Below, piece after piece: positions 1 to 64,000 of a stretch of 64,000 nt of DNA. The stretch lies in assembly GCA_025531455.1 (NCBI GenBank), contig JAMYHL010000016.1, forward strand, positions 124,001 to 188,000. The letters run 5' to 3'. This DNA comes from Apiotrichum sp. Y4204. Taxonomy: Eukaryota; Basidiomycota; Tremellomycetes; Trichosporonales; Trichosporonaceae. The notes beneath the pieces are model-generated. The model made no database searches and was not told where the DNA came from. It worked only from the letters and a program-made list of their open reading frames with translations. The translations under genes and the position numbers were made by a program. Within the stretch, counting starts at the first letter, position 1; each line of letters begins with the position of its first letter.

Positions 1-2159
1 GTCGCGTGGGGCCTCCCGAAGCTCACACAGGACGAGGCTGGAGAGTGGATATGGCGCGACTCGTATATCATCACCGGTAACTCGGACTCGTCGTTCCGCA
101 GGTGGGAGCTCCCGCCTCCGTCGGCGGCGGGTACAGTGGCGGGGCGCGTTACGATTAAGGCGCGCGCTGTCGTCGAGAAGGTCGCGAAGGGGAAGAAGGG
201 TGGACACAAGGGCACAATTGTGTGGGGAGTCGGTGTGCTGCCGTGAGTCAGCTGCTTGGACGATTCTTCTCAGCTGACATCAGTGACGGGACGATTGTCA
301 CATCCGACTCGCTTGGAAGCGTTACGTTCTGGGACCCGGCATCGATGGCGCAGCGGCAAACGTTCCGCTCACACAAGGCGGACGGCATGTGTATGGTTAT
401 CGGGCCCGGGGGACGCACAGTGTTCACCTCTGGTCCGGACCAACGCGTGTGTCAGTTCACTGCGGTGGAGCAGGTGAACGGATCGACGCAGTGGGCACTG
501 ACAGCCACAAAGCGGCTGCATACGCACGACGTGAGGGCGCTCTCCATCTTCCCTACATATGTCCCGGTATCTTCATCGTCGCCACTGGCACCGCCGCCAT
601 TCAACCCCGGCCTGGCGCCAATTCTCGCGTCGGGCGGCCTGGACATGTCGCCGGTGCTCACGCCCGCGGCGGCTCCTGAGCTGCTCGCAGAAAAGCTCCG
701 TAACCCGCTGGGGAAGGACAAGAAGAACTCGCGCGTCGTCTTCGAGGAGGCGTACAGCCGCAAGCTTCCGATGCTGGGTGGCATGCGCGGGCAGGGCCGC
801 GTGTCTGTGTCTCGTGGCGGCCGTCTCATCGTCGGGCGGAAAGACCGGTCAATCGGCGTGTGGCGCGTCGCCGAGGACGAGGATGGCTGGACAAAGGTGC
901 TCGAGATGGACCTCCAGTTGCGTACACACCTCATCTCCTCAGCAGTTAGCCAGGACGGCCAGTGGCTCGCCGTGTCGGACCTGTACGAGACCAAGCTGTT
1001 CCGTTTGAACGAGTCTGGTCCGTCGTCGATGCGCCCGACACGTATCCGCGACTTTGTGGCGGATCTTGCTGGTTCGCCGGAGCTCGCGCACCTGGGCCTC
1101 GCGCAGCGCGGATGCGGCGCGTCGTCGCTCCTGTTTACCCCAGACTCTGGTCGCCTGGTCATGTCCCTCGCGGCCTCGGCCAATGTTGTTGTCATTGAGC
1201 TTCCGGTGATGGAGGACGACATCTCGGTGGTGCGTTGCTTCGCCCCGCAGCACAGTCTCGTCGGTGGCCGCTCCATCGCCGGAAAGGGCAAGCACCGCGG
1301 AAAGGGACAGGACGGCGACGTCGATATGGAGAGTGATTCCGACTCGGACTTGGACGATGCGCCAGAGGCCGGCCCCGCCCCATGGATCAACGTCCTTGCG
1401 GCAAGCGACGACGGCCAGTGGCTCGCGACTTCTGATCTCGGCGGAAAGGTCACAGTCTTCAACCTCGACACCCTCCAGCTCCACGCGCTCCTCCCCACGC
1501 TCCCTGCCGCACCCGTCGCGCTGACCTTCACTCCGATGCACCCGCTCCTGATGATCGTGAACCCGACGAACAGTCTCCAGTTCTACCACCTCGACGCGCG
1601 CCGTCTCATCCCTCCGACAGCGCAGATCGCGACGCTGAACAACACCCTGCGCGGCCTCCACGCATCGGTGGAGGGCGCGGCATTCGAGCCGTCCCGTGCG
1701 TCGCCTCGGAGCGCCAAGCTCGTGCTCTTCGCGCACGACTGGCTCGCGACCGCCCGCGTGGATCTCGACCTCGTCACGCGTGGTGCCGGCGGCCGCCGCG
1801 CGTCCACCGCCTCCGTCACCTCGAGCCCTGGTCCCGAGCCACTGAACTCGCGCAGCCTGCGGCGGAAACGCGCACGCGAGGCGCGCGAACAGCTCGTCGA
1901 GGCGGCGTCCAGCGCGTCGCCCTCTCTCGCGTCTTCGGACGTGCCCGGCTCGCCGACTGCTTCTCTCGCGCGCAGCGTGCTCCAGCCGTCGAGCACCAAC
2001 GACCCCGAGTTTGTCAAGATTGTCACGGACCGCTTCCGTAGCGTCGTGGCTGCGGACTGGCTTGGCGAGGGGGAGCTCGCGCTCGTCGAGCGCCCGTATG
2101 CCGACTTTGTGGGCGAGCTGCCGCCTGCGTTCTGGACCGGATCTTATGGCCGCGCTTAG
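1..2159 (+). CDS. UTP4: UTP4/cirhin-like WD40 protein, 5' end outside the window
   Basis: WD40-repeat protein of the t-UTP (UTPA) part of the small-subunit processome, acting in the nucleolus in rDNA transcription and early 18S pre-rRNA processing. The frame is open from base 1, so the N-terminus is missing. Exons are <1-242 and 284-2159, joined across a 41-nt intron (GTGAGT..CAG, branch CTGAC at 274) that restores VLP-DGTIVTSDSLG. Recognisable family stretches are ITGNSDSS, TSDSLGSVTFWD, FRSHKADGMCM and LHTHDVRAL, followed by further WD-like blades (WLAVSD, WLATSD). An acidic patch near base 1330 and a basic patch near 1860 (RRKRAREARE) are typical of nucleolar proteins. An ATG at 222 lies inside the upstream exon and is not the start. 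It is convergent with the next gene. The assignment to UTP4 rather than another WD40 protein rests on family pattern and is fairly firm. Confidence 0.8.
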
Positions 2160-2416
2160 GATAGACATTTATAGCATCATCAATCATGCAGGATTCATAG
2201 AGATCTAGGACAGATTGAGTGTCTGGGCACGTTGTGATCACTGTCTGCTTCCTCCGCGCACTGTTGTCACACATGCATGTTGTTACTAATCATATCGACT
2301 TCCTCATTTTCGTTCGCTCTCACACCCTCATTCTCACAGCCTCAAGCGCGTGTACGTTCCCACCCACTCTCGCGCAGTCGCACGACCCGGGCTCACACAC
2401 GGATTGCATCCGGCTA

Positions 2417-3103
2417 TCAATCGTGGAGGTACGGCGCCGCCCAGGGCTTGACCCCGAGGTCGTTCACATCGATACCCTCCTTTTCCGCAACCGCCTTCCA
2501 CGCCGGGCGCGCCCGCATCTCGTCGCGCCAGCGACGGAGGTTCGGGTACTTTGCGGCGATGGCGTCGATCGATCCGTCCCAGGAGAGCGTCGCGGCGGCA
2601 AGGAGGTCGGTGACGGAGGGCTCATCGCCGACGAGGCATTTGCTCTCTGCGAGCTGGGCATCGAGGGTGGCATAGATGTTCTTGAGGCGGTTGAGCGTCA
2701 AGAGACGGATACCATGTGCGTACTCCTTGTTGTCCTGGTCCTTGTCGGCGTAGAACCAGTCACGGAGGGCGGGGAGGAGGCTGTTGACGACAAAAGTGTG
2801 GGTTTCGAGGAACCGCGCGCGCTCGGGCGATCCAACCTGCGGTCCCGAGATGGGGCTCGCGTGCCGCTCCGCAAGCAGAATCGCGATTGCTCCGGCTTCG
2901 CTGACTGGATGTCCGTCGATTACCAGCGCAGGCACCCGGCCCTTGGCGTTGACGGCCTTGTATGCCGGCTGCTTCTGCTCGCCGTCCGGGAGCGAGACGT
3001 TCTCAAACTCGTAGCTCACCCCCGAGGGGGCAAGTTCCTCGAGGATGAAACGGATGCCGGTGGACGCCGTGTTCGGGCACCCGTAGAGTGTGTATGTCGG
3101 CAT
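2417..3103 (-). CDS. Glutathione S-transferase, intronless
   Basis: A 228-residue cytosolic glutathione S-transferase, which conjugates glutathione to electrophiles or reduces peroxides. The start at 3103 was chosen because MPTYTLYGCPN begins the thioredoxin-like first strand. The reading frame stays open about 118 codons further upstream, but that part is low-complexity promoter sequence. The N-domain shows the glutathione-binding elements: a cis-Pro loop (GRVPALVIDG) and the SEAGAIAILLAE motif. The C-terminal helical domain includes LVGDEPSVTDLLAAATLSWDG, matching the family's N-capping D. It is one of very few intronless genes here; nearly every neighbour has several introns. That could mean retroposition, transfer or simple intron loss. 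The subclass is not resolved. It shares a 0.8-kb divergent promoter with the asparaginase gene. Confidence 0.9.
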   Translation of the reverse strand: MPTYTLYGCPNTASTGIRFILEELAPSGVSYEFENVSLPDGEQKQPAYKAVNAKGRVPALVIDGHPVSEAGAIAILLAERHASPISGPQVGSPERARFLETHTFVVNSLLPALRDWFYADKDQDNKEYAHGIRLLTLNRLKNIYATLDAQLAESKCLVGDEPSVTDLLAAATLSWDGSIDAIAAKYPNLRRWRDEMRARPAWKAVAEKEGIDVNDLGVKPWAAPYLHD

Positions 3104-3884
3104 CGTGGGAAGGCGTGGTGGGAGGCTCTGTGGTGGTGGTGGGAAGACGGTAGTGATGGTAATGGGAGTGATGGGAGTGGTGGTGGTGATAACTGTGTAG
3201 AGCAGCAGGAGAACGCCAAGACACCGAGCAATCGCGCCCAGCGCGCAGCAGCGTACGCAACACCGCGCGGCGACGAGCAGGCAAAAGAAGGTGGGCAGCC
3301 GAGGAGCGAGGGAGCCGTGAGGGAGCCGTATAGCCGTAGAAAGGCGGGGGCAGGGCTGGACCGCGGACCGGCTGCGAGCTCCGATGAGCACATCCGACCC
3401 GGACTCCGATGCGGGGCCCCGGGAAGAGGTGGGGCAGAGCGTGTGGGGGGTGACCAAAAGTGGCTCGTTACGAGAAGAGCGCTAGCCTTTACTAGCCGTT
3501 ATTTTTGGTCGCCGATGGGGGACACATGTGAAGGGGTCGGTCGTCATTTCCCATTCCGTGGGTCCAGATTTTCCCATCTTGCGGGCGGAACATATGGCGA
3601 GCAGGCGTGATGGGATATTGTGCACGGACGATGGGATAAAACGCGTTTAGCGAGGTATCTGTGGATATCTGGGGATGGGTGCTGTGGGGATGGGTGCGAA
3701 TGGATGCGTTGTTGATACTTATATTAGTTTGTGGGGGCTGTCACTTTGTCTCATCCCGACTTATTGCCCAGCTGCCCCGCACATATTTCTGCCCATCAAA
3801 TTCATAAACACGTAACGCCCACAAGACGCGCATCAAGCCTCTACAACAGACTATCAGACCGACCAGGCCGGTGGCAACAACACC
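3104..3884. promoter_or_regulatory. Divergent promoter region between GST and asparaginase
   Basis: No convincing gene. The part nearest the GST start is a TGG/GGT-rich tract (about 3110-3195). The asparaginase side holds repeated GGGGATGGGTG-like words (3670-3705), one ACGCGT near 3640 and a TATA-like TACTTATATTAG at about 3716. Long frames over this stretch are low-complexity artefacts. Confidence 0.5.
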
Positions 3885-5411
3885 ATGTCGACTACGCCGC
3901 ACGCGATCCTGTGCGCCTCGCCTTTGCCAGGCAAGGCGAACAAGGTGCTAGTTCTCGGCACGGGGGGCACGATCGCGAGCGAACGCACTGCCGAGGGCTA
4001 CAAGCCGCTGAACGAGGCGACGGCGCGAGACAGCTTTTTCAAGCGGATCAGGCAGCATCCGCAGCTGAGCGACGCGCCGCCCGAGTGCTTTGCCGCGCCC
4101 GTGCAGAGCAAGAAGCTCGGCAGGCACAGGCTCTATCCCGCGCTGAGGACGCCGCCCCTCGACGAGAAGGAGAGCCGCGTCACGTACGAGATCCTCGACC
4201 TCGAGAACCACATGGACTCGTCCGAGATGACTCCTGCGGGTGGGCAGCACGCGATACGAACAATATACTCACTCCAGACTGGAACATAATTGCCTCGCTC
4301 ATCCACTCGCACTGGGACGCATACGCGGGCTTTGTCGTGCTCAGCGGGACGGACACGCTGGCGTACACGAGCTCGGTGCTCACGTTCCTCTTTGCGGGCG
4401 CGGGTAAGCCGATAGTGGTGACCGGTGCGCAGATCCCGCTGCGCGAGACCCGCAGCGACGGGTGGTATAATCTCCTCGAGAGCTTGATTGTCGCCGGCAG
4501 CCTGCAGTATACCGGCGTCGGCGTCATGTTCTATCACCAGTGGCTACAGGGATGCAGGTGAGTCCTGGCGGGAGGGGAGAGTGAGAAGGAGGGATGGGGA
4601 CGAAGAATCGCCATCGGGCGCGAGCTAACACCGCAGAGTAACAAAGGCCTCGCCCGATCTGCTCAACGCCTTCCAGACACCCTCCGTGCCGCCATGGATG
4701 CGCATGAACGTCAAGATCTGTGAGTCCAATTCAGAGCCAACGAGGTCACGAGCACGCGGTGCCGAAGCTCGTCCAGAATGGCGAGGACGCAACGAAGAGC
4801 GGGGCAGCCGTACTCGCCTCTGTACTCCATCCTCCCCGCCGCTCCAAGCTCACACCCAGCCGTCTTCCCACACCTCGCGCGCCGCTCCCCCGCCCGTCCC
4901 CCGCCGCTCATAACGCTCTCGACCAACCCGTCCGTCCTCTCGTGCGCAATCTACCCGGGCATCACAGGCTCCGTCCTCGCCGCACAGATCCACAGCATGC
5001 CGACCTGCCGCGCGGTCATCATCTCGGCGTTTGGCAGCGGAAATCTCCCCGTGAAAGAGGAGAGCGGCGTGCTCCAGGCCCTAGAGGCGACCGTCAAGCG
5101 CGAGATTCTTGTCGTCGTCATTTCCGAGTGTACGTTGAGAACTTTTACTTTTGCTGACTTTTCCAGGCCACATTCCGAATATCTACCCGCTGTACGCGCT
5201 CGGCGTGCGCCTCCTCCGCATCGGCGTACTTCCCGGCTATGACATGACACACGAGGCGGCATTCGCAAAGCTCATCTGGATCGTGAGCCAGCCCGAGCTG
5301 AGCTTTGCCGAGCGCCAGCACCTGTTCCAGACGCCGGTCGCTGGCGAGATGAGCGTCGAGATTGTGGATGAGGAGGAGGCGCCCGAGGTGAAGGGCCATT
5401 GTTCGAATTAG
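3885..5411 (+). CDS. L-asparaginase (cytosolic, bacterial type I/ASPG-like)
   Basis: Hydrolyses asparagine to aspartate and ammonia. Exons are 3885-4239, 4278-4557, 4637-4719, an exon ending 5129, and 5167-5411. The fourth exon most simply starts at 4860 (410 aa); a start at 4800 also keeps frame (430 aa), so that acceptor is uncertain. Both catalytic signatures are present: VLGTGGTIAS near residue 30 with the nucleophilic Thr, and LSGTDTLAYTSSVL, the second Thr-Asp motif. RETRSDGWYNLLES and the C-domain GSGNLP and PGYDMTHEAA follow, where FGSGN and GFDMTSEAA occur in homologues. There is no signal peptide, which argues for a cytosolic enzyme. Introns 1 and 4 are only 38 and 37 nt. It converges on the 4E-T-like gene. 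Confidence 0.85.
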
Positions 5412-5886
5412 AGGGAGGGGATATCGCGTATGATCTATAATGCACGGATAGAGTAGATGGATGTCATGCAGGGCACCCCCCAACGGGGACCCGCTTCGCC
5501 TCCTCGCGCGGGACACTCACTCTCTGGCTCGTTCTTTACCCTCGAGGAGCCCATTCTGACCTTCGCTTTCTGACTTCCAGATGGACGCTGTTGACACTTC
5601 AGACTGCGACAACACCGCTTGCTCCTCCAGCATCATCCACACCCTCACTGGCCACACTTCTCCTCTTCTCGGCCTCCGGCCTCGGTGGTACAGTACATAT
5701 GCATGTCACATGGGCGTGAGCGGCTGTGCCGGCAGCTGTGCGTTTGACGACGGAACGGACTGATCAGATGAATGGAAGGACGGAGAGGCAAGGAAAGGAA
5801 TGAGTGACGAGATGGGGCGCGATGTACGCGGGTTGGTGGTGTGGGTTGGGGTGCGAGGTGCTGCTTCTGGCGCTCCCTCGGCTCAA
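5412..5886. other. Convergent intergenic space, no gene seen
   Basis: Holds the 3' ends of the asparaginase and 4E-T-like genes. A 60-codon frame at 5581-5763 shows no recognisable feature and no splice partner, and I do not call it. Confidence 0.5.
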
Positions 5887-8479
5887 TTACCTCGGGGCAC
5901 CGCCGAGGAGGGCGGAGAGCATGTCCTGCTGCCGCGGGTCGGCGGCACGGTATCCGGGGCCAGGGGGGTACATGCCAGGTGGGAGACGGTCGGGACCAGG
6001 CGGAGGGGGGCCTTGCTGGTAGCCGTAAGGCTGCGGTGGGGGGAGGAAGCCCTGCATGTTGGGCGGGGGACCGTACGGGCCCGGACCGCCAGGACCGCCG
6101 GGACCACCCAGACCGCCAGGACCACCAGGGCCACCCGGCCCACCAACAGGCGGGCTCATGAGTCCGTTCGGCGGGCCGCCACCCTGGAGCGGGCTGCGCA
6201 TCGGGAGGTAGCCCGGTGACGATGCGTTGGGCGGCGGGCCTTGGAGCTGGCGGAGGAGGTCGTCGGGCGATGGGCCGCCGCGGTACATGCCACCCTGAAT
6301 CTGCATTGGGTGCGGGGGGAGCATGCCCATGCCAGGAGGGGGGATACCGCCTGGACCACCGTGACCCGGGGGAGGCATCGGGGGGCGGCCGCTGTTGTTC
6401 AACAGCTGAAGAAGCTCCGGAGGCGGGGGCATGGCGCGGTTTTGATCAGGCGGCGGGCGATCGAAGAAGGGGCGCGGGCCGCCGGGTCCAGGAAGCTCGC
6501 CCGACATCGGGCCAGGGCCGCCGTATTGGTGGGGAGGGTAGGGGAAGCGGGGATCACGGGGATCGCGCATGTCGCGCATGTCACGCATATCACGAGGGTC
6601 GGCGCCAGGTGGAGGGGACGTGAAGTGGGGAGGCATCATGGACTGGTGCTGCTCGGGGCTGTGCTGGTCGTGGTGGGGCGTCATGTCGTGACGGTGCATG
6701 CTCGAGGACATGCTCGAGGACATGTAGTCGCCGCCGGGGCCGGGGACAGGCCCAGGGCCGTCACCAGGCGTGGTGGGGTAGAGAGGCGAGTGCGAGTGGC
6801 CGAGACCCGGAGGAGGGAGGTTCTGAAAGCCGTGGTTGTGGAACTGCGACGAGCGCCCTGATGGAGGCGGCTGCAGGTCGGCCGACTCGGGACGTGGCGC
6901 GGGGCTGGGATTCTTGAGCAGGCCCATAAGCTTGGCCATGTGGTCATCGACACGCGGCTCCGCGGGCATTGGCTGATGGTGCTGCTGCATGTGGGAAGGA
7001 TGAGATGGGCCATTGGGTGACACACTCTGTGGCTGCTGCTGCGTGAACGAGTCGGAAATCGAGCGCATATTCGGGGTGACACGGCCCTGCGGCGGAGGCG
7101 GAGGTGGGACCGAGGCCGCGGGGGCCGGGGCGTTGGGGATACCAAGGCCAGGGGGAGCTGCTGGACCACCGGCATGGCCGGCGTTGAAGAAGCGGGTGAA
7201 GCGGCTCTGGAACGCACTTGACGGCTCGTCGCGCTCCTCCTCTTGTCTCAGCTCCTCGGTTTCCTCCACAGGCTTCTGCTTGAAGTAGCTCTGGACATTA
7301 ACCTCGCGCGGTTTCTGCTGCGCAGCCGCAGGAGCAGGGGCCGCTTGTTGTGCTCCGAAAAACGACACGAGCGGCTTGCCGTCGCCACGCCAGTTGTCCG
7401 ACGCACCGCCACCACCCGCGCGTGCCTTCATCGCACGCTTGTGGGCGGCAATCATGTCCTCGCCAGGAATAAACTTGATGAGATTGTCTCCCGGCTCGCC
7501 GGCGCTCGAGCTCGCGATCGCTGGGTCCTCCAGGGCCACCTCAGGCTCGTCGTTCATCCACGCAGGCTCAGCGCCGTCATCGTCATACTTGGGTCCCGAC
7601 GCGGGAAGACGGCGCGATCCCTCGCCATTGCGCAGCTGCGGTGCGCGGTCTGTTGTGAATGAGTATATGTGGAGCTTTGTCAAATTTGCGTTCACTCACC
7701 CCCACGGCGCCAGTCGCCGTCGTCTCGCCTGCGGTCACGGTCGTTGCGGTCGTTGCGGTCGTTCCGGTCGCTCCTGTCATTCCTGTCGTTCCGGTCGCGG
7801 TCGTTACGCTTGGCTGTGTCGTCGCCGCCGAGACGCATTGTGCGGTCGCCAGTGCGCGTTGCAAACTTGCCCATCTGGCCAAACGTCGGGACCGGCCGCT
7901 GCTCGGCGATTGCCGGATCGTCGGGTTGTCTCCGCAGTCTGTGGTCAGGCGACGTGGCGTGGAATGCGGGAGGCCAGCGATAGGCCTATCGACGACTCAC
8001 CCTATATTGCGCGTGCCGCCGCGGCCCAGACCGCGACCGCCGATACCACCGCCGAAGCCGAATCCTTCGCCAAAGCCGCCCTGTCCGCGCCGGCCATGAC
8101 CGCCGATGGAAGCGATGGCGGGGTCATCGACCTGGAGCGTCTTGTTGCTTGGCGGGAGGGTGCCGAACCAAGACTCGAGCGCACCCATACTGGACGGAAC
8201 CACCGCCTTACGGCAGAGGGAGAGCAGTTGCTCGCGCGTGTACACTATCAACGGGCCTGTTGGCCGCGGGGGCGCGACGTCGGCGTCGTCATCCGAGTCA
8301 TAAGTCCGCGTTTCCGACACGATGCCTAATATGGCATTCATCTCGGGGTCGACGTCGAGCGCACTGTTCATCGACAGCGGGGAAAAATGGTTGAACTGTT
8401 TCGGCGACGTGCCCAGCGTCGGAGGCGAGGCTGTAGACGGAGAAGTGTGATGAGAGGCGAAGTGAGTGATAGGAGACAA
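5887..8479 (-). CDS. Putative eIF4E-binding protein, 4E-T-like
   Basis: Exons 8479-8001, 7938-7700 and 7649-5887 join in phase to an 826-residue, mostly disordered protein. The clearest signal is VYTREQLLSL at residues 79-88. It fits the canonical eIF4E-binding motif Y-x4-L-hydrophobic (Y80, L85-L86), here in the form seen near the N-terminus of metazoan 4E-T. Further on are glycine-rich (FGEGFGFGGGIGGRG), Arg-Asp-rich (RNDRNDRSDRND) and Pro/Gly/Met-rich (GPGGPGGPGG, MRDMRDMRDPRD) low-complexity segments, and a short FQSRFTRFFN element reminiscent of the RFSRWF block after the 4E site in 4E-T. By inference it represses or stores mRNA and may sit in P-bodies. The exact start is open, with Met at residues 1, 37 and 47. 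GYF-type 4E-binding proteins are the main alternative, but no GYF domain is visible. Confidence 0.5.
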
Positions 8480-9925
8480 TGAAGGAAGGAGGAATCGTGT
8501 TTAGAATAAAAAATGGAGGAATGAACAGATGAGGTTCACGACGAGCAGACAGAGGGGTGAGTAGACAGCGAGTCGAACCGGTCGGGTCCAGAAGTTGACG
8601 TGTGGGAAGGACGAGCGCCGAGAAGGAGGCAAGAAGCGATGAATGACGAACGACAAGAGGTGCGACGGGGGAGCACAAGAAGAGCGACAAGACCAAGATA
8701 AGAGGACAATTAGAAAGTGTGCGTGCAACGAACACATACGAGTGCGCGTCAGCGATTGCAACGGAGGAATGGGGGAAGAGGGCAGGACATGGGTAGGGCA
8801 GTCAGGGAGAAGGGTGCCAGTGATGGCGTTCTCGCCTCGACTCGCCGCGGCTAGAATCAACTAGCACAGCGAGCACGCCAGTCTGCAGCTGGAACATATG
8901 CACAACGCAGCTGCTAATGGGAGACACTGGAAACAGGGGAGGAATGGAGAAGGGGTACGCACTGGGTGGCATGGTGGCCTATCCCGTCCGGTGTGTCGGT
9001 GTCGCGGGGTGAGATGGGAAACGGAGATGGAGGAAGACGGCGAGAGGCCAGCAAGGACGCTGAGGCAGGAGAGTCGAGATCGTGACTGGTGTGCTGGTCG
9101 TCGGTGCGGTACAAAGTGAAGTTGGCAAGGGGTAGTCCGCTTGAGGTCGACGTTCGAGTGTGGCCCGAAGGTTGGCAGAGTAGAGCGGCGTTTGGTACGA
9201 AGGCGTTTGGTACGAAGATTGAGATTGGCTGGAGGATTCAGTGATAATGCTGTGTGTGTGTGTTGAAGGGGATGCTGTTGGAGAGTGAGGACGGGGGAAG
9301 TGATGATGAGGAACAGAGAGGATGGGATGGGGACAATGAAAGCAGCCGTGGAGAGCGGAGCGCGAAGGAAGGGGGCCGGTGTGGTGGTGCGCTGGCGGGT
9401 GCAGATGCTCGCAACTGTGGCATGGGGAGCATATAAAGGGGGGGGCCACAGGCCACAGGGTTCCTCTCCATCCCAGTGTGCAGCACTTCTTTGCATCTCC
9501 CGTTCTGGCTGGCATCCATCATCCATTTCCCACTCCCACAGAGCGAGGTCAGCGCAGCATTCCATCATGTCGTTATCCTCGCCGCTATGCATCCACTGCT
9601 CAATGCTGTCCTCGAGAGCGAACTGAAGGTTGCACGACTACCATCCCGATGGACGTCACGATCTCCTCGATCACACGGACAGCGCTCTCCACCCCCACAT
9701 CCTGCACGATCCTGTCTGCTTCCTTCCATTTGGTCCCGTCATTCTCCACAACTCCCCCAGGTCAAAGTCAGGATGGCAACAATGGATACATGCAATCTGC
9801 CACGAATGGTCCCTGTCGTCGTGGTGTAATAATGTGGTGGTGGTTGCTGCGGTGGGAATCCTGTTCTCGCCCAGCAGCGTTCTATGTGTATCGTTCTCAT
9901 TATTCTTCATTTCTCACTCCTCCTT
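8480..9925. promoter_or_regulatory. Long leader/promoter of the 4E-T-like gene
   Basis: No supported gene. Read on the minus strand, 8480-8760 is strongly pyrimidine-rich, as in fungal 5' leaders. A (GT)n run lies at about 9247-9262 and a CATATAAAGGG element at about 9428-9438. A 243-codon minus frame (8861-9592) is low-complexity Ser/Pro/His and does not look coding. Transcription of a long leader is plausible but unproven. Confidence 0.45.
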
Positions 9926-12900
9926 TCACCGCGGCTGATATGGGTATCCTGGCGACGCGGTGCGGTACGGGGGCTCGGGAGGGTAGGTTCCGGGCTGAGG
10001 AGGAAAGTAGCTTCCGCTTTGCGCGTAGTCTGCGTTCATGGCCGCGGGGCTGTCGGTGTAGGGGTAGTACGGCTGGTTGACAGAACCGCCCGAGTCTGTG
10101 CGGTACGGCGAGGGGAAGCCGCCAGACGCGTAGGGAGGGTAGGCCGGGCTGGCGCTACGGGGTTGCTCGACCCATGGCGACGAGAGCGAGGGGTCCGTTC
10201 CATTCCGAGTGCGCGAGTAGCCCAGTGGGGCAGGAGAAGCGAGCAGCTCGTCAGTCGAGTGGTTTGGAATGTGACCATACGACGCCGGGTTTGAGAATGC
10301 AGTGTTGGGTACTGTTGCGTGTGCCGGCATGGGTGAGACGGTGAGCGAGTAGACGGATCCGCCATCGTTGAAACCGTTGAGAAGGTCGGTCGACGCAATG
10401 GAGCGAGTCTCCCAGTCGCCGACTTCGGTCTGAGTTTCCATCTTGTCCAGTTCTGGGTTGTACTCGAGGTTCTCCTCGCGCACACCGCGAATCTGTGTTC
10501 CGTGGCTCTTCTCGAACCAGGGGTAGGCAGCCAATATATGACGGGCAAGGTCCTCCTGCTTCTTGTGGACCATGACGGTAAACATCTTGTTGGGGCGCAG
10601 GGCGGGGTGAAGGAATTTGCGCTCCATCTGGGTCGAGCTGGTAGGCTTCTCCCGCATTGCGGCTATCCGCTGGTCCTCAATCTCCGAGGGCGAGGGGCGG
10701 TAGTGCTTAAAGCGGGGCTCTGTGGTGACCGACATCCAGACCTTGAAGGCAAGGAGGATGAGAACAGGAGGAACGCCTGCAATGGCATCATACGAGTGAC
10801 GGCGGATAAGAGCGGTGGCTAGAGGTCAGCGCCAATCAACACAGTATACTCACTCAATATCATCAGCAGCTGCATGAAAACAGTGGCGACAAGGACGCGG
10901 TTCACGTAGACATTCCACATACGGCCGCCAGACTCGGACCGCGAGACGTAGACGTAGAGAAGCTGGTACTTGTACACAATGTACGAGAACCACATGACCA
11001 GAGTAGCACCAAAGACCACAAGAGGCGCAATTGGGGCGTACACCAGGGCGACGGTAATGACAAAGATGAGGTTGACGCTGACAGTGTGGTACTCGAAGAG
11101 ATACGGCTTGGTGAGCTCGCGGATATCACGCGGGGTGTAGTGGAACATCAAGCGGCGGAAGGAGACGAGCACGAGCTTGATCAGCTGGATCAGATCGTAG
11201 ATAACAAGAAGACCACGCAGGGGCAGCCACGTGAGCCAGTAGTTGCTCTGCGATGTGTACGCGTTACGGATTTCTGCGGGGTGGTTAGAAAGTTGCGAGT
11301 GTGGCACGACAAGCCGACTCACTCTGCGGGAGGTTGTTCACCAGGGCATTCATAATCTCCACAGCCGACATGTGCTTGTTGATCTGGTCGATGAGGTCCA
11401 TCACAGTCGAGTAGATGACACTGAAGATGGAGAGGATGATGAGAGTCCACACAGTCGTAATAAAGTAGTACCTGGCGGTCGTTGCTCGGTCGAGGCGTGA
11501 ACGCGTGGGTGCGCCTTGGTACTTGCAGATACGCCGAATAATGATGGGGAGAAAGAACAAGAAGATGACCTGGACAAGGGGACCAACAGTACCCGAGACA
11601 AGGTTGAAAGTCCATCCGCTGTTTTCCCTCCAAGACCGGATGAAGCCCCAGTCGGAGAAGGCGGGAAGAGTAGCAAGGAAGGCAACCAGAGCAGTAGGAA
11701 TGGCGTAGGCAAAGAAGAGGGCGCCCAGAAGGATCCATCCAATCATGCGGGTCGAATGGAGGTCCCCAGAGGCTCGACCCATGTTCTGCCAGAGAATGTC
11801 GTTGGGCTGAGGAGCCAGCTGCAGTTCGGCGCCGCCAAGCTCGCGGCACTTGCCTCCATGCGAGAGGTTGATGCGGTGAGCCTCGGCGACGGTCTTGAGG
11901 GTGATGAAGCCGTAGCTCTCGCCCTGTACGCGGCTGACCCTGCCACCCTTGCGCGCCTTGCGTTCCTCGCGAATGAGCGAGTTGATCTTTGCGCGGCGCT
12001 CGTCGACCTGGTCGCGGAGGAACTTGATCTGCTTGGCGTAGTAGTCTATGGCATCGACCTTGCGGCCGCCACAGCACATGAAGCCACCCTTGCGGACCAT
12101 CGGGCGCTTGCTAGCCTCCTTTCCATGGCGGAGGTACTTGACAAGCACCTTCTCCAAATCTTTGACAGCCTCGTTGTGCTGGTCGACCATGGAGGGAAAA
12201 TCGTGCAGCCTGCGTCCGATGGCAGTGCAGTCGATCTCCTGGGAAATCTTGATTCCATCGACCTTGAGCTGCTGCATCAGGTGGATAAGACCCTCGTCGC
12301 TGCGGTACTCCTTCGGGACGTTGGTAATCAGGAGCGTGCGAGAGTAGATCTTGCGCTGGTACTGCGGCGAGCGGAACCAGTCCTGACGGAGGGTGATCAT
12401 GGCCTGCCAGTTGCGCCAGACAAAGAACATGACAATAAAAGCTGGTGTTAATGGCGACGAAGCGGCACCAGGGAGCCCGACGCGGCAGTCACTCACTCAT
12501 CACATACGAGGCGCCGAGCGCCGGCCAGACCCAGCCGTCCGAGACGTTGGCAAGAGTGAAGTAAGAGAGTGGGTCCTGTTTCAAAACCTTCTTGTCTGTT
12601 GTCTTAACATTGTAGGCGATGTAAATGCCGAAGAGCACGACTCCGTATATTGAGCAGCCGATGAGGATGTATAGCATCATGCGCACCAAGCGCAGGAAGG
12701 TGACGGCGTCGAGACCTATGGGTTAACACCGTCTTCTTCCTTACAACTCTGCAACTCGACACTCACCGATGTTGATAATCATCTGCTTCTCATGCACATG
12801 CACCACTGGGCTAAGCCATGCAAGGAACCCATCGGACAGTTTCGGCGGCGGCGGCTCGTAATCTGGATCGTTCGGAGAGTGCGACTGGAATTTGATCTGA

Positions 12901-13290
12901 GTGTTAGCTGTGTTCTTGTGCGCCGGCCGTCATGCCCATGTCTGCACCATGCCGCGTGTTCGCTCCGCATTCTCCGCGCTCTCGGTCCCTTCCGTTCCTC
13001 CACGGCACCGCCATCTACGTCTCCCTTACCCACCTTTGGCGCATAAATCTTCGACTGCCGCGGGCGTACTATCGAGAAGCCGACGATAATGGCGGCCTGA
13101 GAGTCAGTGCGCTGGCGTGACATGCCACCTCATCGCTGCGGACTGCACGTACCGAAATGCCGACGGTGATGCCGAGCTGCATCCACAGCGCCTGGAGAGT
13201 CGCACCATTGCGACCCTCCATGAGAGCGCTGAGAATCTTCTCGCCGTCATTCTGATTGCCGCCGACGGTAGAGCCGACGGTGGTGGACAT
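9926..13290 (-). CDS. CSC1/OSCA/TMEM63 (DUF221) mechanosensitive cation channel
   Basis: Seven exons (13290-13153, 13096-13034, 12896-12767, 12715-12497, 12441-11323, 11273-10854, 10818-9926) give 993 aa. The order is typical of the family. TM0 spans the first two exons (LQALWMQLGITVGISAAIIVGF) and two further N-terminal TMs follow (LVRMMLYILIGCSIYGVVLF, ALGASYVMTFIVMFFVWRNW). A cytosolic RRM-like loop begins RTLLITNVPKEYRSDEG. The RSN1_7TM channel core follows, with helices such as MIGWILLGALFFAYAIPTAL and LVQVIFLFFLPIIIRRI. The C-tail is disordered, Pro/Tyr/Ser-rich and likely regulatory. In yeast and plants the family forms osmosensitive, calcium-permeable channels in the plasma or internal membranes. 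The last intron (10853-10819) is just 35 nt. No residues look lost. Confidence 0.92.
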
Positions 13291-16062
13291 GGTGGGTGAT
13301 CTAATGAAAGGGAAGGAAGGTCAAGCTTTTCGTTTGAGTGCGCGTATCCAATGCTAAAAGAATCGTTCAGTAAGTGATGGACCGTATGGCCGTGGTGCAG
13401 TGCGGTGTCGTGTGATGGTATCCGCGCGTCAAGCGGGATACGTTGTGTGTGTTGACAAGAAGTCGAGCGCGTCAAGCGTCGAGGATGGGGTGGTCGTGCG
13501 CGTGGGGACAAGGTGGATGGTATATGTCGATATGTCGAGCACGAGTATTGTCGAGTGTCGAATGGAGAGGCCGAGATGGATGTGGTAGTCGAGCCCCACT
13601 CGGCGTGGAGAGTTGTGGGTGGAGTGACCAAGAGGGGACACAGGTGGGGGAAACAAAGAGGGACAACTACTGGAGACAATCGACAATGGGATGGAACAGA
13701 AAGAAAGGAGAAGAAAGGAAAAGAGAAGCACACACCAGACAAAACTGAGTGAGAGAGCTGTTTGGAGCGGTGAGAGTGAGGACGAGCGTCACGATGAGCG
13801 CGTAGAGAGGGATCTGTGCGTCGTCCAGCTTTCTGCTAGCCCCGTGGAGGAAGGTGGTGGCGGCGGCCATTGATAAACTCTGGCATGGTGTGCAATGGTG
13901 CAGGCCGGCTACAGCCAGGCTCCAGGCTCTGTCTGCATACTTAGTCCCCCACGCTCCGCAGTCACCCAAAAGGTCTCTTGTTCCTGGATTACACCTAGAT
14001 GGATCCTGTATACCTGTAAGGCTGTGGCCTCACGGGAAAGAACAAGAAGGAAGGGGGGAAGGGAAATTAGAGGGGTTTGCGAAAAGGGGATCGTGAAGGG
14101 GGCTGAGGAATGAGACACGGCACAAAACCAGAGGCGCACAAGACCGCGAAACCGCTAGGGGGACTTTTGCGCTTCGCGACAGATACGCTAAAATCGTTTG
14201 AATTTTTCTGCACTATTCCAAGGGTAGTATGCACGCAGCTTTGCACCTCGCAGCCAGACTTTGGCCTCTGGCTTTTCATCACCTGGCCCAGTCTCATCTT
14301 GACACTAGCTCGTGTGATGTAGGCGGAGAAGGAGACGGCGACGGCGACAATGACGGTGTCGCGGGGGTGCGGGTCTGTGCTGCGGTGTCCGAGGGATGCA
14401 CGACGGAGACATCGAAGTGCATGTACCGCATAGTCCTCGGTCCGAGATCCAAGGTCGGATGCAAGACAAGAACAAAAACGGAAACCGTATCAAACCATGA
14501 GTGGTGCCTCCATGTCTCTGTCGTTCGCGCTGATCGCGCTGACACACGAGACACGTTCCATCCACTCTTACACGCTCACGATCAAAGACACGCATTGCAA
14601 TCGCGATCAAGACCGACATGCAACGCGTGGGCCACAGTGGCGGAAATGATCTAAATTGGCCTCTCCGTTAATCCGTTCTTCGGCCACCCTCCCGACTAAC
14701 GCGTCGGTCATTACGAAACTCTATCCCCAACTGGCTCCGCAGAAATGTATCCAGAACCGTAAACTATACATACATACCGCGAGGCCAAGAAGGAGCCGGT
14801 TACCCCTTGTGCAACGGGGCAATGTGATGTGTGATGCATGCACATGTGAGTAAATGAGCGTTGTGATCTTGTGAGTGCACAAGTGTGTCACCGCAGAATA
14901 TGTCTTTTGAGTAGCTCAATGATCATTGATAAATCGATGTGCATGTGCGTGTGTGTGTGGTGTGGGTAGTCCGACCTGAAAGCTGTACCGTACCATTCAT
15001 CACTAGATCACTAGCGTAGGTAGCGGGGAAGCTCCCCTATCTCTACCTCAACCACTTGTACGGCCTCTAAGCTCTACCTCGGGACTGCCTCGCGTGCCTC
15101 GAGAATAGACACGGTGTATGGTACAGTATGTGTCTACGTGTCTATTTGGAGATCTTGGAGACGAGCTGCGGCAGCGCTGTAGTGCACATCATGATTGAAT
15201 CAGCATCGCCTCGATCTGAGCTCTAAAAGGAACGCGGCTGTGCCGTACGTTGTACGCTACAAGCATGGGAAACGGGGTACCCGCGCACTGCACCGCACTC
15301 CGTCACCGAAAGCCAGATCCTTCCCGTGGCGCAGCAATGGATCCCGTACTCCGTCCATCACCCCGTCCAAAACGTCAAAGGCCCGAGCCAAGGCCCCTCG
15401 CTGCACCACGCACCGCAATATGGGGTGCTCGACGAGTCCGTGGGATGGTCAGATCGATGCGTATATCCGGATGTACAGTACAGACTCGCACTACACTTGA
15501 CATCATCCTTCAACCATCATTACTACCTAACTATTCACACACCCTCTCTCGGACCCTGCTCATCTCGTTCAGTGTCGTACATCGTCTCGTCTCGGCGTTG
15601 ACGTACTCCCCCATATCCCCCACAATTCCATGTCCCCAGCGGACACAATGATAGCATTGAAGGTTTCGCGCGTTTCGCTCTCGTATGCATGTATGTCGCT
15701 GCTGATCCGTCGGGGCCCAGACCGAAAGTCCACCTGTGATCTGGACCCAAAGACGGAACTAGACTGAAAGGGAAAAGTAGGGCCAAGGACCAAAGAGAAG
15801 GGATTGCTGGAATCGGGGGAGGGCCCTGAATGTGGCTCGCCTACTGTATCCTGATAGGCATGCAGCTTTAAAATCACGTGAAATGAACGTGTCTCATGCG
15901 TGGCTTTCCCAATTTCCCATAGGCTGTTAGGCGTGCAAAGAGGCCCAGTGCCACCACGTCATTGCCTCATGTCAAGCATGCTGGACCCGACGACGGCGAG
16001 TGAATGTTGACAAGTTGACAACTCACTACCACTCACATCACCCGCACATTCTAACACCCAAC
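13291..16062. promoter_or_regulatory. 2.8-kb divergent region between CSC1 and YIPF genes
   Basis: Apart from one doubtful small frame (13667-13870, listed separately) I see no gene. The minus strand at 13300-13800 is CT-rich, like a leader of the channel gene. A 10-bp inverted repeat, AATAGACACG/CGTGTCTATT, lies at 15104-15113 and 15137-15146. The frames scattered over 14100-15900 show no domain and no in-phase splice partner. Confidence 0.4.
13667..13870 (-). CDS. Possible small membrane protein, 67 aa
   Basis: An uninterrupted frame from an ATG in a purine-favourable context (GCCATGGCC-like repeats on the minus strand) encodes 67 residues. It has a short polar N-terminus (HGASRKLDDAQ) and two hydrophobic stretches, IPLYALIVTLVLTLTAP and FCLVCASLFLSSPFFLF. 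The second falls in a pyrimidine-rich tract, which makes hydrophobic codons by chance, so the call is weak. It ends 377 bp upstream of the channel gene on the same strand and could instead be leader sequence. I recognise no family. Confidence 0.2.
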   Translation of the reverse strand: MAAATTFLHGASRKLDDAQIPLYALIVTLVLTLTAPNSSLTQFCLVCASLFLSSPFFLFHPIVDCLQ

Positions 16063-17227
16063 ATGCCGAGCGGGGGATACGCCGTCGTCGACGTGGACGA
16101 GGACGAGGTGGGCACTCACTAACTCCAGCCACTGACAACAGTCGGGAGGACTGCAGTTCAAGACCTTCCTCAACGATGCACCATCGGGCGGCGGGGGAAG
16201 TTCGAGCAGAGATACCGGAGCCGGCGTCGACATGACTCCCCGCGACGCGCCGTATTCGATGTTCAACCTCGCGTACTACCAGGTGTACTTTGATGTCGAC
16301 ACGGTGCCGGTCGCGAAGCGCGTCGCGATGGCAATGGTGCCCAAGGGCGGGTTTATCGTGGATGTGTGTGATGGGCAGGTGGACCTCTATGGTGAGTCCA
16401 GGTGTGAGAGGAATAAGAGGTTTGGATGAGGCGGAAAGTGGGAGGTTAGAGTGGGAGTGAAACTATGTTGGGGGTTACATTGAGAGCGGCTTCGCAGGGC
16501 AGGAAGACAGAAAACTGTCCACAATCGCTCCACTGATCACTAACGACAGGCCCATTCTGGACGCTCACGACGCTAATTCTCCTACTATACACGACGTCCA
16601 CCCTGACAACGAGCATCTCCGCGTACTTGGCCGGCGCGCCAACAGTGACCAACATCCCGCTGCTCTCGACGGCCGTCTCGCTGATCTACATTTACGGCCT
16701 GGGCGTGCCCGCCGCGCTGTGGGGCGCGACGCGCTGGCTCGGCGTCGCGTCGTGGGGGCCCGCCGAGGCGCTCGCGATCTATGGATATGCGATGGCCGTC
16801 TTCGTCCCGATCAGCCTGCTCTGCCTTATCAACTTTGAGATTGTGCGGTGGGTGCTCGTCGGCCTGGGCGCGTTGTCGAGTGGATTCTTCCTGTGAGTTG
16901 TGTTTTGGGCTTGGCTGGAAGCGGATGAAGAAGATTGGGTTTGAGTCAGGTCTTGATTCTTGATCTCGACACTTCAAGCTGGATCGGGGCCGAGTCTGCA
17001 GTCCGATTCTAGTCTCGAGTTCTATTCTCGTTCCCCTCTTACCTCATTTCTGTCTCTCGATCATCTCGTCTCATTCCCATCAATTCTTCCCTCTAACACG
17101 CAGGGTGACAAACATTTACCCCGTGCTCGCCGAAGCAGACAACAAGATGGCCCGCCTCCTCGTCATTGCCGTTGCGGTGCTGCACGCCGCGCTGGCATTT
17201 GCCATGAAGTTTCTGTTCTACTCGTGA
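16063..17227 (+). CDS. YIP1-family Golgi membrane protein (YIPF1/2-like)
   Basis: Exons 16063-16107, 16142-16391, 16550-16892 and 17104-17227 give 253 aa. The cytosolic N-terminus leads into FNLAYYQVYFDVDT and the family hallmark DLYGPFWTLTTLILLL. Five hydrophobic segments then follow, including LLSTAVSLIYIYGLGVPAAL, AIYGYAMAVFVPISLLCLI and LLVIAVAVLHAALAFAMKF. YIPF proteins sit in early/late Golgi membranes and bind Rab GTPases in vesicle traffic. The first intron, at 34 nt, is the shortest accepted here. Its acceptor was fixed by frame: the nearer AG at about 16127 would break phase. The stop TGA overlaps a GTGAGT word, so a further 3' exon is conceivable, but length and topology already fit. 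Confidence 0.85.
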
Positions 17228-17417
17228 GTTTGACCCAAGAACAATGACAGGCAGGCGTTGCGGCTCGTCCAGCTGTCGGCCATTATGCTTTAGCTGGACA
17301 CCCCGCGGTTGCCTTCTTCGTAGCTCGGCTTACACCAGATACTCCGTCACGCCGGCGGACCCAGCAGCGTCGTAGTAATACTCTATGCATGTGACACAAT
17401 CTATATAAACCTCCCAA

Positions 17418-20400
17418 TCAGAACGGCACGCGTGCCATCTCGCCCGTGGCGAGGATATCATCGTCGAAGATGGCGTCGTCGTCCTCGTCATACTCCTCGT
17501 CGCTGCCCTCGTCGATCTCTCGCGGCTCCTTGGCGAACTCTGCCTTGGAGTCTCCGCGCTTGAGCCACTCGGCGGGGAACGCCGCGCCGTCATCGAAGCT
17601 TCCGGGCATCGATGCCTGGCGGGAAGACGAGTCCGAGTTCTGGCGCTTGGGAACCCACTGGTGCTCGTCATCCGAGTCGAGGTCGGACGCCGCAACTGCC
17701 GGCCCGATGAGCGGCGAGCTCGGGCGCGGGGAGCCTGGCTGGCTCGTCGCCTCGGGGCTTGCGGCGCGCGAACCGCGACGGCCGAGCAGGCCGCCGAGGT
17801 ACGAGAGGCGCGAGTTGCCGCTTGCGTCGGAGCGCGCGGAGAGTGCGGGCGACGGCGGCGTAAAGTCCGGAATGGGAATGTCCATGATCGGGTCGCGCCA
17901 GAAGTTGAAGTCGGTGAACTCTGGCTGGACCTTCGTCTTTACAGGAGGGAACATCTCGTTGACGAGGTCGTTCAGGCCCACGTAGCTGCCCCTGTGGGAG
18001 GACTGAAGGAGCTCGGTCTTGAGGACACCCGTCGAGTCGATGGTGTAGATCTTGCCAGTCGGGATACCGACGGAACGGTACGACATGGCGTCTGTGATAC
18101 GGTTGCCGAAGCCGGCGAAGAAGGCGTCCTTTGCGTGGCCGGCGAACAGGCGCTGGATATCACGCAGACACGCCATCTTGAACAGCTCGGGCTTGCGGAG
18201 AATTACCTCACTGCATGTCAGTTGGGGACTTTACGCCGCTGCTTACCGGTGCAAGGAGGCCATCAGACGGTCAGGACTCATGATAACGGGGCCCTCGGGC
18301 ATGCGGTACTCGCCCTGCACGATCGTCTTGAGGTACTCGCGCGTCGTGTCCGCCTGTCCGATAGCGCGCGCGGTGAGGTACAGGATCTTGTACCCGTTGT
18401 TGCATATGTCAGTGTAGAGGTTTGCGATGCCGACGTGCGTCCAGTCGCGCCCGATCGCAGCAAACACGTGGCCCAGCGCATCAGACTTTGTGATCGTGCC
18501 GTCAATGTCCGAGATGATAACCTGGTCGTGCTCGTCCCAAAGGAAGATGCGTGCCGTGACTACAGCAAGACCAGAGTACGAGGACGTGACGCTGAACTGC
18601 ACGGTGTTGGGACCGGGTTTGAGGTTCAGCTCCTTGAGCTGGTCTGACGAGAGACGCAGCGTCTTGGCGTAATGCTTCTCGTCTGCTGATGCCTCGCTTT
18701 CCGCGATCGCAGACTCTCCAGCTGCAGGGGCAGGGGCCGGGACGACCGGCATCGACGACCCGCGCGTAGGCTCGGGCTTCTCCTTCTGATCCTCCTTCTT
18801 CTCATCCTCTTCCTTCTTCAAATCCTTCTTCGTGGGCACTTCTGGCGACGAATGTGTCTTCTCGAGGGGCACCGATTGAAGACCGGCAGTCGCCGCAACA
18901 GGGCTTACTGCTGGCATCGAGGGCGTCGGCGCCTCGCTGCGGCGCCACCAACGCGACCACCCATACCCGCTCTGGGGGGCGGCGGTGTCCTTCGTGGGCG
19001 ACTCAGCCTCGGATGGCAATGACCGGCGGTAAATCGCCAGCGAGAGCAACAGGGGATATCCCGTCGTCCAGGTCATGTGCAGGCCGTCGTAGTAGATCAC
19101 GAGGCGGGGGTCATCAACAATGCTCGGGTCCTCCATGAAGCGTTTGAATGTGATGCGCTCGCGGTCAAAGGCGTCGAGCTCCTCGTCGGACGCGTTGCAT
19201 TCGGGTGCGTAGTCGTTCCCGCCACATAGACTAAGCTCGAAGAGATGCACGCGGCCGTCGAGCTCGAGCAAAAAGACGTGCGGCTCGTTCGCCGCCGCCT
19301 GACGCAAGCTCGCGCGCTTGGCAGCGACGCCCGACTCGTCCCCAGGCGGCAGACTTCCTGCACGATGCTGTGGCCGCTGGCCCTCCTCCTCCTCGCCGGG
19401 AACCTTGCCCCAGTCCCACGCATAGTCCATCTGCGAGCTGGCGACCTTGTCGCCATTCGGCGAAGCCGGGCGGCTGTCCTCCGGCGGTTCTGACTGGACC
19501 CTGTCACCACGGCGGAGTTTGGACGCCGGCGACTTGCGCGGCGTGCCGTTCTCGAGCGACAGAGACTCGAGTGCGGCGGGAAGGTCATTGCTCCCGTGCG
19601 AACCCATGAGGTCCTCCACAAAAGAATCCAGCTGGGGGTTTCGGATCAGCATGGGTGACTTGGCGCGCGGCGGGCTCGCGGGCATGGACGCCGAAGGGCG
19701 CATCTCCGGTGTCGCGGGGACAGGATCGTTGCTGGAGGAGCTCTTGGCACCCGACTTTTCGTTCTCGTGGAAACCATCCATGTCGAGCACAATGTCCGTG
19801 CCGTACTTGACCTCCGGGCCCTCGTGCTCGCCTGGGCGGACCTTGGGCAGATCAAAGCCCTTTTCGTCCGTGTGCACGTTACTCAGGCGGTAGTTGCGGA
19901 TCGGGAGGTCGGTGGTTTCTCCAGGCTTGGCGGTGAGCGGGTTGGACGGCTGGTTGCTCGCCATGCCGGCCGAGGACCGCCGTTTCCGGGACGTCTGGGG
20001 GGAGAGAGATGCGAAGGATGCCTTGTCTGATGCCTTATCGGATGTGAGTTTGTCGCCGAGGGCCGCGCTCCCAAGCGGGTCATTCTCGCTAGCGTTGAGG
20101 TCGAGAGGCTCGACCTCGGGCAGGTGCTTCCCCGTGTGGTCGTTGTGTCCTTTGTGCGTGACTTGCTGCTCAGTTCCGCCAAACGGCTGCATGGTCAAGG
20201 ACGATGTCATGTCTTCGGGTGGCTGCTCCTCGATCGACGGGCGGGAGGGTTCTTCGGCCTGTGGTTAGAGTGTGGGATGCGATGATGGGCCACATGGCTG
20301 GGAAGCGGGTATGGGAGTCAAGAGGTTGTGAACGACCGTTTACCTCTGGCTGACTGTCCCCGCTCCCCCATTCCCAAACTCACATCTGTTGCCGTGATAA

Positions 20401-20825
20401 CCGGACTGGTCATGAGGTCGAGAGGCACCTCGTCCTCGGTCTCAAGAACGAAGAACGCCTCGCCCGTCTCGCCAACCTTCATCGAGAACGGCGCAATGTG
20501 CGGCTCGGGGAGGTTGTTCGGCAAGCTGACGGTCACGCGCTTGTCGGTCGCGCGGAGGACGCGCAGCTTGCCGAACCGCACGTGGAACGGCGAGCAGGCG
20601 AGCACGTCCTCGCCATTCTGGAGTTAGTAGGGGACAGACTGGGACAGATGAAGAAGTATGATCATCCGCCGCATGCTCGGTTGCGCACCTCGTCCGTACT
20701 CCGCACGACGATCACGTCGATGGCGCCCGACAGCGTCGCGGGGTTGATCCCCGAGTCTGGCGGTCAGTGATGTGCTCCGCTGCTTGCGACCCACAGTAGT
20801 TGTACGCTTTGGAGAGGTACTGCAT
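17418..20825 (-). CDS. PAH1: Lipin-type phosphatidate phosphatase
   Basis: Mg2+-dependent phosphatidate phosphatase making diacylglycerol for triacylglycerol and phospholipid synthesis at the ER/nuclear envelope. Exons 20825-20795, 20756-20689, 20617-20384, 20258-18247 and 18210-17418 give 1045 aa. The N-Lip starts with a membrane-binding helix (MQYLSKAYNYYSG) and the family block INPATLSGAIDVIVV, then CSPFHVRFGKLRVL. A long Ser/Pro-rich linker, presumably phosphorylated, precedes the C-Lip HAD domain with the catalytic DIDGT at residues 695-699 (both Asp present), then YLTARAIGQADTTREYL and GPVIMSPD. The C-terminal tail is very acidic (DEEYDEDDDAIFDDD), as expected for docking the Nem1-Spo7 phosphatase. 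The first coding exon is only 31 nt; its donor GTGGGT was chosen because it restores the conserved SINPATLSG phase. Confidence 0.96.
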
Positions 20826-21564
20826 CGTGTATGTGTCCGGGTCGGGCCTGTGCTCGGCCGCGCGGGCTCGCGGTCGTTCTCGACTTGACGGTGGCGGAGT
20901 CGGCCAGTGCGCGGAGTGAAAGTGATAGGGAGAGAGGGGGTGCGAGTGAGGGGAGAGTGGTCGGTGGCAAGAACGAGAACCGTACTGGGACAGAAGCAGG
21001 AGAGTGGATTGAGAGGAGAGACAAGAATCAACAATTACACACACAGAAAAACAATGTTGCTCCTGTTCAGCTTGTCTCTATGCACGTTCTGTATGTCTGC
21101 AGCCGTATCATCCGGTCGTCGCTCTCGAGCTCTCTTTCTCGTCACGATTCATTACAACCGGGCCCCTCGTACGCCTAGTACGCACCGCTCCTTTGCTCCC
21201 CCACGGCGTCACTACCCCGCTCCACAACGGAGTCCGCCTAATCTCCGCCACCGGTCCATTGCCGGTCCACGCGGACACATTACAATCTCGAGCTCTGGAA
21301 ATCTTGGGGAGTGCTGCATGTTGCAGTTCATCAGCGCTAGTGCCAAGGGGCACAAGCATACAAGGGCTCGTGCACGAGTGCACGGGCTCACCTCCGCCAT
21401 CTCTGGTGCAACAGAATGCCAATGATGGTGACTACCTCTGACCTCTGGCAATATCTCATGGTATCTCATGCATCTCAAGCACACTACTCGTAGACTCTCT
21501 GTGCCGCAGGCTCCAAAGCCCACTCTTCTGCAGTACTAATGTACGCTATCAATAATATTATGGT
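20826..21564. promoter_or_regulatory. PAH1 upstream region
   Basis: No gene seen. On the minus strand the first 200 bp upstream of the PAH1 start are CT-rich (leader-like). The rest, up to the 3' end of the ABC ATPase gene, shows no repeats or motifs that I can support. Confidence 0.4.
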
Positions 21565-22527
21565 CTAGTTACCCCCAAGGTGGAAAGTACGCGTGCCGAC
21601 GCGCTCGCCCTGTTCTGCAGAATGGGTGATCCAGATAAGGGCTTTGGGTCCCGTGCCGCGTCTGGGGACGCCGTTGCTCTTTGGGATTGTCAGCCTGGAC
21701 ACGGGAGACAGAGAAGAGTGGACGAGCTGCAGTCTCAGCTCACCTTCGTGGGGAGGCCCGGCGCCTTGGGGAGCATAGACAGCAGGGAGCGCTCTACGAG
21801 CTTTGCGCTATGTTCGTCGAGGGCAGAAGTGGGCTCTGGGAAGATTAGCCACGATCAAAATAACTCAGACGCACCATCGAGGAGGACCACATCCGCACCA
21901 CCGAGCCCGAGCGCCGCGGCGAGCGCGATGCGCTGTCCCTCTCCGCCAGAGAGGGAGCTCCACTCGCGGGACCACAGATGGCGCTCGACGCCCCACTCCT
22001 CGGCGAGCGCGAGGGGGTCGATCTCCGCGCGGCCCTCGGCGCGGAGTTCGGCCGCACGCTTCTTGCGCGCCGCGAACGACTGTATGCGCTCGAGATACTG
22101 CAGCGGGTTTCCGGGAAGCAGGGACGGCCGTTGCGGGATGTACTGCACGCGAACGCGGTAGTTTGGGATTCCGTAGGATGTCGAGGGTCTGTGGTTAGAG
22201 GCGGTCGGTGGCGTCGAGGCGCCGTTGGGCGACTCACTTGTCATAGAGCAGGATGGTGCCGTCCTGATAGACGTTGAGCTCAGCAAGGCATTTCAAGAGT
22301 GTCGTCTTGCTGGCGCGTGATCAGCATATTATACAAGCTATGCCGCGCGTGAACTTACCCACAACCACTTGGCCCACTCAGAATAATGACTTCACCTTCG
22401 GTGACGTCGAGCTTGAGATCCTCGGTCTAAGCATCCGTCCAAGTTGTGGACTCACCTGCAGGATCGCCGAGCCCGTGCCGTCGTCGCGGCGTATCGTGAG
22501 ATTCCTGACCTGCAAAAGAGGCGCCAT
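21565..22527 (-). CDS. Small ABC ATPase without membrane domain (FetA/STAR1-like)
   Basis: Six exons (22527-22456, 22426-22359, 22309-22238, 22188-21875, 21835-21744, 21678-21565) encode 243 aa, just one nucleotide-binding domain. All ABC motifs are intact: Walker A GPSGCGKTT, split by an intron within the Gly codons; Q-loop VQYIPQRPSLLPG; signature LSGGEGQR; Walker B VVLLDEPTSALD; and H-loop IWITHSAEQ. The last acceptor was placed at 21679 because only that restores the H-loop frame, with a GGCTGAC branch point in the intron. This resembles bacterial YbbL/FetA and plant STAR1, which pair with a separate permease; no permease gene is adjacent. The substrate is unknown, with metal or UDP-glucose transport only by analogy. 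Confidence 0.8.
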
Positions 22528-23060
22528 GGTAGTTCTTGGCCTGGGTCTTGCTCTTGTGATGGACGATGTGCAAGAAACAATGGTGCATGAAAGGAGGTGA
22601 CATATTGCGCGCGACTAACCGGGGTTGTTTGATGGAACTATTCCGGACACTCTTAAGGGCTCGCTAATCGAGCGATGGCGTCACTTCATTGATGGTGGCT
22701 GATGTTTGGAAAGAGTCTGGGGGCTTCAACCACGCCAGGACATGAAACCAGCCAGCCACCAATCGCAGAAACCAACTATCTATCTCATCACTTCTGTGCA
22801 GTGTGAGCAGCATGTCAATGGGCGATGGAGAAGCGGATGGTACTCAAAACACAATACAGAGCGTGACAAGAAACGATTTCTATAGAAAGGAATCTCAGCA
22901 TATCTTGGTAGTCACCCGCAACGCCATGGCCTGCTCAGCTCAGCGACAGGGAGGACCAAGTTGCCCGTGAGTACTACTTGTCATGTCAACATTGGAACAA
23001 TCCTCGGTCAAGAATCTCGACTACTAGATCCATGCATAATTTCAGCTGCTGTAGGTGTGT
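22528..23060. other. Tandem intergenic space, no gene seen
   Basis: Lies upstream of the ABC ATPase gene and downstream of SBA1. No coding sequence or striking repeat is visible. Confidence 0.45.
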
Positions 23061-24226
23061 TTACTCGACCTCCTCAACAACCTCGACCTCAGGCTCGCCC
23101 TCCTTCTTCGCCGCCGGCTTGTCGCCCTCAGCGTCGTCGCCCTCGTCGTCGCCGGGCATGCCACCGGCGGCACCCATCTGCTCCATCATCTTGGCCTGAG
23201 AGCGTTAGCTGAGACCTTCAATCGTGAATCAACTTCTAAACACTCACAAAGTCCATGCCGCCAGCGCCTCCCATTCCGGGCATTCCAGGCATGCCGCCAG
23301 CAGCACCGCCCATGCCGCCGCCCATGCCGGCCATAAGCTGGCTCATGTCCATGCCGCCCATGCCGCCCATACCGCCCATACCGGGCATGCCGCCCATGCC
23401 ACCCATGTCGCCCATGTCGGGCATGTCAGGCCTACTTGTCAGTTCTACTTCCAACTAATGTGAAGTTCCGACACTTACTCCTCGCCGTCCTGCTCGTCCT
23501 CGTCGACCCACTTGGAGAAGTCGGTCTTGATCCAGCCCGAGCGGTTGCTTGGGGGTCAGCAGCGAAGGACGATACTGACTTACGGCTTCTCCTTCGTCAA
23601 ACGAGGCCAGTACTCGGCGCGCAGCTCCTTCTTGCGGAGGATCAGGACAACGGCGCGCGAGGTGACAATCTTCTTGGTCTCCTGTACCAGCGTTAGTCAC
23701 AATTCCTCGACTGTCGCGATATTCCTTTACGCACCTTGGGAACGATCTCTCCCCAGAAGTCAAGATCGAAGGCCCACTCCTTCTCAGGAAGACCCTTGTC
23801 GGGGCTAAGCTGGTCAATCTTTGGCACTACCTTCAAATGTTTTAGGCGACACGTACTTTCCCGAGCGGGCCGAGAACGAGATCTGGTGAGGGGTGAGGTC
23901 GAGGTTGGGCTCGCCCTGGATGTCGGGAACGTTGATCTATTGTATGAGTGACTGATTTAGAGCTCCGACCGTAACCGCTGGTCATCGGCAATGCTTACAG
24001 TGAAGTAGATGATGTTCTGAGGGTGTTAGTATCATTCCCTACCGGACACATTGGCTTCTAGGGAACAAGTACGATGTTGCTGTCCAGTCCATCTCCGAAC
24101 CAGGCAACAACAACCGTCCGTGCCCGTCTCGCCCCCTTCTTCCGCGCAACTGACCTTCTCGGGCTCCGTCTCCGACGAACGCTCAGCGTACATGATCTCG
24201 GGGTGGAAAGGCTTGGGGAACGACAT
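23061..24226 (-). CDS. SBA1: Hsp90 co-chaperone p23 (Sba1/Wos2)
   Basis: Binds the ATP state of Hsp90 and slows its ATPase in the cytosol and nucleus. Eight short exons (24226-24155, 24016-23999, 23936-23857, 23804-23735, 23681-23584, 23547-23479, 23431-23248, 23195-23061) give 241 aa. The CS domain reads from [11 protein letters not shown] through [21 protein letters not shown] to the p23 signature [10 protein letters not shown] and [17 protein letters not shown]-terminal Gly/Met-rich region ([18 protein letters not shown]) and an acidic Glu-rich tail follow, as in fungal and plant p23. Exon 2 is only 18 nt (six codons). The 23856/23805 splice pair was chosen for a good GTACGT donor and TTGAC branch; other pairs in that loop are possible. 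Confidence 0.9.
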
Positions 24227-25014
24227 GATGATCGATTTTTCTGTGGTGTGGGTGGGTGAGAAGAAGGATAACGTCGAAATGCAATAGATCAGACAGTGTG
24301 GACGTCTCGCACTGAGTTTGTAGTGTTGTTGGAGTGTGGAGTTTATAATGTCCTGACCACTTTGCACTTGCTGTGGGTTGAAGGGTGTCGGGGCAGGTGC
24401 TAGCAAGCCTTGGAAGGTCTGGATTACGATGACGTATTTGTGAGCCAGGCTTTTAATAGTAACGGAACCAATCGATCAAATAGAGAGGGCAACTCGATTA
24501 GGACGTTGCCTACAGTCTTATCTGGATCCCATTAGGATTACCCTCCTGGTGGGACACGACATCGCCAGAACCGAAGGACGATGCTGGAAGCTTCGTCGCC
24601 CTATCCACACAAGCTTCACAACCATTCAAAACAAAACATCATTTACATCGTGGAACCGTGCAGAAGCCACGATCCGGATATCCATAATCCATGTGATCCA
24701 TTCCTCCTGAGCTTTCCATATCTCCTCAGCCGGCAAGTGGCTCCTACTATCGGCAGAAGCAGGTGTTGATTTGTCTCGACCATGTCTACCCCCATGTAAG
24801 AACATCATGAATGCATCAACTTTGGAAAAACTACGGATCAATTGCTGTGTGGTTTGGAAGCGAATGACATCATTGATCACTCAGAAACCGCGCTTCGCTG
24901 CTTGAATTGTGACTGTTATCGAGAGGTCCTTAAGATTGTGGTTGTGGATCACCGTGTTCCGTACTAAAGACGGCCTTGATGGGCAACATGCGCCTGGGCA
25001 TGGGGCTGTCCAAG
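24227..25014. other. Tandem intergenic space upstream of SBA1
   Basis: No gene seen. Contains the SBA1 promoter (minus strand) and the 3' end of the epimerase gene. No repeats or clear regulatory words. Confidence 0.45.
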
Positions 25015-26185
25015 TCAGACGAGACTGAGGACTTGCTGGCCGATGAACTGCTCGCCGGGCTGGATCGACTTGAACTCGCTAACGAATCCGGGCTCGACAC
25101 AGACATAGCGGTTCTTCTCGTCAGCGCGCTGCACAAAGACACCAGCTTACCCATCCGCCATCCTCCATGTCGCCCATCTTGCTGCCCGAGGCCTCTGCAG
25201 GGTTCCAAATAGTGCAACTGACTTGTTAACTTTGGTCGCGGACGCAGACACAACTTACTCTTCGAATCCACGGAAGCGGACCTTGAGGGTCTCGGAGGTC
25301 CCGGTCATAATGCACAGCTCGCGCGAAGGAAGCTTGCGATAAACACTGGCCAGTCAATACCACCTTCACCCTTAAAGGCCTGCCACATACCGGTCAACCT
25401 CGCCCGTAAAGTTCAGAGGGCCGCCAGGCGCAGTGCCTTCTTGACCACGCAGAACCTTGTCCGTGTAGTGGACACCAGCATCGATGCCATGAATCGCGAC
25501 GTTCGCAATGTCGGGTACGGCAATGTAGTTGTGGAGCAGTGTTTGGAACTGGAAGTTCTCGGAACCAGTGTTCTTCACGTGAATGTCGCAGACGAGCTGG
25601 TGAGCAGCCAGAGTGACAACATAGTGCAGGTCAAAGGCGTGGGGGAACGTTGATGGAGGGGGAGGGGCCACCAGGCGCACGGACACGCCCTCCTCGCGAT
25701 CCAGCAGAACCTTCTCTAGCTTCCAGGTGGATGTACGCGCGAAACCATGCTGCTTCAGAGCAGCATACGCGGGAGGAGACGAGGGAGGAGGACCGAAGAT
25801 GGGCTACAATAAGCAATGTCCAGCTCAAGCTTTCACATCCCGTACTCACGAACACAACGGGGATACCACCACGAATCTGACGGGTCAACTTTCGGTTCAC
25901 CTGCCTTCCAAATCAACCTCCACTTACCGCAGCAGAGCCGTCGAGATGGGCCTTCTGAGAGACGAAGAGACGCTCCTTGCCTCCCGCCTTCCACGAAGTC
26001 ACTGTCGCTCCGTAGAAGCTGTAGGTTAGTTCAACGACCTGCAGTAATGGTCAGGATATGCGCACTAGATCTCGGCAGAGGCACCCTGTCGTGTCAGTAA
26101 CAGTGTCCCTTTGAGAGGCACAAAACACAGCGCATACGTTGGGGTGCTTGAGAATGATAGACTTGTCGGTCTGTTCAACAGGCAT
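25015..26185 (-). CDS. Glucose-6-phosphate 1-epimerase (D-hexose-6-phosphate mutarotase)
   Basis: Interconverts alpha and beta anomers of glucose 6-phosphate, feeding glycolysis or the pentose phosphate path. Exons 26185-26138, 26085-26066, 26018-25928, 25900-25850, 25803-25391, 25345-25259, 25217-25151 and 25128-25015 give 296 aa. MPVEQTDKSIILKHP matches the start of yeast YMR099C-type enzymes. Further family blocks are YFYGATVTSWKAGGKERLFVS, RGGIPVV-FPIFGPP, KQHGFART, LHYVVTL, the LLHNYIAVPDI loop, DCTIWNPAEA and YVCVEPGFV. Exon 2 is 20 nt; its downstream acceptor at 26019 was picked because it restores EIYFYGATV, whereas an earlier AG creates a stop. It is divergent with 6-phosphogluconate dehydrogenase, a metabolic neighbour, across 1.6 kb. 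Confidence 0.93.
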
Positions 26186-27823
26186 GTTGGGATGGTCGGG
26201 TTGATGAAATAGTGGTAAACGCAACAAGGGTGGTAACTGAATCAAGCCTTTGCGCTCCCATGATGTTCATATGTTGCACTGCACCACCCAACGGTTCCCG
26301 TGACGCAACTGGAGAGCAGAACAAGCAGAACTGGCTCGGAACGCGGAATGCGGCACACTCCATACCTCACTGTGCGAGGATTGCCATGGTGACCCATCAA
26401 CCTTCGGTGAATCGGTCAGCAGGAGTGCATCACGGGGGGGAACCAACGGTGTGAGAACCATTGCATGCCTTGCAGTTCCTAGTGCAGCCCATGCAGTCCA
26501 GCTGGAATGGCTCTAGGCCTCTCTAAGCCTCTAGGGTTGTTTGTTCGTAGTGGCAGAACAGATGACGCAACCTCACCCCCTCTCCCAGAGTCAGGTGCTA
26601 AACAATTCCCACGGTCGCACCGTAGTACTCTAGCACTGTAGGCTGAGCTGGCCATCCCAGATCCCAGATCCCAGATATCCTGGTCGTCCTGGCCGTCCTA
26701 GACCGAGACGGTAATTCGCGGCACAAGTGTCCTGATATCTTGCAATCTTGCACAAGGGCACGTTTGATCTAGCCGTGGAGGCTCCGGGATTGTGGAACGC
26801 CCCCCGCCTATGCATTCGGGACCACGATCCCAGCTCGCCATATCTACATAGGTATGCTCGGATCTCCGGTCCGAGCATGGCTGTATTGCCAGCTGGTGGT
26901 CCGTTGTCAGGGAGCTTCGGGAGCGGACATAATAGGTGCGGTCCTCCAGCTCCGGATCTCCGGGGCTGGTACCAAACCCTTCATTGATTACTCTTTTGTT
27001 GCTGACGGCCCCCGACCCAGTCTGGACTAGTCTTGAGAATAATGATGCTCCCATGTACGGGGTAGTGTCATGGCTGTCATGGACCATGCATGCATGTAAG
27101 CCATGCACGCTATTTGCATGAATGTGTGTGATGTTGGCTCATTTGGTTCGGATCGTGATATCGTGAGAAAGGTTTCTGGGCCATGGTCCTCGGGTGTGTG
27201 GTATGAGAGGGATTGAGTCATCAAAGTATGTACCAAGCGGCCGAAGCGGACCATGAATGTCCGCACAGTCCACCACACGCAGCCATGGCCAGTCACCCGC
27301 ACTGGTTGGTTCATCCTCTTCCTCTCTGTGTGGTTATTGGGGGGAGATTTACCTAATCGGGCAACCCGAGCACAGGGGTGATCTGTTGGATCCTCGGAAT
27401 AGTCATTTACAAGTCATTCATATATTCATAAGTCACTTTGTAATACGCGCCAGTAGTCTACCACAGTTTCAAAAAGATCAAAAAAGACGTCAGTCCTTCT
27501 CAGTCAGCTTGCTCAGGACTCCTTCTCCTCACCGCAGCTCCGCGGAGGCCAACAACACCTCTGGCCTCTGTCCCCATGCCTGGCTTATGCACCCCCAATC
27601 ATTCCATTCCCATCCCCTCGGGCCCTCGGGTCTTTCGCCCCCGCCCCCCTTCCCCCCTCCCTTTCCCTAGTCATCATTGCGTGTGTTGGAGAGGTGACGA
27701 GCTCTCACAACCCCGGCTACTGCCTTTGCGTATAACACGCCCCATTTACTCCATCTTCCTTTTCTTCTCTCATTCTCTTCTCACTTCTACTTCTTTCACA
27801 AACAAAGTCTTCCACCTTTCAAA
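26186..27823. promoter_or_regulatory. Divergent promoter region, epimerase / 6PGD
   Basis: No gene seen. The 6PGD side (27590-27820) is extremely pyrimidine-rich (runs of C and CT), as in leaders of highly expressed fungal genes. A 7-bp tandem array (ATCCCAG x3) sits at 26654-26674. Confidence 0.5.
26654..26674. repeat. Three tandem copies of ATCCCAG
   Basis: Perfect 7-bp tandem array inside the divergent epimerase/6PGD intergenic region. Function unknown. Confidence 0.8.
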
Positions 27824-29650
27824 ATGTCTTCCGATCTGTAAGTCTGGATAGCCTGTCATGCCTGTCATGCCGGCGCGCGTGCATTGCTTGCTGGTCAACA
27901 ACGTGGTCTCACTGCCGGAGCACCCAACACGCACCTACTGGCTGTAGTGATCCGTACCCATTGCACCCAGGGCGTGTAGCTGTGACATTGTGATCTACTC
28001 AGGACATGTGCTGACTATCCCGCAGCGCTGATGTTGGTCTTATCGGCCTGGCCGTCATGGTACGTATTTGCTGGTCTACAGCATACATGTACCATTCGCA
28101 GAGTTCTGACCTGGGCAGGGCCAGAACCTCATCCTTAACATGAACGACAAGGGATTCAAGGTCTGCGCCTACAACCGGTGAGTTGCGACAGGTGGCATGG
28201 GCGGCATGAGCACTGGCTGACTTGATTCCCAGTACTACCTCTAAGGTTGACCACTTCCTTGACAATGAGGCCAAGGGTGAGTATGGACCGCGGACAGTGG
28301 TTGAAGCAAGTTGCTGACAGTACAGGAACCAACATCATCGGCGCTCACTCCATCGCGGAGCTCTGTGCCAAGCTCAAGAAGCCGCGCCGTATCATCCTTC
28401 TCGTCAAGGCCGGCAAGCCTGTTGACGACTTCATCCAGCAGCTCCTTCCTCACCTCGAGAAGGGTGACATCATCATTGACGGTGGAAACTCGCACTACCC
28501 CGACACCATCCGCCGCTGCAACGAGCTCGAGAAGCAGGGTATTCTCTACGTCGGCTCTGGCGTTTCCGGCGGTGAGGAGGGTGCTCGTAACGGCCCCTCG
28601 CTTATGCCTGGTGGTTCGGACGCCGCCTGGCCGCACATCAAGGAGATCTTCCAGAAGACCTCCGCTCAGGTGAACGGCGAGCCCTGCTGCGATTGGGTCG
28701 GTGGTACCGGATCGGGCCACTACGTCAAGATGGTTCACAACGGTATCGAGTACGGAGACATGCAGCTCATCGCGGAGGCCTACGACATCCTGAAGCGCGG
28801 TCTTGGCCTCAAGGACGACGAGGTTGCCGACATCTTCGCCAAGTGGAACGACGGTGTCCTCGACTCGTTCCTTATCCAGATCACCCGCGACATCCTCCGC
28901 TACAAGGACGACGACGGCGAGCCGATTGTTGACAAGATCCTTGACGCGGCAGGACAGAAGGGTACCGGCAAGTGGACTGCCATTGACGCCCTCGACTACG
29001 GCATGCCCGTCACCCTCATTGGCGAGGCTGTCTTTGCTCGCTGCCTCTCGTCGCTGAAGGAGGAGCGTGTTCGCGCGTCCAAGGTCATCCAGGGCCCTCC
29101 CGCTCAGCCTTTCCAGGGCGACAAGCAGCAGTTCATTGACGACCTTGAGCAGGCTCTCTACGCCTCCAAGATCATCTCGTACGCTCAGGGCTTCATGCTC
29201 ATGAGGGAGGCCGCCAAGGTCAACGGTTGGGACCTCAACAACGCCGGTATCGCTGCCATGTGGCGCGGTGGCTGCATCATCAAGTCGGTCTTCCTCTCCG
29301 ACATCACCGAAGCCTACCGCCAGAACAAGGGCCTCGAGTCGCTTCTTTTCGCTCCCTTCTTCCAGAAGGCCCTTGCCAACGCCCAGGCTGGATGGCGCCG
29401 CGTCAACGCTCAGGCCACTCTCTGGGGTATCCCCATCCCCGCCTTCGGCACCGCCCTCTCGTTCTTCGACGGATACCGTACCGCCGTCCTTCCTGCCTCG
29501 CTCATCCAGGCCCAGCGTGACTACTTCGGTGCTCACACCTTCAAGGTCATGCCCGGCAAGGAGAACGACCACCTCAAGGCTGGCGAGGACATCCACGTCA
29601 AGTGGACTGCCACATCGGGCAACGTCTCGTCGTCGACCTACAATGCTTAA
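27824..29650 (+). CDS. GND1: 6-phosphogluconate dehydrogenase, decarboxylating
   Basis: Oxidatively decarboxylates 6-phosphogluconate to ribulose 5-phosphate, making NADPH, in the cytosolic pentose phosphate pathway. Exons 27824-27837, 28026-28059, 28119-28177, 28233-28276 and 28326-29650 give 491 aa, the usual length. The coenzyme fold begins DVGLIGLAVMGQNLILN and continues with VCAYNRTTSKVD. Substrate and catalytic blocks GVSGGEEGARNGPSLMPGG, KMVHNGIEYGDMQLI and GTGKWT are intact, and the tail ends in the dimer-arm region. All four introns lie in the first 500 bp, which is common for strongly expressed fungal genes. Codon use is very biased to C-ending codons, which also creates a 451-codon antisense frame that should be ignored. 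Confidence 0.98.
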
Positions 29651-30000
29651 GTATCACCTCCCTCCGGCGAAAGGAAGGATGTAGTAGTAGTTTATATGAT
29701 GCAGTATGCGTCCATACCCCGACTATAGGGGGCATGTCGCTCGTGACTTGGCATTGCAGTATGCAGCATGTAGCAGAGCATGCGGTGCATCAGTGATACT
29801 GGGAGCAACGAGCTCATCGGTGACAGAACTCAACTCAGAATGCCATGTGGGGCCCAATGAACCAAGCTATCCCACGCGGCAGCCGTGGGAAAGCTTGCCT
29901 CCCTCCAATATTTTGGCATCATCCACTCCAATATTTTCGAAAATCGACACCGTTTTTGCCTTCTCAAACCATTCTCCAATTCCACTTTATCCATTTCCAG
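29651..30000. promoter_or_regulatory. Intergenic space between 6PGD and RPA34
   Basis: Carries the 6PGD 3' end and a CT-rich leader (about 29895-30000) directly before the RPA34 ATG. No gene. Confidence 0.5.
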
Positions 30001-31029
30001 ATGTCGGCAGTCGCAGGGCCCTCGAAAAAGGCTTCCCGGAAAGGGCGCACCCCGCCTCCGGTGGATTCCGACGTGGAGAGCAGCCGCAGCGGGGTCGCGA
30101 GCGAAAGCGAGAGCGAGAACGGGTCCGACAGCGAAGGCGAGACGTCGTCGAACAGCCGCGCGGCAGCCCCGTCGAAAGGGAACGCCGCCCGTAACTCGTA
30201 AGTATCCAGTATCCACCCGATAAGCGTGTGTGATGAAATAAATCCCTCCCCCTTTAGCTCACTGTACTAGTCACTACGAGCCGCCTCCGGGCATGAAGCC
30301 TGTGTCCGTCTCGTCGGCGTTCCGCACCTCTGCATTCGAGTTTGACGCGCTGTCGAAGAAACCTGGCGTCGAGCTGTGGGCGCTCCGCATTCCTGCCGAT
30401 GTAAGTCTTGAGAGTGCAAAAATTATAACCCAACATAGTGCCCGAACTAACACATCAGCTCAAGCCGTCGCGGCTCACGGCGCTGTCGATTGTCAAGTCG
30501 GATACGGTGCGTGGGCAGCTGTCGACGAAGAGCGGGTCGTTCCAGCTCGAGGCGGCGGCGGTTGAGGCGGGCGGCGCGGGCGCCGAAATGGCCGGCATGA
30601 GCTTTATGGTCCCCCGGCTGTCGCGCGAGGGCAAGCTGTATCGCGGTAAGTTGAATATATAATATCAATGGATAGGGAGGGCTGACTTGCCTACCAGCTC
30701 CGATCGAGGTCTCCCGCCGCCTGCTCCTTACCCCCGATAGCGGGGCCAAGGATGCGCACCCGTTTGTGGCGCCGCCAAAAACCAAGCGTGCCCAGCCTGA
30801 GGGTCTCCTCAAGTTCCGGAACCGCGCGTTTGGGTTTGATACTGCCGGACCGGAGGTTACGGAGGGGACTGGTGGAGATGTGGAGGTCGGAGAAGGCGTC
30901 GCCGAGAGCCAGACGCCGAGCCAGGCGCCAAAGGACAAGCGCGAGAAGGAGTCGAAGCGGAAGCAGCGCAAGTCTGATGCGGACGCTTCTGCTTCGCCGA
31001 AGAAGAAGAAGAAGAGGTCCAAGGAGTAG
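30001..31029 (+). CDS. RPA34: RNA polymerase I subunit A34.5-like
   Basis: Part of the A49-A34.5 heterodimer that stimulates Pol I elongation and rRNA transcription in the nucleolus. Exons 30001-30197, 30271-30400, 30459-30645 and 30698-31029 give 281 aa. The layout matches the family: an acidic Ser-rich N-terminus (DSDVESSRSG, SESENGSDSEGE), a central beta dimerisation part (FRTSAFEF, VELWALRIPADLKPSRL, GMSFMVPRLSREGKLYRAP), then a PEGLLKFRNRAFGFDT stretch comparable to the linker of yeast A34.5. It ends in a strongly basic tail (KREKESKRKQRK, KKKKKRSKE) of nucleolar type. Sequence similarity in this family is low, so the call depends on this overall layout; it is convergent with EME1. Confidence 0.75.
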
Positions 31030-31275
31030 GGTTTTGGATACGTTTCTGTTATGCACATGTTTTCTGTAGATCGTCCAGCAAGACATGAGACAGACAACAA
31101 CGTAGTGTGTTTACAAATCTAAGGATACTATGGTTTTGACAATGCCTACAGAGTATTGGTTGCGGTATGATACGTGTATGGGTGAGTGGGGTGAGGTAGG
31201 AGTATGGGTGCTCGGTATCCAAGTACTGTATGGGTGCGGGGTATGATGAGTACGAGTAAACGTGTCTGCAAGATA

Positions 31276-33516
31276 TCACGTCAAGGAGAGGGCGTCTTCA
31301 CCACGCATCACGCTGTACAGCCGTTTCGACAGTGCCTGGACGTCAGAGATCTAACACGGAACAAATATCTCACCTTGCCGACTTTGCGCTTGCTGGCATG
31401 CCCGTTCTTCAAGGTGCGGATATCACAGTCCGCAACCAAGTTCTCGGCCATCTCGATATCCTGCCGTTCGGCCGTCTCGTACGCCTCCATGAGATCGCGG
31501 AACGACCCATGCTCGTCCGTGATTCCCATGGCCGCGGACGAAGTCAGCCCTTGGATTTCTTGGAGCATCTGGCGAAGGGCGTCGCCTGGTTCCTGTGCTT
31601 TCCGGGCGTGGTCCGGGGCGGAGAACGGCAGATACGACTTGGTTAATAACTTGTGCTTGAAACGTCAGTGATGTTGTCAGAGTTGACGTACCGGTCGAAT
31701 GGCCAAGTCGCCGGCCAAGTTGAACAGCCAGTCTTCGATGTCCTCTGTTTTATCCACTGAGAGGTTTAGTCTTAGGTCATTATCGAGGAGAAGTCAGGAC
31801 CCACCATGGATAACGAATATACGTTGGACGACTTGAGCGCGGATCAGCTCAGCCTCAATTTGGTCCTTGTCGAGGCGTCCCGCGATGGGTTGGTTGGGCA
31901 TCGCAGTCGCTTCTTCCCCAACAAGGCCGGCTCTGGCTGCTTCGCGGAATGTACGACTGGCGACCGACTTTGTCTGGGAATGATACTTGCTCATTCCCCG
32001 AACCAACAGGACGAGTTGTTCCTTCAGAGGAAAATTGAGTGTGAGTCGAACGTCTGAAAGCCAGTCGACAAGGGCGTTGCCACCTTGCGCCACATAATCA
32101 ACAAGAGCCTCGGCCGAGGTGACAATGACGGTGGTTAACTCCCATTCCAGACGCTCCTCCTTGAGGGGCTGATAGCGTTTGAGAGTAGAATCCCACTCTG
32201 CTCGTACACGCCGACGAAATCGAATAGAACCGTCGATGATCGATTCCGCCTCCGTGAGAAAGCGTATTGATGATCCGGACTCTTCAATTCTCGCCCGAAG
32301 TTCAGGTAGCGCACTTGCGATGGGTGAAGATGCCAGAGAGAGGTCATGAGACATGTGAACCTCCAGATCACGGAGGGCATCAATCTTCGTCGTACGCAGC
32401 TACGCCAGTCAGTCTATGTTGCTGCCAGGTCAGAAGGACGCACACGATTAACCTCTAACAGTTTCCGTTGATGCGATTTCTCAATTTCCTTGGCGACCTG
32501 TCAGATCAGCGCACATTCCCACTCAAAAATTACCTTCGCATTTTGGCGAGCCAGCTCTCGAGCTTCCTTCTCAATTCGCTTTTCTTCAATTCTCTTCTCT
32601 TTCTGAAGCGCCTTTTCTCGCATTTTCTCCTCGGATGCGATGTTGTTCTGTGATGTTAGCTGATGAAACGAAACACGTTCACTATCAATTACGCACATTC
32701 TCCCCATCTCGCTTTTGTCTCTTGGGTTTAGGCTTGGGGTCGGGCTGGGTATTTTCCTCATTCAAGGACGGCGATGCTGTGCGATCGTCAAACGACTGAG
32801 AAGGAAGAAAGCAAGGATCATTCAGTATGTCTTTCAGAGATTGCTATATGCGTCAGTCTCCACCTTCGGTTCAGTTTCTCACCCGTGCGGTAATACTTGA
32901 TGCGAGTCCTGAAGTATTGAGCCTTGGCCTGTGTGAACCTTCGCTAGAGGCGGGCTCCAGACGAACCGCTGGACTTGGTGAGCGACTCATAGTACGCGTG
33001 AGGCTGTCATAAAACGGAGATCGAGGTGCCGAAGTGGATTCGGTTTCATCTGGCCCTCTGCTAGACGGCGGCTCAATTCGAACCACTGGGCTTAGCGAAC
33101 AAGTACGACTGCGAGTGTAGCTGTCAAGAATCGGAGATAGAGGTGCCGAATTGGTGAAACCGAACTCGTCTGGTCCTTTGCTAGACGGCGGCTCAATCCT
33201 AATCGCGGGGCTTAGGGAACGAGTAGGACTGCGCGTGTGACTGTCAAAGAGCGGAGATGAAGGTGTCGAGAGTTCCTTAAGTTCAACGGGTGGGTGAAGC
33301 ACATCCAGTTCGTCGTCGGTGATATCCAAAACTTCAATCACGGTCGACCTGTATTCCCCGAGAAACTGCGGCGAGCTGTTCCCGACTCTCGCGGCGCCGA
33401 CAAACGCAATGTCATCGTCTGATTCTCCGTCCGAGAGAACAATAATGGTATGTGATGAATCTAGACTGTCAGTACCCACGAGAGAGCGGTGCCCGGTCCC
33501 ACGTACTTTGTCTCAT
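31276..33516 (-). CDS. EME1: EME1-like subunit of the Mus81 structure-specific endonuclease
   Basis: Non-catalytic partner of Mus81 in resolving recombination intermediates and stalled forks. Nine exons (33516-33503, 33465-32883, 32843-32697, 32647-32534, 32497-32444, 32399-31805, 31756-31692, 31655-31374, 31335-31276) give 637 aa. The N-terminus has a SUMO-interaction-like motif, TIIVLSDGESDDD (about residues 11-23), then three 39-40-residue repeats. A coiled stretch (EKMREKALQKEKRIEEKR) precedes the degenerate ERCC4 nuclease fold (EEERLEWE-type, QLVLLVRGMSKYH, DQIEAELIRAQVVQRIFVIHV). HhH elements (IQGLTSSAAMGITDE, RDLMEAYE) and ALSKRLYSVM close it. The first exon is 14 nt; it was accepted because the frame otherwise has no ATG. 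The family is well recognised from the C-terminal half. Confidence 0.85.
32916..33275 (-). repeat. Three in-frame 117-120-bp repeats inside EME1
   Basis: The word GGAGAT recurs on the plus strand at 33253, 33133 and 33016, giving periods of 120 and 117 bp. The encoded units share SP-x-x-DS-x-TR-x-x-x-R-SLSP-x-x-R-x-EP-x-SS-x-G. The first two units are most alike. Confidence 0.85.
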
Positions 33517-34069
33517 TTGGTTTGGTTAGTCACTGGAACGCAGGCAAGGCGGGGCGGGGAGTGACGGGGGGGCGCGGATCGAAGCAGGAGGGTGGGGCGG
33601 AGAGTGAGTGCTGATGTGAACGAATATGGGATAGTGAAAGGTTACACGATGGTGATCGCGACAGTTGACAGTTCGACCAGATGCGATAACAACAAAGATG
33701 GACAACGGAGGACAAGACCGACGAGGACAAGGTCGTCAACAACAAACGATATTCAGGTGACGTGTGTTTCTAATAACATTACGTAAATTGTGATGCACAT
33801 CCCACGTTTCTGTTAATGTCAGGGTTAGAGTTCAAAGGTCGAGTGGAGACATCTGACCATTCTGATGATCCTGTGCGCCGCGCCCTACACAAGTGTTTGC
33901 ATCTAAAGAGGGACTGCACCAAACAATCGTGGATTGGAGATGGAGAATACTACTACTGTACTAGCTGAAGCAAGTGGCGTACAACTATATATCAACTGAC
34001 GTAGGGCAAAGTGCGAAACGAGTAGTGAACGCTATGCACGACTGATAATCACGACGACACCGAAGCACT
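33517..34069. promoter_or_regulatory. EME1 upstream region
   Basis: Lies between the EME1 start and the YKT6 stop, both on the minus strand. A CT-rich leader precedes EME1. No gene, no ACGCGT box seen. Confidence 0.45.
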
Positions 34070-34990
34070 TCACATGACAACGCAGCAAGAGTTTTGCTTG
34101 AATCAGTCAGCACAAACAACCCCTAGCGCAAGACGGGCATGCCGTCTCATAATGACCACCTACTTTCTTTGCGGTTTTGTAGAACATCTTGCTCTGCGCT
34201 GACAGGGCGTTGGAACGGTCGACAAGGTTGTCGAGCTTCTCTCCTCGCTCCAGAACCGACTCGATCGTCTTGTGCTTGCAAGTGTCAGCAACGTGGAAAG
34301 TCCGAAATTTTCGGGGTCCTCACCAGAACAATCTTCGTCTCGTCTAGCTCTTGCTGCACCTTCATAATGGTGTCCGCCTGCTTAGGGTCCTGGTACTTCG
34401 CCAAGTAGGTCGCCAGAGTTCCCTCAAGCTTGCCCTTCTGCGCTGGTGGCAGGCCGCCAGCTGCATTCTGGGATGGGTTTCCTCCAAAAGCGGAGGATGA
34501 AGCAGCGCTGAAGGAAGCAGCTGCAGCAGGGTTGGGCAGCATTGTAAGAAGGCCAGCATTCTCATCTAGGAGCTTTGTGAGGAGCGAGAATGCCGGACGG
34601 TACGGGTACTCTGTGTCGGTAATCATCACGGCTGTACATGTCAGCCAGTCTCATCTTTAAATTGACGACAACTTACCAGCCAAACCCAGCCCACCCGGAG
34701 TGCGTCCAGGGGTTCGGAAGACATGGGCCTTGTAGTTGTTCTCCTCGACCGATGAGGGCTGGTTCGGAGGGGTACGCTCGGCAACAGTCTGTTCATGTTA
34801 GATGGTTCATGTTAGGTGTGGGCGCCACTGGATTGTCCCGACTTACCTTCGTAAAGAACGACATAAACTCGCCAACACTACCCCGCTGAAGGAAAGAGAA
34901 GCTAGTGAGATCCTGGGACGTGCCCAGAAGGGTAGCTTGCGCCGGCGTCGCGCCGGTCACGGAGAGGAGAGAGAGGGCGTAGACCTTCAT
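34070..34990 (-). CDS. YKT6: R-SNARE YKT6 with an enlarged linker
   Basis: Lipid-anchored v-SNARE acting in ER-Golgi, endosomal, vacuolar and autophagosome fusion. Exons 34990-34847, 34788-34677, 34631-34324, 34274-34164 and 34096-34070 give 233 aa. The longin domain starts [11 protein letters not shown] and includes [32 protein letters not shown] and [16 protein letters not shown]. The SNARE motif includes [25 protein letters not shown] with the zero-layer Arg. The tail is NSCCVVM, i.e. a CAAX farnesylation box (CVVM) with an adjacent Cys for palmitoylation. Typical YKT6 is about 200 aa; the extra 30-40 residues are an Ala/Ser/Gly/Asn-rich insert ([17 protein letters not shown]) between the longin domain and the SNARE helix. 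Confidence 0.95.
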
Positions 34991-35313
34991 TTCGTTTGCA
35001 AACGTTCTAGTCGGGTGGCAAGTGCGATCGAGACAGGAGGTGGCTGGTTCAGGTGAAAGAAAAATGTGCAAGATGAACTGGACTGTTGCGGGGGTGCCTG
35101 CTGAAGTTGCGGACGACGTTGACGAAAGGCAAAAATGTGGTGGAATGGACAATAACAAGAAGTTTGTGCGAGGCGAGATGATGATATCGATGATATGTGA
35201 CGATGCGCGTGACGAGGTTTGGAGTGCCAAGGGCCAAGGGTGGTGGTGGCCTGGTGGCAGGGGGCCGTAGGGTTTGGAGCCCTGTCATGCTGTCAGAGAC
35301 AACGACTGCTCAT

Positions 35314-35341
35314 AAGGTACTAAGGTACTAAGGTGCTAAGG
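35314..35341. repeat. 8-bp tandem array AAGGTACT, 3.5 copies
   Basis: Two perfect units, one with two substitutions (AAGGTGCT) and a half unit. Intergenic, upstream of YKT6. Confidence 0.8.
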
Positions 35342-35952
35342 AGACCACCATTAATTTGTATATTGGACAACTGCAAGCAGTGGTCAAGCATTTCCAAATG
35401 TCACTTCTCAATCCTAAACGGACTTGGCCTTACGTATTACAGAATTTTCAGTTGTTCTGGGCGCAGGCTCGAGGCCGCGAGGATCGCAGAGCGCAGCGCG
35501 CAGCGCACACACAGGCTTTGCTAGCCTGCTATACCTGCTAGTAGCACTGCTGGCCTGCTGGGCATGCTGGGCATGTGGGCGCGACAGCATGGTGAACATT
35601 ATGAACATGCTTCAGTGCGCGACAACTTTGGGAAGGCTGGACCACCAGTCCTACGCGGACCCTACGAAGCTAGAAGCTACGATCCTAATTGGAGGTAGCT
35701 TGGTAAAGCGATTCATGGAAGTTCCAGCAACAGTAGTTTGTGTGGTGAGTGTGGCCAACTCTCTCGCCATTAGCCATGGCTCACTTGCAATCATCTGGAT
35801 CTCTGGGAACCTGTTCTCAAATGATCTGATCGATCTGAACCGCAAGGGAGCATGTGGCGACGAAACTCCAGGCACCGGCGCATCGGTGCACCCCCCAGCC
35901 GTCCCCCCAGCCGTCCTCGGCGTCGAACCCTTCTGTGTGTAGTCCACCAACC

Positions 35953-35984
35953 TCCACTGATCCACTGATCCACTGATCCACTGA
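35953..35984. repeat. 8-bp tandem array TCCACTGA, 4 copies
   Basis: Four perfect copies. Intergenic between YKT6 and SYP1. Confidence 0.9.
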
Positions 35985-36114
35985 TACAGTTCAGAGACGC
36001 GGCACACTGATCACTGACCAGCGTCGCCACTTTTGAGCTGTGTGCAAGTGGATCGTGTGGATGGTCAACTTGCGCTGGAGTGGAGAGGCGTACAGAGAGG
36101 CGCAAATTCAGGCG

Positions 36115-36146
36115 ATCAGGAGATCAGGAGATCAGGAGATCAGGAG
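36115..36146. repeat. 8-bp tandem array ATCAGGAG, 4 copies
   Basis: Four perfect copies, 130 bp from the TCCACTGA array and with the same period and copy number but an unrelated unit. Confidence 0.9.
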
Positions 36147-37088
36147 ACGATTCGACGATTTGGGGTGCACATGTGCTGGGTGGGAACTTATGACGTCAAC
36201 CAAGGAACTGATGATGATTGGTTTGAAGATTCGCAGCAGAGTTGAAACGGGCCCAGCCTCCAGGACCCAGGAGAAGGCCTCGTCGGTCAAAAGGGAGGTA
36301 GGTGCTCATGAATTCATGAACATTGTAAGAGCCTGGTGTTTGACAGCGCGACTGTTTGATGCGTGGCTGACGGCGCACCATGATATATAAACATGGATAG
36401 ACAATCGGTCTCTGTACTGTACCTGTACCTCTGTACCGCACAAAACAGACGTGGTGAAAGCAGGCGTGATGCGCGCGATGACGGAAGTCCTCGATCCTCA
36501 AGCTGGCGTGAAGCTGGAGATATAAACAGGGCTTGCGAATGACCTTCTAGCTTCTGGTAATCTATTTCGGTACGCGATTAGGAATTTGTAATAGTTTGTT
36601 AGGTCCCATTGGCTGTTTGTTACTTAGATATTGATATCGAGACCCTGGCTGGCTCGGCCAGAACCACACAAATACACCGGCCCATATGGCAAGTACACTC
36701 CACCAGGCAGGCGGCCAGGGTTGGTCTGTGCGGGCCTGTGCATTGCATCGCCTCGGCCCCGCTTTGCCTTGCCTTGCATCTCTTTTACAAACACAAAACT
36801 ATACCATCCTCATCTATCCCTTCCCTCATCTTGTCATCTCCGCATCCATCCTTCTGGTCATTCTGACCTCCTCAACTATCAGTTAATCAGCTCTTATTCG
36901 CCCTTTTATCTCCGCCTAGATCGCGTTTCCCGCGTCGGCCATTTGTCAACAAGCGACGTAGCCACCACACCGTCCGCAATCGAGCATCTCGTTTCTAATT
37001 ACTGCTTCGGTTTATCTTGCAGCCCCTCTACCCGGTCAGAGGTGCCTCTACCGTCAATTTAGCATTGCACTAGCATTGTCCCGACGCG

Positions 37089-39847
37089 ATGGACAATATT
37101 CCGGACAATGCTTGGGCGAATGGGTTCCAATCGGCACCCACCAGACCCGTGCTCACTGCCCTGCAGCACAGACTTCAAGCGTCTACATCCCACGTCCATG
37201 CGCTAGCTGAGCTGTTCCGGGAGCGCGCGGTGATTGAGCACGAATATGCCTCAAAGCTCAGCAAGCTCGTCCGTTCTGCCGAAGCTGGCCAGCTGAGTGG
37301 GAAGGGTGCCACAGAATGGGATCGTCACAGCGGTGAAGCCAAACTCTGGGAGACCGTGTTGGGCGATATCCAAGAGGTACGTCAAGATGCAAAGTGGGCT
37401 TTCACTGACGAAAGACCGCTTCGACGCACATGACCCTCTCCAGCACGCTGAAATCCGACTTTGAGCAGCCCGTTCGCGATATGCCGAACAAAGTCGTGCC
37501 GTGGCGTCACATCCATGACCAGGAATCTTCGCTCGATCGCACGCTAAAGGATGCAGAAAAGACAGCATCCAAGTTGGACAAGGCCTCTACGAAAAAGTCA
37601 GCCAAGGCTGACCAACTAGCCTCGGATCTCAATCAACTCAACTCCACATTGGCGTCGCTTGCGCCCAAAGTGTTCACGACGTTTCAACGCCTCGACGAGG
37701 AACGTCTGCGGAGCTTGAAGGAGGTCGTCGTCCGATGGGCGACTTCCCGCGCAGACATTGCTGCGAAGGATGGGCAACGTGCGGAGGCCAGCCTCACAAA
37801 ATTGTTATCATGGGAGACCTCGGAAGAGGTCGGCGCTGTTGGTGGACGTATCGCAGCTGCATCTGGCGGTGGCCGTTCAGCAGCTGCTTCAGGTCCTGGT
37901 AGTTCCGCTACTCATCTTCCGCAGATGCCTACAACCCGTAAGTTGTTGACCAGGGCTCCCCCGCTGACCAGAAATAGCTGTCCGACGCCCTTCTGCTCAA
38001 ACAACTGGATCTGCATCGGACCTCACTCCTCGCCCCAACAGCAAGCCAAATGGATCGAGCCACGCGACAGGCGGTGGTGGATTCAGTGGCTTCAAATCTA
38101 TGCTCGCGCGCAAGGCCACCGTTTCCGGCCGTCAGCGCAGCGGAAGTGAGGCTACGTCGATGCGGAGCAATCGCCGTGCACCTACAGATGAGGTATTTGC
38201 TCCGCTCGATGAGAGAGACGACGAAGGTGAACCTAAACCTCTCACGGAAAATCTCCAACCTCAGCCGAGCGTTCATCGTTCTGAGACCCAACCGCCCGTC
38301 AAGGTACGTTCTCCAGTTCTATAGGCGCTGATATCTAGTCTTCTACGGTGGATGATGAAGGGTTCTCCATCGCACCTGCGGATCGACACAAGAATCCATG
38401 GGATGAACCCAATGAGGACATTCCTTCTACGGCGCCATCTGGTGTCGCTCTTCCGTCCGCCATCTTCGCAGGACAAAGGAGTATCAGCCCCGACACCTCT
38501 CGCCCATCCAGCGCTGCAGGCTCTGTGGACACTACTGGTCATTCCCGTCTCAATCTTGCGCTCGCATCAACCCCTATCCAGGAGAGCGAGGAGGAGCGTT
38601 CCGCTGCGTTGGCCAAGATGCAACAAACACTCCAGGCAGTTCCAGGGGCACCTGTGCGCCGGACTACCATCGCCCGTGGTCGCCGCGAACCTCGGAACAC
38701 TGGGCAGACGGAGAACAGCTCTGCACTACCGCCCATAAACACTCTCGCTAAGGTTGGGGACGGTGACGAACGGGAACAGCTGTCCGATCAGACGCAGGGC
38801 AATGTTAGCAATCCTTCTGTCCGTAGAACCTCGGTATCGAGCATGGCGTCGTCTCGCAATCCCTTCGACTCGCCTGGCCTCCAAGGACAACCGACACTGG
38901 CGGGCATCCCTGCAGGACAAGCTGTTGGTCCTGCTGGTATGGCTACTGCACCGTTTATGCCGGGTGTCGCTTCTCACATGCCGACTGCAGAATCTCCGGG
39001 CACTATGGCTCCCACTTCCTCCGCAGTGGCTGCACCATCGTCGACTGACCTCCAAGCCACCATTGTGGAGACAGTCCATGCGCTCATCCATCAGTTTACA
39101 TCGTTGCGCACAGCGGTAACTGGAGAGATTCGCTTGACATGTCCCGCAACAGCTCTTGGCCAAACATCAGCAGCCCAACCGGTCCATATCCGCTTGACTG
39201 GGTTCGACGCCCTCGAGTCCATTGCACCCAATCCTACCTTCTTGGCCCAGGTTCCTGACCAGCCTGGAGAGTACTATCTCAATCTGGACGTTCTTTCCCA
39301 GGCGGCGGCCTCTCAGGAATCCTCCCAAGGGGGACCTGTTCTGTTCAAGTACCATGTTCTTGTTCCCGAGGAATCGCAGACAACCATCGTTCCCCTCGGC
39401 CTTAGTCCGGCATTCCAGGTGAGGGAGGGAGAAACCCGAATGATTCTCCACTACCGCTCCACGCCCAACGTTATCCTGTCAAATCTTAGCCTTCAGGTCA
39501 CCTTCCCGGAGGAGCCCTCAGTCACCGCCACGCAGTCAAAGCCGGTCAGCGGCAACTGGATGCCTTCCACCGACATGTCTCCTGGGCGTCACATTTGCTG
39601 GGAGCCTTCCTCGCTTCGTCCCGGGGAGGATGCCAAGATTGTCGCCCGCTTTGTCACCCACTCAGGCGCACCAACCCTGTCTCCCACTAGTGTTAACGCT
39701 CGTTTCACTATTCCGGATCACCTGCTTTCGGGTCTTGGCATCGAGATCGTTCCCTCTGACAATCCCCAAGGCCCGACTTCGCTCAGCAAAATCAGTTGTG
39801 CTACGGTCTCGGGCAAGTATGTGGGTGATGTGACTTTCAACCCTTAA
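37089..39847 (+). CDS. SYP1: Muniscin Syp1/FCHo-type endocytic adaptor (F-BAR + muHD)
   Basis: Early-arriving protein of clathrin-mediated endocytosis that bends membrane and recruits cargo and Ede1/Eps15. Exons 37089-37376, 37415-37937, 37978-38303 and 38339-39847 give 881 aa. The N-terminal F-BAR covers roughly residues 15-260 (LQHRLQASTSHVHALAELFRERAVIEHEYASKL, then a coiled Lys-rich arm, WRHIHDQESSLDRTLKDAEK). The centre is long, Ser/Pro-rich and disordered, with NPW and NPF-like motifs (HKNPWDEP, SRNPFDSP). The C-terminal mu-homology domain runs from about residue 600 (IRLTGFDALESIAPNP, YHVLVPEESQTTIVPLGLSPAFQV, GNWMPSTDMSPGRHICWE, VSGKYVGDVTF). The first acceptor (37414) was set by phase and a CACTGAC branch point. 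Confidence 0.93.
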
Positions 39848-39943
39848 TACTACTGTTCTAGTTCATAGTTATTGTTCTGTCACAATGCAACCAAGCTGCA
39901 GTCACTTCATCGCAATGAATACAATCGAAGGCAGGGTGGGGAG

Positions 39944-42900
39944 TTACGCCTCGCCTTTCAGCTCCTTGGTCACTTCCTGCAAACGTTTCTCCCAGCTACC
40001 AACTTCGTCGCTCAACACCTTCTCCAGACTTTCAATCTCCTTGTCAAGTTCAAGGTTCTCTTCCTTGTTACTTGATGCAAGCTGAGTCAGCTGCCAGCCT
40101 TGAGAAGCAAGCGGGGTGGTGGGGTTGAGATGAGCTGCCTGAAGATTGGCCATTGACAACGACGGCACCAGCATTGGCTCTCCCAAACGGAGATGACGCT
40201 TGTGGTACTTCAAAAGCGATGGGCGGTGCCTTGGAAAACAGTCAGCAATCCTCAAAGCTTACGAACTTACGAGATAGTAATAAGAGTGATTCCCAGAGAC
40301 TTTGCGTGCTCGTACATGAGACCCTCAACATCTGTGGAAACAGCAGACGTGCTCTCATCGAGAACGCCATAGCTGGGGCGATGATAGCTAATCCTTGTCA
40401 GTTGGAACAATCAACTCATACGTACAAGAGCCGAGCCATTCCCATCTTCTCGTCAGCAGTAGTTAGAAATTCACTTTAGCTTACCCTCTGCTTTTCTCCG
40501 CCACTGTGAAGAGTTAGATCGTACTGCGCATCACCCTGTAGCTTACGACAAGACGTCTTTCCACTCCTTGCGAGTCTCCCAACCGCCTTCACGATTCGGG
40601 AGATAGGCCAAATGGACATGTTCGAGGATACTCATCAATTCGCTATCTGTGCGTCCCCGAGCCTTCATCTCGGCGTAGGTGTGTGGGCTGAACGGTCAGA
40701 CTTAACTCCAATGGGCGGAGTCAAAACGCACTAGATAACCCTGTCCTGTCAGTTTACCTTTCTCCGATCACCCAAGGCACTTACTGGTCTCGCAGACTAC
40801 CAATGCAGAGGTACGGCTTCTGCGGCAAGAAGAAGATTCCTCCCTCTCCATCTTCAGGTCTCTCAAGAAGGCCAGACCAGGTGGGCCAGAGTTGACCAAT
40901 AACACGAGCAATGGCGGTCTTACCGACACCGCTGGAGATTAGCGTTGATCTGACACTGACTTACTTTGGACCAGTGATGAGAGTATGTTCACCCTTTTCC
41001 ACGCGGAGGTCGAGGCTCCTTATAAGCTCTTCGCCGCCGCGTTCCGCGCCTGCAGCGCCACCGGCAGGTGCTACGATGGGCACACCTTTAAGAAGAACGT
41101 GATCAGGACCGATGATCACACGACCCTGAACATTCGACAGGTCATAGAATCGCTTAGAGATGTTAACGGTCTGAAACCACCGATTACGCACCTGGTGAGG
41201 CGACAGAGAAGCAGGACGTTCGTTCTTGGGATAGACATTGTTGTCCAACGCGTGCAAGGATGAAATAAGGGAGTACACGCGGTTGGTATATCCAGACAAC
41301 TCGGCCAGATCCTTTCCGGAGTGCATCAAACGACCGCCGGCATCTCCGAGTGCCATGAGCAGTCGTCGGTTGGACACATAGCCTGTCGGTCAGCACATGA
41401 TTGTTTGCTATGTCCTCACTTTCGGTTCGAGCTGCAACCTCATTTTGAACATCAGCCTTCGCGGCATCGGCCTTCGGCGCAACGACATGTCGAGCGACAG
41501 GGAAGAAAACGGGGATAGACATGAGCCCGTAGCCCAAGACAGACCAGAAGTACTTGATCACGAAGTCTTCAGTCATTCTGACAATCAGTAAACATTCGTC
41601 GCGACTTGTCTCACCCATGAAGGATTCGGACCTGGTGGAGTCAGCCATAGCTCGAAATGAAAGCTTACCTTGTACACTGAATCGACATGTTTTGCGAGCT
41701 TTTGATACGCCGCCCAGAGAATGGAGTATTCTCTTCGGCCGCCATCGTAGAAGCTATTGTCAGGGTGGGACAATTCCATGAACTCACGCGATCTCTTCAC
41801 TGTCACGACCGATTCGGCCCAAATCAGTGCGATAGTCCCCTTCGAGTCGAGCCTCAGTGGCAGCCATGCGACCAAACGCGGGAGTCGCCTTCTTCAAAAT
41901 CCACGCGGTGACATAGTATTGAGCAAACAGACCGCCTGTGCCCACAGGACCCAAGGATGATGCAAGCTGGGAGCTGAAAATCACCATATCGAGGATTGGC
42001 TTTCCCATGTTTCCACTGTTCTTGTCAGCTAAATCATCCCGACGACTTACTAAAGAGCAGCCAGTGTGTCACAGAAGCGAGCAAGATCCGTCGTGATCAA
42101 CCTGGATGTTAGTATTTGTCACCAGCAGCCGCTCACTGGTCAGCTCCGCCAGTCGTGGTATCTGCTGAGAACTTGGTCTTCTGACTGCCCTTCTCCGAGG
42201 ACTCTTTGGTGCTTGAAGGAACACCAGCGACGCCAAGACCAAGCCCGAACTTATAATAGTTGAGGTTCTTGTTGCTGAGCCCATTAGTATTGTAACAAAC
42301 ACACTTCTCACAGGTAAATGTCATGGATATATCGGGTCAGGTTGGTGCGGAAAGCAAGGGCAAGTTTGTGCTCGAGGTAACGGATCAACTGTCAGCATTG
42401 CTCTCGCCAGAAGGAGCTCACCATGGAGTTTGTGTACGTGTTCGGAAGTGCCAGAGCGAACCACCATCCGAGGCCACGAAGGAAGCCTTTACCGTTCGCA
42501 GACACCTGATGATCAGCCACATCCGCGGGGCATCGACGTACGAGATCACGGACGATTCGTCCATCCAAACGTGCCACCAACACACTAAGGTATGTTCGGG
42601 CAACGAGGAAGAAGGTATGCAGTACGAGAAGAAGCGCCTCTTTACTGGTTTTGCTTCACAGTTAGCATCACGGCGTGCTGCGGTCTCACCTGGGAATTGC
42701 AATCACAAGGATGGCACGGAGCATTTGCCAGAAGCGCTTATTCACTCCCACTTTCTCTCCAGGTTTAAGTGGTGGGAAATGATCCTTGTGGGTTGCATAA
42801 AGCTCAGAAGGTGTTGGTGTGACGCGAACTTTGGAAATGCGACCTCGGTGAGGAACAAGGAGGGTACGCGAGCCCGAAGGATCAGGAATGTACTGCAATC

Positions 42901-43242
42901 AGCAACCCGCTTGAGCCCGCAACAAGGTCGTAAAGAGCTTTAGCTCACCAGATCCACCAACGTTTTCTCGAGGGCCGGCGTGTTGCTTCGATCAGTATAA
43001 TCGCATGAGCTGTATGTTAATCGTGGGACTCACAGAGGTGTCTCAAAGTCACGACGTTTGCGATTCTCAAGCAGGCGACGGCGGTTATCGCGCCATGACT
43101 TGAAGGTCACAATATCCTGAATGGCATGGAGGCTCTCAATCGACGAGCTGCGCGCCAAAACAATTGAGACGACCAGCATAATCAGAAGGCGTCGACGGTG
43201 AGCTTGAGGAAATGACCTCGTCGGTATGCTTGTGACGCTCAT
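39944..43242 (-). CDS. Peroxisomal ABCD-type half-transporter (Pxa1/Pxa2, ALDP-like), 20 exons
   Basis: Imports long-chain acyl groups into peroxisomes for beta-oxidation as a dimer. Tracing splice sites gives 19 introns, mostly 37-55 nt, and a protein of roughly 800 aa. Family blocks in order: [21 protein letters not shown] [27 protein letters not shown]; the ABCD signature [74 protein letters not shown]. The NBD has Walker [31 protein letters not shown], signature LSGGEKQRMGMARL, Walker [13 protein letters not shown] and H-loop [14 protein letters not shown]. It ends in a coiled-coil tail. QVIY is encoded across a 9-nt exon at 40732-40740. Which of the two fungal paralogues it is cannot be decided here. 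Confidence 0.9.
40732..40740 (-). other. 9-nt micro-exon of the ABCD transporter gene
   Basis: The unit GGTTATCTA is bounded by introns 40784-40741 and 40731-40688, both 44 nt and GT..AG. Splicing it in gives CA|G GTT ATC TA|C, i.e. the conserved RDQVIYP; skipping it removes three residues without a frameshift. Confidence 0.8.
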
Positions 43243-44950
43243 CGTTGATTAGAGGTCGACATGGACGAGAAAGAATGGACAAGAGCAAGGGAATTGGGGA
43301 GACGACGGGGGAAAGATGGGCAAAAGACAGCAAAGGGGAGCGAAAGGGGAAGAGCGTGGATGTACAGGTGTATCGCTTGTGTAGGATGGTCAAAGAGTCG
43401 AGGTGGACCGGTATGATGATGAGGAGACAGGTGAGACTGGTGGATGATGTATTTGTACACATCAATAACGGTCATTCGGCTCCCACGCACGCATCAGTCT
43501 GTTGGCCGCAGGCAGTAATTTGGAACGCTAAGAACACAGACCTCGACAGGTGCCCCACGTAGGCACCATGCATGCACATTCCATTCCATCACGCATCGAG
43601 CGTCCGGAGGCTCCATGAACGACAAGTGCACAGCGTACATGGAAATCTATATAAGGATGCATGCGGGAATCCATCGTTTGTGTAGAAAATAGTAGCCACC
43701 CTGTTGGCCTGTTAGCGTCTTTGATTCACCGTCCGACACCCATTGCCGATCCATGATAACAATATTAGAGCTACTCGGTCTAGGACAGCAACAAGCGTGG
43801 CGCGTGGTGATCAGCTGGATCTGAACGATCCGAACGCCAAGTCCTGCATGCGCATTGCGGCACATGCGGCATAGTTGCGCCAGGCGCTCTCCTGAGCTTC
43901 CTGATAGTCCATGAGGCCATGAGGCGTCGCGCACATTGCGCATTGTGCGAGCTATGGTATGCTGGCGATATTGGCTGGTGACCTGGTGGCCGGCCGGCCG
44001 GTGGCGAAGACATGTTGAACCTATGCGCAACATGCAAAAACTACCCATTCGTTGCCGGGCTTTGCAGGATCTCATAACCGGTCAATCGTGGCCACAAAGT
44101 GTAGCCATTTACCGGTTCATCCGAGAGTGCCCAGGTCGTGCGACCAAACTTACACAGTTTGAACAATGGCAACAACGGCCAGAACCCTGCGATTACAACA
44201 CACACACAACATCCCCTGACGGTCAATATTTAGCAGACGTTCTCCATCCTTTTAATCGTGGGAGCTAGAGAGCTAATGACAAACTTAGCTGCATGAAGCA
44301 TGTGAGCCTGACGGCTCATCGGCATTCACTGTAACACACTCTACTTATATCTCCCGGACTGGACATAGCGCAAGCCATGGCCGGTGATCTTATCTAGCCA
44401 CCTATCAAATGATCAAACGATCAAACTGTCCACATGAACAAAGCGCACAAAGGTGTCAACATGCTGCAGTAAGGCTGGACTATGGACGATGACCAGTATG
44501 CAACAACTCGTGTACTTACTGCTGTTGTCAACATGATCCCATCCATCGTTCATTTATTGAAGATGATCGCAAATTTATGAGATTTATGGCCCACAGGCTC
44601 AACACGCTCAACAGGACTTCAAGACCTACTACTGCTGGACTGTGTGGTCGAGCTGTGAGCGCTTTGAGACCGCACCGCGCACAAGAAAGTCTCGATTGCG
44701 TGGGAGTCCTGAGTCTGGTGCGGCGATCATTTGGGTCCGCTTGGCACAATGGTCGGTTGAACCCGGCTAAATTCCGCCTTGCTCCAAAATCCCCGCCACG
44801 ACAATCCTGACCTCACTTCTCCCATGATCTGGCCTGGCCAACACCTGCCAGCTGCGAGTAGTAAGTAGTGTGTCAACAATCACTAGAACAACTACCTGGC
44901 TCTTGCATACACGGTACACCTTTCTCTGCCTATCTGTGCACCTCATCAAC
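43243..44950. promoter_or_regulatory. 1.7-kb divergent region between ABCD and CBS genes
   Basis: No gene supported. Includes an 8-bp-period array (ATCAAATG, ATCAAACG, ATCAAACT) at 44404-44427 and a GGCCGGCCGGCCGG run near 43990. The 110-codon frame at 43936-44268 has no recognisable features. Confidence 0.45.
44404..44427. repeat. 8-bp-period array, ATCAAANN x3
   Basis: Three imperfect 8-bp units (ATCAAATG, ATCAAACG, ATCAAACT) in the ABCD-CBS intergenic region, the same period as the three arrays near 35-36 kb. Confidence 0.7.
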
Positions 44951-45674
44951 ATGGTCGAACACGCACCCGTCCCTCATCCTCACACTCCGAATTGCGAGAA
45001 GTACCGCGGCGCCGTTATTGAGGTTTGTCCTAATACTCTCGAACTATGCTGTGCTGTCACTCACCTTTCTGCAGGATCTACAACTTCCTCCGGCTTTCTG
45101 TATCCCTCATGATGCTCCCCTGTCCGTTGCACTGGAGAAGGCTTACGAGCGCGAATTTGACCAACTTCCGTGAGTGTGTCGAGTGCATGTACGGCAAGTC
45201 GATATTGACCTGTCAGCGTTCTCAACGACAATCGGAAACCTATCGGTTATCTTAACGTTCCTCTGCTGAAATCCAAGTTTGAGAGTGGAAAGGCCGATTT
45301 TACTGATCGTATCTGTCAGTGCTTCACTTATCACTTACATGTACATTCAAACTGGACCTGACTTGCAGCTTCTCATACGACGCAGTTTCCCAAAGGTTCC
45401 AAGTCCCACCCATACACAGTCATCACCCCAGACACGCTCCTGGAAGACCTCGAGACATTTTTCGAGAAGCAGCAGGTGGACTTCGCTCTTGGTAGGTACC
45501 GGCCACTTGTTTTCATGTCGCTGTCTAATAATCTCAGTCACGGACCATGAACGAAAGTGGGTCCTTGCTGTCGCTACTCGTTCAGACTTGGAAGTGAGTG
45601 TTGCCAGGTGTTTGCCATGGATGTGCCTAATGCCCCAGACGTTCGTGAAACGACGCGGCGGCGGTGACAAGTAG
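44951..45674 (+). CDS. Small CBS-domain-like protein
   Basis: Six short exons (44951-45022, 45075-45169, 45217-45314, 45369-45491, 45538-45593, 45639-45674) join in phase to 159 aa. The order of elements suggests one CBS pair: a first half ending in a strand-turn with PIGYLNVPLLKSKFESG, a linker, and a second half with YTVITPDTLLEDLETFFEKQQVDFALVTDHERKWVLAVATRSDLETFVKRR. The VTD-x-x-R-K-W-V-L-A-V-x-x-x-DL pattern is typical of a CBS motif's final helix. CBS pairs bind adenine nucleotides or other ligands; the role and partner are unknown, and no other domain is attached. There is no signal peptide or membrane segment. Confidence 0.7.
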
Positions 45675-46657
45675 GCAGATGGTTCGCTGTAGCATTGTTC
45701 ATTTGCGCATACATATATTCCGTACCTGCAGGCCTACAGGCTTGTGTAACTGAAACATGTCGGCATGCTTTGGTAGAGACCGATGTCAGGTCTGCGGGGT
45801 CCACACATTCAAGCGTTTCTCTAAATGATTCCACACAAGGGTGCCTGTAGTATTAACACAGGAATCGCATGTTTCCAATCTCGACCTTCCGGCTCTTTGC
45901 CACCTGGTCGTTATGATAGCTGAATCTCACAGATACCAGGGATTGCACATGTGCACAGCTTGGCGCTGGCTATTTAGGCTCACTCCACACGCTCCACACA
46001 GAGGCTCCACTTCCCAGTTGGGCCCTCCCCCTCCCCCTCCCCAAAGTAGAGTTTTGGACTATCTCAACGAGATGCTGCAGCATGCTGCAATTCCCTGCGG
46101 AGCTGCGGTCGCTCCACAGTCAGCCACGTGCCAATGGGCAAATTACGCGCGTATTACGCGCATTACGCAATTACGCGATCATATGGACGCGATATAATTA
46201 AGTCCCAGAACTTTGTGGTACAGCAAGTAACATGGTGGCCTTCGGTCTCCCTCGCACCAGAAGTGGAAGGTCGTAGCAAATAACGTTTCTTTCCCTGTTC
46301 GGTGCCCTTGGAAGTCTTAGAATCTTAGAGGTGGCCGTGTGGGTCAAGGTGTCCGTGATCTGATCTGGTGACCTCGCATCGTGGACGCGGGACATTGGTA
46401 ACTGTTGTTCCCGAAGGCGGGCCGGCCTCGGCGTTGTCCACGGGGTGCACAAGATAACTGACAATGATCTGGATCCCAACATCGTCTCCACCTTTCATCC
46501 ACTCCTCATCTCTTCACCCCCTCTACAAGCTTGAAGACACCGATCGCTGGTCTCGCATCGACGACCTCATTGGCATCAACATAACTGAAACCATCAGAGC
46601 TTCCGCCAAACACCACAATTGCTTGTCCTGCGGCGAACGCTCTCGAACCACACCATC
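45675..46657. other. Intergenic space upstream of the FYVE gene
   Basis: No gene supported. Holds a cluster of ATTACGC words (46142-46177) and a short CCCTCC run near 46025. The ATG-less frame leading into the FYVE gene (from 46464) is leader sequence. Confidence 0.45.
46142..46177. repeat. Four clustered ATTACGC words
   Basis: ATTACGC begins at 46142, 46153, 46162 and 46170, with spacings of 11, 9 and 8 bp. It is intergenic, about 480 bp upstream of the FYVE protein start. Confidence 0.75.
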
Positions 46658-47894
46658 ATGTCTGAACCTTCCACGTCGTCGAGTTCATCTCTCCTTCATC
46701 TCCAACGTCCTCGTCGGGACTACTCTCATGTCTCGATTCCAGCGCCATCTGAGTCGCACATTCACATGGTTGAGTCCACTTCCTGTACGTATACATATTG
46801 CAGTATCCATTGATGAGTTATGCCCCAGACTCTTGAGTGCATGCGCTGACGTTTGCAAGCTTCTCTCCATTGTAATGATGTCCCTCTCGCACCTGCTTTC
46901 TGTCCTTCCCCCCCGGGCCCGTCCTTGAAGGTGGACACAGAGGGTAAGCGTCCCTCTCCTCTTCGTCGTGCTTCATCATATGGTGATATTGCTTCGTATG
47001 CAAACACCATGATGAAGCCGGCGGAGAAATCACTAGCTTCGCTTCAGCATACACAACCACGTCTTGCAAAACCCCGCAGCTCGTGGCAGGTGAGTTGGGT
47101 CGTCATCGAGTTGGCACTGTAACCTTGACATTGACACTGTTTACTTTCAGCCTGATCGAGATTCCGTATTCTGCAGTCAGCCGACTTGCTCAACAAGATT
47201 TACCAACGGTATTTTATCGTTTGGTGCTCGTCGGCACCACTGTCGCCTTTGTGGTCTCATCTTTTGCGACGGCCATTCAACCGGCCGTCTGCCGTTATTG
47301 CAGGGAGCCAACCGAGACAAAGTCGAGCCTGTGCGTGTCTGTGACGCTTGCTTGGCAACTGGGGATGACAGTGCTCTTCGAGAGAGCCGCTTGTCAAGCC
47401 TGGATGACATCTCCATCAACGAGAGCCGGTACAGCGATTCCACTCCCAGTCTCATCCATTCCAGTACCTCAGTAACCGACGAGTCTCTTCTTGAACCAGA
47501 ACCCGTGACCCTTCGTCGTTCGCAGTCCTTTACCGCCATCTCCGAATCGAACGGACTAGCGCCACTGGAAAGTTGGATGGATCGGTCTGGTGTGTTGTCG
47601 CTTTACCCTCTGGCTGTGCAAGCCTCTCATTCACGCCGGGCTCCCACTGCTTCTTCCCCTGTCGCCAAGGTTGCTGCCGGCCCTCTTTTCGGTCCGTCCG
47701 TGGCAGAACGTCGTGTAGCACAGGAAAAGGAGAAGGAACGTATTTCACTTCGTCGTCGTCGCAATGTCCTGACCTGGGCCGCAAATGCAGCTGACGATGG
47801 TTGCAACTCCGCCCTCGGCGACGGACGTGAAGCTTTAGTAGACTCGAATCCGACACCGACCTTGGAGCGGCGGCTGGACTGGTCAACGTTTTGA
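46658..47894 (+). CDS. FYVE zinc-finger protein with a Cys-to-His change
   Basis: Exons 46658-46784, 46860-47089 and 47151-47894 give 366 aa. The FYVE domain lies at roughly residues 118-185. It has the WxxD element (SSWQPDRD), a first Cys pair spaced C-x4-C (FCSQPTC), the PI3P-binding core RRHHCRLCG, then IFCDGHS and VRVCDACLATG. Such fingers target proteins to endosomal membranes rich in phosphatidylinositol 3-phosphate. Where most FYVE domains have C-x2-C after the core (CGKCS-like), this one has C-x2-H. The rest is Ser/Pro/Arg-rich and disordered, with no second domain seen, so the cargo or partner is unknown. The start at 46658 is the first ATG of the frame; 39 upstream bases are open only from a TTG. 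Confidence 0.82.
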
Positions 47895-48516
47895 TATTTG
47901 CCGGCGAGGCGTGCAAAAAACACGTTGTAGTGAACTCCGGCTCCAAATGTTGCCATGCATCTGCAGCAGACACCACACAACGCTGTGGCGTCGCCTGATC
48001 TTCTCTTTACTCGCGATGCATCGTCCAAAGTAAGAGGGTCAGGATGATGAGGATGAGATGGTTTATCAGTGTGCGGCATCATACCGAACGAAATACTGTA
48101 GGTAGGACAAATGCTGGCACAAACAATCCTCCGCGCACGCAGAGGAAGCACTGGATTGCTTTATCATGTATGTCCACCTGTCGGCTGCTTCCCTTCAGCC
48201 ACTCGATAAGGGGGCTTGAGTTGTATGGTTGCATCGCGTTTCCACTTGGTCGCTCGTGGCAAGATCAATGCCATCGGTCATTTGGGGCCCATTCGGCCCG
48301 TTTGGTTAGTCACCGAGGGCCTGGTTATCAGATCGATCGGTCCCGTCAAGTTGACTGGACACAAATGACATCATAGTCTTTCTCCATTTTCCGTACAAGA
48401 ATATGTGTGATTTTGGGTTGATGGGTTGGATTCATTCGTTACTTTTATCGCTTTGATCCTCATTTCCGTCCTTCAAGTCTTTGTCATCTGGTACGGTTGT
48501 CGGTGCCCGTTCAAAG
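47895..48516. promoter_or_regulatory. Upstream region of the Artemis-like gene
   Basis: Carries the 3' end of the FYVE gene and the promoter of the nuclease gene. No gene or clear motif. Confidence 0.45.
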
Positions 48517-50374
48517 ATGGCGGGTCTGTATCGTAAGTTCACCTCTGAGGGTCGTCCTGACATGCCTCTCAGATGGACACGTCCTAGAGATTCCCCTCAT
48601 CCGCGTCGACTGTTTCACAACGCCCAAGAGTCACCCTTTACTCCCTCAGTGGGATGATCATTCCAAACCTCCTCGACCAGCTCCTTCTGCCCGGCTCTTC
48701 TTGCTCACACATGTTCATTCTGATCACTTGACCGGCCTGACGAAGGCGTTTTGTGGCAAGATTGTCTGTTCTCCGGAGACGAAACGAATGCTGTGGCAGC
48801 TAGAGGAGGAGAAGGAACGTTGCGTCTTTGACGAAGGGAAGAGAGAGCTTCGGAGGCCCAAGTACGACTTTCTGCGACCGAGACCACTGCAGAGCCACCA
48901 ACATGGAGGTGCTCTTTATGACCCTATCGTGAGTAATGGCGCACGAACACCAACTTATGGCAAGGAAGCCAGGCCGTACGGTGAACCCAAACAATACAAT
49001 CTGGGATGGTATGAAGGGAGGGAGATTATCGTTACAATCACGCTGTTTGAGGCCAACCACTGTCCTGGGTCCACCATGTAAGGCTTTCAAAACTTTGTGA
49101 ACGGCTCTCTAAACATGACAGGTTTCTTATCACATCGGACCACGTAGCGATTCTACACACAGGAGACATAAGGGCCGATAAGATTTGTTTGCAGACCTTG
49201 AGAAGAAATCCAATCATTCAAGAGTACCTTGTCCCCGACGGACACCCTGTGGCCCCTCGCCGCCGTCTTGATCGAATCTACATTGACACAAGCGCCTTGT
49301 GGGTTCAACACGCCGGAGTCGCTGACTGACCATAAAGGATCGGAGGCGATATGCCTGAAAAGGTTTGTGAATTTTGTCTTCCTCGGGCTTCTCGATTTTT
49401 GACATCACAGGAAGAAGTGATAAATGACCTCGTCGATGTAATTACCCGTTATCCTCCACACACGGTCTTCTTTTTCAACGTTTGGACTTTGGGTTGGGAG
49501 GAAGTCATAAAAGCTGTGGGGGAGCATTTCCAGACATGTGTGAGTTCAACGTCCTTGCGACCGGCAAGTTCTGACCCAGTCTTAGGTCCACGTTGATCGC
49601 TACAAACGCACACTGTACGAAGCTGCCAGAACCGACAGTTTGCTGCTGAAATGGACAACATTGGATCCAACGACAACTCGGTTCCATGCCTGCGAACGCT
49701 ACCTTCAGTGTAAACAGTCTCGGCCGGCGAAAGGGGTTTTGACTGTTCGGGTCAATATGGTAGAGGCAAAGGAGTCTACCTGGGACTTGGAATATCTCGC
49801 TATGCTGCGGTCCTTGGAAGCGGCGGCTTTGGGAATGGCCAGTTGGCCGACTACAATCGTACGTGAGAGGGAGATATTGGTGCAAATTACCTGACCATCC
49901 CAGCTCGTTCCTTACGCCCGCCACTCCTCGCTGCCTGAACTGGCACGGTTCGTCAAATTGTTCCAACCGCAAAGCCTTTCTCCAAACACCCTGCTTCCCC
50001 ACCTGGGCGGACTCGACTACTTTTTCATGCCGGATTGTTTTGTGGGATCCCTAACAGTGGAAGCGTCCGCGCAGCTGAGAGAAGAGCGTACGCTGTGGTT
50101 TGCGCGAAGCTCGCGACATGGTCATCAGTGGCTCGAGAGGATGAATCAGCAAATGACATTGCTTCCATTACCCTTCACCACGCTTGATCGCCACCGTACG
50201 ACTGACGCCCCCGACAAACTATCCACAGAACGGCAAGATGAGCGTCGTCTCAGTGCTGTGTCCCCCAGTGAAAGTCGTCCGAGCAAGATGCCCAACCACC
50301 GGCAGGCAAGTAAATATCGCTTGAACACCACTCACTTCAAATCTCTCGTTCAACGTGACTGCGATACACCATAG
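48517..50374 (+). CDS. Artemis-like (SNM1/DCLRE1 family) metallo-beta-lactamase nuclease
   Basis: Exons 48517-48532, 48573-49077, 49122-49298, 49338-49362, 49411-49539, 49586-49858 and 49904-50374 give 531 aa. The metal-binding signature HVHSDHLTGL (H-x-H-x-D-H) is intact, followed by LFEANHCPGSTMF and ILHTGDIRAD, as in SNM1 nucleases. The beta-CASP part reads VFFFNVWTLGWEEVIKAV, VHVDRYKR and RFHACERY. The last two stretches resemble Artemis (VHVNKLD, IHACRHP) more than Pso2/SNM1A. The enzyme would trim or open DNA ends and hairpins in double-strand-break or cross-link repair in the nucleus. The tail is disordered. It converges on DNMT5 with only 120 bp between stop codons. Confidence 0.85.
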
Positions 50375-50430
50375 GAGCAGGACCGCACAGCTCTTCACGC
50401 AATGTACAATATGCATACTATCTCCTATAC

Positions 50431-50464
50431 TACTCATGGGTACTCATGGGGGTGGGGGGGGGGG
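50431..50464. repeat. Duplicated TACTCATGGG plus a G-run
   Basis: Two perfect tandem TACTCATGGG units (50431-50450) run into a guanine tract broken by one T, ending at 50464. It lies between the convergent stops of the Artemis-like and DNMT5 genes. Confidence 0.85.
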
Positions 50465-50494
50465 ATCTCGATTGGTAACTATCTAGTGGATGCC

Positions 50495-53400
50495 TTACTC
50501 ATCGTCATCCAACAGCACACACTCGACAGATTCATTGCTGGGACGCCTGGCTAACGCCTTGCGACGAGGGACATAGTCCTCCTTAGGAAGCTCAACGTAG
50601 TCGGGTTTGCTCCTAAGCTCGGCCGTGCGGGCATTGAAAATGGTCATGTCAATGGTGTCCAGGGCCAAAAGGCGGTGAATGTGGACAGTCTTATTCTGAC
50701 CGAAACGTCGAACTCGGCCAATCGCCTGAGTTTCGACGGCTCTGTAATCGAGAAGCGAGGTGGTGAAAAGTGGACCGAGGAAGATCGCATGGTTTGCAGT
50801 CGTCAAATTGGATCCCGCGGCCGATGCATCATTCATCTTGAGGAGCAAAACGCGAGCAGTATCGGAGTCGGAGGACTGGAAACGATCCAATGTGTTTGCG
50901 CGCTGTTTGACGGCGCCATGCAAGGTAGCATGTGCGATACCTGCGGCCTTGAGAGCTTCCGAGACTTTGGGATAGAGGTCTTCCCATTGCACAAACACCA
51001 AAACACGTTCGCGGTAGGGGATAAGCTTGATGAGAGATGCAAGTCGCTCCAGCTTGGCGCCAAATCGTCCCGATTTGAGTTCTCCTTCGATACCCAGGGA
51101 CGCCACCTTGACAATGTTGGTGTGTCGGACAGCCGCATGGCATTCGTCGCCCTTAACACAGCGCTGTTTGTCGGCCGCTTTCGTCATGCAGGAGAGACAT
51201 GACACGTGTCCGCAGCAACTGAGAATCGCCATTGACAGTTCGGGTGAGCTGGAGGGCCGATGCCCGCATTCTGAACGCTCCAACACGGCGGTCCGTTCCG
51301 CGGAGCTATGCTGAAGCTGCCGGATCACGTCGAAGAATCGGAGGGATCGCACACGGGCCACCAGCTCTTTGGAAAGACGACGAAGCAAGTGTGTTTGTTC
51401 ACGTAGCAACCATTTCACGTCGTCGAGGGTCTCCTTCGCCTGGAAGGTCGGTATCTTGCCATCCGCTGGGACGTCTGGGATTGCACCAGCGCGGAAGTTG
51501 CACTTCTCGAGAACCGCAACGAGACGACGCGCGGCCTCGGCGTCACCGTGGTGTGATCCGAGGTCGAATGAAAAGTCCACCCACTCCGTGAATGGCTGTC
51601 GCTCATCCTTGCTGAAACCCCCCTTCTTGCGAATCCAGGCACGCATACCAACAGCCTGGTTGACGGTACGGCGGAGATCTTCCTCGCAGCCTTCAAGCTG
51701 ATTCTTGCGAGCCGTAGCGATATGCTGACAAGCCTCCAGGGCCGATCTCGCATCACGATTCTTGTCTTTGAGGTCAAGGGTAAAATGGCAACAGCGCTTC
51801 AAAAGAGCCTCCTCAGCGGTGCGAGAGTCGGCTAGCGCTTCCTCGAGTCGAGCGTTGCGATCGCCTTGCGAAACGTTTTTGAACTTTGTTTCCTTCCGAC
51901 TAGAAAATGAGCATAGAACATCACAACACACTTACGCCTGCATTTCCAGCGCCTGAAGATGGTGCTCAAGTTCCAGATACACAGCCCCCTCACTTGCGGG
52001 CAATTTGATGGTATGAATGTGTTCAACAGTAGGAATGTCGTCGATCTCGGCAATGTTCTGACGGACAAAGGTGTTGAGGAACTCTTGTGCCAGATCTTCG
52101 CGACGTTGGTGCCACGCGCTAGAATGAATCTCCCGGAAGGCATGGAACTTCTCGGCCTGTGTCTTCTCTTTCGCACGCGCCTTGGCCACTTGAGGACCTC
52201 CCTCGGCGTCGTCTTGAACTCCGAGGTGGATGCCCATGAACGTGGCAATGCTTCGAATCGCAGGGAAGTCATTAACGGGAGGGGTGCCGGACAGAATCCA
52301 TTTGTAGCACGAGGAGAGCCGCAGTACTGCCGCCAGAGATCTCTTCTCCAGGTATGTGAATTCGTCCGCAATCACTCGACGGAAGCTGTTGTCAGACATT
52401 GGTGTGTGAACAAAGGCCTACCGGAACATGTGCACGACTGGGCTGGCCAACAGGCGGAAGTCCTTCTGCGTGGTTGAGCTACGAAGTGATTCCTTGCCTT
52501 TCGGATCGTGGAACGTTGGCTTGTCGGTTTCAATCCCAACTTCTTCTTCTTCGTCCTCATCGGCCTCCCAAGAATTCTCATCGGTCTTAGACTTCTTCGT
52601 TGTACCGGCCTTTGACTTCTTCGTCGGTCGACTGTCGGCATCGTATTTGTCGCGATAGGCAGCACCTTTCAAACGTTTACCGAAGCTGGCCGCTTTCAGT
52701 TGGTTCGTTTTGCTTTCCGCTTCCTCAACAAGGTGGCGTTGATTGTCCGCCATACGGCTCTGCGCAGCAGCAGCACCCTCCGTTTTGAGAACTTCGGTTT
52801 GGTCCAGAAGAGTCTTCATAGCCGAATCGAGTCGTTCTGAAAAGAAGCGACCGCCGTTCTTGTCGCTAAGCCAGTCTATCGGATGCGCAGACAGGTATTC
52901 AACGCGCTGCCAGTAACCCTCAGATTCGAAGATGTCGGCAGCCATCACAATTATGTCTGCCTTTTGCAGATCCGCAATACTCATACCGTTTAGGTCTTTC
53001 ATATTTTGAATCACAACGGTCTTGAATCGCGTGCCAGTGAACCGGTCAATCTCGCTAGGCCATTGCTTGCTGAGATGGCCAGGCACAACAACCAAGGTGG
53101 CTTTCAGGTCGATAAGTCCCGCAGGCTCGGGCTCGGGTGCAGGGATCTCGGTGGTCTCGGCGATGAGGGCCAAGGAAATAATGGTCTTGCCGTAACCGAC
53201 TTGGTCGGCGATCACACCACCACGCACCATGACGTGTCGCTCTGCCTTTCCCTCCGCCCGCCAGCCCACCGATGGCAGAGTCGCTTCGGCAATTTCCTCC
53301 TCCACAAATGTGTGAGTCTTGTTTTTGGGTTGTTCTTGCTGCCGCATCCACCACAATGACCTCAACTGCTCCTTTCGAAGGGGAAGTATTAGGTTCTTAG

Positions 53401-56400
53401 GCTGAGCGTGCTGAGGATCACGTTTGTTGCTGGGTAGAACGAATAGACGAGGAGGTCGAGGCGCTTCAGTCACCCGATTGGGAGTCAAACGCCAGGATAG
53501 CGTTACCGTTCCTTTACTTTGACCGGGCGGAAGTCGTGAGAGTGCTCTATGAGCGAGAGAGCGAACATTAAGGCCAACGCGGAGGGATCCAACGTCGTTG
53601 TCCAGACGCAGCTGTACCACAAAGGGCGACGGTCGATTTTTCAGCGCCTTGGATCGTCAGCCATGTCCAAACGCATTAGCTCACCTGTTCATAGCGTCCA
53701 GCTTCCAAACGGTCCTCGAATGCGATAACAGTGCTTTTGGTTTTGCCGCCATTCTTGTTGGGCTTGCCCGGCTGACGAATCCAATGAATAGTAGGAGGCA
53801 GCGGGGCGCAATGGCCACACTCTCCTGGCTGCTTTGTGAGTAACTTTGGACACCACATCTTCCTTACCTCAACGTCGGCAAGAGCATTCCACGACGACAG
53901 ATGGTCCAGCGGAGGCAGTCGTTCAGTAATCCAAGCCAGTTGCGCAAAAGTCCCATTGCCTTGATGTTCGAGATCAATCTCTCGCCAAACATCGCGGCTC
54001 CACATATCCTCAGCATGTGATGGATCCAGCGAGACTCGAACCGACAACAACGCAGCCGCATGCTTGCAATTGTCTGTTGCCCGAGAAACTGCACGTCCGT
54101 TCTTTGGAATGGCATAGGTGGCCTCCATAAGTTGATCGTCGATAGCAACATCGTGGCCGCCGATAGCGGTCAGACGAACCGTTTTGCTAGGTGTCCACGC
54201 TCCCGAGATATCGAGATTGACCGTTTGTTTCTGCGCCTTCGATTCGCGCCAGCGTTTGTCGAGCGACGCAATGATGTCACGCTCGGTATAGTAGTCGAGA
54301 CGATCAATGGATGTGGAGAAGACATAAGTGTCTTCAGCTGCCTCACCACATCGGGAAGGATCCAGGAAAAGATAGAGAGGAGGGAGGAGAGGGTCGTCCG
54401 AGTCTTTGGAGTGAAGTGATGCTTGAGCTTGACCGCACTTTGGAAGCAGTGTGTAGACACCGGAGAGGTCGCGATCCAAGACCGTCTTCGCTTTTGGAGG
54501 GAGTTCAACGGAGATTTGAGACCAGCGGGATGTGCCGTCTAATCCAGCTTGAAGTCCCAGGGAAGACTGCCATGTGGGCACCATCTCTCCACAGCCCTTG
54601 ACCTCCACGGCAAATCGTTGGTACGATGGAATGCGCCACTCCCAAGTGCCACCGAGACCACCGAGAAGATCATGTTGGCTCATGTCAAGCCGCATACGAG
54701 CCACTGGACGTCGCAAAAGCTCTCGGAGCCGACTCTTCACTGGTTCAGCTGAAGGGGCCTTGACAGTAAGGCGCCACTCCGGAGCCGGCGTGCACAGACA
54801 CAGTTCCAGGACGGCCGATGGGGCTTCGTACACTGCAGTCCAAACAGCTTGGCGCTTGAGATAACGGAAGCGGAACTCTTTACCATTTACCGCCCCTACG
54901 AGGGCTTCGGTCCACAGGTCCCAGTCCGCAGAACGCACATCTCCCTTGCCAAGTGCGGTTGCCTTGTCGCGAACCGCTACCAACGAGGATGAAGACACAC
55001 CGGACACGTTGATGCGCATGGGAAGCAGCTCCTTGATGAGCTTCTCAAACTCGATGGTCTCTATGCGCTTGTCGTTACAAGGCTTGTATTCATGTTCCGG
55101 GCGGCCTCCACACGCCGTGCACGATTTGCCACCACAGGCCACGCAACGGTTGATAGGTGATGTCGAGATGCCTGATTGACCCTCACACTCGCAATGCCGA
55201 GAGCTTCGCTGAGCCGCATCAAGCAGCTCAGTGAGATCTACATTCCCAATTTTGGCGAGGTCCAATGGGTGTGACTTGAGTTTGGTTTCGCCAACGATAC
55301 GAGAAGCGACAGCCTGCTGGGTTTCGTCCTCACGCGCTTTGTGCGCCATCGACTCCTCGACAGCATCGGCACCTTCGGGCAGTTTGTCCACCGCCAGACA
55401 GAGAGCAGCCAGCATCGATGCGCCCACCACCGTTGTGGTCATGGCGTTGCCCGCGAGATCCGCCAGTTGGTCCTCGTTTTCGCTGGTGAGCAGCAATTCG
55501 CGGACTGGGATGCCTTGAAGAGCGAGAGCTTCACGACCCGTCACAGGGCCTCCACGGTTCGTTACCCAAGGGATCATGTTAGGTGTGAGGCATGGGGCCA
55601 ATGCGGTACGAGACGAACCCGTTTGTCGGTCTACATTCTGGCTGACATTCCAGATGCAGGCCTTGTACCCAGCGTCTACTCCGTCCTTGGCCATGCGGAG
55701 AGTTGAAATTTCCAGAAGGTCGACGACACGCTCCGTCTGGGCCAACAACCAGTCGTTCCACGTCCAATCGAGGCCCTTGCACACTCCCGCTTCTTGCCAG
55801 GCCGTCAATGGTCGGAGAATGCCCAGCCCTTCCTCCTGACGCGCGCGAGCATGACGCGACTCACAGCGACCCCAATCGGTGGGCTTTCGCTGGTTGCCAT
55901 CTCGGTAGAGCCTGGCAGCAGCCAGATCCATCCGAGCTCGATGAATGTTGGCGTCATCTGCCGGAAGAAGGAAAGCCTCGAAAGGAACGGACCATGGTCG
56001 TCTGAGATCGCGAACAGTTGTCACCCATTTCTCCGGAAGATGTTCTCTTTTGTCTTTGCTGTATGGCGTCGCAAAGAGGTATACGCGAGTACGGGTGTGT
56101 GGGATGTAGTACTCCTTCGTGTCAAGCCTAGTCGATCAGTTCTTGCCCCAAAGGAAGTCATACCTGGTGTACTGTGCGTCGTAATCGATCTCCGCAAAGT
56201 ATTCGACCACCTTGTCCCACGGCGCACTGCAAACGTTTTCCAGAATCACAATTGGAGGTTGGTGCTTTTTAACCCATTGGAGCATGCCACGGAATGTGCG
56301 ACCGGACTCTCCATTGGCGTCAATATCCTGCTTTTCGTTGTTCAGGCCAGAGTAATCGACGCACGACGTCCCGGCAATAAGAATCTGGCCGTCAGTCATG

Positions 56401-57771
56401 GACATCGCAGATAAAACCCACGTCAACATTGCCTGGCACATCAACCCGGGAGCCATAAGCCGTATGCGCCTTCTGGCGACCCAGTTCCGTGACGTCACGG
56501 AAGAGAATAGGAGGGGCAAAGTTACGTTCAATGTAGGCCTGTTTAAAAGGTTCAATCTCGCAGGAGAAGACATGGTCAAACTCCAAGTTTACGTCGTGTT
56601 GCTTCTGGATGGCCTTGGCGATCATGTTGAGGGCAAGCAGGGGGGATTCCGTGCCGCTAAAACAGTTAGTCCCAGGACCGTTTACACGACGTACGAGCAC
56701 ATAGTTGCAACACGCAGCTTGCGCCCATTTAGTCGTGTGACAAGTTTGACGATGGTGGGCACCTGGGTGTCAGCGCAAAGGAGGTCGTCAGTCTGTGGCC
56801 TACCTTGGAGGTAAGGTCGTCAAACATTTCATTGATGTTGCTTATCGGAGCCAAGTCGACGTTCATATCTTTGGCGTTCCCGACATGCTTCGAAACGACG
56901 GGGCTTCTGAAGGAACCGCTGTTGTCAGCGTTGTCCTATCAAACACGCACATGTTGACTGATGCCTTTTTCCGAGTTGGGGGCCGTTTTCCCCACCCTCC
57001 TAAGAACTTTTTAACCTTGTCCTTTTTGGGTGAGTCTGCTGGTTAGCTCGGGAGCCTTGCGTTACAGTCATGCGGTTTACGCACCATCATCAGGAGTTGA
57101 GGATTCACCACCGCTCTCGCTTTCATTCGATGGATCAGATTTGAAGCTGCCGCCATCACTATTCTCATCGCCCGACGAGTGCACAAATTCGGCATCGTCC
57201 TCAGTTGTTGGTTTGGGCCGCCGCGTGGATGCTGAAGAGATCTGCTTCGGTTTACGTTCGGGTTTCGACTGAGGAGGAGGCTTGCCGTTACGTTGTGGGC
57301 GGGAGTTTGACCCCTGGGGTCGAAGAAGGTCGAAGGCGTTGCGTGTGGTTTTGGTGGGCTTCCTGGGATGCTTCTCGTAGAACTCTACAACGACAGGACT
57401 GTCGTCCTCGAGCTGATCTGCCTGTGTCCAAGAGCGGTCCTCAGTGTCGTACCCTTTCCAGTGAATGAGATACTCTAAAACGGTCTTGCCGCGATAGCAC
57501 CGGAACCTAGAGTCAACGATATAGTCGATCTCATACTCCTCTTCTTCAAGGTCTGGTAGGCTGCCGTCGTCGCCAGAGGACTCGTTATCAGAGGGGCTTG
57601 GCTCAGGCTGCTATCAGTATTCAACCATGATCAATGTGACCTTACGCGTTTCCGTTTGTTATGTCTGTTGCTATTGGTGAGAGGTGTGGTGTCCTCGTCC
57701 GAGTCGGCTGTCAGGTCGACAGTCAACATGGGTTTGGAAACGGCCCTCTTCAAGGAAGTCCGGTCCATCAT
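50495..57771 (-). CDS. DNMT5: DNMT5: ATP-dependent CpG maintenance DNA methyltransferase
   Basis: Eleven exons (57771-57646, 57610-57085, 57035-56951, 56918-56804, 56762-56695, 56656-56422, 56384-56164, 56127-53685, 53647-52422, 52385-51936, 51899-50495) give exactly 2299 codons. Domains: an N-terminal SIM-like TVDLTADSDED; chromodomain about 67-125 (EYEIDYIVDSRF..LIHWKGYDTEDRSW); methyltransferase about 290-700 with motif I TMCSGTESP, catalytic Cys393 in GTSCVDYS, ILENV (E434), HTRTRVY and GNAM; Cys cluster 771-809; SNF2 ATPase with VGYGKT (about 1423-1428), DEFT (1689-1692) and WILSGTPP; embedded RING about 2043-2085; helicase C with QAIGRVRRFGQ (2223-2233). The C-terminus is VECVLLDDDE. 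In Cryptococcus this enzyme uses ATP to copy CpG methylation onto hemimethylated DNA, its chromodomain reading H3K9me. Nothing is truncated. Confidence 0.96.
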
Positions 57772-58185
57772 GGTTGAAACCGCAACCACGGAGTCGGGAG
57801 GAGAGGTGGTGGAAGGCTCAACAAGATACGAAATGGAAAGTATGGGTTGTCAAGTTGCAAGTTGGAGCACTGGGCGAATGCAAGCTCTCGAGCTCTCATG
57901 CATCCGCACCAGTTACAGGCTCCAAGGTGCAGCCAGGCGGACGCTAACTCGGTTTCTAAGGGTCGCGACGCGTACGCATGAGGTGAGTAATAAATAAAAC
58001 GCGCTGTGTTTGATTTCGTCTTTTGAGCCAATAGGCGTTCAGATTGGATGGATGCGGAAGACGGACGCGTCACGGCGTCAAACGACGCGTCCTTGGGGGT
58101 GCAACGGGACCATAATCACGCTTCATACAGGCAGGTGTACTACGTTACGTAATAGAAAAGCAAAGGTATCATGATACCAGCTGGG
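57772..58185 (-). promoter_or_regulatory. DNMT5 upstream region with three ACGCGT boxes
   Basis: ACGCGT occurs at 57968-57973, 58065-58070 and 58085-58090, each preceded by G (GACGCGT), 197-314 bp before the DNMT5 ATG. This is the MluI cell-cycle box bound by MBF (Mbp1-Swi6) in fungi, which drives G1/S genes. The match is exact; use by the cell is inference. The region also holds the 3' end of the LAM-like gene. Confidence 0.55.
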
Positions 58186-60577
58186 CTAGTCGAGCTTGTT
58201 GAGGTTGTCGTGGTCGTGATTGCCAACCAACGACGCCCGCAGCTTGACAGACCGACTGTCAATCTCATCCAATATGCGAAGGAGCTCTGCCACTTCTTCC
58301 TTGGGTGTGGTAGCAGCCCGCTTAGCCAGAATGATACGGACCGCCTCGGCAACGTCGTCTTCAGTCGCGCCAAAACGTTGAATTCGTTTGACCTTGTGCT
58401 GAGAAACGGGCCGTGCAAGATAGGTGTAAATGTTAGAGGCGACCAAAATGGCGACAAGGATCATCATGAGAGAGCTCTTGCTTATGGGAGAGTCGGATAA
58501 CAAATCGGACAATGTGTTGACTGCGGTGCCTACGCCTTGACCAATGGACTTCAGACCGGACAGGACAGAATCGAGGGCTCCTTGCAAAAGCCAGTAATCG
58601 GCATCTTGGCGAGCACGACGGTTCTGAGCGGCGTACTCTTGAGCTTCGGTAGGGGTTGGCTCAACTGCCGCGGAATCTTCCTCGTCGTCGGCGTTCTCGG
58701 CGCCGGCTACAGCGAATTCCGTTGGATGCTCCTTCATATGCGCACGCATTTCCTTGGCGAGATCTTCATGGTACTGTTTCTGGCCATCGATGGCTGACTT
58801 TTCGATAATCCCTGAACATGTAAGCATCAATCAATATTGTGCTGTAAGGACTGTCTCTTACCTTTAACCCATGACTTGCCCGTCCATTCCACCTCTGTTG
58901 TCACAGTCATGCGAGTTGTGGTAGCACTGGCCCAGCTGAAGCACGTCCGCGTCTTGACACTGAAAACACCCCCGCTAGGCACGTCGGGAGTCCGTGTAGT
59001 GGTAATCATGGAGATGTAGTCGTCAACGTCGCAGTGTTCGTGAACGTCAACAATATGACACTTTGTTTGCTTGGGTCCGATAGACCCGTTGAGAGGCTTG
59101 ATATATGTCATTGACCGAGAAAGCTTTTGATTCTCGTCTGGTCGCCAGTCCGAGGTCTCAATGTCTGCGTGGCATATCAGCAAAGATGGAGGGTTGGCAA
59201 CTAACCTCGCAAGTTTTGACTGCCAGACAGGAAGGTTCGAAACCAGCCGCTGTTGAAGATTAGGTTGTACACCTTCTCGGGCGAGCTTGGGAAGATGGCT
59301 TCCAAAGCTGTCTCGGCATAGTGCTGCCCATTCTTCCCGCAGGCACATTCGGTCGATCGATGAGCGGCAGGAGCCTGTTGACCCGCGCACTCCTCTGCAA
59401 CGGATTCAGGACGCGAAGCGCTATTGGCGGGACCGGATGCGGGCATCTCTGCACCAGGATGGGCAATACGCCAGATGTTCATAAGAACATCGAACGTAGA
59501 GTCGCGGGATATCAATGACGCAAACGTGTACTGGAGTGTCAGCTGGCTATGGAAAGAAGACCTATGTGACCTACCTTCTCTTTACCAGTAATGATACCAA
59601 TGGCGTTAGGGATCACCAGCGCTGTCATCTTCTTTTCAATCCGCTGGACGTCGGAAAATGGAATGATAAGCTGTACGATTAATACCCATCTTCTCCAGCA
59701 CTACTTACGTCCGTAACCCAACCGAATAGATTGGAATGGAAGCATATGTGATTCTCCGACACGTAAAGCCGTCCATGGACGAGAATGTCCTTTGCAAGGG
59801 CACATCCGTAATCTGTCATTAGCTCTGGTAGCACCGGAAACGAAGGGTGCAATGCTCACCTTCGATCAGATAATCTCCTTCATCAACGGTTGGAAACATG
59901 GCATGGAACTCGGCGTTTCGGCGGTTACTTGCGACAGCAAAGCCTGTCACGGGAAGGTTATCGAGGTCTTCGCCAATGCTCTCGTTGTCGCTTTCATCCT
60001 CAGTCCCGTAACCGTCATCGCTTTCGTAGTCGTGGGATAGAAGGTAAGGAGACCGACCACTTGAAACAGCTCTCGAACTTTGCCTCGTCGCAGCATCATC
60101 CCCAGTTCCGGCGATCTGTAGACCGCTCTTGGCCAAAGCAGCCGCTATGGTGTTTCCTTGGGAGATGGCGGAAGACGTCGAGGTTCGTCGGGAACGTCCT
60201 TTCTTCTTTTTGCCATCACCATTCGGAGAGTTTAAGCGCTCGGCAACCCTCTGAACAAGGGATTCGCGGTGATTCCGTGTGTCGACGCGGCCCAGGCCAT
60301 CTGAACCAGCTGTCAAGGACTCGGGTTCATCGGCCACGACCTGTCCGGACAGAGAGGGATTCGATGCGGTACTATCCCCGGTCACCACTACTTGGGGAGT
60401 TTCAGGCTTGTTGGGCGACAGTGGACGGTTCAAAGACGAGCTTGTGGTATCGACAGTCTTGGCCGATGTAGGAGCACGAAACAGTCTGGAAGGAGAACCA
60501 AACTCAGAGGTGTCTAGGTCCGCAGGCTCCAGTGGTGGAGGTCGAGAAGTTCTCTTGGACCGAAGAATTGAAGGCAT
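58186..60577 (-). CDS. LAM/GRAMD1-type sterol transfer protein (GRAM + VASt + TM)
   Basis: Exons 60577-59860, 59812-59709, 59670-59575, 59530-59206, 59164-58862 and 58811-58186 give 723 aa. After a disordered basic/Ser-rich N-terminus comes the GRAM domain (about 222-320: [66 protein letters not shown]). The VASt (StART-like) domain follows ([67 protein letters not shown]). A single C-terminal TM segment ([21 protein letters not shown]) anchors it in the ER. Yeast Lam/Ltc proteins of this build move sterol between ER and plasma membrane or vacuole at contact sites. The stop is 414 bp from the DNMT5 start on the same strand. Confidence 0.93.
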
Positions 60578-61829
60578 GATGTTATGAGGTTATCGGGCGT
60601 AGTTGGGAGATCGATGGGTGTTGCCAGCAGGAGGGAAACTGGTATTTATGTCGAGTAACCAAGTTCGAGAATTGAAGAGATGAGATCGAAAAGAGGAGCG
60701 ACTCGTCGGTCGGTTGACCAACACCAAACGAAGGTACCGACCGTTCGTCATCGGAGTGCATGTGTGTGCATGTGCAGCGCATGCAGCGCGCAGCGCTTGC
60801 CGCGGTAACGACGCTGCATGCGCTGCACAAGATGCCCATGACGCGGCACTGGTTTGCACATACCGCAAGGGGCCACCGGGCCGAGTCCAGCCCCAGCCAA
60901 CGGGCCAACGACCAGCCATAGAACAGCAGTTGTGTTGCGTCATTTCAAACCACCTGAACAACAACCTTGTTACGTAATGCCACTAGCCACACAGTTTCGT
61001 GTGTTGTCCTGCATTATCCAATTATCCAGTAGTGGCCAACAGGCAGCAGGCCAGCAGCGCAGCAGCTAGCAGCTTGCAGCGCTTGTGGATGCAGGATCTG
61101 CAGTGTGCACTAGCGCACTGCGGTTGGGCAATTGGGCAGGCAGCGCCCTCACACAGTCCCGCACGCCAGCAATACGCAATTTATGCAAAGTAGCAAATAC
61201 TCATGTGACACCACTGTGACAGCACGTCTGCCTGCATTCTTTGATGGGTGTGCGCGAGCATGTTTACATTCACAAATGGGATGATGGCCACGAGACCACG
61301 AGATCAAGCTATTGCAAACGAAGCTGGAATGCGGCACGCTTGAAAGAGTTGAGCTAGCATAGACAAATGTGCGGGGCATTGTGACTCGCACCGTCATCAG
61401 GCCAAAGAAAGAAACTCCGCCTTCCTGTGCAAGCCAAAGTAGCTCCCAGTTATCTTAGAGCACCTTGTCCCAAGGTGGGCTCACGATATCGACTCCGCTG
61501 AGCGACGAAAACAGCAGAGGTTCGTGAGGATGCTCGTGAAAGAAAAAAGATGAAGAAAACAAAATGGTCGCCGAACGCAGGTTTTTATAAAGTGCGACAG
61601 GAAAACAGGCACGGCGCGAGACTGGTTTCAGTCACAATATGAGAGTAGAATGACGTGTCATGTTTTTATCACTTTCCATAGGGCCCCATGGACTGACACG
61701 TGCTGTTCATATGCAGTCATACAGCATACAGTTGTACGCAGTTAGAACACTTCGAACACATATGGAGCTATGAAGCTTCATTTCAGTGACATGTCAACTG
61801 TGCATCTGCCTATGTAACATTCTTGGGAG
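60578..61829. promoter_or_regulatory. 1.25-kb region upstream of the LAM-like gene
   Basis: No gene supported. Holds an 18-bp perfect inverted repeat (60771-60788 / 60812-60829) and a GCAG-rich stretch (61030-61085). The iPGM 3' end lies at the far side. Confidence 0.5.
60771..60829. repeat. Perfect 18-bp inverted repeat
   Basis: Left arm TGTGCAGCGCATGCAGCG (60771-60788), right arm its exact reverse complement (60812-60829), with a 23-bp spacer that is itself GC-rich. It sits about 195 bp upstream of the LAM-like ATG and could form a hairpin or cruciform or bind a dimeric regulator. Confidence 0.9.
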
Positions 61830-63807
61830 CTACTTGGCAAGAGAGTGGCCGGTCATTTCTGAGAAACGTAAGGAATGGTAAGTTGCGCTTCACTCACCTT
61901 CGGGCTGGGGAAGACCCATGATTGTAAGGATGGTGGGAGCGACATCTGCCAAGGCACCCATCTTGGTCGAGTCCTTCAGGAGGCCCTTGTCACCAGTAAC
62001 AATGAACGGGACGGGGTCTGCGTGTGAATACAGCATTCGCAACCTAAGGACTCACTAGTAGTGTGAGCCGTGTGAGGGTTGCCCGTTTCCAGGTCAAGCA
62101 TCTGCTCCGCGTTGCCGTGGTCGGACGTGATAGCCAGGATGTAACCCGCCTCCTCGCATGCGTCGTAGATGGTCTTAACAGCAGCATCCGTAGCAGTGAT
62201 GGCCTTGACGGCGGCTTCGTAGACACCCGTGTGACCGACCTTATTTATCAGCTCGTGACAAGCGACATACGCACCATGTCGGGCGGGGCAAAGTTGCACA
62301 TCACAAACTCGTATTCGTTCGACTTGACCACCTCCGCAACCTTGTCAGCCACAGCCTGCGCGCTCATCTCCGGTTGCTTGTCGTAGGTGGCAACCTTCGG
62401 AGAAGGAATCATTGCGCGGCTCTCGCCTTCGTACTGCTTCTCCACGCCGCCGTTGAAGAAGAAGGTAACGTGAGCGTACTTTTCGGTTTCTGCACAGTTA
62501 GCTTACGTTGCCAACTACTATCGTACCGGCAATGTGCATCTGCTTGACGCCCTGCTTGCCGAGCCACTCGGCAAGCACATTGTCCATGGAGACAGGGGGG
62601 AAGGCAACAGGGAGGGTCCACTCCGGGTTATAGCGGGACATCGTGGTGATATTCTGTGTATTAGAGGTCCTCTCGATTAGATCAACGTACAAGACCCTTG
62701 GGGATCTCAACATCAATAGGCTTGTCGTCGAAAGCAAGAAGCTGGACGAGCTCGCGCATGCGATCGGAGCGGTAGTTGAAGGTGAAAATAGTGTCGTTGT
62801 CTGCCCGTCAACCGAAAGATTCGTTGGGTTTCGTTACACATACCCAGGATGCGGGTCGAGGCATCACCAAAGATGAGGGGCTTGACAAACTCGTCGGTGA
62901 CGCCATCTTCATATGACTTCTCCAGCGCCTTGACAGGGTCCTCAGCCTGCTGGCCTTCGCCCTTCACAAGAGCATCAACAGCGACCTTGACGCGGTCCCA
63001 GCGCTTGTCGCGGTCCATAGCGTAGTAGCGCCCCACGAATGTCACAAGCTCTCCAAGGCCGATTTCCTTGACAGCGTCGAGAAGCTGTTGAACGTACTTC
63101 ACAGCGGAAGAAGGCGCGGTGTCGCGGCCGTCACCAAAGGCATGGATGTAAACGTGGGGAATACCCTGCTCCTTAGCAGCGCGAACAAGAGCAAGGAGGT
63201 GGTTGATGTGAGAATGAACACCACCGTCTGAAAGGAGACCCATAAGATGAAGTCGACCATTGCCGTCCTTAGCGTGCTTGAGGCACTCAACAACGGCAGG
63301 CTGCTTCTTGAAGTCGTCCGTTTTGATAGCTCAAAGTTAGCAAGATAATCCGGAGTAGGCGTACATACCTTGGTCAATGCGCACGATATCCTGCCAGACA
63401 ATACGGCCAGCTCCAATGTTCAGGTGACTTGGGCGTCAGCAACAACATAGCAGAGACAGATAACAAAACGCACCCAACTTCAGAGTTGCCCATAAGGCCC
63501 TCCTTGAGGCCGACAGCCAAACCCGACGCGTCAAGCTCAACAAAGTTGTGCCTGTCGCGAATCGCGTCCATGTTAGTCGTGTCACCGTGGAAGATGGCAT
63601 TTCCCTTCTCGTTGTCCGAAAGACCCCAGCCATCGTGGACACTGGAATGAGGGCAATTTCATCGTCAACGGTTGCGAGCCAACTTACATGAGACAGACCT
63701 TCTCTGCGCATTGTCAGTACGGCATGACATGTAGGAAACGTACTCTGAACAGTGGTCTTCTGCTTCTTCGAGTCGTGCGGCGGTTCCTCAGCAGCACGGG
63801 CGGACAT
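61830..63807 (-). CDS. Cofactor-independent phosphoglycerate mutase (iPGM)
   Basis: Interconverts 3- and 2-phosphoglycerate in glycolysis using a phosphoserine intermediate and divalent metal. Eleven exons (63807-63744, 63703-63688, 63641-63474, 63427-63369, 63329-62844, 62800-62691, 62653-62527, 62489-62275, 62239-62056, 62017-61898, 61858-61830) give 525 aa. Motifs: [15 protein letters not shown] (metal Asp), [14 protein letters not shown] (catalytic Ser), [61 protein letters not shown] and [11 protein letters not shown]. Exon 2 is only 16 nt. Some fungi use the dPGM type instead or as well. Its 5' region runs to the window end with a CT-rich leader. Confidence 0.96.
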
Positions 63808-64000
63808 TTTGTAGTTGTTCGAGTTGGGGGATTGACGTTCGTTGGGAAGGAGTGGATAAGGAAAGATAGAACGTTGTGGATCGCAAGTCGAGCACATATA
63901 CACCCTGTCCGTTGTGGTTGATGTCTGTATCTACATACAGTACACTAGGGCCAGAGCAGGGATATCATAACAAACGTCATTGGTTCTCCCCGCTCTGTCA

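Follow-up and report, generated by a model that had tools for sequence, protein, structure and literature searches.

To our knowledge, no methyltransferase other than DNMT5 spends ATP on proofreading maintenance methylation, and the methylome of Cryptococcus is the one known to us that lacks a de novo enzyme. Cryptococcus DNMT5 is described as recognising hemimethylated CpG, with ATP turnover by its SNF2 motor opening the catalytic centre and other substrates being rejected (PMC13297926, PMC10538959). In the related genus Kwoniella, all species are reported to carry both Dnmt5 and a second enzyme, DnmtX, which has been lost in Cryptococcus and, in a separate event, in Bullera alba (PMC11185503); DnmtX is credited with de novo methylation (PMC7862722).

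Here, we describe a computational analysis of a DNMT5 gene in Apiotrichum sp. Y4204 and of the methylation and silencing genes that accompany it. We present evidence that the product of this gene is very probably orthologous to C. neoformans DNMT5, a CpG maintenance methyltransferase driven by ATP, and catalytically intact. Furthermore, we describe a second copy of this gene and a methyltransferase of the DnmtX clade elsewhere in the same genome.

Results

A predicted DNMT5 gene of eleven exons

The window, which is the whole 64,000-nucleotide stretch of DNA that was analysed (C68:124001-188000, by the contig label of this analysis), contains the DNMT5 gene on its minus strand (Table 1). The 10 introns are 36-46 nt long and all begin with GT and end with AG, and the joined exons, 6888 nt in total, form a single frame encoding 2295 amino acids and a stop codon. 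This is a predicted model, with splice sites picked from the sequence and the reading frame, and later from the second copy. A sequence-only reading of this DNA had proposed a complete DNMT5 gene whose 11 exons join without frame error into 2299 residues; the spliced model is indeed open throughout, in one frame, and its product is four residues shorter.

Table 1. Features of the DNMT5 gene, in window coordinates
Feature	Position	Strand	Basis
DNMT5 gene, ATG (at 57771) to stop (ending at 50495), 11 exons, 2295 aa	50495..57771	-	spliced model; 3134 bits to PDB 7r76_A
Exon 1	57646..57771	-	gene model
Exon 2, with chromodomain (residues 67-121 = 57535-57371)	57085..57607	-	gene model, Pfam
Exon 3, in poorly conserved linker; exon and borders are the least certain part of the model	56951..57038	-	gene model; second copy retains GT..AG at the exon 3 borders
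Exon 4	56804..56906	-	gene model
Exon 5, start of SAM motif CSGTESP (motif split by intron 5)	56695..56762	-	gene model
Exon 6, methyltransferase	56422..56656	-	gene model
Exon 7, TSCVDYS 56369-56349, ENV 56240-56232	56164..56384	-	gene model, motif positions
Exon 8, remaining methyltransferase, GNAM 55451-55440, central region	53685..56127	-	gene model, motif positions
Exon 9, SNF2 N lobe, Walker A GYGKT 53197-53183	52422..53647	-	gene model, Pfam
Exon 10, Walker B-type DEFT 52366-52355	51936..52385	-	gene model, motif positions
Exon 11, RING-like 51265-51113, Helicase_C 51055-50699	50495..51899	-	gene model, Pfam, alignment to 7r76_A

Elsewhere in the window, a run of G at about 50449-50465 separates the DNMT5 3' end from the plus-strand open frames upstream of it. 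A 6-phosphogluconate dehydrogenase frame occupies 28226-29653, opposite a 470-codon open frame that is probably meaningless; the named protein nearest to the dehydrogenase is from Vanrija pseudolonga (87%), and an unnamed metagenome protein matches a shorter part of the dehydrogenase at 92%.

The predicted protein retains the domains and motifs of DNMT5

The best solved relative of the predicted protein in the Protein Data Bank is 7r76_A (the enzyme of C. neoformans, under the record name 'DNA repair protein Rad8'); residues 159-2278 align with its positions 169-2291 at 3134 bits. An additional chromodomain stretch (residues 64-128) also matches this structure, and the last 1025 residues alone score 1559 bits. 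A chance match is excluded by this score together with the dN/dS of 0.057 between the two copies described below. Pfam places Chromo (PF00385) at residues 67-121 (34 bits, cut-off 25.1), DNA_methylase (PF00145) at residues 326-689 (57.5 bits), SNF2-rel_dom (PF00176) from residue 1363 and Helicase_C (PF00271) at residues 2110-2228, all above their cut-offs. Residues Y67, W92 and Y95, which by analogy with HP1 we take to be the aromatic cage of the chromodomain, are present.

The catalytic motifs are CSGTESP (residues 302-308), TSCVDYS (387-393), ENV (430-432), GNAM (681-684), GYGKT (1420-1424) and DEFT (1685-1688). They were followed through an alignment of 32 rows, comprising the window copy, the second copy and 30 relatives chosen among the 120 listed of 883 matches: TSCVDYS, ENV and GYGKT are kept in every row, CSGTESP and GNAM in 31, and DEFT or DEYT in 30, the remaining two rows being gapped. 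The chromodomain, methyltransferase and SNF2 ATPase named by the sequence-only reading, with the motifs it listed, are thus borne out by Pfam and by this alignment, and the conclusion that the predicted product is a DNMT5 with every catalytic motif is supported. That reading had also put a RING inside the ATPase. Its placement between DEFT and Helicase_C stands, and the region aligns with 7r76_A and retains the cysteines and histidine of SCCGH, but the Pfam match is weak (zf-RING_5 at residues 2039-2075, with E 0.057 and 13.8 bits, below the cut-off of 27.9).

The methyltransferase region (residues 284-700) is 84-88% identical to six Tremellomycete rows and 65% identical to Puccinia and Trametes; the linker at residues 130-265 reaches only 19-31% identity to the six Tremellomycete rows compared. 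Among the matches listed, full-length relatives with 62-67% identity are present in Kwoniella, Vanrija, Cutaneotrichosporon, Tremella and Cryptotrichosporon. In a quick tree the protein forms a separate, basal branch among the 18 Tremellomycete rows, at a fork that the tree does not resolve.

A second DNMT5 copy in a two-copy genome

A methylase-family profile search of the genome (48.9 Mb in 182 contigs) matched three places: the window gene, C128 and C2. The gene at C128:177224-184491 is a complete second copy of DNMT5, with 96.8% identity over 7279 columns; GT..AG is present in all 10 introns, and it is open across 2292 codons with no frame break. In the 2292 aligned codons the copies differ at 197 nucleotides, nearly all synonymous, and at 32 residues (protein identity 2260/2292), giving dN 0.0062, dS 0.109 and dN/dS 0.057. 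The ratio in the methyltransferase domain (residues 290-740) is 0.018, which indicates that catalysis is under selection. This purifying selection argues that both copies are in use. Open frames and dN/dS in the two copies rule out a pseudogene.

The flanks of the two copies are syntenic, with 94-95% identity, and window positions 47001-64000 match C128 at 94.8% over 16845 aligned columns. Eight further locus pairs were compared, and seven of them also match, at 87-95%; the eighth was a mistaken pairing. With the window and C128 forming a pair, and other loci pairing likewise, the genome is therefore a two-copy assembly: a hybrid, a dikaryon or a heterozygous diploid. Hybrids with genomes of 40-42 Mb are reported among the Trichosporonales (PMC8550739).

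A methyltransferase of the DnmtX clade

The gene on C2, which lies outside the window (locus L005), encodes a C5-methyltransferase in two frames, 1611-3077 and 3185-4300, with the motifs GPPC/QGFS (interrupted by an intron), ENV and GNAIN. The intron within the catalytic GPPC codon is largely a short tandem repeat. Five Tremellomycete proteins and an unnamed one make up the best six of the 251 relatives (120 listed) of the C2 protein, and identity is 30% to the protein of K. shandongensis and 39% to that of Cryptotrichosporon argae. In a 19-row tree, from which the K. mangroviensis DnmtX reference sequence was left out, the C2 protein falls in a seven-row clade (support 100/100) with proteins of Kwoniella shandongensis, Naematelia, Cutaneotrichosporon, Cryptotrichosporon and Vanrija and one unnamed protein; inside the clade the branches are long and less well supported. 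The K. shandongensis protein of this clade is the sole non-DNMT5 C5-methyltransferase found here in that species among the matches listed. This grouping, and the statements on DnmtX in PMC11185503 and PMC7862722, lead us to infer DnmtX orthology for the C2 gene and to view its product as a putative de novo enzyme. No Pfam BAH match was obtained for the C2 protein at E values to 0.5; the stretch preceding its methyltransferase can be aligned with the protein of C. argae, itself listed with PF01426. A second DnmtX copy, cut by the contig start, lies at C147:1-4000 (L053) and is 93.9% identical to C2 over 3394 columns.

Other silencing genes are also present. SRA (UHRF1-like) matches lie on C150 and C106, partial chromo shadow (HP1-like) matches on C157 and C99, Piwi matches on C132, C155, C2 and C112, and RdRP matches on C22, C98, C1, C5, C110 and C97; several of these partner-gene matches contain internal stops, which may be introns. 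The best solved relatives of a SET piece located on C114, of which C149 carries a 95% copy, are Clr4 and SUV39H2. This Clr4-like gene came from the SET search; a Pre-SET search of the genome gave no match, which carries no weight because its control gave none either. The genome-wide check that the sequence-only reading had proposed, for DnmtX, UHRF1-like and Clr4 partners, thus matched the DnmtX-clade gene on C2, SRA and a Clr4-like SET. The same reading had carried over from Cryptococcus, while not claiming it outright for this species, a methylome maintained in the absence of any de novo enzyme; against this speaks the C2 gene of the DnmtX clade, and a Cryptococcus-like maintenance-only system is not favoured.

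CpG composition and transitions at retroelements

CpG depletion was looked for as a sign of methylation at 17 retroelement loci (L036-L052; 3.2-3.3 kb around rve matches) and was not found; these loci are CpG-rich. Their median CpG o/e is 1.22, versus 1.02 in 44 background blocks (20 from the window and 24 loci around SET, SRA and chromo shadow matches), and only 3/17 (L043, L047 and L051) fall below 0.9. TpG/CpA is 0.89 at the retroelements versus 1.12 in the background, the opposite of methylation decay. Because an intact integrase frame served to locate them, the sample leans toward young copies.

CpG transition spectra were attempted for seven retroelement pairs, of which six aligned (L040/L042 gave nothing). 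The CpG transition ratio is 2.30 for L045/L046 and 0.65, 0.73, 0.77, 0.96 and 0.77 for the other five, and significance was computed for three of the six. A longer stretch of L045/L046 (L058/L059; C113:418000-426500 and C99:570800-579300), non-allelic and 97.5% identical over 4083 columns, differs mainly by transitions, at 47/1500 CpG positions versus 42/2964 elsewhere (odds 2.25, p 2.4e-4, uncorrected for six pairs). L037/L038 has a deficit of CpG transitions (odds 0.62, p 0.003), and L048/L049 gives odds of 0.72 (p 0.07). The gene-rich window/C128 pair has a slight excess (odds 1.28, p 0.016). The result is mixed: the excess in L058/L059 is the pattern that would be expected of methylation decay, and the five other pairs are without it, one of them reversed.

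DNMT5 might be intact while 5mC is at present scarce, absent or limited to few sites, the enzyme being kept for rare sites or for another role. The CpG-rich retroelement loci (median 1.22 versus 1.02 in the 44 blocks) would fit, as would the report that centromeres of K. pini are without 5mC (PMC11185503). We consider this unlikely, however, since selection on catalysis (dN/dS 0.018 in the methyltransferase domain) and the CpG transition excess in one young retroelement pair (odds 2.25, uncorrected p 2.4e-4) stand against it. A literature search on DNA methyltransferase and 5mC in Trichosporon found nothing relevant. The sequence-only reading had taken an intact copy to imply present or recent CpG methylation; with a mixed mutational footprint, the presence of such methylation in Apiotrichum sp. 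Y4204 is an inference.

Discussion

The mechanism described for Cryptococcus DNMT5 is most likely the one used here, because every motif is retained. By analogy with that enzyme, the chromodomain would dock on H3K9-methylated nucleosomes, the SNF2 motor would fire at hemimethylated CpG and permit base flipping, and the methyltransferase would then restore the mark. As in Kwoniella, a DnmtX-like protein could seed new methylation, which DNMT5 would afterwards copy.

The fragmentation of this single assembly into 182 contigs raises the alternative that the C128 copy was duplicated in assembly or has decayed into a pseudogene, leaving a single functional DNMT5 gene; 197 nucleotide differences in 2292 codons, nearly all synonymous and with the frame unbroken, syntenic flanks at 94-95%, and the similar matching of seven of eight other locus pairs (87-95%) make this very improbable. 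Least credible is a Rad8/Rad5-type repair translocase in place of a methyltransferase: public records do name relatives 'DNA repair protein Rad8', and the protein has SNF2 and RING-like parts and a weak match to RAD5 (6l8n, E 4.3e-12), but the DNA_methylase domain is complete, above cut-off and holds all catalytic motifs, which rules out a Rad8 repair protein, the best solved relatives are the DNMT5 structure set, and such 'Rad8' names are considered likely to denote DNMT5 (PMC7862722).

With two selected DNMT5 copies retained, a more speculative proposal, to which we give rather little weight, is that this is a two-parent fungus, hybrid or highly heterozygous, in which the two copies maintain two parental methylomes and the DnmtX-type enzyme seeds methylation at new retroelement insertions. 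If true, such a fungus would offer a natural way to see whether epigenetic memory remains tied to its parental chromosome or evens out once the genomes have come together.

The gene is what a Tremellomycete would be expected to carry, a well-supported addition to a known family within a methylation system that seems alive but unremarkable. DNMT5 proteins of Kwoniella, Vanrija, Cutaneotrichosporon, Tremella and Cryptotrichosporon have the same architecture by their listed Pfam domains, and the combination with a C2-type enzyme is not new, since public proteins of both kinds are already available from Vanrija, Cutaneotrichosporon and Cryptotrichosporon. C. neoformans DNMT5 (PDB 7r76, 7r77, 7r78 and 7t02) shares the chromodomain, the TSCVDYS methyltransferase, the SNF2 motor with GYGKT and DEFT, the putative RING-like insert and the C-terminal lobe, a single alignment spanning residues 159-2278; it differs in that Apiotrichum has two diverged copies, a poorly conserved linker at residues 130-265 and a DnmtX-clade gene in the genome. 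Compared with Kwoniella DnmtX, the C2 protein groups with K. shandongensis at 100/100, yet identity is only 30% and a Pfam BAH match is lacking. The predicted gene set of DNMT5, DnmtX-clade enzyme, SRA, HP1-like and Clr4-like proteins, Argonaute and RdRP resembles that of Kwoniella rather than maintenance-only Cryptococcus. The two copies and the DnmtX-clade gene make the setting somewhat more useful than an ordinary orthologue: a fungus with two selected DNMT5 copies and such a gene would be a complementary case to Cryptococcus, in which one could study the contribution of de novo methylation and see whether the methylomes of two parents remain separate.
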